DNA from: Saprospiraceae bacterium | GTDB lineage: Bacteria; Bacteroidota; Bacteroidia; Chitinophagales; Saprospiraceae | Length of the DNA stretch: 53,932 nt | Assembly (NCBI GenBank): GCA_022842725.1 | Contig: JALHOZ010000032.1 | Location: 1 to 53,932, forward strand | Direction: 5' to 3' | Part shown: one piece after another, positions 1 through 53,932 of the stretch | Numbering within the stretch: position 1 is the first letter of the stretch | How the letters are laid out: each line of letters begins with the position of its first letter | Notes under the pieces: model-generated | The model's database searches: none | What the model was told of the DNA's origin: nothing | Seen by the model: the letters and a program-made list of their open reading frames with translations, nothing else | Position numbers and translations under genes: made by a program

Positions 1-119
1 GGTAGAAAAAATTTAAATTTTTAACCCGTCAGATCATCCTCAAAGGTGGTTCACTTTGCTCCGGAATAGGTGGCTCAGTTTGGACCGGAATCGATGGTTC
101 AGTTTGACCGGAATATGCA
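1..119. mobile_element. End of an IS21-family-type insertion sequence (cut by window edge)
   Basis: The first 119 bases carry three tandem imperfect copies of a GGTTCAGTTTG-ACCGGAAT motif and stop at a CA dinucleotide (118-119). Multiple internal repeats near a TG...CA terminus are known for IS21-family (istA/istB) elements. Immediately inside lies an open coding frame that has lost its 5' end, as expected if the element inserted into that gene. No transposase can be read here because the element continues beyond the window. Family assignment rests on the repeat pattern only. Confidence 0.6.
45..116. repeat. Three 24-bp tandem terminal repeats of the IS end
   Basis: Copies begin near 45, 69 and 93. 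Each has the form G(A/G)TGG(T/C)TCA(C/G)TTTG followed by an optional spacer base or two and CCGGAAT. The period is about 24 bp. Such repeats at IS21-type ends are generally taken to be transposase binding sites; that role is inferred here. Confidence 0.65.
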
Positions 120-851
120 GAGGGGTATATTTCTACCAAGAAAAACATCCAATCTATCTTTCCTTTTAGGAAAAACATTTGGAGCCAAGATGTTATTTTT
201 AAATTACTTTCTAATCTAAATTTAGAGAAAATATTAGCAATCTCAAAAAATATTGATTTTGGTATCCACCAAGAAAAAGTGATAAAAACTATTACCAAAA
301 AAGTTGATACAAATTTTACTCTTGACCAAAAACTGAATATTTTGTTAGATACTAATGTAATAGCATTTAATCATTTGGTATTCGACTTTCTAAAATCTAC
401 TGATTATCCTTTGGCAAAAGAGACTTCTTTTCCTTTATTAGATAATGATGCAGTATTGGTAAGAGATGATATTTTTAAAATATTAGAAGAAAGTGGTGTT
501 GGAGTACCTTCCTATTATAATAAAATTGATTTTAAAGTTAATGACAAAAAAGGGCAATATGCTCGAAGTCGTTCTGGATGCTTTTTCTGTTTTTTTCAAC
601 AGAAAATCGAATGGGTTTGGTTGTATGAACAACATCCTGATCAATTTATAAAGGCAATGGAATATGAAAAGGATGGATTTACTTGGGGACAAGGTGAAAG
701 TTTGGAAGAATTAATTAAACCAGAAAGATTGGCTAAAATCAAAGAAGAATTTATACTCAGGCGAGAGAATAAATCAAAAATAAATTCACCTTTTCTTACA
801 GACATATTGGAGGATGCTGAAGAAGAAGGTTGTGCAGCTTGCTTTATTTAA
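120..851 (+). pseudogene. PAPS-reductase / DndC-like protein, 5' end removed by the IS
   Basis: The frame is open from inside the IS end (the last in-frame stop is at 105-107) to 851, and the sequence upstream of the first usable start (GTG at 279) is clearly coding, so the gene is 5'-truncated. The C-terminal half has the hallmark of PAPS-reductase-family ATP pyrophosphatases: an RSGC-x2-C segment near 565-590, then a Glu-Trp and a HPDQF-type helix, and a second CxxC at the very end (near 829-845). Four Cys in two CxxC pairs suit an Fe-S cluster. DndC of DNA phosphorothioation systems belongs to this family; the neighbouring DndD-like ATPase favours that reading. The PP-loop half that binds ATP is missing, so activity from this copy is unlikely. 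A sulfur-assimilation enzyme is less likely given the neighbours. Confidence 0.65.
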
Positions 852-868
852 TTGACTAAATTCAAATT

Positions 869-1618
869 ATGTTTTTTTCTAGAATAAATATAATCGTAAT
901 AATTGTTGTAGTTTCTGTTTTATTTATTAGCTTACTCCTTATAATAAACACAACAATCAGTAATTTATTTGCAGCTGTATTTGGCTCGATAGTTGCAAGT
1001 ATGGCAGTTTCCTCTTTTTACAATGAAGAATTGCATAAAGCAATGGATAAATACAATAAAATTGGGCTAGTAAATTATTTTGACAATTTTGAAGATGCAC
1101 ATAATCTTATTAAGGAGAAAATATCTAAAGCTAAATTAGTAGAGATTTTTGTGATGTATGGAGATTCATTTGTTAACACTTCAACAATTTCTATCAAAGC
1201 ATTACTATCCAAAGAAAATTCAAAATTTCGTTATTTTATGTATAGTTTAGAAAACAATTTCATTAATTCTTATGGTAATCATTGGGGTGAAGTTGAAGAA
1301 AATACAAAGTACAATAAAGAAGGTCTAAAATCAAAAATCGAAAATGTAAAAAAAGACTTAAGATTATTATTAAAAACTAAACATCAAACCTGTGAATTTG
1401 AATTTTATGAAATTCAAAGTGCACCAATGTCATATTCGTTCTATAGGATGGATAATGAATTATTTTTTGTGCCAAGTAAAAACATAAGATCTAAAGCAAT
1501 AAAACCTGCAGTTTTTCAATTTAAAATAACAGCTTTTGAAAACTCAATGTTCAACAAACTAATTTCTGAGTTAAGCTTAATGATTGAAAATAAAGAAGTA
1601 ATCAAAGTTGATTTATGA
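869..1618 (+). CDS. Membrane-anchored protein of unknown function in the defence-like cluster
   Basis: A 249-residue protein. Residues about 7-50 are two closely spaced hydrophobic stretches, predicted to be one helical hairpin or two transmembrane helices; the remainder is soluble, Lys- and Glu-rich and probably cytoplasmic. The soluble part alternates strands and helices, and the segments VEIFVMYGDSF and YRMDNELFFVP resemble the core strands of PLD-like nuclease or effector folds, but no HKD motif is visible, so this is only a suggestion. It begins 17 bases after the DndC-like gene and its stop overlaps the start of the exonuclease gene (ATGA), so it is translated with its neighbours. N-terminal membrane anchors plus a soluble domain are common in defence effectors. 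Function unknown. Confidence 0.75.
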   Translation: MFFSRINIIVIIVVVSVLFISLLLIINTTISNLFAAVFGSIVASMAVSSFYNEELHKAMDKYNKIGLVNYFDNFEDAHNLIKEKISKAKLVEIFVMYGDSFVNTSTISIKALLSKENSKFRYFMYSLENNFINSYGNHWGEVEENTKYNKEGLKSKIENVKKDLRLLLKTKHQTCEFEFYEIQSAPMSYSFYRMDNELFFVPSKNIRSKAIKPAVFQFKITAFENSMFNKLISELSLMIENKEVIKVDL

Positions 1619-2163
1619 TTTGTTTTATTGATTTTGAAACCACAGGTATTGATGTATTTAGAGACGAACCAATTGATTTTGGTGCTGTTTTAGTTGATTT
1701 TGATTGGACGATTATTAAAGAATTTTCATCTACGATTTCAATTAATAAAAGCGTTTATTTAACAAAAAAATCCTTTAATATTCATAACATTTCTAAAGAG
1801 ATATTGGAAAAATCTCCTAACCAAAAGGAAGTAATTTCTAAATTTTTTAATCAATTTGGGACAGATTTTAGGCTGGGTGGTTGGAATACCAGTTTTGATG
1901 TATCTTTCTTACGTAAAATATGCCATAAAAACGGAATGATGGTTCAGTATAATAGAATTAATCATCGTCATATTGATGCTCAATCTTTAGGATTTCTAGC
2001 TTGTGAATTAGGCTTGGTAAAAAGCGGTATAAGCTCGTTAAATGACTGGATAAATTATTTCGGTCTTATAAGAAGTAATAATCATTCAGCTATTGAGGAT
2101 GCGAAATTAACGTTTCAGGTATATATTGAATTATTAAACCTCTTTAAATCTAGTATTAAATAA
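1615..2163 (+). CDS. DnaQ/DEDD-family 3'-5' exonuclease
   Basis: A 182-residue single-domain exonuclease. All three DEDD motifs are readable: FIDFETTG at residues 4-11 (Exo I, Asp and Glu), GGWNTSFDVSFL near residues 86-97 (Exo II, Asp) and HSAIEDA near residues 160-166 (Exo III, the His-x4-Asp that defines the DEDDh subgroup). The family removes nucleotides from 3' ends of DNA or RNA using two metal ions. It is shorter than polymerase III epsilon subunits that carry extra domains. The start overlaps the preceding stop by four bases, indicating translational coupling. In this setting it more likely processes or degrades foreign DNA or RNA than proofreads replication; that role is inferred. 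Confidence 0.85.
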   Translation: MICFIDFETTGIDVFRDEPIDFGAVLVDFDWTIIKEFSSTISINKSVYLTKKSFNIHNISKEILEKSPNQKEVISKFFNQFGTDFRLGGWNTSFDVSFLRKICHKNGMMVQYNRINHRHIDAQSLGFLACELGLVKSGISSLNDWINYFGLIRSNNHSAIEDAKLTFQVYIELLNLFKSSIK

Positions 2164-2289
2164 ATGGAAAATAATCAAAAAATATATCTAACCCAGAGCT
2201 TTATCAAAACCATAGACTTTAGAGTACTTGATTTAATAGCGTTTTTTTTGACAATTTACATTTGTCAGTTAAGCTTAATTCATGCTTAG
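2164..2289 (+). CDS. Short ORF of 41 codons, possibly a gene remnant
   Basis: An ATG follows directly after the exonuclease stop codon and opens a frame of 41 codons (starting MENNQKIYLTQSF) ending in TAG at 2287-2289. The N-terminal half looks like the beginning of a soluble protein, while the rest is hydrophobic. It may be a real small protein translated by re-initiation or the 5' stump of a lost gene. No family recognised. Confidence 0.25.
   Translation: MENNQKIYLTQSFIKTIDFRVLDLIAFFLTIYICQLSLIHA
2249..2267. promoter_or_regulatory. Inverted repeat upstream of the helicase gene
   Basis: TGACAA (2249-2254) and TTGTCA (2262-2267) form a perfect 6-bp inverted repeat with a 7-bp spacer. It lies about 60 bases before the helicase start, in the only sizeable gap of the cluster. 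It could be an operator, for example for the small HTH protein at the end of the cluster, which is an inference. Confidence 0.35.
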
Positions 2290-2326
2290 AGTCAAATTAT
2301 TAATGAAAAAGTAGTTTCGTACAAAT

Positions 2327-4534
2327 ATGCTTAAAGATTCCGATTGGTCAGAAGATAGAGATTACAAAACTGGTTCAGAAAATGAACCCATACAATTCTA
2401 TTTAGAGGGATTAGCTAATAGTAATGAGTTTAGTTTGTTATTGGGTTATTTTAGTTCATCAGCAATCAATCTGCTTTCAATTGGTTTTGCTACTTTTATA
2501 AGCAAGGGTGGTAGAATGAAAATGGTGATCAATCATTTGTTATCTTCAAGGGATAAAGATGCTATTTTGAGAGCAGAGGAAGGAAGTCAGCAAGATTTGC
2601 AGGTTTTTGACTTAACTGACCCTAGCTTTTTGCATAGGTATTTAGATGATTACAGCAATCATTTCTTTGATTGTTTAACTTATTTGATTATAGAGAAGCG
2701 CATAGAAATAAAGATAGTAAAGCCTAAAAATGGCAAAGGAATAGCACATTACAAATCAGGTGTTTTTGGTGATGGAGTGGATCATGTTGGTTATAAAGCA
2801 TCATGTAATTTTACACTTCATGGATTATCAGAAAATTTGGAAGAACTTGAAGCATTCCTTAGTTGGGAAAATGGAAGGTCAAACAAGTTAATTAAAAAGC
2901 AGCTCAAACTAATAGATGATTATTTCAAAGAAAAAGATGAAGATGTAGAGTACATACCTGTTGATGAAATAGAAGTGGTTCTCAAAGATAGATTTGGAAT
3001 GAAAGACATCAATGAGTTGTTGGTTCAAGAAGAACAACTTCTTAGAAAGAAACAGAGTTTAATATCAAACCCCAAACTCAAAAAAACAATTACCAAGCTT
3101 TTTAGTGAAATAGAAATTATAAGAAGAACACCAAAATTCCCTTATTCAGAAGGTCCGAGAGAGTATCAGATTAATGCTTACAACAGTTGGGTGGCAAATA
3201 ATTACAAAGGAATGTTCGCAATGGCAACAGGGACAGGAAAAACGATAACTTCCCTCAACTGCCTGCTGAACGAATATATGAAAACAGGAATTTACAGAGC
3301 TATTATTACGGTTCCAACAACAGCTTTGGTTGAGCAATGGAAAAAAGAATGTGCAAAATTCAATTTTAAAAACGTCATTACAGTCAGTTCAAAAGAGAAT
3401 TGGGATAAGAATCTTGCGTTTTTCAATACGGCTTCAAAACTGATTGATACTTCGTATATCGTTATTGTAACTTATGCTTCATTACCAAGGCCTAAGTTTC
3501 AAAGCTACTTTACTCAACTTCCCAAAGACACTATTTTAATTGCAGATGAAACGCACAATTTAGGTTCGCAAGGACTTTTAAGATTGTTGCCAAACATACA
3601 CCTTGAAAAACGAATTGGCTTATCTGCAACTCCAAACAGGAAATTTGATGAAGCAGGGAATCAAGCCATTCAAGAGTTTTTCAATGATGAGCCACCATAC
3701 ATTGTTTCCTATTCAATGGAGGAAGCCTTAAAAATTGGATGGCTTTGTAATTACACTTACTATCCGCATATAGTAAAGCTCACAGACCCAGAAATGGAAA
3801 AGTACAAGGAGCTTTCTCTTCAACTGTTGCGAATGGGCTTATTTGACAAAGAAACAGGAAATTTCAGAAGTACTCCTGAAATTGAAAAGAAACTCCTTGA
3901 AAGAAAACGAATTATTCACAAAGCAGCCAATAAATTAGAAGCTTTCAAAGCAATTCTAAGAAGTGAATTTGATAAACGAAAGAGCCTGAAATATACATTG
4001 ATTTATGTGCCTGAGGGGTTTGAGGCAAATTATGAAGATGAAGATTTCAGTACTGAAACAGAAGATGAAAACAGGTTGATTAACGAATATACAAAAGCAG
4101 TTAGCCAAACAGATGATTCTGTAATGGTGAAACAGTTTACTGCAGATTCTACTAATCGTGAGGAGATCTTAAAAAACTTTGAAGAAAGTAAAATTCACGT
4201 ATTGACCTCTATGAAATGTTTGGATGAAGGTGTTGATGTGCCACGTTCCGAACTAGCCATATTTTGTGCAAGTACTGGTAATCCTAGACAATTTATCCAA
4301 AGAAGAGGCAGAGTTTTGCGATTGCACAAAGATAAAATTCACGCAACCATACACGATTTAGTAGTTGTGCCCGAAGTAGCTGATGAAAGCACCTTTGAAA
4401 TGGAAAAAGGTCTAGTAAAAAAAGAATTAGAACGAGTGGTTGACTTTGCTAATCTGGCAATGAACAAGACCGACACTTACGAAACGCTGAAAAGCATATT
4501 GGACTACTACAACCTAAACCTTAACGATTTATAA
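2327..4534 (+). CDS. PLD-like nuclease domain fused to SF2 DEAD/DEAH-type helicase
   Basis: A 735-residue protein. Residues about 25-190 resemble a phospholipase-D-type nuclease domain, with an HYK segment and a following Asp near residues 140-147 that fit a relaxed HKD motif. An SF2 helicase core follows: Walker A ATGTGKT near residue 300, Walker B-type ADETH near 404, the GLSATPN motif III near 431, a DEGVDVP motif V and QFIQRRGRVLR motif VI near 655. PLD-helicase fusions are known from restriction and defence loci (COG1061-like helicases), where the helicase translocates along DNA and the PLD domain cuts. One HKD copy suggests a dimeric active site. The small gene at 4545 follows by 10 bases. 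The helicase call is firm; nuclease activity is inferred. Confidence 0.85.
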   Translation: MLKDSDWSEDRDYKTGSENEPIQFYLEGLANSNEFSLLLGYFSSSAINLLSIGFATFISKGGRMKMVINHLLSSRDKDAILRAEEGSQQDLQVFDLTDPSFLHRYLDDYSNHFFDCLTYLIIEKRIEIKIVKPKNGKGIAHYKSGVFGDGVDHVGYKASCNFTLHGLSENLEELEAFLSWENGRSNKLIKKQLKLIDDYFKEKDEDVEYIPVDEIEVVLKDRFGMKDINELLVQEEQLLRKKQSLISNPKLKKTITKLFSEIEIIRRTPKFPYSEGPREYQINAYNSWVANNYKGMFAMATGTGKTITSLNCLLNEYMKTGIYRAIITVPTTALVEQWKKECAKFNFKNVITVSSKENWDKNLAFFNTASKLIDTSYIVIVTYASLPRPKFQSYFTQLPKDTILIADETHNLGSQGLLRLLPNIHLEKRIGLSATPNRKFDEAGNQAIQEFFNDEPPYIVSYSMEEALKIGWLCNYTYYPHIVKLTDPEMEKYKELSLQLLRMGLFDKETGNFRSTPEIEKKLLERKRIIHKAANKLEAFKAILRSEFDKRKSLKYTLIYVPEGFEANYEDEDFSTETEDENRLINEYTKAVSQTDDSVMVKQFTADSTNREEILKNFEESKIHVLTSMKCLDEGVDVPRSELAIFCASTGNPRQFIQRRGRVLRLHKDKIHATIHDLVVVPEVADESTFEMEKGLVKKELERVVDFANLAMNKTDTYETLKSILDYYNLNLNDL

Positions 4535-4544
4535 AATTATTATT

Positions 4545-4775
4545 ATGGCAAGAAAAGACGATATACTCAAAAGTTTTTTAACCCACGAGCTACTTGAAAA
4601 CAAGTATGAATTCAATAAAGAAGAATTGCCTTCAACAATAAGAGAAGCACTAAATTCTGATAAACCTATTATTAAAGCAATTGCTTTGATAGTAGAAGGT
4701 TTGGACGGAACTTCACCAGTTACGGATTCGGTATTGCGAAACCAAGTTACTCAATTTTTAAATGAGGCCTTATGA
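4545..4775 (+). CDS. Small hypothetical protein coupled to the DndD-like ATPase
   Basis: A 76-residue, mostly helical, charged protein with no signal or membrane segment. It sits between the helicase and the SMC-like ATPase, and its last codon overlaps the ATPase start (ATG at 4772 within ATGA), which argues for a stoichiometric partner of that ATPase. Its size suggested DndE, but the basic nick-binding sequence typical of DndE is not evident. No family recognised. Confidence 0.7.
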   Translation: MARKDDILKSFLTHELLENKYEFNKEELPSTIREALNSDKPIIKAIALIVEGLDGTSPVTDSVLRNQVTQFLNEAL

Positions 4776-6922
4776 TAATCAGAAAAATACAAATTGACAA
4801 TTACCTCTGTTATTACGATACCAATACTTTTGAATTATCGGAAGGTTTAAACATTATCCTTGGAGAAAATGGAGAAGGAAAAACAAAATTCTTTGAATCA
4901 GTAGATTGGCTTTTCAATGGAGAGAATCGAGAATTAGATATGCTAGTGTCTGCCAAAAAACTGAATGAAACGGAAATTGGTGATAGTTTTCGTGTAAGGG
5001 TTTCAATGATCGTAGAGCAATATGGAGAGAAAAGTATCATCACAAAATCTTTCCTCGCAAAAAAAGAAAAAGCAAATGAATGTTCGACTTCAAGTTTTAT
5101 GATTGAAGGTATCTCTGAAAATAGTTCGGGAGAAAGAACACAAGTTGATGGACAAGCTCTTTTGGACAGAATATTCCCTTTTCAGATTCGGAAATATTCA
5201 ATGTTCAAGGGTGAAGCGGAACTTAATATTTTTGAAAGTGATAGTGCATTAGCAAACCTTATAAATCTATTTTCGGAGGCGAAGCATTATGATAAATACT
5301 CTGAAAAGGGAGCTTTTTTACGAGAGAAAGCAGAAAAAGCAGTAGAAGATTCTTCAAAGCTTGATAAAAAAAATGAAGCTCTTTACAAAAAACTCGAGGC
5401 AGATATTCTTCAATTAGAAAATAAAAAACACGCGTTCAAAGTTCATTTAGACTCCACTGAAAAAGAAATCAAGAAAATTGAAGAAAATTTACAAGATGCT
5501 GAAAGACACGTAAATAATGCAGATGCTTTAGAAACCATAAACAACCGAATTAAGAAAATAGAAAATCAGATTTCGAATTATACAGCAAGGATTGATGAAA
5601 ACTACACTACTTCCCTTTTTGACGAAAATTGGATTCTAGTCAATTTCGAATCATTTCATAAAGAGTTTGCAGCAAAAGTGTCCGCACACAGCAAAACCAG
5701 AAGAGAGCTTCAATCGCAATTTGATGAACAAAAAGGAATCATAAAAGGAGAGAAAAAAGCAAAGGCAGAATTATTAAATAATTCTATTCCGCTTCCTAAT
5801 AACATACCTTCAAAAGCTATTATGGAAGAAATGTTAAATGATGAAATTTGCAAAGTGTGCAATCGTGAAGCTAAAAAGGGTTCTGATGCCTACGAGTTTA
5901 TGATGGAAAGATTGAAAACCTATTTAGAAAGTCAAGTTACAGAAAGTAATGAACCCGATAAAGAAGAACCACTTTTTAAATATGATTATACAAACAGACT
6001 TGATAATTTAAGCATAAGTCACGAAGACAACCTTAAAAATCTCAGATTAATAAGAACCAAAATCAAAGAACTATTTGAATTTAATGATGACCGCAAAAAA
6101 GACATTGAAGAGCTAAATGAACAATTAGAAAAAGAAAAAACAGAAAGAGAAAAAATATTAGGCAATTCAAGTATTGGTGCTGAGAAATTAAGTGATGTAC
6201 TAAAAAATTACAATGCTTGGCAAAGAGACCTTAAAAATCGTAATCAAGACCAAGTGGACTATACAACAAAATTGAAAGGTCTTGAATCTGAGTTAAAAGC
6301 AAAGAAGGAGGAAAAGGACAAAATTGACACAAGTTCAGCTAATTCTTTCTTGATTAAAACAAGAAACATCTTGCGTGACATTGAAACTATTTTTATAGAT
6401 ACCAAGGAGAAGAAATTTGATGAATTTATTGAGAAGCTTCAAACCAAATCAAACAACTTTTTCAAGACCATCAATATTGATGCTTTCACTGGAACAATAG
6501 TTTTTACAAGAAGAAACAAGGTAAATCGTACAATAGTTGAAGTAGAATTGCAAGAAGATGGCAGGACTTTCTATAAGCCAAACCAATCATTATTAACTTC
6601 AATGCACATTTCAATCTTATTTGCAATTTCTGAATTGGCATCAGAAATTAAAGAAGAAAACTTCCCTATGATTTTTGATGCTCCAACTTCATCGTTCGGT
6701 GAAAACAAAACAGCTCAATTTTTGAACCTGATTTATGAAACCGAAAATCAAAAAATTCTTCTAATCAAAGATTTTCTGCACACAGACAAAGCAACAAAAA
6801 CGCTTTCCATTAAAAAAGAATTTGAGAATGTTAGAAGAGACAAAGCATTTTGGGTGAAATTAGAAAGACCTTTTGACCCAAACAACTTGAAAACAATTAA
6901 CTCACAAGTAATTACATTATAA
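4772..6922 (+). CDS. DndD/Rad50-like SMC-type ATPase
   Basis: A 716-residue protein with the split ATPase architecture of Rad50/DndD. Walker A GENGEGKT is at residues 31-38. Long heptad-rich coiled coils run from about 165 to 350 and 400 to 560, separated by a CKVCNREA segment near residue 360 that matches a zinc-hook-like CxxC at the coiled-coil turn. The C-terminal lobe carries a Walker B PMIFDAPTSSFGE near 632-644. The usual SGGE-type signature is replaced by a degenerate NQSLLTS segment. DndD is the ATPase partner in DNA phosphorothioation; related ATPases also act in other defence systems. It overlaps the small gene before it and is 1 base from the next, so the three form a tight unit. 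DndD kinship is likely; the exact family is uncertain. Confidence 0.75.
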   Translation: MIIRKIQIDNYLCYYDTNTFELSEGLNIILGENGEGKTKFFESVDWLFNGENRELDMLVSAKKLNETEIGDSFRVRVSMIVEQYGEKSIITKSFLAKKEKANECSTSSFMIEGISENSSGERTQVDGQALLDRIFPFQIRKYSMFKGEAELNIFESDSALANLINLFSEAKHYDKYSEKGAFLREKAEKAVEDSSKLDKKNEALYKKLEADILQLENKKHAFKVHLDSTEKEIKKIEENLQDAERHVNNADALETINNRIKKIENQISNYTARIDENYTTSLFDENWILVNFESFHKEFAAKVSAHSKTRRELQSQFDEQKGIIKGEKKAKAELLNNSIPLPNNIPSKAIMEEMLNDEICKVCNREAKKGSDAYEFMMERLKTYLESQVTESNEPDKEEPLFKYDYTNRLDNLSISHEDNLKNLRLIRTKIKELFEFNDDRKKDIEELNEQLEKEKTEREKILGNSSIGAEKLSDVLKNYNAWQRDLKNRNQDQVDYTTKLKGLESELKAKKEEKDKIDTSSANSFLIKTRNILRDIETIFIDTKEKKFDEFIEKLQTKSNNFFKTINIDAFTGTIVFTRRNKVNRTIVEVELQEDGRTFYKPNQSLLTSMHISILFAISELASEIKEENFPMIFDAPTSSFGENKTAQFLNLIYETENQKILLIKDFLHTDKATKTLSIKKEFENVRRDKAFWVKLERPFDPNNLKTINSQVITL

Positions 6923-6923
6923 G

Positions 6924-7445
6924 ATGAAGAATTTATTTGAAAAATGGAAAACTAGAATTCCAAAATACAGTGAGACTCATAAAGACTTATTTACTTCACT
7001 TTCTCAAAAGTTTGGTGCAGAAGGTGAGAAGAAAATCAATTTGGGTAAACATTTCAGTACCAACTATGAATTATACACCTATGCTTTTTTCTTAGGACTT
7101 TACAACAATGAATTTGCTCCAATTCCTGACGGAGAAAAGAAAACAGATTTTAGCCACCATATTCAGCACTGGGGTAGCAAGACAACAGTATCAACACGTA
7201 AGGACTTTACCAACTTACAAGAAAATATGTTTATTGCACTTTTAGCAAAAACGGACATTGATCTAGTAGCCCTTGAAAAAGGAGATTTGGATGAAGATGA
7301 TGCGGTAAAATTGTTGATTAAAACAATGGAATCGTACACCAACGGAGGCCTAATTCTGATAAAGGAAAAACTGGAAGAAAACCCAAACTACTTTCTTCAA
7401 CCCACTTCATTTTTGAATATGATTTTAGAAACGGAAAAAGTATAA
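6924..7445 (+). CDS. Hypothetical protein of the DndD-like cluster
   Basis: A 173-residue soluble protein that starts one base after the ATPase stop codon. It contains an aromatic-rich central segment (NYELYTYAFFLGLYNNEF near residues 49-66), a charged SHHIQHWG stretch, and a helical Asp/Glu-rich C-terminal half. No signal peptide, membrane segment or catalytic motif is recognised. The tight spacing suggests a subunit or adaptor of the ATPase/helicase machinery. No family can be named from sequence alone. Confidence 0.7.
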   Translation: MKNLFEKWKTRIPKYSETHKDLFTSLSQKFGAEGEKKINLGKHFSTNYELYTYAFFLGLYNNEFAPIPDGEKKTDFSHHIQHWGSKTTVSTRKDFTNLQENMFIALLAKTDIDLVALEKGDLDEDDAVKLLIKTMESYTNGGLILIKEKLEENPNYFLQPTSFLNMILETEKV

Positions 7446-7455
7446 ATGCCAAAAT

Positions 7456-7647
7456 ATGTCTGAAAATTCTATAAAATATTTAACGAGCAAAGAAGCAAAG
7501 GAAAATCTCAAAATTCAAGATTGTGACTTAGCACATATCAGAAATTCAGGCAATTTACAATATATCAAAAAAGGTAATTCCTATTTGTATTTAATGGAAT
7601 CTATTGACAAGTATAAAAAGGATAAAGAAAAAGAGATCGACAAATAA
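7456..7647 (+). CDS. Small excisionase/MerR-type HTH protein
   Basis: A 63-residue protein beginning YLTSKEAKENLKI, followed by a recognition-helix-like stretch and IKKGNSYLYLMESIDKY. This matches the layout of small winged-HTH domains of the excisionase/HTH_17 type (a SKEAA-like first helix, then a K-G-x-x-Y-L wing). Ten bases separate it from the previous gene, so it is the last gene of the island operon. Possible roles are local transcription control or target-DNA recognition; an excisionase role is also possible for an acquired island. Confidence 0.6.
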   Translation: MSENSIKYLTSKEAKENLKIQDCDLAHIRNSGNLQYIKKGNSYLYLMESIDKYKKDKEKEIDK

Positions 7648-7683
7648 GGACGTATTTTGTAACGGATTAATATACTTATTACA

Positions 7684-7693
7684 CCCCCCCCCC
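7684..7693. repeat. Ten-C homopolymer at the island/chromosome boundary
   Basis: A run of ten C (G on the minus strand) directly abuts and includes the first base of the stop codon of the EnvC-like gene. Such tracts are slippage-prone, but here a length change would not alter a protein. It marks the point where base composition changes from the AT-rich island to the flanking chromosome. Confidence 0.8.
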
Positions 7694-8889
7694 TACTTCC
7701 TAACCAACCATTTTTCGGGGTCTTGTTTGGTTTTGTCTTTCCAGAGTTCGAAGTGGAGTTGGCTTTTGCCATTATCCTCGGCGAGGGTGTAGCCGATGGT
7801 GCTGCCTTTTTTGACTTTGTCGCCCTTGTCTACCGTGACCTCATCAAGTTTTGAGTAGACGGTAAAATAGCTGCCGTGCTGGATAATGAGCATCTTTTTA
7901 TATCCCGGGATTTCTTTGTAGCCGATGACTTCTCCTTCAAATACGCTTTTGACGGTACCCTTGCCATTGATGGTAAAGTCGATGCCGGAGTTGGATATGG
8001 TGACGTTTTTGACCGTAGGGTGGGGCTGATTGCCAAATCTTCCGGTTACAATGGCATTGTTGACCGGCCAGGCGAGTCCTCCCCGGTTATTGGCAAATCC
8101 TGCATTGTCGGTCTCAACAGTTTTGGCTTCTTTGACATCTTTTTTTGCCTTTTCCCTGGCTTTGGCGAGCTCTTCGGTGATGATTTTTTCGATGGCAGCG
8201 TTGAGTTTTTCCCTTTCTTTTTGTTTTTTGGACAGATCACTGGCCAGGGTTTTTTCTTTTAAACCCAACTTTTTGACCAGTTCGTCTTTTTCTTTTTGTT
8301 CTTTGGCCAGGGTGGTCATATTGTTTTTAGTCTGCTCGACCAATGCCCTTTTTTCTTCCTGTATTTTTTTGATCTCCTCATTGCTGGCTTTGATGACATT
8401 GGCATTGGAAGAGATGGACTCCAGCTTTCGTTTGGTAAACTCTTTGATTTGATTGATGTAGAGCCACCTGAGCAGGAGGTTGTTGAGGTTGTTGGATGAG
8501 AGGAGGTAAGACCACTTGGAGTTGCTCATCTTTTTGAGGTAGTGCATCCTCAACATCTGGCTGTACTGATTGACCAGTATGGTTTGTTTTTTGCTTAGGG
8601 AGTCGAGGGTAGCACCGTTGTTTTCCAGTCTTTTTTCCTGGAGGACGACTTCGTACTGGAGGTTTTCGATGAGTTTTTGACGTTGGGAGATCTGTTGCTC
8701 GAGGAGTTTTAGTTTTTCGGCATTGGCCTTTTTTTCTTTTTTGGTAGCCTCGAGACTTTTGTTGGTTTTTTCTATATTTTTAATAATCTCCAGACGTTTG
8801 GACTCCAGATCTTTTCTGTTTTGTGCATGGACGACAGAAAAAGAAAACAGAATACAAAAAATCGTTATATACTTTCTACTCAAATTCAT
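7693..8889 (-). CDS. EnvC-like periplasmic protein: coiled coil plus degenerate M23 (LytM) domain
   Basis: About 398 residues from the chosen ATG at 8889 (MNLSRKY); an upstream in-frame Met would place the hydrophobic signal segment too deep. A cleavable signal peptide ends near HAQ. A long coiled coil covers roughly residues 20-265 and a LytM/M23 domain about 280-395. The metal ligands of active M23 enzymes are not all present: the H-x-GID motif reads NSGID and the HxH reads QLH. This matches EnvC, which activates division amidases rather than cutting peptidoglycan itself. The start lies 14 bases inside the DUF4292 gene, so the genes are translationally coupled. Division or cell-separation factor by family; the partner amidase is not in the window. 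Confidence 0.85.
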   Translation of the reverse strand: MNLSRKYITIFCILFSFSVVHAQNRKDLESKRLEIIKNIEKTNKSLEATKKEKKANAEKLKLLEQQISQRQKLIENLQYEVVLQEKRLENNGATLDSLSKKQTILVNQYSQMLRMHYLKKMSNSKWSYLLSSNNLNNLLLRWLYINQIKEFTKRKLESISSNANVIKASNEEIKKIQEEKRALVEQTKNNMTTLAKEQKEKDELVKKLGLKEKTLASDLSKKQKEREKLNAAIEKIITEELAKAREKAKKDVKEAKTVETDNAGFANNRGGLAWPVNNAIVTGRFGNQPHPTVKNVTISNSGIDFTINGKGTVKSVFEGEVIGYKEIPGYKKMLIIQHGSYFTVYSKLDEVTVDKGDKVKKGSTIGYTLAEDNGKSQLHFELWKDKTKQDPEKWLVRK

Positions 8890-9643
8890 GATAATGCGAA
8901 GGTACAACAAATTTTAATTCCTTGGCAACATCTACTTCCAATTCTGAAAAATCAAGCCGGATGACACCTTCTGTTCCGGGTTTTTCAGGAAAATATATCT
9001 CGCGTATATGGGGTAGTTCGGGCCCGGTGAGCGCCTGTTTATACTCACTAAAAACAATCCTCATGGTTTTGCCGCTGTCGTCACTCACCAGGGCTTTTTG
9101 TACCTGCAACCTGGAGGCGTCGAGCACGTATTCAAAACTCCAGTTTCCGGAGGTAAACGATACTTTATAGTTATCCCCTTCACGGGCGAAGGCAAAGTTT
9201 TGATCTTCCGGCAGGACGATATTGCCGAATATCAATTGTTGTACATCTTCAAAGGTGAGGTCGACACCCGCCATTTCGCTGAGTTTGGTGACCGAACCTC
9301 TTTCATAACCGGACTCCAGACGGTGCAACAAGGTGTAATCCTGCGGTGTGACAAGAAGGCGGAATGCTTCGATCTCAAATTTTTTGATCTGCACCCATAC
9401 GGCACTGTCTCTGAGCATACGGATGACCATGTGAACACTTTGGGATTCGCCGGCGGTGCGGATCTGTGCTGACGCTTTGCCGTGAAACCATTGGAAGTTT
9501 TTATTGTGTTGTTGTAAGGCAGCCCATATCTCATTTTTAGAATGGTCGCGCGCTACAGGAGAGACCAGTTTTTTGGACGATGAACAAGCACTCACCATCA
9601 CGATCAACACAAAAAACAACATAAAACGACCGCTCATGGACAA
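8876..9643 (-). CDS. DUF4292 family lipoprotein
   Basis: A 255-residue protein whose signal peptide ends in a VSAC lipobox at about residues 17-20, giving a lipoprotein. The mature part is predicted to be mostly beta strand and resembles LolA/LolB-like lipid-carrier folds, as noted for DUF4292 proteins. Bacteroidota genomes commonly place this gene between a TPR protein and the EnvC-like M23 gene, exactly as here. It overlaps both neighbours (10 bases upstream, 14 downstream), so it is the middle gene of a compact operon. A role in lipoprotein or envelope biogenesis is inferred; no function is established. Confidence 0.8.
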   Translation of the reverse strand: MSMSGRFMLFFVLIVMVSACSSSKKLVSPVARDHSKNEIWAALQQHNKNFQWFHGKASAQIRTAGESQSVHMVIRMLRDSAVWVQIKKFEIEAFRLLVTPQDYTLLHRLESGYERGSVTKLSEMAGVDLTFEDVQQLIFGNIVLPEDQNFAFAREGDNYKVSFTSGNWSFEYVLDASRLQVQKALVSDDSGKTMRIVFSEYKQALTGPELPHIREIYFPEKPGTEGVIRLDFSELEVDVAKELKFVVPSHYHEFE

Positions 9644-11157
9644 TTTTTTATTTTTTCGACTAATGTTTTTGAATCCGGCATCAGGCTCAATGCTTTTTTA
9701 TAGTTTGTGCAGGCATCCGGTGCCATTCCTTTGGCAGACAACATATCTCCTTTCCATTCATAAGCCATAACTGACTGACCTTTGCTGGAAGAAATGCTGT
9801 TTTCCACCAGATCGAGGGCTTCTTTTTCCTTTCCGGTGGCAAAGGCGATTTTGGATTGTAAGACCAAAACGCGGGTGAGAATGACAGGGTTTTTGCCGGC
9901 TATTAACGTGGCTTCATCCAGCCAGTCTGATGCTTCTTTGTATTTTTTGTTTTCATAGGCCGGTACAGCGGCAAAATAATATGCGATGGCCTGATTGGGA
10001 AAATAATCCATCGCCTCTTTTGCGGTTTCTTCCAGCGTGGTAAACTCCCGGGTATATTCGAGGCTAAACATCAACTGTTCCCAAACCATAAAGTTGTTTT
10101 TGTTGATCTGTAAGGTGCGTTGATACTGCCTTACGGCTTCCACCTCGCGGTGACTGTTCATCAATACATCGCCGTACATAGCGTGGACACGGGCGTCCGA
10201 AGGATGGGTATTGGCCAGGATTTCAGCAAGTTGCAGTACAGCCTGCGCATAAGCGACTTTGGGATTGGAAGCGTGACCTTCCACAAAGGGCAGGAGTTCC
10301 TTTAATTTGGCTTCAGCGGGTACAGAACGGTTTTCCATCAAAGGTTGTAAGGATATCAGGTAGGCGGTTTCATCCGGAATGCCGTTTGATTTTTCCAGAT
10401 TGTCGAGTAATACATCCACATCGTTGGGATCAAGGACCAGAATCTTTTGATTGATGGCCTCAACTTTGTCTTTTTGACCTGCCATCTTGTACACTTCGGC
10501 TGCTTTTTTCAGGTGTTGCAGTTTGGGATTTTTGCGGGACAAAAGTTTTTCGATTTCCGGTATGGCCTTTTCCGGTTTTTGAAGGTCGAGGGCGATGTCA
10601 ATCATTTTGACGGTATTGCTTTCTGAAAAACCAAGTTGGGTTTCTTTATCAACCAATACGGTAAAAGCTTCTGCTTTACGGTTGGATTTGATCAGCAAGT
10701 CAGCGGTGACATCATAATATTTATTCATTTTGGGTTTCAGGGAGATCAGCTTACGGTAGTGTTCGATGGCTTTGTCCAGGCGAACCAGTTCGGTTTGCAC
10801 AAAAGCCATACGTTCGTTATACCAAAAATGATCTTTGTCCAGACCGAGGGCACGTTGGAGTTTTTCTTCGGCTTTGGCATAATTTTTTTGTTCTATATAA
10901 AGCAGTGCCATTTCATAATAGATGACAGCCCTGTTGCGGTGTTCTCTTGCCAGAGAGTCGAGGACAAAATACGCTTTGTCGTAATGTCCTGCTGCTGATT
11001 CCAGTCGGGCAGCGAGGAAGGCATCCTGAATTTTGTTTTCCGACTGCGGTATTTGGACGACTTCCTGAGCCAAAGTATCCGACCCAAAAAACAGCATCCA
11101 TCCGGCAAAAAGGGTTAAAACAAAGCTGTTTTTATTTTTATAACCAAACAATTCCAT
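9634..11157 (-). CDS. Tetratricopeptide-repeat protein, exported
   Basis: A 507-residue protein with an N-terminal basic and hydrophobic signal segment ending near LAQE. Nearly the whole chain is TPR-like helical pairs: recurring A-x-x-x-Y-x-x-A and L-D-P/L-N-K-N type positions are visible from about residue 35 to the end. It is the first gene of the TPR / DUF4292 / EnvC-like operon and overlaps DUF4292 by 10 bases. TPR proteins act as scaffolds; a periplasmic or outer-membrane assembly role is inferred from the context. Confidence 0.8.
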   Translation of the reverse strand: MELFGYKNKNSFVLTLFAGWMLFFGSDTLAQEVVQIPQSENKIQDAFLAARLESAAGHYDKAYFVLDSLAREHRNRAVIYYEMALLYIEQKNYAKAEEKLQRALGLDKDHFWYNERMAFVQTELVRLDKAIEHYRKLISLKPKMNKYYDVTADLLIKSNRKAEAFTVLVDKETQLGFSESNTVKMIDIALDLQKPEKAIPEIEKLLSRKNPKLQHLKKAAEVYKMAGQKDKVEAINQKILVLDPNDVDVLLDNLEKSNGIPDETAYLISLQPLMENRSVPAEAKLKELLPFVEGHASNPKVAYAQAVLQLAEILANTHPSDARVHAMYGDVLMNSHREVEAVRQYQRTLQINKNNFMVWEQLMFSLEYTREFTTLEETAKEAMDYFPNQAIAYYFAAVPAYENKKYKEASDWLDEATLIAGKNPVILTRVLVLQSKIAFATGKEKEALDLVENSISSSKGQSVMAYEWKGDMLSAKGMAPDACTNYKKALSLMPDSKTLVEKIKNCP

Positions 11158-11321
11158 CTTATTTCTTAAAAGCTGATTAAAAAAAGGAAACGGAGCGGGT
11201 TTTTCCGAAGTTGGTAAAGCCGGGCATCCATTCTGCTTAAGATGATGTATAACGAAAATACCCGATGTAATGTTTCATTTTCTGCCGGGAAGAAGTATTG
11301 CTTTTTGGAATGATCACACTA

Positions 11322-12590
11322 TCAAGCTACCACCACTTCAATCATTTCTTTGGGATCGAGGTATTTTTGGGCGCAGGCCAAAACATCAGAAGCACTGGTG
11401 TCCATGACGTCCTGTATCCATTGTGTCAACGAAGAAAACGGAAGACCTGTCAGTGCCAGTGTTTTGGCTACCACGGCGATCTGCAGGGGACCATCGACCA
11501 TGTGCAGAAAATTTCCTGATAAATAATTTTTTACCATGTCCAATTCTTTGCTGCCGACTTTTTTGGAACAAAGTTTTTCCATCTGTACATAGACTTCGCG
11601 GATGGTTTCTTCAATGTTTTCCGCACTCAGTTCTGTGCTTACATAAAAACATCCATCGTACAACATTTGGTCCATTTGGCTGCCGATGTCGTAGGTATAT
11701 CCTTTGTCTTCGCGGATGACACTCATCAGCCGGGAACTGAAATAACCACCCAGGATGGTATTTAATACAAAAAAAGAAGTCTGGTCGGGATGGGTTCTGT
11801 CAAAGAGTCGTCGTCCGATTTTTAAAGAAGCCTGAATGTCGCCGGGGGCTTTTTCAAACCACCGTTCATGGCGCAGGGGTTGGGTACATTCCGGCCGGGA
11901 TTTTTGTACCGTTTGTTTCTGATGTTGACCAAAATTTTGATTGACTTCGCGGATGATTTGTGGTGTGATTTTTCCGCTAAGGAAGATGTACATATTATCC
12001 GAGCCGATATAGTTGGCAAAATGTTTTTTGACATCATCTGTGGTGATGGCCAGATAATCCTCTTCAAAACTGTTGTATCCGTAGGGATGGTGATTGCCAA
12101 AGATAGATTCTGTGATCATCCGGTAAGAGAGCACTTCATTTTTGGTCAGTTCTTCCTTGAGTTTCTGGATATTGACATTCGCAAAACTGTCGAGTTCGTT
12201 TGCCTCAAAGTGCGGAGAAAAATACATACAAGCAAGTGGCTCTATGATGTGGGGCATATATTTTCCCAAAGTATATACGGACGTGTATATAAAATCCATA
12301 TTGGCCGATATTTTCATGCCGGCGCCGTAGAAGTCAAATTTTTCAGCAAAAGTTTCGGCATTCCAGGAGCCGCAACCTTCTTTCATCAGGGAGGCGGTGG
12401 CACGGCTGACCAGTTTTTTGTCCTCCATGGTTTTACCGGCCTTATGGACGATTTCTATTTTGACGATATCCTCTGTACCGGCATTGATGATGACGACGGG
12501 CACGCCGTTATCCAATGTAATGGTTTCTATCGGAGGAATGTCAATAGTTCTTATCCTGACGATGTCAGGCGCAATATGTCTGTTGAGCAT
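11322..12590 (-). CDS. M16 (pitrilysin) family protein lacking the HxxEH motif
   Basis: About 422 residues from ATG at 12590 (MLNRHIAPDI). Upstream in-frame codons overlap the GCS2 gene and look unlike a peptidase N-terminus, so the shorter start is preferred. The fold is recognisable from the LDNGVPVVIINAG opening, the SLMKEGCGSWNAE region and the FLSGKITPQ and LNTILGGYFSSRLMSVIREDKGYTYDIG segments. Where active members have HFLEH, this protein has no His pair, so it should not bind catalytic zinc. Bacteroidota often encode catalytic and non-catalytic M16 partners; no HxxEH partner lies adjacent here. No signal peptide, so a cytoplasmic or unusual location is implied. It follows the GCS2-CBS gene by 23 bases. 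Confidence 0.85.
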   Translation of the reverse strand: MLNRHIAPDIVRIRTIDIPPIETITLDNGVPVVIINAGTEDIVKIEIVHKAGKTMEDKKLVSRATASLMKEGCGSWNAETFAEKFDFYGAGMKISANMDFIYTSVYTLGKYMPHIIEPLACMYFSPHFEANELDSFANVNIQKLKEELTKNEVLSYRMITESIFGNHHPYGYNSFEEDYLAITTDDVKKHFANYIGSDNMYIFLSGKITPQIIREVNQNFGQHQKQTVQKSRPECTQPLRHERWFEKAPGDIQASLKIGRRLFDRTHPDQTSFFVLNTILGGYFSSRLMSVIREDKGYTYDIGSQMDQMLYDGCFYVSTELSAENIEETIREVYVQMEKLCSKKVGSKELDMVKNYLSGNFLHMVDGPLQIAVVAKTLALTGLPFSSLTQWIQDVMDTSASDVLACAQKYLDPKEMIEVVVA

Positions 12591-12613
12591 GTATGTTATT
12601 GGATGCGTAAAAA

Positions 12614-14521
12614 TTACATTCTTTGCAAAAGGCTTCCTGTAATTCTCAAAAATTCTGTTTCCGAAATAAGGCCTACCAATTCTGTTCCGTTGACGACAGG
12701 GAGACAACCGATTTTGTTTTCCCGCATCAGTTTCATGGCTTCCAGAATATTGGCATCCTGACTTACGGTTATCGGTTCTTTGATCATAATATCGGAGACC
12801 ACCCCTGTTTTTTTGGAATGTTTACTTTTGATAAAATGCCGTAAGATCAGACGGGCTGTGACGAGACCGACGAGATTGCCTTTATTGTCTTCGACAGGCG
12901 TATAACGTATTTTATTCCAATCCATAAGATCGGCTACGAGGTCGACGATATCATCTTTTTGTACGGTAAAAAGATCCGTCAGCATAAACTCAGACACCTT
13001 AAGGTGGGAGGGTCGGTAAATTTTCAGGTCCTCCTTATCGGGAAGGGTCCATTCGTGGACAGGTTTATTGGTCATTTGATTTTGAATCATGGATGCAGTT
13101 AAGACACTCAGGGCTTCGTCGGTGTTGGTATTGTCATGAAGTTTGGTGAAAGCTCTCAGCATCCACCGGGCTCCGGTCATGTGGTTTTCTGCTCTTTTTT
13201 CGATGATGCCGAGATATTTGTTGATATCTTCCGGGTTTACGCCGCGGGATTCCAGACCTTTTCTTGCGATAGGCAAAAGTCTTTTGATGAGGTCTACGGC
13301 ATTTATTTTTTCATCTTTAAACCAGGTAAACTTGGTATCGAGACCAAATTTTGCCGCTTTACCGAAGTTGTCTCTGGCGTCGACAAAAGACATTTCTTCG
13401 CGAATGTCGTCGACAGATTCAGAAATGCCGATCATACAACCCAACCAGAAACAGGCATTAGCCACTTCGTCTACGACGGTCGGGCCGGAAGGAAGGACGC
13501 GGTTTTCGATACGCAGATGTGGTTTTCCGTTGTCGCTGATGCCGTAACAAGGTCTGTTCCAACGGTAGACGGTAGAATTATGAACCTGTAGGGCTCTGAG
13601 TTTAGGTACCTGACCGTTTTTGATAGCAGCGAGAGAATCCTCTTCGATGTCAGAACTCAGCAATACCCTGAATCTGGCGATGTCTTCGCGATAGATCTCC
13701 AGGATAGAATGATGTATCCAATCTCTGCCGAAGCTGACCCGCGGACTTCTTTCGCGCATGTGGTCATGGGTGGTTCGGGTGTCGAGAGATTGTTGGAAGA
13801 GGGCGATTCTGGTTTCGTGCCACAATCTTTTGCCAAAAACAATGGGACTGTTGGCAGAGATGGCCATGATCGGAGCGGCAAGGCCGAGAGATATATTATA
13901 TAGTTTGACAAAATCTTTGGGAGCTACCTGCAGGTGGACCTGAAAGCTGGTATTACAAGCTTCCAAAAGAGGAGAGTCGTGTTTTACAAGCAATTCGTCA
14001 ATGCCCAGAATGCGAAGTTCGTAAGCATGGCCGATCAATTGTTTGTTGATGGCTTCCATCAGGGCATAATACCTCTTTTTGGGCGTCAGGTTTTCGAGGT
14101 TGAGGTGATATTTGCGCAGGGTAGGGCAGATGCCGGTCAATAAGATCGACGTATCGAGGGTGTCGAGGACTTCCTGAATCTTGTTGAGTTTGTATGAATT
14201 TTCTGCTTCGAGAGCTGAAAAACAATCACCGGTAAATACTCTGGGGTCGAGATTGGTTTCGAGGTTAAACTTTCCCAATTCCGTTTCCACCCAGGGATAT
14301 TCTGTCATTTTTTCCAGGGCTTCCATGGCTACCAAAGAAGGTTTGAAGGTATCTTTTTCGACCATAACGATTTCCTGTTCGGCACCGATACGTGTTACAT
14401 CTGATTCAAACCATTCATTTTCAAGCATATATTCCAATGCGCTGACATCATTGAGCAAAGATTTGACAAACTTTTGCATTTGTTTATTGTCATTGACCAA
14501 AGAAACTCTTTGTTCTCCCAT
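12614..14521 (-). CDS. GCS2-type glutamate-cysteine-ligase-like enzyme fused to a CBS-domain pair
   Basis: A 635-residue protein. Residues about 35-430 match the carboxylate-amine ligase/GCS2 fold: IGAEQEIVMV near residue 46, NLETNLDPRVF, ANSPIVFGKRLWHETRIALF, and HLRIENRVLPSGPTVVDE. Residues about 505-635 form two CBS motifs (VSEFMLTDLFTVQKDD ... and VSDIMIKEPITVSQD ... IGCLPVVNGTELVGLISE). GCS2 enzymes ligate an amine to a gamma-carboxylate, for example gamma-glutamylcysteine formation; CBS pairs usually sense adenine nucleotides or similar ligands. The substrate is not predictable. It has a TAnnTTTG promoter element about 35 bases upstream and is probably the first gene of an operon with the M16 gene. 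Confidence 0.85.
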   Translation of the reverse strand: MGEQRVSLVNDNKQMQKFVKSLLNDVSALEYMLENEWFESDVTRIGAEQEIVMVEKDTFKPSLVAMEALEKMTEYPWVETELGKFNLETNLDPRVFTGDCFSALEAENSYKLNKIQEVLDTLDTSILLTGICPTLRKYHLNLENLTPKKRYYALMEAINKQLIGHAYELRILGIDELLVKHDSPLLEACNTSFQVHLQVAPKDFVKLYNISLGLAAPIMAISANSPIVFGKRLWHETRIALFQQSLDTRTTHDHMRERSPRVSFGRDWIHHSILEIYREDIARFRVLLSSDIEEDSLAAIKNGQVPKLRALQVHNSTVYRWNRPCYGISDNGKPHLRIENRVLPSGPTVVDEVANACFWLGCMIGISESVDDIREEMSFVDARDNFGKAAKFGLDTKFTWFKDEKINAVDLIKRLLPIARKGLESRGVNPEDINKYLGIIEKRAENHMTGARWMLRAFTKLHDNTNTDEALSVLTASMIQNQMTNKPVHEWTLPDKEDLKIYRPSHLKVSEFMLTDLFTVQKDDIVDLVADLMDWNKIRYTPVEDNKGNLVGLVTARLILRHFIKSKHSKKTGVVSDIMIKEPITVSQDANILEAMKLMRENKIGCLPVVNGTELVGLISETEFLRITGSLLQRM

Positions 14522-14555
14522 ATTTGTTTTTGATTTTAAACATCCAAAATTAGTC

Positions 14556-14563
14556 CAAAAGTA
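14556..14563 (-). promoter_or_regulatory. Bacteroidota -7 element upstream of the GCS2-CBS gene
   Basis: On the minus strand the sequence reads TACTTTTG, a match to the TAnnTTTG -7 consensus of the Bacteroidota primary sigma factor. It lies 35 bases before the start codon, implying a leader of about 30 bases. Confidence 0.5.
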
Positions 14564-14592
14564 GGAAAAGAAAAGGAAAAAGAAAATTTTTC

Positions 14593-14629
14593 AAAAAAAA
14601 AGTCCCGCAACCTTTGAAGGAAGCGGGAC
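14593..14629 (-). terminator. Intrinsic terminator after the YceI gene
   Basis: On the minus strand GTCCCGC (14629-14623) pairs with GCGGGAC (14608-14602), with a 14-base loop that has further pairing, followed by a run of nine T (14601-14593). It lies about 100 bases beyond the YceI stop codon and is oriented to stop that transcript. Confidence 0.85.
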
Positions 14630-14728
14630 GAGGATAAAATTTAAACAACCCAAAAACAACTTTTTAGTGTGGTAAAAAGCTTGTTTTATGATTATATGAA
14701 ATCAAAGGTTTTACCTTTTTTATAAAAA

Positions 14729-15394
14729 TTACTGGCTGATGGCAGCATTCAGGTTGACCTGAAGAGTCACCTCATCATCGATAAACTTGTCTTTCAGTTT
14801 TTCGAAAGATTTGGACTGATACTTCAATCCCCAATCCGTTCTGTTGATAACAAAAGGAGGAGTTGCTACAGTGACACTGTTTTCAAGGATATTGATATTG
14901 GCTTTGAAGTTTACTTCTTTGGTAACGTCCAATAAAGTAAGGTTTCCGTAGACAAGTGCATTACCTTCTGTATCGTTTGCCAATCCGGTAACTTTGGTGA
15001 TGGCAAAAGTAGCTGTAGGAAACTTAGGTGTTTTGAAAAAATCTTCGGTTCCTTCGGTTCCTGTACCTTTCAGGTGAGACTCGAGAGAAGCTTTGTCATC
15101 ACCTTGTAAGTCATCAACGGTAAGGTTGGCTACATCAATGGTAAATGTTCCTGAAGTGATTAATCCGTTTTCGACGGTTACATTGCCGACGCTGACAGGA
15201 AATGTTCCGTTGTGTCCTCCACCCGGTTTGGTTGCTTTCCATAATACTTTTGAAGTAGCGGCAACAACATTATAGGTTGCACCTGAAGCCTGAGCTACTT
15301 GCTGCGCATCTGCTGCAGGAGCTGCTTCCTGATTGTTTTTGCAAGAAAATAAGAGCGAAGAGCTCAGGATAAATAGAAAAAATAATTGTTTCAT
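14729..15394 (-). CDS. YceI-family lipoprotein
   Basis: A 221-residue protein with a short signal peptide and a lipobox-like LLFSC ending at residue 18, followed by an Ala/Gln-rich linker. Residues about 38-218 show the YceI lipocalin-like fold: NVVAATSKVLWKATKP, GNVTVENGLITSGTFTIDVANL, DFFKTPKFPTATFAITKV and the closing NRTDWGL. YceI proteins bind isoprenoid-like lipids in the periplasm. It is monocistronic, with a strong terminator downstream. The specific ligand is unknown. Confidence 0.9.
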   Translation of the reverse strand: MKQLFFLFILSSSLLFSCKNNQEAAPAADAQQVAQASGATYNVVAATSKVLWKATKPGGGHNGTFPVSVGNVTVENGLITSGTFTIDVANLTVDDLQGDDKASLESHLKGTGTEGTEDFFKTPKFPTATFAITKVTGLANDTEGNALVYGNLTLLDVTKEVNFKANINILENSVTVATPPFVINRTDWGLKYQSKSFEKLKDKFIDDEVTLQVNLNAAISQ

Positions 15395-15525
15395 TTCTGA
15401 TAATGTTTGTGAAATAATAAAATGTACGGCTTATAACGCAGGAATACAATCCATGTTTTATAATAAAAAGCAAAGGATTTGTTAAGTTATATAAGAAGAA
15501 GTTTGTAATAAGTTTACAGGGCTGT

Positions 15526-15885
15526 TCAGATTTGGTACCGTTCATCATCTTCAACATGAAGAATATGAAGAAGTCTGTGAATGATGGGTGCAAAAAATAC
15601 AGCTGTGATGCTTAAAAACGCAATGCCACTGTATAGTGCATAAAAGGATGAAAATATTTTTGCAGCATGGGTTTTCATTTCAAAAACCGGACCCATACCA
15701 GTCAATATCATACTGGCCATATAAAAGCTGTCGAGCCAGTTAAGTTCAGAAAAAAATCTGTATCCGAATGTGCCTAAGAACAGAGAAATAATAATCAGGC
15801 CTGTAGCAAACAGCCCATACCTGCCAAGTCTGAACAGAAAGACGTGAAATGTTGCTACGTTTTCTTTACGATTTTCTAATTTCAT
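15526..15885 (-). CDS. Two-TM channel-like membrane protein with an atypical filter
   Basis: A 119-residue protein with a helix at about residues 18-45, a re-entrant-looking segment (WLDSFYMASMILTGMGP, about 50-66) and a second helix at 77-103. This is the helix-pore-helix plan of two-TM potassium channels, and the A-S-M-I-L-T position corresponds to the pore helix before the filter. The canonical TVGYG is replaced by TGMGP, so K+ selectivity cannot be assumed. Its start overlaps the stop of the DUF1003 gene (ATGA), so the two are co-translated. Channel-like call is moderate; transport is unproven. Confidence 0.65.
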   Translation of the reverse strand: MKLENRKENVATFHVFLFRLGRYGLFATGLIIISLFLGTFGYRFFSELNWLDSFYMASMILTGMGPVFEMKTHAAKIFSSFYALYSGIAFLSITAVFFAPIIHRLLHILHVEDDERYQI

Positions 15886-16610
15886 TTTTTTTTGATTTCT
15901 TTCAATAAGTCTTCCAGATAATCGGTTTGAATTTCCTGAATTTCAAGGAGTTTTTTGTTTTGATGAATTAAAATGTGGTCCATTTTTTCGTTCAACATTT
16001 TAATTTCAAGTTCAGCCTTCAAATTGATTTTATAATCATGTTCGCTTCTGATCCGATCTTTTTGTTCCTGACGGTTTTGGCTCATCATGATGATCGGAGC
16101 CTGAATAGCAGCCAGACAGGAGAGGATCAGGTTTAATAAAATAAAAGGGTATGGATCAAAGGGTTTTGAGGTCAACAGCCAAATATTTATGGTTATCCAG
16201 ATAAGAATAAAGGTGAAAAAGATAATGATAAAGGTCCAGCTACCACCAAAATCTGCTACTTTATCCGCTACTTTTTGACCAAAAGTAATTTTAGTTTCAG
16301 GTAGATCCTGAATATTTTCGGATAAAAAAGAATTGTTTTCTATTGCTTTCAGAACGTCGTTGTCAATGACAGCCAGTTCGCCTTTTTCCTGGATTATTAA
16401 GTAGGTAAGATAATTTCTTCGAATCAGATTCAATTCTGAAAGAGATATGTAATGGTTTTTTTCAAATAGCGGATAAACAGATGTAATATAATTGAAAATA
16501 CCTTCGCGAATATCCTGTCCTTTTACTTCTTCACCAACAGGAATTTCCTTTTCAGATAAAAAACTTATCTTCGGTTCATGTAATTTTTTGAAAAAATCTA
16601 ATGATATCAT
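15882..16610 (-). CDS. DUF1003 membrane protein
   Basis: A 242-residue protein. An N-terminal soluble region of about 110 residues precedes a DUF1003 core: GQKVADKVADFGGSWTFI then two transmembrane helices (about 128-150 and 155-180) with the conserved NLILSCLAAIQAPIIMMSQNR stretch (positions about 163-183), then an ionic ExKDRIRSEHDY segment and a coiled-coil tail of about 50 residues. DUF1003 proteins are widespread small inner-membrane proteins without established function. The coupling to the channel-like gene suggests they work together at the inner membrane. Confidence 0.85.
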   Translation of the reverse strand: MISLDFFKKLHEPKISFLSEKEIPVGEEVKGQDIREGIFNYITSVYPLFEKNHYISLSELNLIRRNYLTYLIIQEKGELAVIDNDVLKAIENNSFLSENIQDLPETKITFGQKVADKVADFGGSWTFIIIFFTFILIWITINIWLLTSKPFDPYPFILLNLILSCLAAIQAPIIMMSQNRQEQKDRIRSEHDYKINLKAELEIKMLNEKMDHILIHQNKKLLEIQEIQTDYLEDLLKEIKKK

Positions 16611-16657
16611 ATCATTTTAAATAAGGTAGGAATAATTGTAATAATAAAAAAGCATAA

Positions 16658-16665
16658 CAAATGTA
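16658..16665 (-). promoter_or_regulatory. -7 element upstream of the DUF1003 gene
   Basis: Reads TACATTTG on the minus strand, matching TAnnTTTG, 48 bases before the DUF1003 start codon. It would drive the DUF1003/channel-like pair. Confidence 0.4.
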
Positions 16666-16729
16666 CAAAAAAGTCGATGAATAATTGAAAAACATATCAG
16701 GGTAATGTTTTTTCAAAAGAATGGTTATC

Positions 16730-16764
16730 AAAAAAAAAGACGTTCCACCATAAGTGAAACGTCT
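16730..16764 (-). terminator. Intrinsic terminator after the SusF-like repeat protein gene
   Basis: On the minus strand AGACGTT (16764-16758) pairs with AACGTCT (16744-16738), with inner CAC/GTG pairing, and is followed by a T-run (16738-16730). It lies 65 bases past the stop codon of the gene at 16829. Confidence 0.85.
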
Positions 16765-16828
16765 TGTAATAAGTTATGAAAGATGAAAGTGTAATAAAAA
16801 ATTACACGTTTATCTAATCAGTTTATTG

Positions 16829-18625
16829 TTATTTAACAACCTGAACCGTTCTGCTGACAAGAGATTTGTCGTTTGACAAACGAACGATGTATTGACCTGC
16901 ATTCAGATTCTGAACCGGCAACTGAACTTTGTCATTCAGGAACATCGTGTTTTCAGACATGATTTGTCCCAAAGTATTTAAGATGGTAACTTTAACAGCT
17001 CCTTCAAAAATATTTTCTTTAACTTCGATATTGATGAAATCTTTTGTAGGGTTAGGATAGATATGTAATACACTGTTATCTAAAACATTATAAGTTGAAG
17101 AAGGTGGCAAGAAAGCATAATCACCTGTGTCAGTTCTGAAATCGATTCTGTAAGTACCTGCTACCGTCTGGATGTTTGGTCCGTTTGGTACACCTACTCC
17201 TGAAGGGAAATCTGCTGCTCCCCAGTTGTTTGTCCATGCTGCTTCAGCTCTGAATTTAACACCACCATCTGTTACATCAGCAAAGCTGGTGAGGGTTACT
17301 GATGGATGAGTCCAATGGTTGAAATCTGCCGGATCTTTGTCAAGATAAGTGTCTTTGCTGTCGTCAGCACCCGGCCATTCACCGAAAGGTCCGGTTTTAC
17401 CAACCAAACTGATTTTTCCGTATTCTACTACTGCTGTAAATTTGTAAGCACCTGTTGCTGAGTTGAAGTCAACAAAATAGTCACCTGCAGGAACCTGAAG
17501 ATTTGGACCATCTTGTTCTGCAATACCTTCAGGGAAATCAGTTCCTCCCCAGTTTACAGCCCAATCATTGTCTGCTCTGAATTTAGCTTCACCATCCACC
17601 ATTTTAACTCTGATTTTCCAGATGGTTTTGTCAGCTGCATCTTTGTTCATCGGGGTATCAGTGTCCCATCCACCCGGTGTTGCACTACCGATCAGACCTA
17701 CAGTACCATAGTCTACTACCTCAAGGAAAGTATAAGCTAAAGTAGCTGTATTAAATGTAACGATGTATTCACCTGCAGTTGCAGCGATATTATCACCGCC
17801 CGGAACACCGGTACCGCTTGGAAATTCTGATCCACCCCAGTTTACATCCCAGGAATTGTTGGCTCTGAATTTTACTTCACCATCAATCAAAACAACTACC
17901 CCTCTCCAAAGGTCAGGATTGGTTGCAGATTTTGTCAAAGGTGTTTCATTGTCCCATCCGCCCGGAGTTGCACTACCGATAATACCGATGCTTGCAAAAT
18001 CAATGACTTCAGCAAAAGCATACTCACCTGACAAGCTGTCGAAAGTGATGTCGTATTTTCCGGCCTGAGCAATCGGAATGTTTGGACCACCCTGAGTACC
18101 TGTACCTGTAGGGAAATCTATCGCTCCCCAGTTTCTGTCCCATGATCCGGTTGTTCTGAATTTAGCTTCACCTTGTAAAAGGACAGCTGTGAGGACAAAT
18201 TTGTTGGAGTCGGTTTCGCTTGGATACATTTTGGTGTCTTTGTCCCAGCCACCTGCGGTTGCACTTCCGATGATGCTGATGTCAGAATCCACATCAAAGA
18301 TGTATTCACCTGAGTTACTGTTAAAAAAGACGGTGTAGTCTCCGAAAAAGACGGGAATGTTCGGACCACCTTGAACTCCTGTACCTGTAGGAAAATCTTT
18401 GGCTCCCCAGTTGATATCCCAGGCATTGTTGGCCCGGAATTTAGCTTCACCTTTGATTAATGATATCTGAATCGTCCAGACAGAATCATTGACTTGGGTT
18501 AAAGGTGTTTCGTTATCCCAGCCTCCGGGTGTGGCTGAACCAATGATTCCTATCGAGGTAATCTGACCGAATAAACCTGAAGAAATCAGTACGAAACTTA
18601 AAATAAAAAGTAAACGTGACTTCAT
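16829..18625 (-). CDS. Exported protein with five SusE/SusF-like modules and a T9SS sorting domain
   Basis: A 598-residue protein. A signal peptide (about residues 1-21, ending FGQ, without lipobox Cys) is followed by five tandem modules of about 95-110 residues. Each starts IG(I/L)IGSATPGGWD, continues with G(E/G)(A/V)KFRA..W..NWG, DFP.G.G...GPNI and ends with an aromatic strand. This is the pattern of the starch-binding SusE/SusF domains. The last 80 residues (HIYPNPTKDFINIEV ... GQYIVRL) form a type A T9SS sorting domain, so the protein crosses the outer membrane by T9SS instead of being a SusE/F lipoprotein. It is divergent from a SusC/SusD pair, with 107 bases between starts, and probably binds the same glycan at the surface. 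The exact glycan is unknown. Confidence 0.85.
   Translation of the reverse strand: MKSRLLFILSFVLISSGLFGQITSIGIIGSATPGGWDNETPLTQVNDSVWTIQISLIKGEAKFRANNAWDINWGAKDFPTGTGVQGGPNIPVFFGDYTVFFNSNSGEYIFDVDSDISIIGSATAGGWDKDTKMYPSETDSNKFVLTAVLLQGEAKFRTTGSWDRNWGAIDFPTGTGTQGGPNIPIAQAGKYDITFDSLSGEYAFAEVIDFASIGIIGSATPGGWDNETPLTKSATNPDLWRGVVVLIDGEVKFRANNSWDVNWGGSEFPSGTGVPGGDNIAATAGEYIVTFNTATLAYTFLEVVDYGTVGLIGSATPGGWDTDTPMNKDAADKTIWKIRVKMVDGEAKFRADNDWAVNWGGTDFPEGIAEQDGPNLQVPAGDYFVDFNSATGAYKFTAVVEYGKISLVGKTGPFGEWPGADDSKDTYLDKDPADFNHWTHPSVTLTSFADVTDGGVKFRAEAAWTNNWGAADFPSGVGVPNGPNIQTVAGTYRIDFRTDTGDYAFLPPSSTYNVLDNSVLHIYPNPTKDFINIEVKENIFEGAVKVTILNTLGQIMSENTMFLNDKVQLPVQNLNAGQYIVRLSNDKSLVSRTVQVVK
17111..18553 (-). 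repeat. Five tandem protein modules of about 100 residues
   Basis: DNA encoding the five SusE/F-like modules; the first four are most alike at the GSATxGGWD motif, while the fifth diverges (VGKTGPFGEWPG). The near-identity of copies 1 and 3 suggests duplication or recombination within the gene. Confidence 0.8.
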
Positions 18626-18676
18626 AAAGATGTACTATTTTAATTTGTGAAAAAAAAGTTAATGTATTTTAAACAC

Positions 18677-18701
18677 AAAGTAAATATATTTTTTACTTTT
18701 G
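18677..18701. promoter_or_regulatory. Divergent promoter region with inverted repeat between SusF-like and susC genes
   Basis: AAAGTAAA (18677-18684) and TTTACTTT (18692-18699) form a perfect 8-bp inverted repeat with a 7-base spacer. The right arm overlaps TACTTTTG (18694-18701), a -7 element for the susC-like gene starting 31 bases further. The left arm gives a similar, less perfect element toward the SusF-like gene. It may be an operator or just two mirror-image -7 boxes. Confidence 0.5.
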
Positions 18702-18732
18702 ACATTGTTTTTCATGAATAAAAAATAATTTT

Positions 18733-21699
18733 ATGCTCAATTTTTACAAAAAACGTGGTTTAAGCATGATGTTTCTGGCTTTCTGGCTGCTTTTCAGCTA
18801 TCAAACGGAAGCACAAAGAGTCATCAAAGGTATGGTAAAAGATGCAGGAACCGGTGAAGGACTGATCGGTGCCTTTGTCGTTGCCAAACAAAATGAGGCA
18901 GTAGGAACGACGACAGATTTTGACGGATCTTTCGAAATCAAAGTTCCTGAAGGAACCGAAGTTTTGGTTTTTTCCTATACCGGATACACCTCAGTAGAGG
19001 AAAATATTGTTGGAAAAAATAATGTGGAAGTTTCTATGGCTGCAGGACAACTTCTGGAAAGTCTGGTTGTCATCGGTTATGGTACGGTCAAAAGAGAAGA
19101 TGCTACCGGATCGATCCAATCGGTGAGTGCCAAAGATTTTAACAGAGGTGCGATCACCAGCCCGCAGGAATTGTTGGCCGGAAAAGTAGCCGGTGTGGCC
19201 ATAACCACTGGAGGAGGACCTGACGACGCTGCCCAGATCAGGGTGAGAGGACAATCTTCTTTGAGTGCATCCAATGACCCGCTGATCGTTATTGACGGAA
19301 TTCCGTTAGACAATACTGCAGTTTCCGGAAACAGAAATATCCTGAGTGTCATCAACCCGGCTGATATCGAAACCATGACGGTATTAAAAGATGCATCGGC
19401 CACAGCCATCTATGGTAGCCGTGCTTCTGCAGGTGTCATCCTGATTACCACCAAAAAAGGAAGTTTGGGCGCAAAATTAAAAGTAGGATATAATGGTAAT
19501 TTCAGTGTTGGTCAGACATTCAACAGAGTGGATGTTTTGACAGCTGGCGAATACCGTGATGTTATTAATAAACAATTTGATGAAACGCACCCTGCCAGAG
19601 CTTTGTTGGGAAGTGCTTCGACAGATTGGCAGGATGAAATTTACAGAAACGCTTTGGGAACTGACCATAACCTGAACTTTTCGGGAAGTCTGGGCATGGT
19701 TCCTTACAGAGCTTCTTTAGGGTATACTTATAAAGAGGGTTTGTTAAAAAGTGACCATTTTCAAAGATATTCAGGTAGTTTAAACCTCAATCCCAAGTTT
19801 TTTGACAATACATTACAAATGAATGTAGGTTTAAAAGCGATGTTAAACAACAACCAGTTTGCTGAAAGAGGAGCTATCGGAGCAGCCTTGAGTTGGGATC
19901 CGACACAAGCACCTTTAGATCCGAATAGTAAGTATAGCGGTTATACAACGTGGACCATCCCGAATGGCAATCCGAACAGTTTGTCACCTGCCAACCCGGT
20001 AGCATTACTGGACAGAAATCTCAGAAATGACCAATCGGATGTGGCAAGATATATTACCAATGTGACTTTTGACTACAGATTGCCATTTTTTAAGGATTTA
20101 CGTGCCAACCTGAATTTAGGTTATGACCATGCCAGAGGAAAAGGTAGTGTTGTCATTCCGGGAAATAATGCCGTGGCGTTTTCATTCCAACAAGATTTCG
20201 GAGGAGGTGTCAACAATCGTTACGAAAATATCAGACAAAATTCCTTGTTGGAGTTTTATCTGAATTATAAAAAAGAAATGGGTGATCATACCATTGATGC
20301 GATGGCAGGATATTCCTGGCAGAGATTTTATAATGAAAATAATTTCAAAAACACAGATGCTGCAGGTACTCCGACCCAAACGGTCGAAAGAAACGGGGTT
20401 GCAGAAGAATTGTTTTTATTATCGACATTCGGTAGAATCAATTATGGTTTCAAAGACAGATATTTGTTGACCGTTTCTATGCGGGGTGATGCTACCTCAA
20501 GATATGCTCCTGAAAACAGATGGGGATTTTTTCCGGCTGCAGCATTGGCCATTAAAGTTTTTGACAACGATAACAAATATTTTAACAGTCTGAAATCAAG
20601 AATCGGATGGGGTGTCACCGGTCAGCAGGATTTAGGTAATTATTACGTTTATCAACCGATTTACCAACAAAGTCTTGAAAATGCAGCTTATCAGATGGGA
20701 AATACTTTTATCAATACCTTCAGACCCAACGGATATGACAGAAATATTAAGTGGGAAGAAACCACTACCTATAATATAGGTATTGACTTTTCAGTCATCA
20801 AAGGAAGACTGGGAGGTTCTTTGGATTTGTATCAGCGAAATACGATTGACCTGTTAAACTTTGTTCAGGTACCTGCAGGAAGTAATCTTTCCAATTTTAT
20901 CAATACCAACGTTGGTAGTATGGTCAACAGAGGAATTGAGTTGTCCTTAAACGCTACAGCTATCAGTAAAAAAGATTTTTCCTGGGAAATAGGATTTAAT
21001 ATTGCTTATAATACCAATGAAATTACAAAGTTGAACAAAATTGACAGACCGGATTATATCGGAGTTGCAACCGGGGATATTTCCGGCGGGGTAGGTAGTC
21101 AGATTCAGATTCATACCGTAGGATTTCAACCTGCATCGTTTTTTGTATATCAGCAATTATACGACGAAAACGGAAAGATTCTCGAAGGACAGTTTGCTGA
21201 TTTGAATGAGGATGGTGTGGTGAATGATCTCGACAAATTCAGATTTAAAAAACCTGCACCGGATGTAATCACAGGTATCACCAGTAATTTAACGTATAAA
21301 AAGTTTGACTTCTCTTTTGCCGGACGTGCTAATTTTGGAAATTATGTATATAATAATATACAGACCGATATGGGATACCTGGTAAGATTGTACAATTCAA
21401 CCAATTATTTACAAAATGTACATCAGTCAGCGGTCGACAACAATGCTCAGTTGCAAAATAATCTGACGTTCAGCAATCATTTTGTGACAGACGCATCATT
21501 TTTCAGATTAGACCACATCACTGTGGGTTATAGTTTTGATAAACTGGTCGGCCAGTTTTTAAGAGTATATGCTACCGTTCAAAATCCTTTTGTTATTACA
21601 GGATACGATGGACTTGATCCTGAAATCAATAATGGTATTGACAGAAATGTATATCCGAGACCGAGAACATTTCTTTTTGGTGTAAGTGTAGAATTTTAA
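18733..21699 (+). CDS. SusC/RagA-family TonB-dependent outer-membrane transporter
   Basis: A 988-residue protein. A signal peptide ends near TEAQ; a CarboxypepD_reg-like domain (VIKGMVKDAGTGEGLIGAFV ..., residues about 30-110) is followed by the plug with the SusC signature (VVIGYGTVKREDATGSI near 114-130; IRVRGQSSLSASNDPLIVIDGI; VLKDASATAIYGSRASAGVILITTKKG region near 220-245) and a beta barrel that ends in a terminal Phe (VSVEF). SusC proteins import oligosaccharides or peptides, with SusD as a lid. The SusD gene follows by 19 bases. No extended N-terminal STN domain is present, so anti-sigma signalling through this protein is not expected. Confidence 0.95.
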   Translation: MLNFYKKRGLSMMFLAFWLLFSYQTEAQRVIKGMVKDAGTGEGLIGAFVVAKQNEAVGTTTDFDGSFEIKVPEGTEVLVFSYTGYTSVEENIVGKNNVEVSMAAGQLLESLVVIGYGTVKREDATGSIQSVSAKDFNRGAITSPQELLAGKVAGVAITTGGGPDDAAQIRVRGQSSLSASNDPLIVIDGIPLDNTAVSGNRNILSVINPADIETMTVLKDASATAIYGSRASAGVILITTKKGSLGAKLKVGYNGNFSVGQTFNRVDVLTAGEYRDVINKQFDETHPARALLGSASTDWQDEIYRNALGTDHNLNFSGSLGMVPYRASLGYTYKEGLLKSDHFQRYSGSLNLNPKFFDNTLQMNVGLKAMLNNNQFAERGAIGAALSWDPTQAPLDPNSKYSGYTTWTIPNGNPNSLSPANPVALLDRNLRNDQSDVARYITNVTFDYRLPFFKDLRANLNLGYDHARGKGSVVIPGNNAVAFSFQQDFGGGVNNRYENIRQNSLLEFYLNYKKEMGDHTIDAMAGYSWQRFYNENNFKNTDAAGTPTQTVERNGVAEELFLLSTFGRINYGFKDRYLLTVSMRGDATSRYAPENRWGFFPAAALAIKVFDNDNKYFNSLKSRIGWGVTGQQDLGNYYVYQPIYQQSLENAAYQMGNTFINTFRPNGYDRNIKWEETTTYNIGIDFSVIKGRLGGSLDLYQRNTIDLLNFVQVPAGSNLSNFINTNVGSMVNRGIELSLNATAISKKDFSWEIGFNIAYNTNEITKLNKIDRPDYIGVATGDISGGVGSQIQIHTVGFQPASFFVYQQLYDENGKILEGQFADLNEDGVVNDLDKFRFKKPAPDVITGITSNLTYKKFDFSFAGRANFGNYVYNNIQTDMGYLVRLYNSTNYLQNVHQSAVDNNAQLQNNLTFSNHFVTDASFFRLDHITVGYSFDKLVGQFLRVYATVQNPFVITGYDGLDPEINNGIDRNVYPRPRTFLFGVSVEF

Positions 21700-21718
21700 A
21701 ATAAAATAAAATCATAAA

Positions 21719-23908
21719 ATGAAAAAGTTTATCATTTTTACATTAATCATAACGTTGTCGACTTTGACATCGTGTTTTAAAGATTTGGATACCGCACCTT
21801 TGGACCCTAATCTTTATACTTCAGGTTCCGTTTTTAACAGTCCGGATTCCTACAAACAATTTTTAGCAAAACTTTATGCCGGATTGGCAGTGTCAGGACA
21901 GGAAGGTCCTTCCGGTCAATCGGATATTTCCGGTATTGATGAAGGTTTTGGTCAGTACCTGAGAGGGTTTTGGTATCATCAGCAATTGCCTACAGATGAA
22001 GCATTGATCGGATGGAACGACCAGACCATCTGGGACTTTCATGATATTGACTGGACACCTGCAGACGGATTTACGTATGCTTTTTACAGCAGAATTTTTT
22101 ATCAGATATCAGTGTGCAACGAGTTTCTTCGTGAAACAACCGATGCAAAACTTGATGAAAGAGGCGTGGATGCTAATCTGAAAAATGAAATCGCTGATTA
22201 CAGAGCTGAAGCCAGGTTTTTAAGAGCTTTGAGTTATTGGCATGCTTTGGACCTTTTCAGAAATGTTCCTTTTGTCACAGAAAATGATAAAGTGGGTTCT
22301 TTTTTCCCAAGACAGGCACAAGCTCAGGAAGTTTTTAATTACATAGAATCCGAATTGTTGGATATTGAAAACAAATTGAAACCTTCAAAAAGTAATGAAT
22401 ACGGTCGTGCAGATCAGGGAGCAGCCTGGACTTTATTGGCCAAATTGTACCTCAATGCCGAAGTGTATACCGGTCAGAAAAAATATAATGAGTCGCTGAC
22501 CTACTGCGAAAAAGTGATCAGCGGAGGTTATAGCCTTGAGCCAAATTACAGCCATTTGTTTTTGGCTGACAACCACCGTTCTAATGAAATTATTTTCCCG
22601 ATTGCATTTGACGGCAATCGCACGAGAACATGGGGAGGTATGACATTTATCATCAGAGCAGGTATCGGAGGCACGATCAATCCTTTGGCTTCAGGTGTTT
22701 CCGGAGGTTGGGGTGGAACAAGAACTACCCGTCAGTTTGTTGAGAAGTTTCCTTCCAATCTTACAGGTATCATTGTAAATTATAATTATTCAAGAAACCA
22801 AAGAGCTATCTATATGCCGGGAACGTTAAATGGTTTCAATGGTACGGACGATAAAAATAAGTTGGCTTCGTTGAGCAATAACAACGTTTTCGAAGGATAT
22901 CGTTACTTTCCGGAAGATGGAATGGAGTTTGTCATCCTGAGAAACCCGAGTTCTACCCTTTCCGGAAAATTGGGTGATAATGACGGCGACGGGAAATTAG
23001 AAACCAACGGTGCCAATATCAAAGTGCCGGGCAGAGGTTTGTACTACATCCGTGTCGATCTGACCACCAGTTCCAATCTGACCTACACCATGGAAAGGAG
23101 AGATTTTGAAGTAACCGGAAGTGCCGTTCCAGGTGGTAGCAAAGACGTTGTTTGGGATGCCACTGAGAATAAACTAAGATACGTCGGAGAATTGGCAGTA
23201 GGAAGTTTTACCCTCAGAGAAAAATCAGACAAAGTCAGTTATGGTGATGCACAAAAAGATGGTATCATCGAGTCAACCGGTGCTTTTGTCGTTGAAAAAT
23301 CCGGAGGACACGATATCTTATTTGACATGACACGTCCTGACTATACCTATCAGATGAAACTCACCAGCTTTGACCGAAGAGGTATTTTTGGTACTCAGGG
23401 ACAGGTTATCGATATTCCGACTTATCAGGATATCGGAATTTATACCAATGGCTATGCGGTTTTGAAATTTAAAAATGTTACTTCGACAGGACAAACAGGT
23501 GCCAATGTTGACTTTCCGGATACAGACTTTCCAATGTTCAGATTGGGAGATGTATATCTGATGGCGGCAGAAGCAATTTTAAGAGGAGCACCGGGCGGAA
23601 CATCCAAAGCTTTGGAATACTTCAACGCAGTAAGGACCAGAGCCTATACCGGAACCGCAGGAAACGTTTCTTCTTCCGAGCTCAATCTCGACCTCATTTT
23701 GGACGAAAGAGGCAGAGAATTGTATTGGGAATGTCACAGAAGAACAGACCTTGTACGTTTCAATAAGTTTACTACAGCAGACTACCTTTGGGCCTGGAAG
23801 GGCGGAGAGGCAAATGGTCGTGCGGTAGATTCCAAATTCAACATATTCCCGATTCCTTCGGCTGACAGAAGTGCCAATCCGAACCTTGAGCAGAATCCGG
23901 GTTACTAA
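21719..23908 (+). CDS. SusD/RagB-family lipoprotein with inserted SusE/F-like modules
   Basis: A 729-residue protein, longer than the usual 500-600. The lipobox STLTSC ends at about residue 19. The N-terminal TPR-like SusD region shows the YRAEARFLRALSYWHALDLF signature (near 160-180), and the C-terminal part has FRLGDVYLMAAEAILRG and RGRELYWECHRRTDLVRFNKF. Between about residues 395 and 548 lies extra sequence unlike SusD: a GDNDGDGKLETNGANIKVP segment, then VTGSAVPGG and YGDAQKDGIIESTG. These match the modules in the neighbouring exported protein, so the binding domain was probably inserted. It should form the lid of the SusC transporter and bind glycan at the surface. Confidence 0.9.
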   Translation: MKKFIIFTLIITLSTLTSCFKDLDTAPLDPNLYTSGSVFNSPDSYKQFLAKLYAGLAVSGQEGPSGQSDISGIDEGFGQYLRGFWYHQQLPTDEALIGWNDQTIWDFHDIDWTPADGFTYAFYSRIFYQISVCNEFLRETTDAKLDERGVDANLKNEIADYRAEARFLRALSYWHALDLFRNVPFVTENDKVGSFFPRQAQAQEVFNYIESELLDIENKLKPSKSNEYGRADQGAAWTLLAKLYLNAEVYTGQKKYNESLTYCEKVISGGYSLEPNYSHLFLADNHRSNEIIFPIAFDGNRTRTWGGMTFIIRAGIGGTINPLASGVSGGWGGTRTTRQFVEKFPSNLTGIIVNYNYSRNQRAIYMPGTLNGFNGTDDKNKLASLSNNNVFEGYRYFPEDGMEFVILRNPSSTLSGKLGDNDGDGKLETNGANIKVPGRGLYYIRVDLTTSSNLTYTMERRDFEVTGSAVPGGSKDVVWDATENKLRYVGELAVGSFTLREKSDKVSYGDAQKDGIIESTGAFVVEKSGGHDILFDMTRPDYTYQMKLTSFDRRGIFGTQGQVIDIPTYQDIGIYTNGYAVLKFKNVTSTGQTGANVDFPDTDFPMFRLGDVYLMAAEAILRGAPGGTSKALEYFNAVRTRAYTGTAGNVSSSELNLDLILDERGRELYWECHRRTDLVRFNKFTTADYLWAWKGGEANGRAVDSKFNIFPIPSADRSANPNLEQNPGY

Positions 23909-23930
23909 ACTAAAATAATCACATTTTTTA

Positions 23931-23970
23931 GAAAGGTGTTGTTCGTTTAAAGCGGGCAGCACCTTTTTTT
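23931..23970. terminator. Bidirectional terminator between SusD and the outer-membrane barrel gene
   Basis: AAAGGTGTTGTTCG pairs with CGGGCAGCACCTTT (some G-T pairs), a stem of about 13 bp with a 6-base loop, followed by T on the plus strand and preceded by a shorter T-rich tract usable on the minus strand. It sits between convergent genes. Confidence 0.85.
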
Positions 23971-23980
23971 AATAAATGAA

Positions 23981-26458
23981 TTATCCGTTTCCGATTCTTC
24001 TTCTTTCTTCTTCAGATCCGGTGGTTCTTCGTCTGGCCTGTTGAACTTTACTGTTTCCGAATCTGTATGAAAATCCCAAGGTGGCAACTCTTGTTTCTCT
24101 GAAGGCATTCCAGTCTTCGATATAATTATCAAATGCAATCTGCGCATTTGGCAGGTTCGTCCAGAAGATGTCGGTTATGTTGAATCTCAGCGTGCCGTTT
24201 CCCTTTAATATCTTTTTTTGAATTCCAAGACCCAAAGCCCATTGTGGTCTGAAAATCAGGTAGCCACTTCTGTTTCCGGAATTGTAAGAAAAAGTAATTT
24301 CTGATGACCAATCGTTTTTAAATAAAAATTTATGATTGGTATTGCCAAATAAGGCGAAATTGCCTTTATTGAGTGAGGTTCCTGAAAGGTCTCCCGTAAA
24401 ATGATTGTAAAAACCGGATACACTTGCCATCCCTGACCACCATTTGTTAAGCTGGAATGGTGCGGACACATCCAGACCAACATTTTCAGTTGATTGTAAA
24501 TTCAAAGGAATTTGAATGGTGACATTAGGGTCTTCAGACAAATCGGGAAAGACGTCAGATAATCTCGAGAGTACAATGGTGTGGGCTTGTAATGTTTTGC
24601 TGTAAGAAAGGGTTACATTTAGAATCTTATCTGAATATCCCAATTCTCCGTTCCAGGAAAACTGAGGTTGTAAAGCAGGGTTTCCGGTGGCATATGTAGT
24701 CACATCAATTAAAAACAAAAACGGATTTAATTGTGAAAATCCAGGTCTGTCAATACGCCTTGTCATATTGGCTGTTATACTTCTGGTGTCATCAATTTTG
24801 TATTGCACAAAAAATGTCGGAAACAACTTAAAATACGAAGAATCAAATGTTATATCACCGGCCAGCTGTCGTGTCGAATAAGATGTGTGTTCGCCTCTTA
24901 AACCAAGCTGAAATTCAAATTTTTTATAATTTTTATGTAGATTTACATATCCGGCATTATTGTTTTCCCGATAGATAAAATGATTGGTTTTGTTGATGTC
25001 AGGAATAAAAATATCATCCTTTTTTTCAAAAAAAGCTGCGTCCTGATCGGAAGAAACGTAAGAAAATTTTATACCTGTTTCAAGTTTAAAAGATTCTGAT
25101 ATCTGAACTAAATAATCGGTTTTGGCGGTAGAGAATTTTAAAATACCTTCCTGATTTCCGTTTAATTGATAATCGGGTTGGAAAACACTTCCATCTGTAC
25201 TAAAATACCGGGTTTTGTTTTCAGAATCTCCCCTCGTCAAAAATCTTCCAAAATCAACATCTAAGGTAATTTCACTACCTGCCTTACTCAGATTCCTTTT
25301 GACATTAAAATTAACAACACCGCTGTTATTACTGTTATCATTTGTGGTATTTGTATTAAAGTCAAAAATGTTTTCTCTTTGGGCATTAAAAACTTTGGAT
25401 GTATTTCTGTTATAGGGACTTGAATTAGAAAAATTTGGCGTGTAAGTGAAACCTAAAATGGTTTTTTCATCGACAAAATAGTCCATTCCAAGGCGGATAT
25501 TATGAAAATGAACAGGAATTTTGGTATAATTTTCTTTTTCATCTTTGCCTGAAAAAATAAAGTTATCGTAGAATTTTCTGTCAAGAATCAAATGATTTAA
25601 ACCGAGCCTGTAACCGTAATTATAACTTCCGTATAAATTTACAAATTTATTTCTGAAATTGAGATTTAAACCGGCATCTGATTTTGGATACACCCCCTGG
25701 CCATAACTGGCTGAAACCGAACCATTGATTCCATGACGGATGTCTTTTTTCATTTTTATATCAATAATACCGGCACTACCTGCGGCATCATATCTGGAAG
25801 ATGGATTGGTAATCAACTCAATTCTTGATATTGATCCGGATGGCAGAGATTTTAAGTAGTTAATCAGATCTGTTCCATTTAGGGGAGATTGCCTTCCGTC
25901 AATATACACGATAAAGCCGTTTTTGCCGCGCATGGAGATATTGTCGTTTGGATCAATCAGAATGCCGGGCGATCTTTCCAGGACTTCATAAACGGTACTG
26001 CCTTCACTCATGATGCTGTTTTCTACATTTACTATCATCCTGTCCACTTTTCTTTCCAGGAAAGGTTTTTGTGCCTTAACGGTAATTTGGTCAAGCTGTA
26101 CTGAAGACTCTTCCAGATATATGGTGCCCAAATCCAGAGGCTCGTTGTTAAAATATATAGACTTGGAAAAAGTCTGATAACCTAACATAGATATTTTTAT
26201 AAAATATGCACCGCTTGTTTGTAATATCAATTCTGTAAATTTTCCTTCAGAATCTGCAATATCAGCCTTTATAAGGACAGAGTCCGCTGATGAATAAATT
26301 TCTGCTGTCGCTCCTATCACTGACAGGTTGGTAGTTTTTTCTTTTACAATCAAAGAGACCGGATGTTGTCCGTATGCGTTTGTAAATGACATAAATGAAA
26401 TCAATACTATAGAAATAATGATTAAAATTCCGGTAAAATTTGCTGAATGTAAATACAT
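23981..26458 (-). CDS. Outer-membrane beta-barrel protein, TonB-dependent type (OMP_b-brl_3 family)
   Basis: About 825 residues from ATG at 26458 (MYLHSANF), chosen because the signal peptide follows directly and ends near NAYGQ. Residues about 30-110 form a carboxypeptidase-regulatory-like fold (SLIVKEKTTNLSVIGATAEIY). A plug-like region follows (VDRMIVNVENS, VLERSPGILIDPNDNISMRG, YIDGRQSPLNG, ITNPSSRYDAAGSAGIIDIKM), then a large barrel. This layout is the Bacteroidota TonB-linked family seen with small substrates or metals. An AraC-type regulator gene, now frameshifted, lies upstream on the same strand. The substrate is unknown. Confidence 0.85.
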   Translation of the reverse strand: MYLHSANFTGILIIISIVLISFMSFTNAYGQHPVSLIVKEKTTNLSVIGATAEIYSSADSVLIKADIADSEGKFTELILQTSGAYFIKISMLGYQTFSKSIYFNNEPLDLGTIYLEESSVQLDQITVKAQKPFLERKVDRMIVNVENSIMSEGSTVYEVLERSPGILIDPNDNISMRGKNGFIVYIDGRQSPLNGTDLINYLKSLPSGSISRIELITNPSSRYDAAGSAGIIDIKMKKDIRHGINGSVSASYGQGVYPKSDAGLNLNFRNKFVNLYGSYNYGYRLGLNHLILDRKFYDNFIFSGKDEKENYTKIPVHFHNIRLGMDYFVDEKTILGFTYTPNFSNSSPYNRNTSKVFNAQRENIFDFNTNTTNDNSNNSGVVNFNVKRNLSKAGSEITLDVDFGRFLTRGDSENKTRYFSTDGSVFQPDYQLNGNQEGILKFSTAKTDYLVQISESFKLETGIKFSYVSSDQDAAFFEKKDDIFIPDINKTNHFIYRENNNAGYVNLHKNYKKFEFQLGLRGEHTSYSTRQLAGDITFDSSYFKLFPTFFVQYKIDDTRSITANMTRRIDRPGFSQLNPFLFLIDVTTYATGNPALQPQFSWNGELGYSDKILNVTLSYSKTLQAHTIVLSRLSDVFPDLSEDPNVTIQIPLNLQSTENVGLDVSAPFQLNKWWSGMASVSGFYNHFTGDLSGTSLNKGNFALFGNTNHKFLFKNDWSSEITFSYNSGNRSGYLIFRPQWALGLGIQKKILKGNGTLRFNITDIFWTNLPNAQIAFDNYIEDWNAFRETRVATLGFSYRFGNSKVQQARRRTTGSEEERRRIGNG

Positions 26459-26509
26459 ATTTCTGAGCTTTAGATGAATAAAATGATTGAAAAACAATTC
26501 AATAAAACT

Positions 26510-26517
26510 CAAAAATA
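26510..26517 (-). promoter_or_regulatory. -7 element upstream of the barrel gene
   Basis: Minus-strand TATTTTTG matches TAnnTTTG and lies 52 bases before the chosen start at 26458. Confidence 0.45.
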
Positions 26518-26658
26518 GGATGACATCAGGGAAGGGGATTGTAAATTTTAGACATTACGGACATGGTTGACCTCTTAATCGACCAACTATTATTTTTTTT
26601 CGATAAAAAGATTTGATAATAAACCGGTTTGGATTTTTTGTTACAGTAGGAAAAAATA

Positions 26659-27515
26659 TTAAAGAGACATCTTACGACTTTGCGTAAAAATATGATTGAT
26701 GACTTGCTGATTGCGGTGAATCATTTCTTCATGGTTGTGACAATATTCAACCGGTGTCATCGAAGCAAATTGTTTAAAACTTTTTATAAAATGAGACTGA
26801 TCGTAATATCCGGCCGAATAACATACATCTGTGAGAGATTTCTGATTATTTTGACTTGTCAACATAAAAGTAGCATAATTAAATTGCAGTATACGCTGAA
26901 ACAGTTTGGGGGTGACTCCCAGATTTTTTATGAATTCTCTTTCAATACTTTTATAGTTTTCCTTACCTATTCTGATGTTGTCCAAAAGATTAACAGAAGG
27001 ATCTGAATAAAAGGTTGAAATTCTGAATCGTGTTTTTTCTAAAGAATCATTTGTGTGTAATCTGGAAAGCATAAAAATGATTCAACTAAAGACAAAACCT
27101 CTTCTTTGGAAGGATTTTCTGCAATTTTTGATTCAATAAGTTTGAATTCATTTCCGAAAATAGAGGAAGCTTCCAGAACCTGATCGGTTAGTTCATCTGA
27201 AGGAATATTTGTAAAATAACGGATAGCGCCCGGATAGAAACGAATGGTAACAGTATTTATGTTTCCGTTTGTTTTTACAAATCCGGATTTTGTTTTAATT
27301 CCGATAAAATGACTTTCTTTAACAAACACAGCAGCATTGTTTTGTTTTCTTTCATAATACCCATTTGTATTTATGACCAATTCTGTCATCCCGTCAGGAA
27401 TAACCGGTATAAAATCATTTTGATGTGAATCAAATTCAGAAAAAGATATGTGCCTGACCAGAGGTTTCAAAACTTTTGCTGAAGGTAAAAAATGGTTTGC
27501 CATGGTAATGAACAC
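26659..27515 (-). pseudogene. AraC-family transcription regulator split by a frameshift
   Basis: Two overlapping frames together make one AraC regulator of about 285 residues. The first (27515 to 27039) is the N-terminal sensor domain (DGMTELVINTNGYYERK, IRFYPGAIRYF). The second (starting about 27072, ending 26659) carries the double HTH: SIEREFIKNLGVTPKLFQRILQF and TDVCYSAGYYDQSHFIKSFKQ. The break lies at a five-T tract on the minus strand (27073-27077): one more T would join VESFF to MLSRLHTND in frame. This may be a true mutation, a slippage switch or a sequencing error. It lies directly upstream of the outer-membrane barrel gene, which it may have controlled. Confidence 0.8.
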
Positions 27516-27719
27516 AATTCAATAATAAATACGAGTGCAAAGGGCAATATGTTGTTGTTGAGGCAGGATAATTATTTTTGTTCATGCGACTTTTATGGTA
27601 TAAAAGATACGTATATTTTATAAAAAATATATGGGTTCACCAACATTTGCCGAAAAAATTACGTCTGAGTGTATATGATGCCTTCATTTCAGTTCATTTT
27701 AAAAATAAACCATCAGATC

Positions 27720-28064
27720 ATGAAAACCAGATATTTTTTTATCCTCCTGGCGATTCCTTTTTGTGTATTGTTTGTCGGATGTGACAAAGAATGTAGTCCT
27801 GAGGATTGTGTTGAAACCATGTTGGCACAGTACGGGATGGTCCCTTATACCGGGCAGACCCAATATTGTAATTCTTTGACTTTGTATGAATACAAAAACA
27901 GGCAATATTTTTCGGAGGATTGTTGTACCTGTGATATGTTGCCCAATGCAATAGATTGTGACAACAACAACTATTTTATGACCAATGGGGAGTTTGATGA
28001 GATAAAATACACCCGTTTTTTTGCTTCAAGCCGGAAAATCGGGATTGTAGGTGTGATAGAGTGA
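27720..28064 (+). CDS. Small Cys-rich lipoprotein
   Basis: About 114 residues from ATG at 27720 (MKTRYFF), which places a signal peptide and LFVGC lipobox (Cys about 19) at the N-terminus; the 17 codons upstream lack signal features. The mature part holds at least seven further Cys, in CSPEDC, YCN and CCTC segments, suggesting disulfides or metal binding in the periplasm or at the surface. No known domain recognised. Divergent from the AraC pseudogene. Confidence 0.7.
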   Translation: MKTRYFFILLAIPFCVLFVGCDKECSPEDCVETMLAQYGMVPYTGQTQYCNSLTLYEYKNRQYFSEDCCTCDMLPNAIDCDNNNYFMTNGEFDEIKYTRFFASSRKIGIVGVIE

Positions 28065-28200
28065 AAGGGTTGTTCCGATGAATGATTAACTTTAAAATAC
28101 ATTTGGCTTGAATAAAAAGTCGTTTGTATTTTTATTATAATAATAAGATTCATTATGAATCAACTGATTGTATTCATTTTAAATTATCATTCCAAAGTTT

Positions 28201-28395
28201 ATGTCAGACAGATTAGATATCTCAAACGAGGTCAACAAGGACGTTGTAAATGATTTGAACATCATAAAGCCGGTAAGGAAAAAAGTAAGAGAAAATTAGG
28301 ATGTCTTATTCAAAGAAGCCAATAAAAAGAATCGAAACCGGGAAGCAGATCTTTTTGAGGGTATTACCACTAAATTTGATACGAAGGAGTGGTAG
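28201..28395 (+). pseudogene. Broken small antitoxin-like gene (in-frame stop)
   Basis: ATG at 28201 opens a frame of 32 codons to TAG at 28297-28299; the same frame then stays open for 31 codons (DVLFKEANKKNRNREADLF ...) to TAG at 28393-28395. Both halves are coherent, charged protein sequence, so one nonsense mutation appears to have split a protein of about 64 residues. The C-terminal DLFEGITTKFDTKEW resembles the tail of AbrB/MazE-type antitoxins, where such tails bind the toxin. No intact toxin gene follows. Family assignment is tentative. Confidence 0.45.
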
Positions 28396-28468
28396 ATTCG
28401 GAAAAATCTGTGAAAAATACCATAAAAATTACCTCAAGACAATACAAGTTATAAAACTCTTTTCCCTC

Positions 28469-28960
28469 CTACCTGTGGCATTTAAAATAATCAAAGGGTT
28501 CCAGGCATGAATTACATTTCATCAGGGCTTTGCAGGCAGTAGAGCCAAACTCGCTGATCATAACCGTATCAGTTGAGCTACACCTCGGACATGGGACTTC
28601 AGGAGCCTCCTGAAATAATAATCCCGAAATTCTTTTTTCCACAACAGGAGGCGCAATACCGTATTCTTTCAGTTTTTGTTTTCCGGATTCACTCATCCAG
28701 TCAGTCGTCCAGGCAGGACTGAATATTTCTTTGATTTCCACATCCGGATATCCTTCAGACAAAAGTTCCATCCGGATGGCCATGCTGATGGCAGACATGG
28801 CCGGACACCCTGAATAGGTCGGTGTGATCACCACGATAATTTTATGGTTTTCGATGATCACATCCCGAATGATGCCCATGTCCTGAATGGTGAGCACAGG
28901 GATTTCGGGATCGGTCACCCTTTCCAGAATATGGAGAATTTTTTCTTTCTCAATTGACAT
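28469..28960 (-). CDS. paaD: Phenylacetyl-CoA epoxidase accessory protein PaaD
   Basis: About 163 residues from ATG at 28960 (MSIEKEK), five bases after the paaC stop; earlier in-frame Met codons lie inside paaC and are rejected. The N-terminal part is a MIP18/DUF59 domain (VTDPEIPVLTIQDMGIIRDV, TPTYSGCPAM). The C-terminal part is a zinc-ribbon-like CPRC ... CNSC region typical of PaaD. PaaD is thought to help mature the iron centre of the PaaABC(E) epoxidase. It is the last gene of the operon. Confidence 0.92.
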   Translation of the reverse strand: MSIEKEKILHILERVTDPEIPVLTIQDMGIIRDVIIENHKIIVVITPTYSGCPAMSAISMAIRMELLSEGYPDVEIKEIFSPAWTTDWMSESGKQKLKEYGIAPPVVEKRISGLLFQEAPEVPCPRCSSTDTVMISEFGSTACKALMKCNSCLEPFDYFKCHR

Positions 28961-28964
28961 CTGA

Positions 28965-29732
28965 CTACCAACTGGCATTCGGATAGGCTCTTTGCATGTA
29001 TTGTAATTCTGAAAGCAGGTAACCCATGTATTCGGAATGAACTCCTTGTTTTCCGCCTCTCTGCATATAGGTATCAACCGGAATATTCAGGTTGGCCTGA
29101 CGGAAAATATCATCAATGTATTGATCCGCTTCGGCTTTGAGTTCTTCGGGTCTTACGCCGTATCCTTCTGAAACGGCAGCATCATCTACCGCATCGGAAA
29201 TAAAAGCTTCTCCGTAATACCGGTAGAGTTCGTTGACAGCAGTTACCATTCTGCTGTGACTTTCTGCTGTGCCGTCTCCCAAACGGATGACCCACTCGGA
29301 CGACCATCTTTTGTGATACGTAACTTCCATGACGGCTTTTTCCAGAATACCACGTAAAGTCACAAAATGTTCTTCGGTCATTCCTTGAAGTTTTTGCAAC
29401 ATCGCCTGATACAACGGTAATTGGAAAGAAGCAAAAAACAATTGCCTGAGCACGGTATGTGCAAAATCTCCGTTGGGTTGTTCGACCAATAATAGATTTT
29501 GATATTCGTGTTCCAATCTCAAAAAGGCAATATCATCTTCCGATTCTCCCTTACTATTTATCTCAGCAGCCAAAGCATACATACTTCTGGACTGGCCGAT
29601 CAGGTCAAGTGAAATATTGGTCATCGCCATGTCCTGCTCCAAAAACGGACCGTGACCACACCATTCCGAAAGGCGGTGACCCAAAATCAGATTATTATCT
29701 GCAAGACGGATGATATAATCGTAAAATGTCAT
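28965..29732 (-). CDS. paaC: Phenylacetyl-CoA epoxidase structural subunit PaaC
   Basis: A 255-residue ferritin-like helical protein beginning YIIRLADNNLILGHRLSEWCG, the characteristic PaaC N-terminus, with DISLDL-type ISLDLIGQSRSMY and the later AVMEVTYHKRWSSEWVIRLG segment. PaaC pairs with PaaA in the (PaaAC)2 core that forms ring-1,2-epoxyphenylacetyl-CoA; PaaC itself is the non-catalytic scaffold. Three bases separate it from paaB, and its length is standard. Confidence 0.95.
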   Translation of the reverse strand: MTFYDYIIRLADNNLILGHRLSEWCGHGPFLEQDMAMTNISLDLIGQSRSMYALAAEINSKGESEDDIAFLRLEHEYQNLLLVEQPNGDFAHTVLRQLFFASFQLPLYQAMLQKLQGMTEEHFVTLRGILEKAVMEVTYHKRWSSEWVIRLGDGTAESHSRMVTAVNELYRYYGEAFISDAVDDAAVSEGYGVRPEELKAEADQYIDDIFRQANLNIPVDTYMQRGGKQGVHSEYMGYLLSELQYMQRAYPNASW

Positions 29733-29735
29733 GGT

Positions 29736-30020
29736 TTAAATGTGTTTGATTCCTTCCGGAAGTTGGTAAAATGTCGGATGTCGGTAAGCTTTATCTTTTG
29801 CCGGTTCAAACAACGGATCGCTGTCGGCAGGATCGGAAGCAGTGATGTGTACCGATTCCACAACCCAGATGCTGACACCTTCCTGACGTCTGGTGTAGAC
29901 GTCTCTGGCATTTTCGATGGCCATCTGTGCATCAGCGGCATGTAATGATCCGACGTGTTTGTGGTCAAGTCCTTGTCTTGATCTGATAAACACTTCCCAA
30001 AGAGGTAATTCCTTTTCCAT
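29736..30020 (-). CDS. paaB: Phenylacetyl-CoA epoxidase subunit PaaB
   Basis: A 94-residue protein from ATG at 30020 ([17 protein letters not shown]). The motif GLDHKHVGSLHAADAQMA and the ARDVYTRRQEGVSIWVV region are diagnostic of PaaB, the small subunit that bridges PaaAC dimers. Its ATG shares one base with the paaA stop codon (TAATG), showing tight coupling. A longer in-frame extension lies entirely inside paaA and is rejected. Confidence 0.95.
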   Translation of the reverse strand: MEKELPLWEVFIRSRQGLDHKHVGSLHAADAQMAIENARDVYTRRQEGVSIWVVESVHITASDPADSDPLFEPAKDKAYRHPTFYQLPEGIKHI

Positions 30021-30970
30021 TATGCTGTTTTTACTTGTGATTGTTGTCTTATTTTTTGTTTTTCGGCGAAAGCCAAAGCGGCTTCTCTTACCCAGGCTCC
30101 ATTTTCGTGGGCTTTGATTCGGGCATCCAGTCTTTGTTTGTTGCATGGACCGTTTCCTTTGACTACATTCCAAAAATGATCCCAATCGAGTGCGCCAAAG
30201 TCGTAATGCCCCGTTGATTCATTCCACACGACATCAGGAAGAGTCATGTTGAGAAATTTTACCTGTTCGGCAGCCACATCGACAAATCTTTGTCTTAATT
30301 CGTCGTTGGTTTCTCTTTTGATCTTCCATTTCATGCTCATTTCAGTATTGGAGGACTGTTCGTCGGGTGGTCCGAACATCATCAATGCCGGTTTCCACCA
30401 TCGGTTGATCGATTCCTGACACATTTTTTTCTGAGCTTCGGTACCCTGAGACAATGTGAGCAAAATTTCGAATCCCTGACGGTGGTGGAAACTTTCTTCT
30501 TTACAGATACGAACCATAGCGCGGGCATAGGGTCCGTAACTGGTTCGGCACAGCATCACCTGATTCATGATGGCGGCACCATCTACCAGCCAACCCACAG
30601 AGCCCATGTCAGCCCAGGTCAGGGCAGGGTAGTTGAAGATCGAACTGTATTTTGCCTTTCCCGTATGTAATTCGTCAAGAAGCTGGTCTCTGGTAATACC
30701 CAGGGTTTCTGCTGCGGAGTAGAGATACAGTCCGTGTCCGGCTTCATCCTGGATTTTGGCCAGCAAAGCTACTTTCCTGCGCAGGCTTGGCGTACGGGTG
30801 ATCCAGTTGCCTTCCGGAAGCATACCTACGATTTCGCTGTGTGCGTGCTGAGAGATTTGTCTGATCAACGTCTTTCGGTAAGCATCCGGCATCCAATCTT
30901 TCGGTTCGATTTTTATTTCGTGATCGATCTTGGATTGGAAAATTTCTTCGAGATTTTTTGTTGTATCCAT
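30020..30970 (-). CDS. paaA: Phenylacetyl-CoA epoxidase catalytic subunit PaaA
   Basis: A 316-residue ferritin-like di-iron oxygenase. Carboxylate/His ligands are readable in [18 protein letters not shown] (near residue 72) and in [15 protein letters not shown] (near 160). The conserved PLG..W..M..A.R-type opening is represented by [33 protein letters not shown] (positions about 20-53). The enzyme uses O2 and electrons from PaaE to epoxidise the ring of phenylacetyl-CoA. Seven bases after paaE. CoA ligase and later pathway genes are not in the window. Confidence 0.96.
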
Positions 30971-30976
30971 TTGTTT

Positions 30977-32032
30977 TTATTTTATGTCAAAATCAATCTT
31001 TACCATTTTTGTTTTGGGAACGGCCTGGCAGGTCAGGATAAAACCGTCTTCCACTTCTTTTTTAGTCAAGGCATAATTGGCTTCCATTTCGACTTCCCCT
31101 TCGATGAGTTTGGCACGACAGGTACAGCATACACCCCCTTTGCAGGCGTAAGGCATATCACTGCCGAATTGTTGGGCAGCATCCAGGATGTTTTGCCCTT
31201 TTTCTACCGGAACCTGAAGGGTAAGTCCGTCGAGTCTGATGGTTGCCATACTTTCCACCGCTGCTTCAGGCATGGCTTTTTTCGTTACATTTTTAGGTGC
31301 ATTAAACAGTTCAAAATGTATTTTTTCTTCCGGAATGCCGTGTTCTGTCAGTACATTTTTTGAAGCAAAAATGATGTCTTCGGGGCCACAGGCAAAAAAA
31401 TGGTCAGCATGCAGCAATGAAGGAACAAAACGAACAAATTTCCTGATTTTATCTTCGTTGAGTCTGCCATTGAGCAGGTCTGATTCTGTATGTTCGCGAC
31501 TAAGGATGTTAAAAATCTGAAACCTGCCCAAATAAATGTTTTTCAGTGCTTCAATCTCTTCTTTAAAGATGATGGTAGACACTTTCTGATTGCCGTAGAG
31601 AAGCGTGACATAACTTTCCGGTTCGTTTTTCAGTATTGTTTTAATATTCGAAATGACCGGCGTGATACCGCTTCCTGCTGCAAAAAACACATAGGACTGT
31701 TGGTTTTGCGGATGTATTTCTGTGAAAAAGTGACCGTTCGGCGGCATCACTTCGATGACGTCTAACGTCTTTAGATTTCTGTTCGCAAATGTTGAAAAGA
31801 GACCGTTTTCCACTTCTTTGATGGCGACTCTGAGGTCTTTTTCGTCCGGAGCGGTACAAATAGAATAGGACCTGCGAACTTCCTGACCGTTGATGTGGGT
31901 TTTTAGGGTGAGGTATTGACCCTGGGTAAATGAAAAAATATCAGCGAGTGTTTCGGGCACATCAAAAGCTACGGAAACACAATCGCGGGTTTCTCTTCGG
32001 ATATCTTTGACGGTAAGCGGATAAAACTGCAT
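30977..32032 (-). CDS. paaE: Phenylacetyl-CoA epoxidase reductase PaaE
   Basis: A 351-residue ferredoxin-NADP reductase-type protein. FAD-binding RRSYSICTAP (near residue 54) and NAD(P)-binding AAGSGITPVISNIKTI (near 118) are followed by a C-terminal plant-type 2Fe-2S ferredoxin domain with CKGGVCCTC (Cys at about 296, 301, 304) and a distant Cys in ILTCQAVP. PaaE passes electrons from NADPH to the PaaA di-iron site. Here paaE precedes paaA, unlike the E. coli order, and follows the TetR gene by 10 bases. Confidence 0.95.
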   Translation of the reverse strand: MQFYPLTVKDIRRETRDCVSVAFDVPETLADIFSFTQGQYLTLKTHINGQEVRRSYSICTAPDEKDLRVAIKEVENGLFSTFANRNLKTLDVIEVMPPNGHFFTEIHPQNQQSYVFFAAGSGITPVISNIKTILKNEPESYVTLLYGNQKVSTIIFKEEIEALKNIYLGRFQIFNILSREHTESDLLNGRLNEDKIRKFVRFVPSLLHADHFFACGPEDIIFASKNVLTEHGIPEEKIHFELFNAPKNVTKKAMPEAAVESMATIRLDGLTLQVPVEKGQNILDAAQQFGSDMPYACKGGVCCTCRAKLIEGEVEMEANYALTKKEVEDGFILTCQAVPKTKMVKIDFDIK

Positions 32033-32042
32033 AAATTTACGT

Positions 32043-32642
32043 TTAACCGGACTTTTTTAGTCCATTCATTAAAATATTGACGATGTTTTCTTCGAGGTCG
32101 CGTGCATTATAGGACTTATTGGGTTTATACCACGTTTCAATCCATCGCAATGACGACAATATGGTATATAAGGTGATGGACACATGTACATCGGCTACTT
32201 CCTGACAGTCGATACCTGATCTGATGATTTCCGCAAGGCGGTCTTCATAGGTATCTCTTGCTTTTTTAAATGATTTGAGGGATGAATCCGGCAGATGTCT
32301 CCATTCATTATTGGCTACGGAAATCCAATGGATATTTTTGGTTGTAATGGATATATGAGAACGAATGAGCGCCTGTAATTTATGAATAGGTGACAAGTCC
32401 GAACTTTCGATTTCATTCATTTGGTTGACATAGGTTTCAGCTACCCGGGCACAAATCTCTTCGAGCAATTCTTCTTTGCCCCGGATGTGGTTGTACATAG
32501 AAGCTGCCTCCATACCAACCTGTTCTGCTATTTCCCGCATGGTAGTGGCTACATATCCTTTTTGTTTAAAAAGACGTGCTGCTTTATCGAGAATTTCTTC
32601 TCTACGACTGACTTGCTGACCTTTACTTTTTACTTCCATCAT
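32043..32642 (-). CDS. TetR-family regulator of the paa operon
   Basis: About 199 residues. Two adjacent ATG codons (32642 and 32639) are possible; further upstream codons contain the promoter and operator and are rejected. The N-terminal HTH reads REEILDKAARLFKQKGYVATTMREIAEQVGMEAASMYNHI, a standard TetR layout (positions about 12-52), followed by an all-helical ligand domain. It is the first gene of the paaEABCD operon with 10 bases to paaE, and a perfect palindrome sits just upstream of its start, so it likely represses its own operon and responds to an aryl-CoA such as phenylacetyl-CoA (inferred). Confidence 0.88.
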   Translation of the reverse strand: MMEVKSKGQQVSRREEILDKAARLFKQKGYVATTMREIAEQVGMEAASMYNHIRGKEELLEEICARVAETYVNQMNEIESSDLSPIHKLQALIRSHISITTKNIHWISVANNEWRHLPDSSLKSFKKARDTYEDRLAEIIRSGIDCQEVADVHVSITLYTILSSLRWIETWYKPNKSYNARDLEENIVNILMNGLKKSG

Positions 32643-32658
32643 ACTAACAAACGTTAGT
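32643..32658. promoter_or_regulatory. Palindromic operator of the tetR-paa operon
   Basis: ACTAAC (32643-32648) and GTTAGT (32653-32658) form a perfect 6+4+6 inverted repeat that ends one base before the TetR ATG at 32642. TetR-type operators are commonly inverted repeats of this size. It fills nearly the whole predicted leader. Confidence 0.65.
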
Positions 32659-32665
32659 TTATCTG

Positions 32666-32673
32666 CAAAAGTA
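32666..32673 (-). promoter_or_regulatory. -7 element of the tetR-paa promoter
   Basis: Minus-strand TACTTTTG matches TAnnTTTG, with a TTG about 20 bases upstream that could serve as the -33 element. Transcription would begin close to 32660, so the adjacent palindrome would lie at about +1 to +18. Confidence 0.6.
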
Positions 32674-33068
32674 AATATAATAAATGAAACCGGCAATAGT
32701 TTTGGAAAAAGCACACATTTTTTGTCGTAAATTGACAAAAATGAGTCCGTGATTTATAGGGTCAGGCAATATAGATTTTTATCTTTTTAGCAAAATAAAA
32801 CTTCAGACCAGATGAAATGAACTACTTGAGAAAGCAAGGTATATTATTTTTAAAATAATAAAAGTATGAAAGGAATCCGGCTCTTTATTGGCAGAATAAA
32901 TTTCCTTCACACAACATTTTTCAGTAATATGTTTGGTAACAAATACTTTTTTTACCTTTGCAGTATGGATTTTTGGTTGGGTAGTATATTTACGTCACAG
33001 ACAAAGTATCCACAAAAAGATAAATCAAAACCCGAATTTTTGGCAAAACAACACAAAGTTTGACTTGT
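32674..33068. other. Intergenic region between tetR and the TMTC-like gene
   Basis: Nearly 400 bases without a convincing gene. It holds the upstream part of the paa promoter and, near its right end, the promoter of the TMTC-like gene. An open frame at 32866-33063 has no family resemblance, contains that promoter, and is not called. Nothing else recognised. Confidence 0.6.
32932..32960 (+). promoter_or_regulatory. Promoter of the TMTC-like gene
   Basis: TTTG (32932-32935) and TACCTTTG (32953-32960) match the -33 and -7 elements of Bacteroidota promoters with 17 bases between them. The implied leader to the ATG at 33069 is about 100 bases, which is long for this genome. Confidence 0.55.
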
Positions 33069-35045
33069 ATGAAGCATAAAAAACAAATCGGAAAAGAAGA
33101 AGTAAAATTGAATAAACCCGCATTATCGCCTGTTACTTCAGGTAGTTTGGTACCATCATGGCATGCATGGTTGGTATTTATCGTCGGTGCCATGGTTTAT
33201 GCCAACACACTTTTTCATGATTTTACACAGGATGACGCCATTGTGATTTATGACAATATGTTTACCACACAAGGCGTCAAAGGATTGCCGGGTTTGTTTA
33301 AGTATGATACTTTTTATGGGTTTTTTAAAGAAGAAGGCAAAGCGAACCTGGTTTCCGGCGGACGATATCGTCCTTTTACACCGGCAATGTTTGCAGTGGA
33401 ATATTCATTGGTAGGTAACAAACCGTTTTTAGGCCATTTGCTGAATATTTTATATTATGGTCTTTTATGTTTTTTGTTGTACAAAACATTGCAAACGATA
33501 TTTGAGGTTCGGTTCAACAACGCGACATATCAAAATTTTCCATTAATCGCGGCCCTGATATTTGCGGTACATCCATTACATACGGAAGTTGTTGCCAACA
33601 TCAAAGGCAGAGACGAAATCATGAGTCTTATGGCAAGCCTTTTTGCATTATACGGTGTATTTAAAGCGTATGACACAGGGCAGAAAAAATATCTGATAGC
33701 TGCGGCTGTCAGTATGTTTATCGGTTTGCTTTCCAAAGAAAATACCATCACTTTTGTAGCGGTCATTCCGTTGGCGCTCTATTTTTTCAGAAATATATCT
33801 GTTCCCAAAGCCATCGCGGCCTCAGCCTGGATATGGCCACCGGTTATATTGTTTTTGTTGATACGTACATCGGTTTTAGGTTTTGATATGGGAGGAACCC
33901 CGATGGAACTGATGAACAACCCTTATATCAAGTTGTCCGGAAACGAATACATTCCTTTTTCAACAGGAGAAAAAATGGCTACCATTCTCTATACCCTGGG
34001 AAAATATCTGGTTTTATTGGTGTTTCCGCATCCTTTGACCCACGATTATTATCCGAGGCACATCGATATCATGACTTTTGCCAGTCCTATGGTTTTATTG
34101 AGTCTTTTGGCCTATGTAGGTTTGATTTATCTTGCATGGAAAGGATTTAAGAGCCGAAGTATCACTTCGTTTTCGATCCTTTATTTTTTGCTTACTACCT
34201 CTATTATTTCAAACATTGTATTTCCTATCGGAACCAATATGTCTGAACGATTTATGTTTATGCCTTCGGTGGGTTTTGCCATGCTTTTGGCATTTATTTT
34301 AGTAGAATATGTGGCACCCCGTATGTCTGCAAAAGGAGTTTTGGGTATTACAGCTGCCATCTGCCTGCTTTTTTCGATCAAAACAGTAGCCAGAAATACC
34401 GTTTGGAAAAATGACGATACGTTGTTTCTCACCGATGTACATACGTCGAAAAGAAGCGCTAAAGTTCTGAATGCTGCGGGTGGTGCATTGACCACTTCGG
34501 CGCCCAATGAAAAAGACCCGGTCAAACAACAAAAAATGTATAGTCAGGCCGTAGAATACCTCGATGAAGCCATAAAAATACATCCGACCTATAAAAATGC
34601 CTACCTTATCCGTGGCAATGCATTGTTTTATCTGAAAAGATATGATGATGCCATCCGTTCTTATGAGATGTGTACTAAATTGTCACCTGATTTTACTGAT
34701 GCCTACAAAAATATGGCCGTAGCCATGAGGGAAGCCGGCAAAGCCGCCGGAGAACAACAAAATAATCTTGTCAAAGCAGAAGGTTATCTTCAGAGATCCC
34801 TCCAATTAAACCCGAATGATCCTGAAACGGTCAGACTGCTCGGTATCGCTTACGGAATGCAGCAAAAACACGATCTTGCACTCCAACAGTTTTTAAAGGT
34901 AGCTCAGATGACTCCTGATAATGCACAGGCCTTTGTTAATCTTCACCATGCCTATCGCAACGTCGGAAACGAAGGAATGGCTCAGCAAAGTCTGCAAAAA
35001 GCCATGACGATTGATAAAGACATTATGCAAAAACAAGGTCGTTAA
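33069..35045 (+). CDS. TMTC-like polytopic membrane protein with C-terminal TPR repeats
   Basis: About 658 residues from ATG at 33069 (MKHKKQ); a TTG three codons earlier is less likely. Roughly residues 30-445 hold about ten transmembrane helices with the GT-C-type motifs DFTQDDAIVIYDN near the first periplasmic loop and GRYRPFTPAMFAVEY, HPLHTEVVANIKGRDEIM. The last 200 residues are at least three TPR units (AYLIRGNALFYLKRYDDAIRSYE etc.). This arrangement resembles eukaryotic TMTC O-mannosyltransferases and bacterial GT39-like TPR proteins. A lipid-linked-sugar glycosyltransferase function is possible; donor and target are unknown. Preceded by its own promoter. Confidence 0.8.
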   Translation: MKHKKQIGKEEVKLNKPALSPVTSGSLVPSWHAWLVFIVGAMVYANTLFHDFTQDDAIVIYDNMFTTQGVKGLPGLFKYDTFYGFFKEEGKANLVSGGRYRPFTPAMFAVEYSLVGNKPFLGHLLNILYYGLLCFLLYKTLQTIFEVRFNNATYQNFPLIAALIFAVHPLHTEVVANIKGRDEIMSLMASLFALYGVFKAYDTGQKKYLIAAAVSMFIGLLSKENTITFVAVIPLALYFFRNISVPKAIAASAWIWPPVILFLLIRTSVLGFDMGGTPMELMNNPYIKLSGNEYIPFSTGEKMATILYTLGKYLVLLVFPHPLTHDYYPRHIDIMTFASPMVLLSLLAYVGLIYLAWKGFKSRSITSFSILYFLLTTSIISNIVFPIGTNMSERFMFMPSVGFAMLLAFILVEYVAPRMSAKGVLGITAAICLLFSIKTVARNTVWKNDDTLFLTDVHTSKRSAKVLNAAGGALTTSAPNEKDPVKQQKMYSQAVEYLDEAIKIHPTYKNAYLIRGNALFYLKRYDDAIRSYEMCTKLSPDFTDAYKNMAVAMREAGKAAGEQQNNLVKAEGYLQRSLQLNPNDPETVRLLGIAYGMQQKHDLALQQFLKVAQMTPDNAQAFVNLHHAYRNVGNEGMAQQSLQKAMTIDKDIMQKQGR

Positions 35046-35121
35046 GGATTTGTGAAAATATACTAATTTCGTAAAATGAGACGTCATATCATACTAAGAA
35101 TGACGATCATAAAACATTGTA

Positions 35122-38040
35122 GTGAAACGTATTCATTTGATTTGTACCCTGATTTGTGTTGTAGTATCCATACATACTGCCTATACACAAAATTATCTTC
35201 AGCGTGAGGAGGAATGGGTTTCCAATATCCTGAATAATATGACGCTTGAAGAAAAAATCGGGCAGATGATTATGGTTCGCGCATATTCCAAAGGAGAACT
35301 TGCTGAAAAGGATTATATCGAACATCTGATCAAAACCTACCATATCGGTGGGATTTGTTTTTTTCAGGGTAAACCTCAAAATCAAAAAAAATATACCACA
35401 TACTTTCAAAAAATATCCAAATATCCGCTGTTTATCGCTACGGACGGAGAATGGGGATTGGGCATGCGTTTTCCGCAGGATGCCATTTCTTTTCCCAGAA
35501 ATCTGCAGCTCGGAGCGATTCAGGATGAAAAACTGATTTATCAGTTGGGCAAAGAGATTGGCAAACAATGTAAAGAGTTGGGGATTAACTTCAATTTTTC
35601 GCCGGTAGTCGATCTTAATAATAATCCTAAAAATCCGGTTATTTACGAACGCAGTTTTGGTGAAAGTAAAGAAAACGTGACTGCTAAAGCCTTTCTCATG
35701 AGCAAAGGGCTCGAAGACAGCGGTGTTTTATCGTGCGCCAAACACTTTCCGGGCCACGGCGACACACACGTGGATTCTCATGAAGATTTGCCGGTTCTCG
35801 ACCACAACCGGGATAGTCTGATGGAAACGGATGTCTTTCCGTTCAGAAGACTGGCCGCTCAAAATATTGCTTCTGTGATGGTCGGTCATCTCCATCTGCC
35901 AAAAATCGACAACAGGCCCAACAGACCTGCCAGTCTTTCCAGGATTATAGTTCATGATATGTTGCGGGTGGAGCTGGATTTTAAAGGGCTGATAGTGACG
36001 GACGCTCTTGATATGAAAGCAGTTACCAAACATTTTCCTTCGGGAATTGCTGAAGCTGAAGCTGTTGTCGCCGGCAATGATATATTACTTTTGCCGGAAA
36101 ATGTTTTACTTGCCGTTGAAACCATTAAAAAATATATTGTCGAAGGCAAAATACGTGAGGAAGATATAAACAACAGTGTTTTCAGAATTCTTTCAGCCAA
36201 ATACAAAGCCGGACTTTCACGAATGGAAGAAGCCGCTGATGGCAATGCCATAAATGTCCTGAATACCCCTTTTGGTCTTGCCATCAAAGCCAAAGTAATT
36301 GAAGCTTCCATGACTTTGGTAAAGGATGATCTGAACCAAATACCGGTAAAAGAAATATTCGGCATACACACAGCTACATTGAGTGTCAACGTTGTCCATA
36401 AATCAACTTTTCAGGAAAGAATCGACGATTATACAGAAGCCAATCATTATCAGTTGCTTTTGCACGAACTGTCTTCCAAAAAAAGTAGTTTGCTCAATAC
36501 TTTTGCTCAATTTGACAGGGTCATTGTCGGAATTCATTCCCAATTAAAATCCCGGTCTTCTGCCAGAGATCTTACTCCGGAACTCATTTCTTTTCTCAAA
36601 GAGATTCAGAAACAAACACAAATCATCATTGTGTTTTTCGGCAATCCATATTTTGTAGAAAAGTTGAAAGATTTCCCGGCAGTTTTACTGGCTTATGACA
36701 ATGAAAATGAACATCAGGATATTGCTGCACAAACTCTTTTTGGGGCAAATAAAATGGAAGGGAAATTGCCTGTTAAAGCTTCGAAAGAATTGATTGCAGG
36801 TTACGGACTATCAAGAGCCTCATTAGGAAGATTGGGTTATGGTATTCCCGAACAGGTAGGTCTTTACAGCCACAAATTAAAGGCAATCGACTCATTGGCT
36901 CAATTGGCCATATCATCAAAGGCAATACCGGGCGGTCAGATTGTCATAACAAAAGACGGAAAAATCGTATGGCAGAAGGAATACGGATATTTAGCTCCCA
37001 ACTGGGATAAGGTAAAATCAAATACATTGTACGATGTAGCTTCATTGACAAAAATTTTGGCTACCACACTGACAACCATGAAGCTATATGATGAAAAAAG
37101 GTTGTCTCTTCAACGTCCGATCAGATTTTATATCACCGACCTGATATCTACGGATAAAGATTCACTAACGCTTGAGTCTATGTTGTCTCACTATGCCGGA
37201 CTAAAACCTTATATTCCCTTTTATGAAGAAACCCTGATGCCTTCAGGCAAAAAGAAAGTGCCCGATACATTATGGTACCGTAATACGTTTTCTCCGGAAT
37301 TTTCGATACCGGTTTCTGAAAAATTGTTTTTAAAAACCAATTATAAGGATAGTATCTGGACGAAAGTTTTTAAGAGCGGTATGCGCACATCAAAAAGTTA
37401 TAAATATAGTGACCTTGGTTTTTTATTAACCCAAAAAGTGGTGGAAGGTATCAGTGGTCAAAAATTGGATGATTATACGCTTACCCATTTTTATCAGCCT
37501 TTGGGTCTCAGATACACACGTTTTAAACCGTTAGAACATGTTCCTCAATCTCACATTGCTCCCAGCGAAGTAGATGATTATTTCAGGATGTCGATTATCA
37601 GAGGAACTGTGCACGATATGGCAGCGGCTATGCTTGGTGGCGTGGCAGGACATGCGGGTTTGTTTTCCACTGCCAAAGAGACGACGGTGATCATGCAGAT
37701 GTTGCTCAACGGTGGTTCTTATGGCGGATATCAGTTTTTTTCTCCTGAGACCGTCAAATTATTTACGACCCGACATATGGGATCGACGAGAAGGGGATTG
37801 GGTTTTGACATGAAAGAACTCAATGAAAGCAAAATGGAAAGTACTTCCGAATTGGCTTCGGATGTAACTTTTGGTCATACAGGATTTACAGGTGGTGTGA
37901 CTTTTGCCGATCCTGAGCATCAGATCATTTTTACCTTTCTGACCAACAGAACGTATCCGAATATGAGCAATAATACCTTGCATACCAGAAAATTCCGGCC
38001 AAAAATGCAAAGTGTGATATACAAAGCGCTGATTCCTTAA
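35122..38040 (+). CDS. Bifunctional exported protein: GH3 NagZ-like beta-N-acetylhexosaminidase plus serine beta-lactamase-fold hydrolase
   Basis: A 972-residue protein beginning at GTG 35122, supported by a signal peptide directly after it (MKRIHLICTL ... AYTQ). Residues about 30-370 are a GH3 domain with the NagZ motif KHFPGHGDTHVDSHEDLP (about 208-225) and the nucleophile region IVTDALDMKA. A GH3 C-terminal-like spacer follows to about 570. Residues about 585-970 are a class C beta-lactamase/DD-peptidase fold: SLTK (SxxK), YSDLGF (YxN-like) and HTGFTGG (KTG-like). Such fusions are known in Bacteroidota and presumably trim peptidoglycan fragments. It ends convergent with polA, sharing stop-codon bases. 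Confidence 0.9.
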   Translation: MKRIHLICTLICVVVSIHTAYTQNYLQREEEWVSNILNNMTLEEKIGQMIMVRAYSKGELAEKDYIEHLIKTYHIGGICFFQGKPQNQKKYTTYFQKISKYPLFIATDGEWGLGMRFPQDAISFPRNLQLGAIQDEKLIYQLGKEIGKQCKELGINFNFSPVVDLNNNPKNPVIYERSFGESKENVTAKAFLMSKGLEDSGVLSCAKHFPGHGDTHVDSHEDLPVLDHNRDSLMETDVFPFRRLAAQNIASVMVGHLHLPKIDNRPNRPASLSRIIVHDMLRVELDFKGLIVTDALDMKAVTKHFPSGIAEAEAVVAGNDILLLPENVLLAVETIKKYIVEGKIREEDINNSVFRILSAKYKAGLSRMEEAADGNAINVLNTPFGLAIKAKVIEASMTLVKDDLNQIPVKEIFGIHTATLSVNVVHKSTFQERIDDYTEANHYQLLLHELSSKKSSLLNTFAQFDRVIVGIHSQLKSRSSARDLTPELISFLKEIQKQTQIIIVFFGNPYFVEKLKDFPAVLLAYDNENEHQDIAAQTLFGANKMEGKLPVKASKELIAGYGLSRASLGRLGYGIPEQVGLYSHKLKAIDSLAQLAISSKAIPGGQIVITKDGKIVWQKEYGYLAPNWDKVKSNTLYDVASLTKILATTLTTMKLYDEKRLSLQRPIRFYITDLISTDKDSLTLESMLSHYAGLKPYIPFYEETLMPSGKKKVPDTLWYRNTFSPEFSIPVSEKLFLKTNYKDSIWTKVFKSGMRTSKSYKYSDLGFLLTQKVVEGISGQKLDDYTLTHFYQPLGLRYTRFKPLEHVPQSHIAPSEVDDYFRMSIIRGTVHDMAAAMLGGVAGHAGLFSTAKETTVIMQMLLNGGSYGGYQFFSPETVKLFTTRHMGSTRRGLGFDMKELNESKMESTSELASDVTFGHTGFTGGVTFADPEHQIIFTFLTNRTYPNMSNNTLHTRKFRPKMQSVIYKALIP

Positions 38041-40862
38041 TGGGCCTCCAACCAGTTTTCTCCGGCACCCATACCCACCAATATCGGCACAGACAAGTCC
38101 GGTAAGGCATGTTTCATTTTATCTTCTATGACGGCCTTCACTTTTTCGAGTTCTGGTTTGTATACATCAAAAACCAATTCGTCATGAACCTGTAAAATCA
38201 TTGCTGAAGAAAACTGATGTTCCTTAAACGACTGATGAATGTTGATCATGGCAATTTTGATCATATCCGCCGCAGAGCCCTGAATCGGAGTGTTAATGGC
38301 AGCTCTTTCGGCATTTGAAGCGGTCAGACTGTTACGGGAATTGATATCTCTCAGATACCTTCTTCTTCCCATTAAGGTTTGTACATAACCATGTTCCCGG
38401 GCAAAAGCAACCGTTTCTTCCATATATCTTTTTAATCCTTTAAACTCTGTAAAATATTGTTGGATAAGGTCTGCTGCTTCCTTTCGGGAAATATTCAGTT
38501 GTCTTGAAAGATTTACGGCTCCGGCACCATATATAATGGAAAAGTTGACCGTTTTTGCATTCCTTCGCTGGTCGGAAGTGACCTTGTCTATATCCACTTT
38601 AAATACTTTGGAAGCCGTAGCTGTATGGAAGTCATTTCCCATACTGAATGCTTCGATCATAGATTCATCTTTACTCACGTGAGCAATAATTCTGAGTTCT
38701 ATCTGCGAATAATCGGCAGCCAGTAAAATATGATTTTCATCTCTCGGAATAAAAGCTTTTCTGATTTCCCTTCCCGCTTCATCACGAATCGGAATATTCT
38801 GCAAATTGGGATTTTCGCTACTCAATCGTCCTGTAGCAGCTCTGGCCTGATTAAAATTGGTATGGATACGACCTGTTTTTTGATTGATCATGGTCGGTAG
38901 GGCATCCACATACGTAGACTTGAGTTTGCTGAATTTCCGGTGCTCCAAAATTGTGTCAATGACGATATGTTCACCCGCAAGCTCTGACAGTTTTTCAAAA
39001 TCTGTAGAATACTGACCTGTTGAGGTTTTTTTCCAGCGGTAGGGCACCTGCAGCCTGTCAAAAAGAACCTCACCTACCTGTTTGGGCGAGGCAATATTAA
39101 AATGACAACCTGCATTTTTATAAATTTCCTGCTCCTTGGACATAATGATATTTTCCAGATCTTTAGAATAGGCATTCAAAAAAGTATCATTGATTCTCAC
39201 TCCTTCGTATTCGACATCACAAAGTACGCGGATAAGCGGCATTTCAATGGCATGATACAAATCGTTGAGGTGATTTTGAATCATCATGTCAGACAGAACG
39301 GGTTTGAGCTGCAGGGTAAGATCGGCATCTTCTCCGGCATATTCTTTGACCCTTTCGAGGGAAACATCGCGCATCGACAATTGATTTTTACCTGACTTTC
39401 CGATAAGATCTTCGATTGGCACCATTTTATAATCGAGGTAAGTTTCTGTCAGATAGTCAAGTTTATGTCTCAGGTCGGGTTCGCAAAGATAGTGAGCGAT
39501 CATGGTGTCAAACAAGGTTCCTGCCAATTCTACGCCGTACCATTTCATGATGGTCATATCGTATTTTATATTCTGACCGACTTTTGGTATGGACGGATTT
39601 TCCAAAACATTTTTGAAGCGTGCCACCAATGTCATAGCTTCCTTTTGATCAGCAGAAACCGGTACATAAAATGCTTCGTGTGGTTTCAGAGAAAATACCA
39701 TTCCTACCAGTTCTGCGGAGTGTGCATCGATGCCGGTAGTTTCCGTATCAAAACTGATGAGTTCTGATTTTTCTAAAGTTTGGATCAACGAAGTGATCTT
39801 TTCTTCCGTATCTGTGACAATATATTCGTGATCTACATTGGAAATACTTTTTTTGGCAATCTGATATTCATTATTTACTGAGGATTCAACTGCAGAGCTT
39901 TGGCTGTTTTGCACATCGCCGAATAAATTGCCCTGTACTACCGCAGGTCGGTTGGCATTTCCCCGGTTATTGGCCGTTGGAATATCTTCTCCGCCTAAGA
40001 TTTGTTGTGCCAGCGTCCGGAACTCGAGTTCCATAAATATTTCCTTCAGGGCATCTCTGTCCATCGGGTCTATGATATATTTTGTTTCGTCAAACTGAAT
40101 CGGCACATCCAGGCTTATGGTTGCCAGACGTTTGGACAACAGGGCCTGATCTTTGTATATTTCGAGATTTTCTTTAAGCTTTCCTTTGAGTTTGTCTGTG
40201 TTGGCCAAAAGATTTTCTACCGAACCATATTCCTGCAGCAGTTTTGTAGCTGTTTTGGGCCCGATACCGGGAACACCCGGAATATTATCGACACTGTCAC
40301 CTTGCAGCCCAAGTACGTCGATCACCTGCAGAACATCTGAAATTTCCCAGTCACTGAGGATTTCCGGAACACCCAGAATGTCAACGCCATTTCCTGACCT
40401 GCTGGGTTTGTACATAAAAATATTTTCCGAAACGAGTTGCGCATAATCTTTGTCAGGTGTCACCATAAATACCTGATAACCTTCCTTTTCTGCTTGTTTT
40501 GCTACGGTTCCGATCACATCATCTGCTTCGTAATTATTGATCATAATCACCGGAATTTTGAAAGCTTCTACGATTTTGTGGATATACGGCATGGCAAAAA
40601 TGATGTCTTCAGGTGTCGCATCTCTGTTGGCCTTGTATTCCGGAAAAAATTCATGTCTGAAAGTACCGCCTTTTGGATCAAAAGCTACGGCGATGTGGGT
40701 AGGTTTTTCATTAACCATGAGGTCCCATAAAGTGCGCAAAAATCCTGCTACTGCAGAGGTGTTGACTCCTTTTGAGTTGATAAGAGGTCTGCTGATAAAA
40801 GCAAAATGCGCTCTGTAAACCAGAGCGTGACCATCCAGAAGGAATAATTTTTTGTCCGACAT
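38037..40862 (-). CDS. polA: DNA polymerase I
   Basis: A 941-residue protein with all three domains. 5'-nuclease: LFLLDGHALVYRAHF at the start, NYEADDVIGT, GDSVDNIPGVPGIGPKTA (near 190). 3'-5' exonuclease, apparently intact: ISFDTETTGID (near 369), NIKYDMTIMKW and the YAGEDADLTLQL motif. Polymerase: motif A AADYSQIELRIIAH (near 697), motif B RRNAKTVNFSIIYG, motif C QVHDELVFD (near 897). It fills gaps and removes RNA primers. A TACCTTTA element about 25 bases upstream may be its -7 box. Its last bases overlap the convergent gene. Confidence 0.97.
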   Translation of the reverse strand: MSDKKLFLLDGHALVYRAHFAFISRPLINSKGVNTSAVAGFLRTLWDLMVNEKPTHIAVAFDPKGGTFRHEFFPEYKANRDATPEDIIFAMPYIHKIVEAFKIPVIMINNYEADDVIGTVAKQAEKEGYQVFMVTPDKDYAQLVSENIFMYKPSRSGNGVDILGVPEILSDWEISDVLQVIDVLGLQGDSVDNIPGVPGIGPKTATKLLQEYGSVENLLANTDKLKGKLKENLEIYKDQALLSKRLATISLDVPIQFDETKYIIDPMDRDALKEIFMELEFRTLAQQILGGEDIPTANNRGNANRPAVVQGNLFGDVQNSQSSAVESSVNNEYQIAKKSISNVDHEYIVTDTEEKITSLIQTLEKSELISFDTETTGIDAHSAELVGMVFSLKPHEAFYVPVSADQKEAMTLVARFKNVLENPSIPKVGQNIKYDMTIMKWYGVELAGTLFDTMIAHYLCEPDLRHKLDYLTETYLDYKMVPIEDLIGKSGKNQLSMRDVSLERVKEYAGEDADLTLQLKPVLSDMMIQNHLNDLYHAIEMPLIRVLCDVEYEGVRINDTFLNAYSKDLENIIMSKEQEIYKNAGCHFNIASPKQVGEVLFDRLQVPYRWKKTSTGQYSTDFEKLSELAGEHIVIDTILEHRKFSKLKSTYVDALPTMINQKTGRIHTNFNQARAATGRLSSENPNLQNIPIRDEAGREIRKAFIPRDENHILLAADYSQIELRIIAHVSKDESMIEAFSMGNDFHTATASKVFKVDIDKVTSDQRRNAKTVNFSIIYGAGAVNLSRQLNISRKEAADLIQQYFTEFKGLKRYMEETVAFAREHGYVQTLMGRRRYLRDINSRNSLTASNAERAAINTPIQGSAADMIKIAMINIHQSFKEHQFSSAMILQVHDELVFDVYKPELEKVKAVIEDKMKHALPDLSVPILVGMGAGENWLEAH

Positions 40863-41046
40863 GATATTAAAAAATTTTGGGTAAAGGTAGCTATTTTTTC
40901 ATAAGTCAGGGATTTGAAAATGATCGCTTTACAGAAAATCATTCCTTGTAAAATCCGGTATCATTCCTGACTATATGTCGTTGACATAATGTCGACCCGG
41001 AAAAATGGTTTTAAGCCATTTTTACACAAAAATAAGAAATGTATCC

Positions 41047-41973
41047 TCAGGTATTCAGTCGGTTGTCCGGAAAATATTTTTCAATGATATTTTCTTTATG
41101 GGATGTAATATATTCTAAAAAAGCACGGGCTACCGGTGAATATTTTTTGCCACCCGGCCAGATCAGGCTCCACTTTGTTCTGATTGGTAATTCTTTGACG
41201 GGAATGATTTCAAGAGTGCCCAGTTTTAACTCCGTTCTGATACCTATCACCGGCATGATGGAAATTCCCAATCCTGCAAGGATAGCCTGTTTAACGGCTT
41301 CATTTGACGTAAGTTCCATTTTTTTGCTCACCTGCAAACCTGATTTGATAATAAACTGTTCCATGGTATGTCTCGTTCCCGAACCTTTTTCCCGGAAAAT
41401 AACCGGATATTCTTCAAACATTTCCTGCCATCTCCTTTTTTTGACAGGAAAATACCCTTTTTTACCTACAAGGTATAAAGTGTTTTCCATCAAATCAATG
41501 TGTTGAATGGGCATGTTTTCAGGTAAAATAGACACGAGAGAAAAATCAACTTCATTTTTTTCCAGACTCTTGAGTACCCGGATTTTATTGGTCACATCCA
41601 TTTCGAGTTCGACACCGGGATGGTTCTGAATAAAATCGGTAAGAAAATAAGGCATTACATATTTTCCAGTGGAAACCACAGAAATTTTTAATCTCCCGGT
41701 CAGTTGACCTTTGTAGGCCATGGTTTTAAAATTGATTTCATACACCTGATGCAGGATTTGTTCTGCAGAAATGGCTATTTCTTTTCCGAATTCGGTTACA
41801 TACAATTTTCGTCCCACTACTTCTGTGAGTGGAATATCAAACTGGTCCTGAAAGTTTTTTAACTGAATGGAAACTGCAGGCTGTGTTAGGTGTAAAGCCT
41901 CTGAAGCCTTGGTAATACTGCCTGTTTGTACGATTTTCAGGAAGATATTTAGTTGATGTAAGGTATAGTTCAT
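41047..41973 (-). CDS. LysR-family regulator, CbbR/RbcR-like
   Basis: A 308-residue protein with the LysR HTH at the N-terminus: LHQLNIFLKIVQTGSITKASEALHLTQPAVSIQLK (positions about 5-39), followed by the co-inducer domain. The ITKA..LHLTQPAVSIQLKNFQDQF and PLTEVVGRKLYVTEFG wording is close to CbbR/RbcR/CcmR regulators of carbon fixation and inorganic-carbon uptake. It is divergent from two small genes and the SbtA-type bicarbonate permease, consistent with control of that transport. No Rubisco gene is in the window, so autotrophy is not implied. Confidence 0.88.
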   Translation of the reverse strand: MNYTLHQLNIFLKIVQTGSITKASEALHLTQPAVSIQLKNFQDQFDIPLTEVVGRKLYVTEFGKEIAISAEQILHQVYEINFKTMAYKGQLTGRLKISVVSTGKYVMPYFLTDFIQNHPGVELEMDVTNKIRVLKSLEKNEVDFSLVSILPENMPIQHIDLMENTLYLVGKKGYFPVKKRRWQEMFEEYPVIFREKGSGTRHTMEQFIIKSGLQVSKKMELTSNEAVKQAILAGLGISIMPVIGIRTELKLGTLEIIPVKELPIRTKWSLIWPGGKKYSPVARAFLEYITSHKENIIEKYFPDNRLNT

Positions 41974-41974
41974 A

Positions 41975-41992
41975 AATATATTTTATAATATT
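41975..41992. promoter_or_regulatory. Candidate LysR binding site in the divergent intergenic region
   Basis: AATAT (41975-41979) and ATATT (41988-41992) form an inverted repeat in the 43-base gap between the LysR gene and the small gene at 42017. LysR regulators bind dyads of the T-N11-A type. The AT-rich sequence makes chance likely. Confidence 0.35.
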
Positions 41993-42016
41993 CATTACAA
42001 AGATAAATAAATCTAT

Positions 42017-42361
42017 ATGAAAAACTATAACGAACTTTGCCTTGAAATTAAAAATAATATGAGCACGTATCACAATCATATAAAAAACCTTTCGTATTCG
42101 GCGGATATAAAAACCAGGTCTTCCGAACAACTTTTTTCTTATAAAGGAATATTGAGAAAATTGAGATCAGGTCAAAACCGGGATATTAAATCGGAAGGTT
42201 TTTCTTTATGGGCTTGTGTTGCCTTTGGAATTTCTGCTCTTTTATTGGGCATGTCGATTTTTTGGAAACAATCAGTTGAGTCAGGGCTCCTGACAGCTGC
42301 TTCCATTTTATCGGCTATTCTCTGTATGACTTTATGTTTTTCCCACCAAAATAAATCTTAG
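42017..42361 (+). CDS. Small membrane protein of unknown function
   Basis: A 114-residue protein with a soluble, basic N-terminal region of about 60 residues and two predicted membrane helices (about 65-82 and 88-107). It opens a likely operon with the next small gene (4 bases apart), divergent from the CbbR-like regulator and ahead of the bicarbonate permease gene. It is not a PII (SbtB) protein. A helper of the permease is conceivable; no family recognised. Confidence 0.65.
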   Translation: MKNYNELCLEIKNNMSTYHNHIKNLSYSADIKTRSSEQLFSYKGILRKLRSGQNRDIKSEGFSLWACVAFGISALLLGMSIFWKQSVESGLLTAASILSAILCMTLCFSHQNKS

Positions 42362-42365
42362 ACTT

Positions 42366-42689
42366 ATGAACTCACCACAAAAATTTAGTTTAATCGACGG
42401 AATCTTTTCTGCTGAAGACGGAAAGGACATTTTAATGCACCTTCTCAATCACAAAATTCAGTTTCATCAGCGCAAAAACATGTCCGCATATGAAAGAACA
42501 TGTGAAAATGACCCACATTCCACACGAAGACTTGCAGAATTACACGAAGTTATCAGCAATTTATACCCCCTGTTAAAAACAGCCATCGAAGAAGGAAAAT
42601 CTCTTAAAATCGAATCCCGTGTACATATCAGCATCATAGATGAAGAAATTCAGAAAAAAAGAATGCCTGAACTCATGGAAGTAGCGTAA
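42366..42689 (+). CDS. Conserved-looking hypothetical protein
   Basis: A 107-residue soluble protein starting NSPQKFSLIDGIFSAEDGKDILMHL. It has a KIQFHQRKN segment, a charged ERTCENDPHSTRRLAELHEVI helix and a terminal IESRVHISII strand. No metal-binding or catalytic pattern stands out. It follows the membrane protein by 4 bases and is followed by a hairpin terminator, so the permease gene has its own promoter or depends on read-through. Function unknown. Confidence 0.65.
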   Translation: MNSPQKFSLIDGIFSAEDGKDILMHLLNHKIQFHQRKNMSAYERTCENDPHSTRRLAELHEVISNLYPLLKTAIEEGKSLKIESRVHISIIDEEIQKKRMPELMEVA

Positions 42690-42783
42690 CCACGCAGCTT
42701 GACAGCAGGCAAAAAGTTTTGTTTGTAAGTGTTATAAATGATTGTAATTTTTTGCGAAATCCATTCGATGTTTGACTTTTCAG

Positions 42784-42837
42784 ATTCAGGGCGGGGGAGA
42801 TTTTTTTCGATTTTAAGTTTCTCCTGCCTGAATTTTT
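42784..42837 (+). terminator. Hairpin terminator after the two small genes
   Basis: ATTCAGG...GGAGA (42784-42800) pairs with TCTCC..CCTGAAT (42820-42833); a small internal loop interrupts the two stem segments. A T-run (42833-42837) and further T-rich sequence follow. The loop is about 19 bases. Oriented for the small-gene transcript. Confidence 0.65.
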
Positions 42838-42940
42838 CCCTCTTTTTTCGTAAGTTAAATACATTGTTTCTGCGCCGGATTTGACTTATAAAAAGTAACC
42901 ATACTTACAATTTTCAAATTAAAAGTATTTAAAAAATCAT

Positions 42941-43903
42941 ATGGAAATCCAACTTTTATTGGAAAACCTGACCAATCCTGCCTTATTGTTTTTTGTTTTG
43001 GGTATGTTTTCGGTGTATGTCAAAAGTGACCTTGAAATTCCCCGCAATTCATCAAAATTTATTTCATTATACCTTTTATTTTCTATCGGATTCAAAGGAG
43101 GACAGGCCCTCTCACATGAAGAAGTTTCTGCTGACGTTTTATGGTTGATACTTTTTGGATTATTGATATCCACAACCATTCCGCTTTATGTTTTTTTGAT
43201 ATCTAAAAAAAGATTCGGCACGTTTAATGCCGGAGCTTTGGCAGCGGCTTATGGTTCGGTAAGTGCCGTAACTTTCGTTACCGCGGTTTCTTTTCTCGAA
43301 GTAAAACAGATACCATTTCATGGCTATATGGTGGCTATTATGGCTTTGATGGAGTCACCTTCCATTATTGTGGGTTTGCTTTTGGTGTCCCTATGTTCAG
43401 AAGCTTCGGATCACCGGATGAGCCATAAAAAAGCCATCCACCACGCATTGACCAATGGAAGTGTTTTGTTGATTCTGGGAAGTCTTTTTATCGGATACCT
43501 GGTTACAGACAAAGAGGCGGAAGGCATCAAACCGTTTACCAATGATTTGTTTAAAGGGTTTCTGGCTATTTTTTTGCTGGACCTGGGCATCATGACCGGT
43601 AAAAAATTATTATCACTATTTCGTTACGGTTGGTCCCCTTTAGTCCTTGCAATCATCATTCCATTAGTCAACGGTTGCACAATTGCTATACTCAGCGGAT
43701 ATCTGACCGATGATATTTCAAACCGGTTTTTATTTGCGATTCTGGCAGCAGGTGCTTCTTATATCGCTGTTCCTGCGGCAGTCAAAATTGCTTTGCCGGA
43801 AGCCAATCCCGGGCTTTTTATTCCCATGGCATTGGGTATCACCTTTCCGGTCAATATTACAATCGGGATGCCACTCTATTTTTATTTGGTGGAAAATTTT
43901 TAG
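42941..43903 (+). CDS. SbtA-family sodium-dependent bicarbonate permease
   Basis: A 320-residue membrane protein with about ten hydrophobic helices arranged as two inverted halves. It opens LLENLTNPALLFFVLGMFSVYVKSDLEIP (first about 35 residues), then SLYLLFSIGFKGG, AAAYGSVSAVTFVTA and a second-half ILAAGASYIAVPAAVKIALPEANP. These are characteristic of SbtA (DUF897) transporters that import HCO3- with Na+. SbtA in cyanobacteria is controlled by a PII-like SbtB; no such gene is adjacent. A CbbR-like regulator lies nearby. In a heterotroph it may feed carboxylases; that is inferred. Confidence 0.9.
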   Translation: MEIQLLLENLTNPALLFFVLGMFSVYVKSDLEIPRNSSKFISLYLLFSIGFKGGQALSHEEVSADVLWLILFGLLISTTIPLYVFLISKKRFGTFNAGALAAAYGSVSAVTFVTAVSFLEVKQIPFHGYMVAIMALMESPSIIVGLLLVSLCSEASDHRMSHKKAIHHALTNGSVLLILGSLFIGYLVTDKEAEGIKPFTNDLFKGFLAIFLLDLGIMTGKKLLSLFRYGWSPLVLAIIIPLVNGCTIAILSGYLTDDISNRFLFAILAAGASYIAVPAAVKIALPEANPGLFIPMALGITFPVNITIGMPLYFYLVENF

Positions 43904-43980
43904 GCTCATTTTTCCGAAAGGAAACAAAGTCCTGAATAGAATTAAAAAAAATTCAATGGAAAATGAAGCAGATTTTTATT

Positions 43981-45030
43981 TTAAAAATGTTGCCAGCCCT
44001 GACCTGTCAATTCATGTATATTGCCGCCGGTGGTGTGTAGTTTTAATCCGTCATTTGCCTCTGTTATTTCACCGATGATAAAAACATCCGGCATGTACCT
44101 TATTTTTTCGATATCTTTTTCATCAATGGTAAATAACAATTCATAATCTTCGCCGCCGTGTAAAGCACAGGTGATCGGGTCAAGCCTGAAATTGATGGCT
44201 GTCATTTCCGCATCGGGATGAATCGGAACTTTACCTTCTTCGATAAAGGCACCCACACCTGAAGCGCTGCAAATGTGTTTCAGATCACTGGCCAATCCGT
44301 CGGAAACATCAATCATTGACGTAGGTTTGATTTGATACCGGTCAAAATATTCGATTGCTTCTTTTTGTGCTTCGGGTTTTAACTGACGTTCAATCAGATA
44401 TTGGCTTTTGTCGAGTTCGGGTTGTATTCCGGGATGTTGCAAATAAATTTGTTTTTCTCTTTCCAAAACCTGCAAGCCAAGATAGGCAGCACCAAGATCA
44501 CCGGTGACACAAAGGATATCTCCGGGTTTGGCACCACTGCGATAAACAAGATTTTCTTTTTTTGCCTGACCGATGGCTGTAACGCTGATGGTCATACCTT
44601 TGGGAGAAGAAGTGGTGTCTCCGCCGACAAGATCCACATGATACATGTTGCAAGCCAAACGTATGCCTTCATACAGTTCTTCCACCGCCTGCAGGGTGTA
44701 TTTGCTTGAAATGGCAATAGATACAGTAATTTGACGGGGAACGGCATTCATGGCAAAAATATCCGAAAGATTAACCACCACGGCTTTATAACCCAAATGT
44801 TTTAAGGGAGTATACATCAGATCAAAGTGGATGCCTTCTACCAATAAATCGGTTGAAATTACCGTGGTTTCACCAAAATTTTCAATCACAGCAGCATCAT
44901 CACCTACGCCTTTAAGAGTTGACTTTTGTACCGTTTTCAGGTCTTTGGTCAGGTGACGTATCAAACCGAATTCTCCTAATTGACTGATTTCAGTGGGTTT
45001 GTCCGCTTGCGGTGAAAACTGCTCTTCCAT
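43981..45030 (-). CDS. thiL: Thiamine-monophosphate kinase
   Basis: A 349-residue protein of the PurM/AIR-synthase fold. Motifs include GEFGLIRHLT, KGVGDDAAVI (near 41-50, Mg/ATP-binding Asp pair), STDLLVEGIHFDL, VGGDTTSSP (near 136) and IDVSDGLASDLKHI (near 230). It phosphorylates thiamine monophosphate to the diphosphate cofactor in the cytoplasm. It follows purA by 9 bases on the same strand, probably in one transcript. Length is typical. Confidence 0.95.
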   Translation of the reverse strand: MEEQFSPQADKPTEISQLGEFGLIRHLTKDLKTVQKSTLKGVGDDAAVIENFGETTVISTDLLVEGIHFDLMYTPLKHLGYKAVVVNLSDIFAMNAVPRQITVSIAISSKYTLQAVEELYEGIRLACNMYHVDLVGGDTTSSPKGMTISVTAIGQAKKENLVYRSGAKPGDILCVTGDLGAAYLGLQVLEREKQIYLQHPGIQPELDKSQYLIERQLKPEAQKEAIEYFDRYQIKPTSMIDVSDGLASDLKHICSASGVGAFIEEGKVPIHPDAEMTAINFRLDPITCALHGGEDYELLFTIDEKDIEKIRYMPDVFIIGEITEANDGLKLHTTGGNIHELTGQGWQHF

Positions 45031-45039
45031 AAGTATTGA

Positions 45040-46308
45040 TTACAATAAAAACAATTTATGTCTTTCCGGACCGGTAGAAACCATCGAAATTTTGGTCTTG
45101 AGATGTTGTTGCAAATGATTTACATAATCACGCGTTTTCAGTGGAAGACCATCGTAGGTGGTAACGTGATCCACGGACTCATTCCATCCGTCGTAATGCA
45201 CAAATTGAGGTGCGATATCCACACCGACCATGTCAAATGGCAGTTCTTCACTGATCATATTGTCGTAGTGATAATCCGTACACACACTGATTTGTTCGAA
45301 AGTATCCAAAACATCGAGTTTTGTGATCACAACCTGAGTAACACCATTGAGCATAATCGTATATTTGAGCTGAGGGATATCTATCCATCCGCAACGTCGT
45401 GGTCTGCCTGTCGTCGCACCGAATTCATGGCCGACACTTCGGAGTTTTTCTCCGGTTTCGTCGTGTAGTTCTGTAGGAAATGGACCACTACCGACACGTG
45501 TACAATATGCTTTGGCAATCCCAATCACTTCTTTGATTTTGTTGGGAGCGATACCCAAACCCGAACAAACACCGGCACTGATGGTATTGGAAGAAGTGAC
45601 AAAAGGGTAGGTACCGAAGTCAATATCCAGCATAGAACCCTGAGCACCTTCTGCCAAAACTTTTTTTCCTTCACTCAAGGCGGCGTTGATATAATATTCG
45701 CCATTGATGAGGCGTAACTTTCTGATAATTTCGATAGATTCAAAAAAATCCGATTCCTGTTGCGCAAGATCAAATTCCACCTCAGGGTACATTTTGAGTA
45801 GGCCGAGGTGCTTTTCTTTGAGGATATTGTATCTGCTTTCAAAATCCGGAAGGTGAATGTCGCCGATGCGCATGCCATTTCTGCCGGTTTTGTCCATGTA
45901 AGTGGGGCCGATTCCTTTGAGGGTACTTCCGATTTTGGCCGCTCCTTTGGCCGCTTCAGACGCTTTGTCCAAAAATCGGTGAGTAGGCAGGATAATGTGT
46001 GCTTTTCTGGCTATAAGGAGTCGGGATAAAAATTCGATTCCTGACTTTTCGAGGGTATTCATCTCTTTGACAAAAGTAATCGGATCGAGCACTACACCAT
46101 TGCCGATGACGTTGATGATGTTTTCTCTGAAAATACCGGATGGAATGGTATGCAAAACATATTTATCACTGCCGATTTTGATGGTGTGTCCTGCATTGGG
46201 TCCACCCTGAAAACGACAAACCAAATCGTATTGGTCAGCGAGAAAGTCGACAATTTTTCCTTTGCCTTCATCGCCCCATTGAAGGCCTAATATAACATCT
46301 ACAGACAT
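45040..46308 (-). CDS. purA: Adenylosuccinate synthetase
   Basis: A 422-residue enzyme starting MSVDVILGLQWGDEGKGKI, the diagnostic P-loop region. Also seen: FQGGPNAGHTI (near 34), STLKGIGPTYMDKTGRNGMR (near 128), EGAQGSMLDIDFGTYPFVTSSNT (near 219) and TTGRPRRCGWID (near 295). It joins aspartate to IMP with GTP in AMP synthesis. A TAnnTTTG box lies about 30 bases upstream. It leads an operon with thiL. Confidence 0.97.
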   Translation of the reverse strand: MSVDVILGLQWGDEGKGKIVDFLADQYDLVCRFQGGPNAGHTIKIGSDKYVLHTIPSGIFRENIINVIGNGVVLDPITFVKEMNTLEKSGIEFLSRLLIARKAHIILPTHRFLDKASEAAKGAAKIGSTLKGIGPTYMDKTGRNGMRIGDIHLPDFESRYNILKEKHLGLLKMYPEVEFDLAQQESDFFESIEIIRKLRLINGEYYINAALSEGKKVLAEGAQGSMLDIDFGTYPFVTSSNTISAGVCSGLGIAPNKIKEVIGIAKAYCTRVGSGPFPTELHDETGEKLRSVGHEFGATTGRPRRCGWIDIPQLKYTIMLNGVTQVVITKLDVLDTFEQISVCTDYHYDNMISEELPFDMVGVDIAPQFVHYDGWNESVDHVTTYDGLPLKTRDYVNHLQQHLKTKISMVSTGPERHKLFLL

Positions 46309-46337
46309 GAAGATTGATTGAGTTCAGTTTGAAGCCG

Positions 46338-46345
46338 CAAAGGTA
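46338..46345 (-). promoter_or_regulatory. -7 element of the purA promoter
   Basis: Minus-strand TACCTTTG matches TAnnTTTG; the implied transcript start is about 24 bases before the purA ATG. Confidence 0.5.
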
Positions 46346-46497
46346 GTAAAGTCACAACGAATAAACACTTAAAATGGGGATTAATTTAGATAACGGGCAG
46401 GAGGTTTTCGGTTTTAATACAGCGTCATTAACAGTTTATTATGTCCGTCGGCCGCACAAAAGAAAGGTCTTTGTCGTTTTCAAATAAAGATTTTGAC

Positions 46498-46992
46498 ATG
46501 GACAGATTTTTTATCCTTCTTTTTTTCTGTGGATTGTTGGGGTGTTCTTCCGGACAACCACCTTTTCGTTGGGTCGGGGACATTGACCCAAATCCGAAAC
46601 TTGACAACCCAAACTTTTTATTGTGTCACAGCGAAAATGATGTGAGACAATATTTTAACATGAGCAAGGGCTTGTCTTTTGAAGGTGAAAAACCTGCTAT
46701 CATCCGTTATTTTGAAAAAAATTACAAACCGGTGGATGTTTTGGAATCCGGATGGATCAGGGTTCGTTTTATAGTCAATTGTAAAGGACAGAGCGGCAGG
46801 TTCCGAATGCTTGAATCGGATGAAAACTACAAAGAAAGACCTTTTGATAAAAAGATATCCAATCAGATATTTACCCTCACCACACAATTGTCGGGATGGA
46901 AAATACTGGAAGAAAAATCAGAGGCAGTCGATTACTATCAATATCTCCTCTTCAAAATCAAAGACGGTCAAATCGTTAAAATATTGCCATAA
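46498..46992 (+). CDS. Small lipoprotein of unknown function
   Basis: About 164 residues from ATG at 46498 (MDRFFIL), chosen because a signal peptide with LLGC lipobox follows at once; 19 upstream in-frame codons are not signal-like. The mature domain has an alternating pattern (GWIRVRFIVNCKGQSGRFRML) recalling TonB-C-like or related periplasmic folds that start V.V.F.V...G, but this is tentative. The following TPR gene begins 22 bases after its stop. Function unknown. Confidence 0.65.
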   Translation: MDRFFILLFFCGLLGCSSGQPPFRWVGDIDPNPKLDNPNFLLCHSENDVRQYFNMSKGLSFEGEKPAIIRYFEKNYKPVDVLESGWIRVRFIVNCKGQSGRFRMLESDENYKERPFDKKISNQIFTLTTQLSGWKILEEKSEAVDYYQYLLFKIKDGQIVKILP

Positions 46993-47014
46993 TCACTTCT
47001 CAACACGTCATCAC

Positions 47015-47878
47015 ATGTTAAAAATATATTTATTTCTCCTGTTGATATCTTTTCAGACGGCTTACGCCCAACCCAATTGTAATTATTATAAATTGTCGGG
47101 TGATCAAAAAAAGTATGAAGCCTGCAAAGCGGCCGAAAAAAGGGAAGGCCACTATCAGTTCAGTTGGGCCTATCAAAAGGCTTTGGACGAAGCCCTGGCC
47201 ATCGACTCCACCTTTTCTTATGCCTATTCAGCCAAGTCAACGGCTTATCTAAAAAGTGGCGATTTTGTGACCTGGATGGAACTGATGAACAAAGCGGTCG
47301 AAATCGCTCCGGCAGATCATCTCGACTACCGGGGTTGGTGCAGATTTCAGTTTTTCCGTGATTATGAAGGAGCCATCGAAGACATCTTGTGGTTGAAAAA
47401 ACTAAACAAAAACCATATCGGCTTTTCGGTCAACGGTGACTACCATCTCGACGTGGCACTCGCCCTTTGTTATAAAGCAACAAACAGAACGGATGAGGCC
47501 ATCATCATTTTGGAAAATAAGATGAAGGATCCTCAGTTTATGACAGGTTTGTACGATCATCTCCACCTCGGCGTCATGTATCTCGAAAAAGGAGACTATC
47601 AAAAAGCTTCCGAACAATTTAAGATGCAAGAACAAAAAAATGATCTGGCAGAAAACCGTTTTTATGCTGCCATCGCTTCCCGTTTGTCAGACGATGAAGA
47701 CAGTTATCTTTTTCATCTGAAAATGGCGAAAAAACATTATTTGAATGATCAGAAAATGTTTGATCCTTACACAGAACATATCGATAAAATCTTTTTATCG
47801 GACATTACAAATGAAGAACAAAAAAACTTCAAGCCGGACTCTTTGCAAACAAAAGGTTATGTTTTGAGAAGGCAGTAA
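47015..47878 (+). CDS. Exported TPR protein
   Basis: About 287 residues from ATG at 47015 (MLKIYLF), which sets a signal peptide ending in AYAQ; a longer frame starting at 46811 runs through the previous gene and is rejected. The mature part contains TPR-like helix pairs: ALDEALAIDSTFSYAYSAKSTAYLKSGDF (about 50-78), DVALALCYKATNRTDEAIIILE and LGVMYLEKGDYQKASEQF. Periplasmic scaffold by inference; it pairs with the small lipoprotein upstream. Confidence 0.78.
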   Translation: MLKIYLFLLLISFQTAYAQPNCNYYKLSGDQKKYEACKAAEKREGHYQFSWAYQKALDEALAIDSTFSYAYSAKSTAYLKSGDFVTWMELMNKAVEIAPADHLDYRGWCRFQFFRDYEGAIEDILWLKKLNKNHIGFSVNGDYHLDVALALCYKATNRTDEAIIILENKMKDPQFMTGLYDHLHLGVMYLEKGDYQKASEQFKMQEQKNDLAENRFYAAIASRLSDDEDSYLFHLKMAKKHYLNDQKMFDPYTEHIDKIFLSDITNEEQKNFKPDSLQTKGYVLRRQ

Positions 47879-47926
47879 TCAATTCAAATCAATAAGCTAA
47901 ACACAAGTTTTTTACTTTATCTACCT

Positions 47927-47981
47927 AAAAAAAATACATCAGATTACCGATTTATCAATGGTATTCCAATGTATTTTTTTT
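47927..47981. terminator. Bidirectional terminator between the TPR and DUF2892 genes
   Basis: AAAAAAAATACAT (47927-47939) and ATGTATTTTTTTT (47969-47981) are perfect inverted repeats of 13 bp, with inner TACC/GGTA pairing. Each strand shows a hairpin followed by T. It separates convergent genes. Confidence 0.7.
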
Positions 47982-48007
47982 AAATAGACTATTCTAACAG
48001 GTTGCGC

Positions 48008-48211
48008 TTAATTTTTTTTGCAGGTAGTGATACCAAAAGGTGCATACAAAGGACAAAAACTGATGAAGCTTGTTAATAAAAATACGGCTGCCAATACCAA
48101 CAATACGATACCCAATGTTCCACTGATGGTGCCGGTAAAATACAAGGCTGCGATGATTACGGCAATCACGATTCTGATGGTTTTGTCCATGCTTCCCATA
48201 TTTGCTTTCAT
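48008..48211 (-). CDS. DUF2892 small membrane protein
   Basis: A 67-residue protein starting MKANMGSMDKTIRI, followed by two membrane helices (about 11-29 and 32-50) and a C-terminal FCPLYAPFGITTC segment. This is the DUF2892 (YgaP transmembrane-like) fold, usually called an inner-membrane protein of unknown role and often linked to sulfur or redox genes. It lies directly downstream of a Crp/Fnr regulator, with a palindromic site upstream, so it is probably a target of that regulator. Function unproven. Confidence 0.88.
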   Translation of the reverse strand: MKANMGSMDKTIRIVIAVIIAALYFTGTISGTLGIVLLVLAAVFLLTSFISFCPLYAPFGITTCKKN

Positions 48212-48249
48212 AAAAATGATATTTTGAAGATTAAAAATGAATTACAAAA

Positions 48250-48294
48250 CAAAGATAAGTATGGAATTTGCCATCACCCGTGACATTAGTCACG
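48250..48294 (-). promoter_or_regulatory. DUF2892 promoter with Crp/Fnr-type operator
   Basis: On the minus strand TATCTTTG (48257-48250) matches the TAnnTTTG -7 element, about 39 bases before the DUF2892 start. Upstream lies CGTGA-N6-TCACG (48279-48294), a perfect palindrome of the GTGA-N6-TCAC type bound by Crp/Fnr-family proteins. Its centre is about 40-43 bases from the expected transcript start, a typical class II activator position. It overlaps the last codons of the regulator gene. Confidence 0.65.
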
Positions 48295-48918
48295 ATGTGT
48301 CAAAATAACCACATTTTTGGAGATTTTTATTTTTCCTTCTGTTTCCAGTTTGTGTGCCACCCTGCTGATGACTTCTCTGGCAGTACCCAATTCTCTGGCG
48401 ATTTTTGTCGGCGAAAATTCTGTTTGTTTATCGGCAAAAGCTTTTTGTTTGGTTTTCAGATAATCGTAGAGACGGTCTTCCATTTTTTGAAAGATAACTT
48501 GTTGGAGGGTGTTCAACAGGTCACCATATCTTTTGTCATATTCTTTGTAGAAAATATTGTGGAGTACAGGATGGGCATGAAGCCAGAAAACCAATTTGTC
48601 AGAAGGAAGGAGCAATACCACAGATTTCAGTTCCGTGACGGCAAAAACCTTACTGGGTGTATTTTCTCTGGATGCTGAAAAAGACATGACACAACTTTCC
48701 AAAGGCTGTATGTAGTACAACAACATCTCTTTGTCTTCAAACCGGGCAGCCACCCTGACAAGACCGGAAAGCACCAACGGCACATAACGGACATATTCTT
48801 TTTCCCTCAGGATTTCTGTATTGGGTTCAACTTCGCGGATGATGCCGTGTTCTTTGATTTTTTGGTACAATTCAGAGCCTAAAAACGAAAGTTGTTGCTG
48901 AAAAGAATCCAGGTTCAT
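48286..48918 (-). CDS. Crp/Fnr-family transcription regulator
   Basis: A 210-residue protein. A cyclic-nucleotide-binding-like beta roll covers residues about 20-120 (NTEILREKEYVRYVPLVLSGLVRVA; MLLYYIQPLESCVMSFSASRE). A winged HTH covers about 140-205 (QTEFSPTKIARELGTAREVISRVAHKLE). The sensory domain lacks an Fnr N-terminal Cys cluster; one Cys (SCVMSF) is present. This subgroup in Bacteroidota is often annotated as Crp/Fnr near detoxification or DUF2892 genes. It probably activates the DUF2892 gene 74 bases downstream. The signal is unknown. Confidence 0.88.
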   Translation of the reverse strand: MNLDSFQQQLSFLGSELYQKIKEHGIIREVEPNTEILREKEYVRYVPLVLSGLVRVAARFEDKEMLLYYIQPLESCVMSFSASRENTPSKVFAVTELKSVVLLLPSDKLVFWLHAHPVLHNIFYKEYDKRYGDLLNTLQQVIFQKMEDRLYDYLKTKQKAFADKQTEFSPTKIARELGTAREVISRVAHKLETEGKIKISKNVVILTHRD

Positions 48919-49034
48919 GGTTTATGGAAAGTTATTTGTGTAAAACTAACCATTTTTAATAAAAAAGATGGATTTTGAACAGCAAAAATGGATATTCTAT
49001 CGTTCAGTTTGAAAATACTAATCTTAAAAATTAA

Positions 49035-49688
49035 ATGTTTATTATGATAATCAGAATCCTTACTGTTGTTTTTCTTTTTATTTGTTATGGGTTTTCCTGT
49101 GATAATTGTGACAATTATTTTACCAGGAATTATATATATGAGTCGGATCAGAACCAACTAAAAAAGACGTACCAGGTTGGAGAAAATATTTTGTTGCCGG
49201 TAGAATTTTCAGCCATTATGGGCTGTGAAAATAATATTGTTTATGACAACAGTAACGGAGATTTTTCTTTTAATATACAACTTCTGAGAATCCGGGACAA
49301 CAATCAGAATGTGACGGATGGATTGAGGTATTTTGAAATGCCTGATACCACCATTGCTTTTATTACTTCAAATTCTGTATTCACGAGAGATATACAAGGG
49401 CAATTCACATTAACCTGTGATAATCATTTTTGTGGAAAAAAAATTTCGATAACCTGTCTGACACCGGGGTATTATGCTATATATTTAATGAATGGCACTT
49501 TCGGTGAATACAACGAATGTCAAAGTAATGATATGGAATTGTCTTTTTTAGCGGGTGACAACAATTTTTCCGTTTGTAAAGAAATTAATACCACCCGATT
49601 CAGCATTAATCCCGGCGGATTTGGTGGTACATTCTTTGCTGAACCTGCCAATGAACCCCGATTGTACTTTTTTAAGGTGGTGGAATAA
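49035..49688 (+). CDS. Exported hypothetical protein with several cysteines
   Basis: A 217-residue protein (ATG at 49035; ATG 49044 is an alternative). The signal peptide ends near GFSCD, with Cys at about 22 that could be a lipobox (YGFSC). The mature part contains further Cys (CDNCDN, MGCENN, LTCDNHFCGK, TCLT, NECQS) and looks beta-rich. No family recognised. It is divergent from the Crp/Fnr gene. Followed by an antisense T9SS-domain remnant. Confidence 0.65.
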   Translation: MFIMIIRILTVVFLFICYGFSCDNCDNYFTRNYIYESDQNQLKKTYQVGENILLPVEFSAIMGCENNIVYDNSNGDFSFNIQLLRIRDNNQNVTDGLRYFEMPDTTIAFITSNSVFTRDIQGQFTLTCDNHFCGKKISITCLTPGYYAIYLMNGTFGEYNECQSNDMELSFLAGDNNFSVCKEINTTRFSINPGGFGGTFFAEPANEPRLYFFKVVE

Positions 49689-49692
49689 ATCC

Positions 49693-49947
49693 TTACTTCA
49701 TCTTGACAAAACGAAAAATAGTTTTGTCACCGAAAGTCGCTCCTGTAAGTGTCAGTATATACATACCCTGAGGCAAACCGGATACATCTACATCTCCGGA
49801 AGTATTGCCCTTTTGTACCAACGCTCCGACTTGGTTATATATGGAAAATGAAACGGTTTCATTTAATCCTGAAATCCGTAAAATTTTAAACGATATCGAA
49901 AAAAGGGTGGGGTGAATTTCCTCTGTCGGAAAAACGAATTTAAGATT
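49693..49947 (-). pseudogene. Orphan T9SS sorting-domain fragment
   Basis: On the minus strand an 84-codon frame without start codon (it begins right after an in-frame TAA at 49950-49948) ends at TAA 49695-49693. It encodes FVFPTEEIHPTLFS, then VSFSIYNQVGALVQKG and VSGLPQGMYILTLTGATFG, ending FRFVKMK. The strand pattern and the LPQGMYILTL and terminal FVK motifs are those of type A T9SS sorting domains. The passenger protein is gone, so this is the tail of a decayed secreted-protein gene. Confidence 0.7.
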
Positions 49948-49975
49948 TTAGCCATTTTACATTCACTTACACGTT

Positions 49976-50443
49976 CTAATCAGTTAACGAATACGTTACT
50001 CCCAATTGGAATAATATAGCTTGATGTTGTGAATTATAATTTTTTAAGTCCAAAAGATTGATTTCTCCCAATAAGCCCCATTTTGGGTTCAGTTTGTAGT
50101 GGATACCCAAATTGCCGCCATAAACAAAATAAGGATTTGCCCAAAAATTACTGAACAGATCTCTTTGATCATATACACCAACATCCATACCAATTCTCAT
50201 TTCTGTTTTTTTGAATACAGGATAGCTGAATCGGATACCGGTTCTGAACATTACCCCCTGACGAATGACATATGAAGCCCTTGAGTTTAGAGAAAAACGA
50301 TGGTATACAGGAACTTCAATCGAAAAATCGGTATGAATGCCGGTATATCCACTGATTCCCGTATGCAAGCCGAAAGTCACTTGTCCCTTTCCGACAGCAA
50401 CGCTAAACAAAAGGAAAAAAACGGTAAAAAAAATTGACTTCAT
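49976..50443 (-). CDS. Small outer-membrane beta-barrel-like protein
   Basis: A 155-residue protein with a signal peptide ending near VGKGQ. The mature part alternates amphipathic strands with Gly and aromatic residues (VTFGLHTGISGYTGI, FRTGIRFSYPVF, YFVYGGNLGIHYKLN, LLGEINLLDL, LFQLGVTYSL), which suggests an eight-stranded outer-membrane barrel. No catalytic motif. Function unknown. The stop is about 30 bases from the T9SS fragment on the same strand. Confidence 0.65.
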   Translation of the reverse strand: MKSIFFTVFFLLFSVAVGKGQVTFGLHTGISGYTGIHTDFSIEVPVYHRFSLNSRASYVIRQGVMFRTGIRFSYPVFKKTEMRIGMDVGVYDQRDLFSNFWANPYFVYGGNLGIHYKLNPKWGLLGEINLLDLKNYNSQHQAILFQLGVTYSLTD

Positions 50444-50650
50444 AAGACCACAATTTTACGATGTAATTTGTAAAACAAAAAAAAGGAGAAAAAAATCGTA
50501 TTGGGTGGCACATCAGATTTTACTTGTGTTATATTTTATTCAACTTTTTTAATGACATTCATTATCCAACTTTTGCTCCGTTTTTAACCGAAGTCAAATG
50601 AATCTTTTTTTGTCTTTTTGCTTTTTTGTTCAGAATTATTTGAGTAATGA

Positions 50651-51550
50651 CTATTTTATTTTGGAAGTCACTTTATGTCTGATCCCGGAATAAGACTGCA
50701 ATACGGCTTTGGCAGTTCCTACCGCAAGAGGTGATTCAATCAGTAAAGGGATTTTATTCCTGTCGTCCGTCACCCATACTTTCATTTTATTACCATCCTT
50801 AAACACGTTTCCGCTGACGAGGTCAGGTACCACTGTAATGGTATTAAACACACCTAAGTCTTTGACTTCAACTTTCGATTCTTTTCCGGTGTAACGAACT
50901 TTGATAGGATAAATCTCTTCGTCAAACAACATTTTTACGGGTATATGTTCGCCAACTTTGTAAGCAGGAACATCGATATTGCGCATAAAATACAGGACGG
51001 ACAAAAGATCGTGCGTACAGGATACAAAAGGAATATTTTTTGTGGTTGTTTTTGAACGGGAAGGGCCGTTTATACTTTTTGCTGTCTGGTTTTTGTGATC
51101 AAAGACCAAACTGTCAAATTTTCTGTAGTTCCCTTCTTCCACAATCCTGACAAAATTTTGTGGGAGAAGCGTTTTTTTATCAACCTTTGAATAAAAATAG
51201 TCTCTTACCCTAAAAAAGTAATCATAACTTGTATAGGTTCTTCCCGTTACTATTATTTCATAAAAATCTTTGTTGTCTTTTACTTCAAATACGGCTTCAC
51301 CGGCAGGTACCCAAACAAACTGCCAGTTGTAGTAAGCTTTGTAGACCAATTTTTCGCCAACTTTAAAACTGGAGTTTTCCAAATCACACATAGAGGAGAC
51401 CGCTACATTCGGTTTTGAGATAAATCCTGCTGTCAAAAATGTCACAAAAAGCAGAACCGGTATCCAAATAAATAAAGAAACAACAGGCTTCAAATCCTTA
51501 TAAAACCGAATATTGAACCATTTATTTTGAAAAAAACGACTGAATATCAT
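50651..51550 (-). CDS. DUF3108 domain protein
   Basis: A 299-residue protein with one N-terminal membrane helix (about 22-44) and a periplasmic beta-rich domain. The motifs FKVGEKLVYKAYYNWQFVWVPAGEAVFEV (about 63-91), YDYFFRVRDYFYSKVDKKTLLPQNFVRIVEEG and HDLLSVLYFMRN are characteristic of DUF3108. The family is widespread and thought to be envelope-associated; it has no established function. A perfect palindrome lies 34 bases before the start. Confidence 0.85.
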   Translation of the reverse strand: MIFSRFFQNKWFNIRFYKDLKPVVSLFIWIPVLLFVTFLTAGFISKPNVAVSSMCDLENSSFKVGEKLVYKAYYNWQFVWVPAGEAVFEVKDNKDFYEIIVTGRTYTSYDYFFRVRDYFYSKVDKKTLLPQNFVRIVEEGNYRKFDSLVFDHKNQTAKSINGPSRSKTTTKNIPFVSCTHDLLSVLYFMRNIDVPAYKVGEHIPVKMLFDEEIYPIKVRYTGKESKVEVKDLGVFNTITVVPDLVSGNVFKDGNKMKVWVTDDRNKIPLLIESPLAVGTAKAVLQSYSGIRHKVTSKIK

Positions 51551-51583
51551 GTTACCAACATATTTATATATGGATAACGCCTG

Positions 51584-51599
51584 AACAATTAAAATTGTT
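51584..51599. promoter_or_regulatory. Perfect 16-bp palindrome upstream of the DUF3108 gene
   Basis: AACAATT (51584-51590) and AATTGTT (51593-51599) are separated by two bases. The site lies in the short gap before the DUF3108 gene and could be an operator; being AT-rich, it could also be chance. Confidence 0.3.
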
Positions 51600-51686
51600 A
51601 CTATAAAATGGCATCAAATATCAACGATTTGTATCCCAAGCGGTAACACCAGCAAACTATCGGTTTTGTATTCGACCGGAAACCCG

Positions 51687-52223
51687 TTATTCAAATACAA
51701 AACCCAGCTTTTCGAGGGCACGTTTATACTTTTTATCTGACATTTCTCTTTTTACTTTTTTAACCAAATGGATATTCAGTGAATCCTGTCTTTCCAGAGC
51801 AATAGATAAATTTAATACTTTCAAATATTGAACCTCCAGGTCAGACAGAAGATTTTTGGTTATCCCTACATAAGTAGTATTAGACTGGATCAATGCCTCA
51901 TTACTTTTGGTTATGATGTCTTTTTCATCCTGCACTCTTTTTAGTTCTACATTTAACTCGTCCATTCTGTCAGATTTAAACCTTACATCTGATTTCAGTA
52001 AAACATTGATTTCTTCCTGATGTCTGACTGTATTTTGTAAAATTTCGTTGGCCTTTTTTAATGAATCCACACTGCTTAACAAATCTGAAATGGTGGCCGA
52101 TTGTGCTATATTCTGTTCATAAGAGGTCTGATATTTTTGTGTCATCATCCTGTATTTTTTGGATGAAACACAGGAAACCAAAGGGATCAAAAGAAAAAGA
52201 AATATTACTTTATAAGAAGTCAT
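51687..52223 (-). CDS. Coiled-coil lipoprotein of unknown function
   Basis: A 178-residue protein with signal peptide and LVSC lipobox (Cys about 18). The mature chain is almost entirely helical with heptad-like spacing of Leu/Ile/Val (residues about 30-150), suggesting a coiled coil anchored to a membrane. No domain recognised. It follows the DUF3667 gene by 23 bases on the same strand, so the two may be co-transcribed. Confidence 0.7.
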   Translation of the reverse strand: MTSYKVIFLFLLIPLVSCVSSKKYRMMTQKYQTSYEQNIAQSATISDLLSSVDSLKKANEILQNTVRHQEEINVLLKSDVRFKSDRMDELNVELKRVQDEKDIITKSNEALIQSNTTYVGITKNLLSDLEVQYLKVLNLSIALERQDSLNIHLVKKVKREMSDKKYKRALEKLGFVFE

Positions 52224-52246
52224 TGTAAAAAATTTGGAAGGGTTGT

Positions 52247-53017
52247 CTAATAAAACAAGCTGATCAGTCCGTCAAGTCCCGACAGGGTACCTTTAAACAA
52301 GACCATGATACATAAAAATGATAAAACAGATTTCCATACTGCCTCAAAAAGGGACGCTTTAAAAAACCTGAATGACAGGATAAAAATGATATAGAACTGT
52401 ATTCCAAAAACGATAAAAGGTTTGATAAAATAAAAAGGATGGAACAACGCCGTGATGAGTCCCAGTACTACCTGAATCATCATCAGCATACCGAGCATAT
52501 AGGTTACTGCGGTTGCTCTTTCTGCAAGATTATAGGTTGACCGGGGGAAAAATATTTTCGTAGAGATTATATAAAAAGGTATAAAAAGCAGGACAAAAAA
52601 TTTGCCGAACGTATTGATGATGTTTTCAAAAACAAGATCATTTTTATATACGTTGGTTTGTTTTATATACACATCTATCGGATCGCTGTATAAATCATGT
52701 AAGGAAAATATTTGATTGACAAAACAAAAGAGACCAAAACAAAAAAACAAATACTTAAACGGGATGAAAGTCCTTAATCTGTTGCCCTCCATATAACCTT
52801 TAAGAAAGGTAACCGGCCTTTTGATCAGTTGTATCGTGGTATAAGTCACCTTATCTTCCCATTCAAAAATATTATTGAGGATATAATCGAAATTAATTTT
52901 ATAATTCTGGATGATACTTCCGCAATTAGAACAAAATTTGCCGGTATCAAAATAACCACAGCCGGGACATTCCGAAGGTTTTTCAATGCTGTGCTGACTT
53001 TGTAAGTGTTGTGACAT
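52247..53017 (-). CDS. DUF3667 membrane protein with zinc ribbon
   Basis: About 256 residues from ATG at 53017 (MSQHLQSQ); an in-frame Met 17 codons earlier (53068) is possible but its sequence is unlike the family. The N-terminus holds a zinc ribbon (CPGCGYFDTGKFCSNCG), then FEWEDKVTYTTIQLIKRP and GYMEGNRLRTFIPFKYLFF, the typical DUF3667 wording. At least four membrane helices follow. Widespread in Bacteroidota, function unknown. Confidence 0.82.
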   Translation of the reverse strand: MSQHLQSQHSIEKPSECPGCGYFDTGKFCSNCGSIIQNYKINFDYILNNIFEWEDKVTYTTIQLIKRPVTFLKGYMEGNRLRTFIPFKYLFFCFGLFCFVNQIFSLHDLYSDPIDVYIKQTNVYKNDLVFENIINTFGKFFVLLFIPFYIISTKIFFPRSTYNLAERATAVTYMLGMLMMIQVVLGLITALFHPFYFIKPFIVFGIQFYIIFILSFRFFKASLFEAVWKSVLSFLCIMVLFKGTLSGLDGLISLFY

Positions 53018-53281
53018 ACGAACTTGTTTTTTGGGTAAAATATATTCATTTTGATTTGAATGACCCAAAAGTATGTCGGAAGAGGTTTACGGGAAAAATT
53101 TATTTGGCATAAACGCCCATATATACTGATGAAATGTATAAAAAAAGAATTAAGCCGTTTTAAGGAAATCCAACATATTTATTGACCAATCGACCTGAAG
53201 ACATGTTGTTTTGCCCATACCTAAAAAAACGACTATAACCCATATACCTGAAGAACCAATAAATACATGTATTACATCATA

Positions 53282-53806
53282 CTAAATATGATCTTCCGGA
53301 AAAACAAAGAGATAAAAATCATTTTCTGAAGAAGGCAATCTGACGGTTTCTTTTCTGGCAAAACCCAGTTTGTACAACAACCTTTGAGAATTGGTATTTT
53401 CCATCAGGGTGATGGCTACCAGTTTTGAAAGTCCAAATTCAGTCAATGCTTTTTCTTTGAGGGCAGTGGCAGCTTCAAAACCAAATCCCTGATTTTCGTA
53501 TTCCGGCAAAAATGCAAAACCCAGATCTACGCCATCCAAACCTTCTCTGTCGTACAAACCACAAGTCCCGACCGGAATGTTATCCTGTTTTCTGATCACC
53601 ACATAATTCCCAAAACCCAGTCTTTCAAATTGTGGTAACATTTTTTCCGAAATATATTGACTCGCTTCTTCTGCTGTATGAACATTTCTGTCCCCGATGT
53701 ATTTTAACCACTTAGGCGTATTTAATAATTCCAAAATAAATGGTGCATCTTCTTTTTGGACAGGCTTTAAGATCAGTCTTTCGGTATTGATTGAATGGAT
53801 TTCCAT
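53282..53806 (-). CDS. GNAT-family N-acetyltransferase (RimJ/RimL-like)
   Basis: About 174 residues from ATG at 53806 (MEIHSINTERLIL), where the family's TERLxLxP opening begins; the preceding 10 codons are not conserved-looking. A GNAT core is clear: IPVGTCGLYDREGLDGVDLGFAFLPEYENQGFGFEAATALKEKA (about 91-135; the QGFGFEA segment binds acetyl-CoA) and the ENTNSQRLLYKLGF motif. It transfers acetyl to an amine; the substrate is unknown. Confidence 0.9.
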   Translation of the reverse strand: MEIHSINTERLILKPVQKEDAPFILELLNTPKWLKYIGDRNVHTAEEASQYISEKMLPQFERLGFGNYVVIRKQDNIPVGTCGLYDREGLDGVDLGFAFLPEYENQGFGFEAATALKEKALTEFGLSKLVAITLMENTNSQRLLYKLGFARKETVRLPSSENDFYLFVFPEDHI

Positions 53807-53932
53807 ACATTTAATTTTGACTGTAAATGTAATCATTTATAAAAAATCAGGACTGAATCCGGAACATTTATAGTTTTCAAAAGCATGTAGTTCAAAAGAT
53901 GTTTACGCTTCCAAATTGCTTTAAAAATTTTG

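What the first reader, a model, noticed from the sequence alone, without database searches (positions are those of the whole stretch)
120..7647. Candidate undescribed defence cluster related to Dnd sulfur modification
One directional run of genes combines a PAPS-reductase/DndC-like protein, a membrane-anchored unknown, a DnaQ exonuclease, a PLD-SF2 helicase, a 76-residue unknown, a DndD/Rad50-like ATPase with a CxxC hook, a 173-residue unknown and a small HTH protein. DndC and DndD are partners in DNA phosphorothioation, but dndB and dndE are not recognisable, and a PLD-helicase plus exonuclease replaces the known restriction genes. Tight overlaps (ATGA at 1615 and 4772, 1 base at 6922-6924) argue for one machine. 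Standard Dnd, Ssp and Pbe gene sets do not match this set as I read it.
Basis: partly seen in the sequence, partly recalled or inferred. Interest (0 to 1): 0.8.

Follow-up and report, generated by a model that had tools for sequence, protein, structure and literature searches.

The report
Broken Ssp–Pbe DNA sulfur defence locus
The genes are the intact 'attack' half and a decayed scrap of the 'self-marking' half of a bacterial DNA-sulfur defence system; each half is known, but the papers we could search do not describe them together, and related bacteria carry the pair whole, often with a swappable extra gene set.

Summary
The genes exist as described but match known families. 2327-7445 is a pbeABCD cassette (PLD-helicase, small protein, CxxC ATPase, DndE-cognate). 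120-851 is the 3' part of sspD, cut at the contig start by a multicopy IS-like end; 2164-~2315 is a decayed sspA stub. SspB, SspC and the rest of SspD were not found in the assembly (95.5% complete). So the window holds a PbeABCD effector that lost its Ssp (single-strand phosphorothioate) modification module. I found no printed description of an Ssp-Pbe pair; published Pbe partners are Dnd or methylases. Two or three cargo genes often follow sspD, of seven kinds in 12 loci; the window's TM protein (PLD-like fold, no HxK) and DEDDh exonuclease are one kind, seen after sspD in one other genome. Most likely PT marks self DNA, PbeABCD blocks unmarked phage DNA, cargo adds an effector, and the window copy is silent. 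New variant of a known kind.

The parts
1..119 (.). End of a multicopy IS-like element with three 24-base tandem repeats (44-115); it cuts sspD and ends the contig. Family not determined (IS21-like by recall only).
   Evidence: 100% copies at ends of contigs C4, C7, C18, C70; weaker (79%) near the starts of C8, C23, C27; repeat unit
120..851 (+). sspD, 3' fragment (about residues 120-367 of 367); the PP-loop motif (residue 11 in three relatives) is lost
   Evidence: PADLOC SspD 5.4e-35; 79% to L003 SspD residues 120-367; PP-loop position
869..1618 (+). Cargo gene 1: membrane-anchored protein, cytosolic PLD-like fold without HxK motif (pseudo-PLD, inferred)
   Evidence: AlphaFold pLDDT 72 from two sequences; Foldseek to TrmBL2/TrmB, BJ-TSA-9, SauUSI, phosphatidylserine synthase; no HxK; in 2 of 395 phylum genomes, both after sspD
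1615..2163 (+). Cargo gene 2: DEDDh 3'-5' exonuclease
   Evidence: PF00929 7e-21; 49% to the exonuclease beside the TM protein in L080; motif stretches
2164..2315 (+). Decayed stub of sspA (first ~50 codons, one stop; rest deleted)
   Evidence: Peptide score 71 versus maximum 45 in 200 shuffles against L003 SspA; DNA alignment; homology with relatives resumes at 2320-2323
2327..4534 (+). pbeA: PLD/HKD-like domain plus SF2 helicase, open and with motifs
   Evidence: PADLOC PbeA 1100 bits over 1-722/722; TIGR04095 399 bits, below its cut-off of 600; invariant H141, K143, S159, N161, Walker A, DExH, QRRGR in 12 sequences
4545..4775 (+). pbeB: 76-residue protein, by position
   Evidence: No library match to PbeB; found between pbeA and pbeC in 13 of 13 named loci
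4772..6922 (+). pbeC: ABC ATPase with coiled coil and CxxC hook (C360, C363)
   Evidence: PADLOC PbeC 56.1 bits, LmuB 56.1 bits; C360 and C363 invariant in 12 aligned sequences
6924..7445 (+). pbeD: DndE-cognate candidate
   Evidence: TIGR04062 dnd_assoc_4 matches 16 of 16 aligned members at E up to 0.1, best 2e-10, window itself 0.0012 and below cut-off; PADLOC PbeD 5 of 16, best 1.3e-4; DndE 4lrv has the highest TM-score of the 40 PDB hits, but E 5
7456..7647 (+). Small HTH_17 protein, optional companion
   Evidence: PF12728 0.0059, below cut-off; after pbeD in L002 and L003 and in part in L005, of 13 named loci

Best explanation
This is a degraded Ssp-Pbe phosphorothioate (PT) defence locus. 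In intact relatives SspA mobilises sulfur, SspD passes it on, and SspC (AAA+ ATPase) with SspB (nickase/DNA reader) put PT on one DNA strand of the host. PbeC-PbeD scan DNA, PbeA (PLD nuclease plus SF2 helicase) acts on phage DNA that lacks the mark, PbeB regulates, and phage replication stops. A variable cassette directly after sspD adds a second effector; here it is a membrane-anchored pseudo-PLD sensor with a DEDDh exonuclease. In the window sspD is cut by an IS-like element, sspA is a decayed stub, and sspB and sspC are not in the assembly, so this locus cannot make PT. By analogy with the archaeal system, the intact PbeABCD would then be harmless to the host but inactive. Shown here: gene identities, order, loss of the modification half in the assembly, recurrence and linkage. 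Inferred: all biochemical steps and the role of the cargo.
For: Profile matches to SspD, PbeA, PbeC and the PbeD family. SspB 414, SspC 1746, SspD 311 and SspA 555 bits in the intact relative L003. sspBCD-sspA-pbe collinear in 9 of 13 named loci; sspBCD beside pbeA in 9 of 14 further loci, 6 of them convergent. In 394 phylum genomes other than the window's, 9 have PbeA at 280 bits or more, 21 have SspD, 6 have both, in one locus each; 0.48 expected, P 8e-7, ancestry not corrected. SspC and SspB: none in G000, found in 3 of 3 control genomes. IS-like end, sspA stub. Archaeal PbeABCD needs PT, is harmless without it and spares PT-marked virus (PMC6459918 section 8).
Against: PbeB has no profile match, PbeC scores as well to Lamassu LmuB as to PbeC, and PbeA and PbeD fall below the NCBIfam cut-offs; PbeD found no DndE in the PDB by sequence and none with a significant E by fold. 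This is a divergent Pbe clade at best. sspA lies beside pbeA in only 3 of the 9 unnamed Ssp loci, and G167 and G270 have no BLAST match to PbeC. Two strong PbeA genomes of the phylum sample (G021, G184) have DndC in the locus, not SspD. The assembly is 95.5% complete, so sspBC and the 5' part of sspD could lie on a missing contig. I know of no measured activity of an Ssp-Pbe pair.
Confidence: 0.82

Rival explanations
1. An undescribed Dnd-related machine in which all eight genes, TM protein and exonuclease included, act together.
For: Same strand, short gaps and overlaps; TM and exonuclease occur together after sspD in a second genome.
Against: TM and exonuclease have no match in the 13 named relatives at E 1e-4; four genes fit PbeABCD and one SspD; sspD is truncated.
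Confidence: 0.05
2. PbeABCD in the window is still active, paired with another mark (for example a DNA methylase elsewhere in the genome).
For: The four pbe frames are open and dN/dS against relatives is low (PbeA 0.05-0.09, PbeC 0.055-0.10, PbeD 0.04-0.08); PMC6459918 reports methylase genes near 155 of 320 solitary pbeAC.
Against: No other SspD and no DndC in the genome. Low dN/dS is also expected if the loss is recent, and the sspD fragment itself shows no relaxation (0.05-0.06 in the 2 of 8 pairs where it is defined). I did not search the genome for methylases.
Confidence: 0.12
3. The Pbe-like genes are a Lamassu-type (LmuB) system rather than Pbe.
For: The ATPase scores 56 bits to LmuB and 56 to PbeC; L105's scores higher to LmuB (76) than to PbeC (56).
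Against: PbeA 1100 bits full length; PbeD family matches in 16 of 16 members; published pbe order.
Confidence: 0.02
4. TM plus exonuclease is a separate stand-alone defence module that merely landed here.
For: It lies in a slot that holds unrelated cassettes in other loci.
Against: The TM protein is found in 2 of 395 phylum genomes, both after sspD, not in plasmids and not in viral contigs by a pattern search; its divergence (44%, exonuclease 49%) is close to that of PbeA of the same two loci (46%).
Confidence: 0.25

Closest known systems
DndCDEA-PbeABCD (Haloterrigena jeotgali A29; PMC6459918)
   Same: pbeABCD order and sizes (PbeB 66, PbeD 152 residues there; 76 and 173 here), PLD-SF2 PbeA, ATPase PbeC, PT genes beside it
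   Different: Partner in the relatives is Ssp, not Dnd; PbeB unmatched and PbeC, PbeD only weakly matched by profiles; variable cargo; window copy lost its modification genes
SspABCD-SspE and SspABCD-SspFGH (PMC8092258)
   Same: SspA, SspB, SspC, SspD modification module (in relatives)
   Different: Restriction part is PbeABCD; a two-domain GmrSD gene, the DUF262-DUF1524 make-up given for SspE in PMC12707154 (that GmrSD_N and GmrSD_C are these DUFs is recalled), appears only as one kind of cargo (G454)
CxC ABC-ATPase/DndE systems (PMC10853773)
   Same: HKD-SF2 nuclease, small protein, ATPase with a cysteine hook, DndE cognate; 'mix and match' with modification modules
   Different: In the sections and passages I read the partners are Dnd or cytosine methylases, and Ssp is treated as a separate system; the hook here reads CxxC
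Solitary pbeAC (320 of 553 in PMC6459918)
   Same: pbe without intact PT genes beside it
   Different: Here the decay is visible: IS-cut sspD and sspA stub

Membership tests
PbeABCD | PbeA: PLD-like nuclease fused to SF2 helicase | tested here: met
   1100 bits to PADLOC PbeA, full length; motifs; below the cut-off of TIGR04095
PbeABCD | PbeB: small rapidly evolving protein between pbeA and pbeC | tested here: inconclusive
   76-residue gene in the right place in 13 of 13 named loci, no profile match
PbeABCD | PbeC: ABC ATPase with cysteine hook | tested here: met
   PADLOC PbeC 6e-16, tied with LmuB; invariant CxxC in 12 sequences
PbeABCD | PbeD: DndE cognate | tested here: inconclusive
   TIGR04062 matches 16 of 16 members at E up to 0.1, window 0.0012 and below cut-off; PADLOC PbeD 5 of 16; no DndE in the PDB by sequence; DndE best by TM-score but E 5
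PbeABCD | PT-dependent block of phage replication | not testable with these tools
   Needs phage assays
SspABCD modification module (window copy) | Intact sspB, sspC, sspD and a cysteine desulfurase | tested here: not met
   sspD cut, sspB and sspC not found, with positive controls, sspA stub; a housekeeping IscS was not looked for
SspABCD modification module (relatives) | sspB, sspC, sspD, sspA present | tested here: met
   9 of 13 named loci have all four (SspB of L001, L002 cut by the fetched flank); L003 checked by profile; sspD of L005 carries an in-frame stop
Dnd | DndC and DndD in the locus | tested here: not met
   The window fragment matches SspD only; DndD not among the window ATPase's matches; no DndC in the genome
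Lamassu | LmuA effector beside LmuB | tested here: not met
   No LmuA among the matches listed for the eight window proteins (list for PbeA capped at 25)

The most novel reading that the evidence does not exclude
Ssp-Pbe is a further PT defence architecture in which single-strand PT licenses a CxC/DndE-type scanning effector, and the position after sspD is a plug-in bay for interchangeable second effectors (SIR2, GmrSD/SspE-like, HSP90-type ATPase, AAA plus partners, pseudo-PLD plus DEDDh exonuclease) that answer to the same PT status or fire when the Pbe effector is inhibited.
Probability: 0.35. Interest if true: 0.7.

Novelty: new variant of a known kind. Interest (0 to 1): 0.5.

Why it matters
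PMC8092258 reports no SspE or SspFGH beside 83.9% (its figure) of 2,678 sspBCD modules and raises the possibility of more restriction partners; PbeABCD is a candidate, with a gene-cluster link in several Bacteroidota groups and on viral contigs. It joins two modules treated as separate branches (single-strand PT and CxC/DndE effectors) and offers natural tests: intact pairs, convergent pairs, and copies such as this window's where the mark is lost but the effector is kept. The bay after sspD is a place to look for new effectors.

Tried and rejected
Lamassu reading: dropped because PbeA, the PbeD family and gene order point to Pbe. CARF/type III CRISPR reading of the TM protein (PADLOC CARF_TM, E 0.54) and of the 76-residue protein (Csx1, E 0.005): dropped; the TM model is PLD-like and the small gene sits at pbeB. 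IS21 identity of the left repeat: the IstB family gave one hit over cut-off in the genome (C12, 474-residue frame) and one below it (C2), neither at the repeat, so the element is left unnamed. PF01507 as a probe for PP-loop genes in the genome gave nothing, but the window's own sspD piece has no Pfam match either, so that probe says little. PDB sequence searches with PbeD and SspD gave nothing useful. BFVD search with the TM model gave no E of 0.001 or less. The TM protein was sought on plasmids and viral contigs: none; the exonuclease was not sought there. L014 (33% over 62 residues) was dropped as a false relative. G296 is the same contig as L007 (same length and genes) and was not counted twice; L105 and L106 show the same genes at the same positions and were counted once. 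PbeA hits under 280 bits (general helicases; next values 84.6 and 52.3 bits, leaving out a second piece of the G428 gene) were not used; one search scored only 2 candidates per genome and up to five, so PbeA counts are lower bounds. Of 11 viral loci, ten were annotated by script (L105-L114) and L115 was not.
Full report
What is there. The eight reading frames of the finding exist as described. The window is contig C32 of a 4.6 Mb, 87-contig assembly, from its first base. PADLOC names the first gene SspD (5.4e-35, profile 134-251 of 277), the helicase PbeA (1100 bits, full length), the ATPase PbeC (56 bits, LmuB equal) and, very weakly, the 173-residue protein PbeD (E 0.07); the 76-residue protein has no PbeB match. 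NCBIfam gives TIGR04095 (DNA phosphorothioation system restriction enzyme, 399 bits, cut-off 600) and TIGR04062 (dnd_assoc_4, 19 bits, cut-off 74). When 16 PbeD relatives are scanned one by one at E up to 0.1, all 16 match TIGR04062 (best 2e-10) and 5 of 16 match PADLOC PbeD (best 1.3e-4). A PDB search with their profile found no DndE. An AlphaFold model of PbeD (pLDDT 83) has DndE of E. coli B7A as the hit with the highest TM-score of 40 (0.52 by target length, 0.33 by query), but with E 5 and probability 0.11 this is only a hint. The order, PLD-SF2 gene, small gene, ATPase, small gene, and the sizes fit pbeABCD of Haloterrigena jeotgali, where PbeB has 66 and PbeD 152 residues (PMC6459918 section 8). 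PMC10853773 (section 16) describes PbeB as a fast-evolving small protein, PbeC as a CxC-hook ABC ATPase and PbeD as a DndE cognate. In 12 aligned PbeC proteins C360 and C363 are invariant, a CxxC spacing. In 12 PbeA proteins H141, K143, S159, N161 and helicase motifs are invariant.

What is broken. Window 1-119 recurs at 100% at the ends of contigs C4, C7, C18 and C70 and holds three 24-base repeats; similarity to sspD of relatives starts at 119-120. An IS-like element therefore cuts sspD at about codon 120 of 367; the PP-loop lies before that (residue 11 in three relatives looked at). The rest of SspD is not elsewhere in the assembly, nor are SspC and SspB, while the same SspC and SspB queries find them in 3 of 3 control genomes. 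DndC is absent too. Between the exonuclease and pbeA, window 2164 to about 2315 aligns with the first 50 or so codons of sspA of relatives, with one stop; the local score is 71 against a maximum of 45 in 200 shuffles for L003, and 47 to 66 for the other eight, whose shuffle maxima are 37.5 to 44. The rest of sspA is gone. Since IscS can stand in for SspA (PMC8092258, passages), that loss need not matter; the sspD cut must. The four pbe genes are open with low dN/dS against relatives (PbeA 0.05-0.09, PbeB 0.03-0.22, PbeC 0.055-0.10, PbeD 0.04-0.08; Nei-Gojobori, some pairs saturated). The sspD fragment gives 0.05-0.06 in the 2 of 8 pairs not at saturation, so its cut looks recent, whereas the sspA stub is far decayed. 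PMC6459918 reports that pbeABCD without PT is harmless and gives no protection, which fits survival of the cassette after loss of the mark.

The whole system in relatives. A pattern scan of species genomes with the window PbeA, which reaches close relatives only, gave 14 loci, 13 real (62-90% identity) in Cyclobacterium, Confluentibacter, Dyadobacter, Hyunsoonleella, Chryseobacterium and MAGs of Chitinophagales, Chitinophagaceae, Flavobacteriales and Flavobacteriaceae. Nine of 13 have sspB, sspC, sspD, sspA and pbe collinear, though sspD of L005 has an in-frame stop; L003 was confirmed by profiles. Of the other four, L006 and L012 are cut by contig ends (L006 still shows the end of sspA), L013 has an sspD facing pbeD, and L011 (Chryseobacterium R2A-55) has sspB, a stump of sspC, no sspD or sspA, and a PbeA lacking its first codons, a second case of decay. 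By tblastn PbeB is found in 13 of 13 and PbeD in 12 of 13, L012 ending before it. In a drawn sample of 395 phylum genomes 10 reach 280 bits for PbeA, own included; in 199 family genomes 7, own included. Fifteen regions were fetched; one is L007 again, leaving 14. Nine carry sspBCD beside pbeA: convergent in G265, G324, G218, G443, G454, G523, collinear in G473, G167, G270. sspA lies beside pbeA in 3 of these 9 (G265, G324, G218). A PbeC-like ATPase is matched by BLAST in the six convergent loci; G473 ends within pbeA, and the ATPase genes after pbeA in G167 and G270 had no BLAST match. G184 and G021 have DndC (519 and 468 bits) with a DndD/PbeC-type ATPase instead. G355, G428 and G488 show no modification gene in the DNA fetched. 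Excluding the window's genome, 6 of 9 PbeA genomes have SspD against 0.48 expected from 21 SspD genomes in 394 (P 8e-7; shared ancestry not corrected); in each of the 6 the genes are in one locus. Of ten viral loci annotated (of 11), L105/L106 (one element) carry sspBCD-pbeA-pbeC collinear (profiles), with a frame of about 76 residues at the pbeB place and a PbeD-like gene (34% by BLAST; no PADLOC match at 1e-10); L111 carries divergent sspBCD-pbeA-pbeC; the other seven showed no Ssp match.

The bay after sspD. Between sspD and the next core gene lie: an AAA protein with two unknowns (L001, L002, L009, G523); GmrSD_N plus SIR2 (L003); a nucleoside deoxyribosyltransferase-like protein plus an unknown (L007); a two-domain GmrSD protein with an unknown and a related transferase (G454); a double HATPase protein with two unknowns (G324, G443); an unknown with a DndB-like protein (G473); and TM plus exonuclease (window, G218). 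In G265 an unknown and a DndB-like gene follow pbeD on the pbe strand. Seven loci, L004, L005, L008, L010, L013, G167 and G270, show no frame of 80 residues or more there. So 12 loci with a filled bay, the window counted, hold seven kinds. Three kinds recur between distant loci (AAA set, 36-57%; HATPase set, 32-46%; TM plus exonuclease, 44-49%), and the transferase is shared by two kinds (47%). SspE is a DUF262-DUF1524 protein (PMC12707154 passages), so the G454 gene is SspE-like. The TM protein occurs in 2 of 395 phylum genomes. Its model (pLDDT 72, two sequences) matches TrmBL2 at 6e-6, BJ-TSA-9 at 7e-4 and SauUSI at 0.009, and phosphatidylserine synthase and PLD3 at about 0.01-0.02; that these share the PLD fold is recalled. 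It has no HxK. I read it as a membrane-bound, catalytically dead PLD-type sensor coupled to the exonuclease; this is inference.

How it works. Most likely: SspABCD put PT on one strand of host DNA; PbeC-PbeD scan; PbeA acts on unmarked DNA; cargo adds a second effector. PMC6459918 saw no cleavage of virus DNA by archaeal Pbe, PMC10853773 argues for cleavage by the HKD domain; my data do not decide this. In the window the system is probably silent.

What is in print. Nine papers of the library hold both PbeABCD and SspABCD. I looked at passages with 'pbe' or PbeA in all nine and at sections 16 and 17 of PMC10853773; they pair Pbe with Dnd or methylases, or list Pbe, SspE and SspFGH as alternatives, and none of the passages describes an Ssp-Pbe pair. 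Further searches added PMC6459918 (section 8 and passages), PMC8092258 (passages; 'pbe' 0 times), PMC7464106 (passages), PMC11931770 (passages; 'pbe' 0 times) and PMC9252829 (passages). PMC7464106 counts genomes with PT genes, queried with dnd and ssp, plus pbeA-D, without separating them in the passages seen, so such pairs may be among them. Supplementary tables were not open; the Nature Microbiology 2020 SspE paper was not read. PADLOC's PbeA model fits this clade over its full length, so its makers probably had such sequences (inference). Hence: new variant of a known kind, interest 0.5.

Noticed in passing
L011:3048-10060: Chryseobacterium R2A-55: sspC stump of 224 residues, then unrelated genes up to a pbeA that lacks its first codons; a second Ssp-Pbe locus losing its mark.
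   Followed up: partly
L105:4849-15277 (same in L106): Ssp-Pbe locus on a viral (IMG/VR) contig, 45% identical in PbeA; the system may travel on prophage-like elements.
   Followed up: partly
MT835926.1:17-1579 and MT837093.1:6467-7720 (hits H16, H17): Partial PbeA relatives (46% and 51%) at the ends of two unannotated phage records from human faeces.
   Followed up: no
L094:14659-17037: SspE-like two-domain GmrSD gene directly after sspD in a locus that also has PbeABCD: possibly two PT effectors in one locus.
   Followed up: no
L005:8471-8520: In-frame TAA in sspD of a Flavobacteriales MAG; sequencing error or a third broken copy, not resolved.
   Followed up: no
window 120-851 versus 4772-7445: The sspD fragment is far more diverged from relatives at synonymous sites (saturated in 6 of 8 pairs) than pbeC and pbeD (dS 0.40 and 0.16 to the nearest), as if the two halves had different histories.
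   Followed up: no
window 7693-12707, minus strand: Next to the locus lie ordinary-looking genes on the other strand (M23-type peptidase, TPR protein, M16-type peptidase by my reading, not searched).
   Followed up: no
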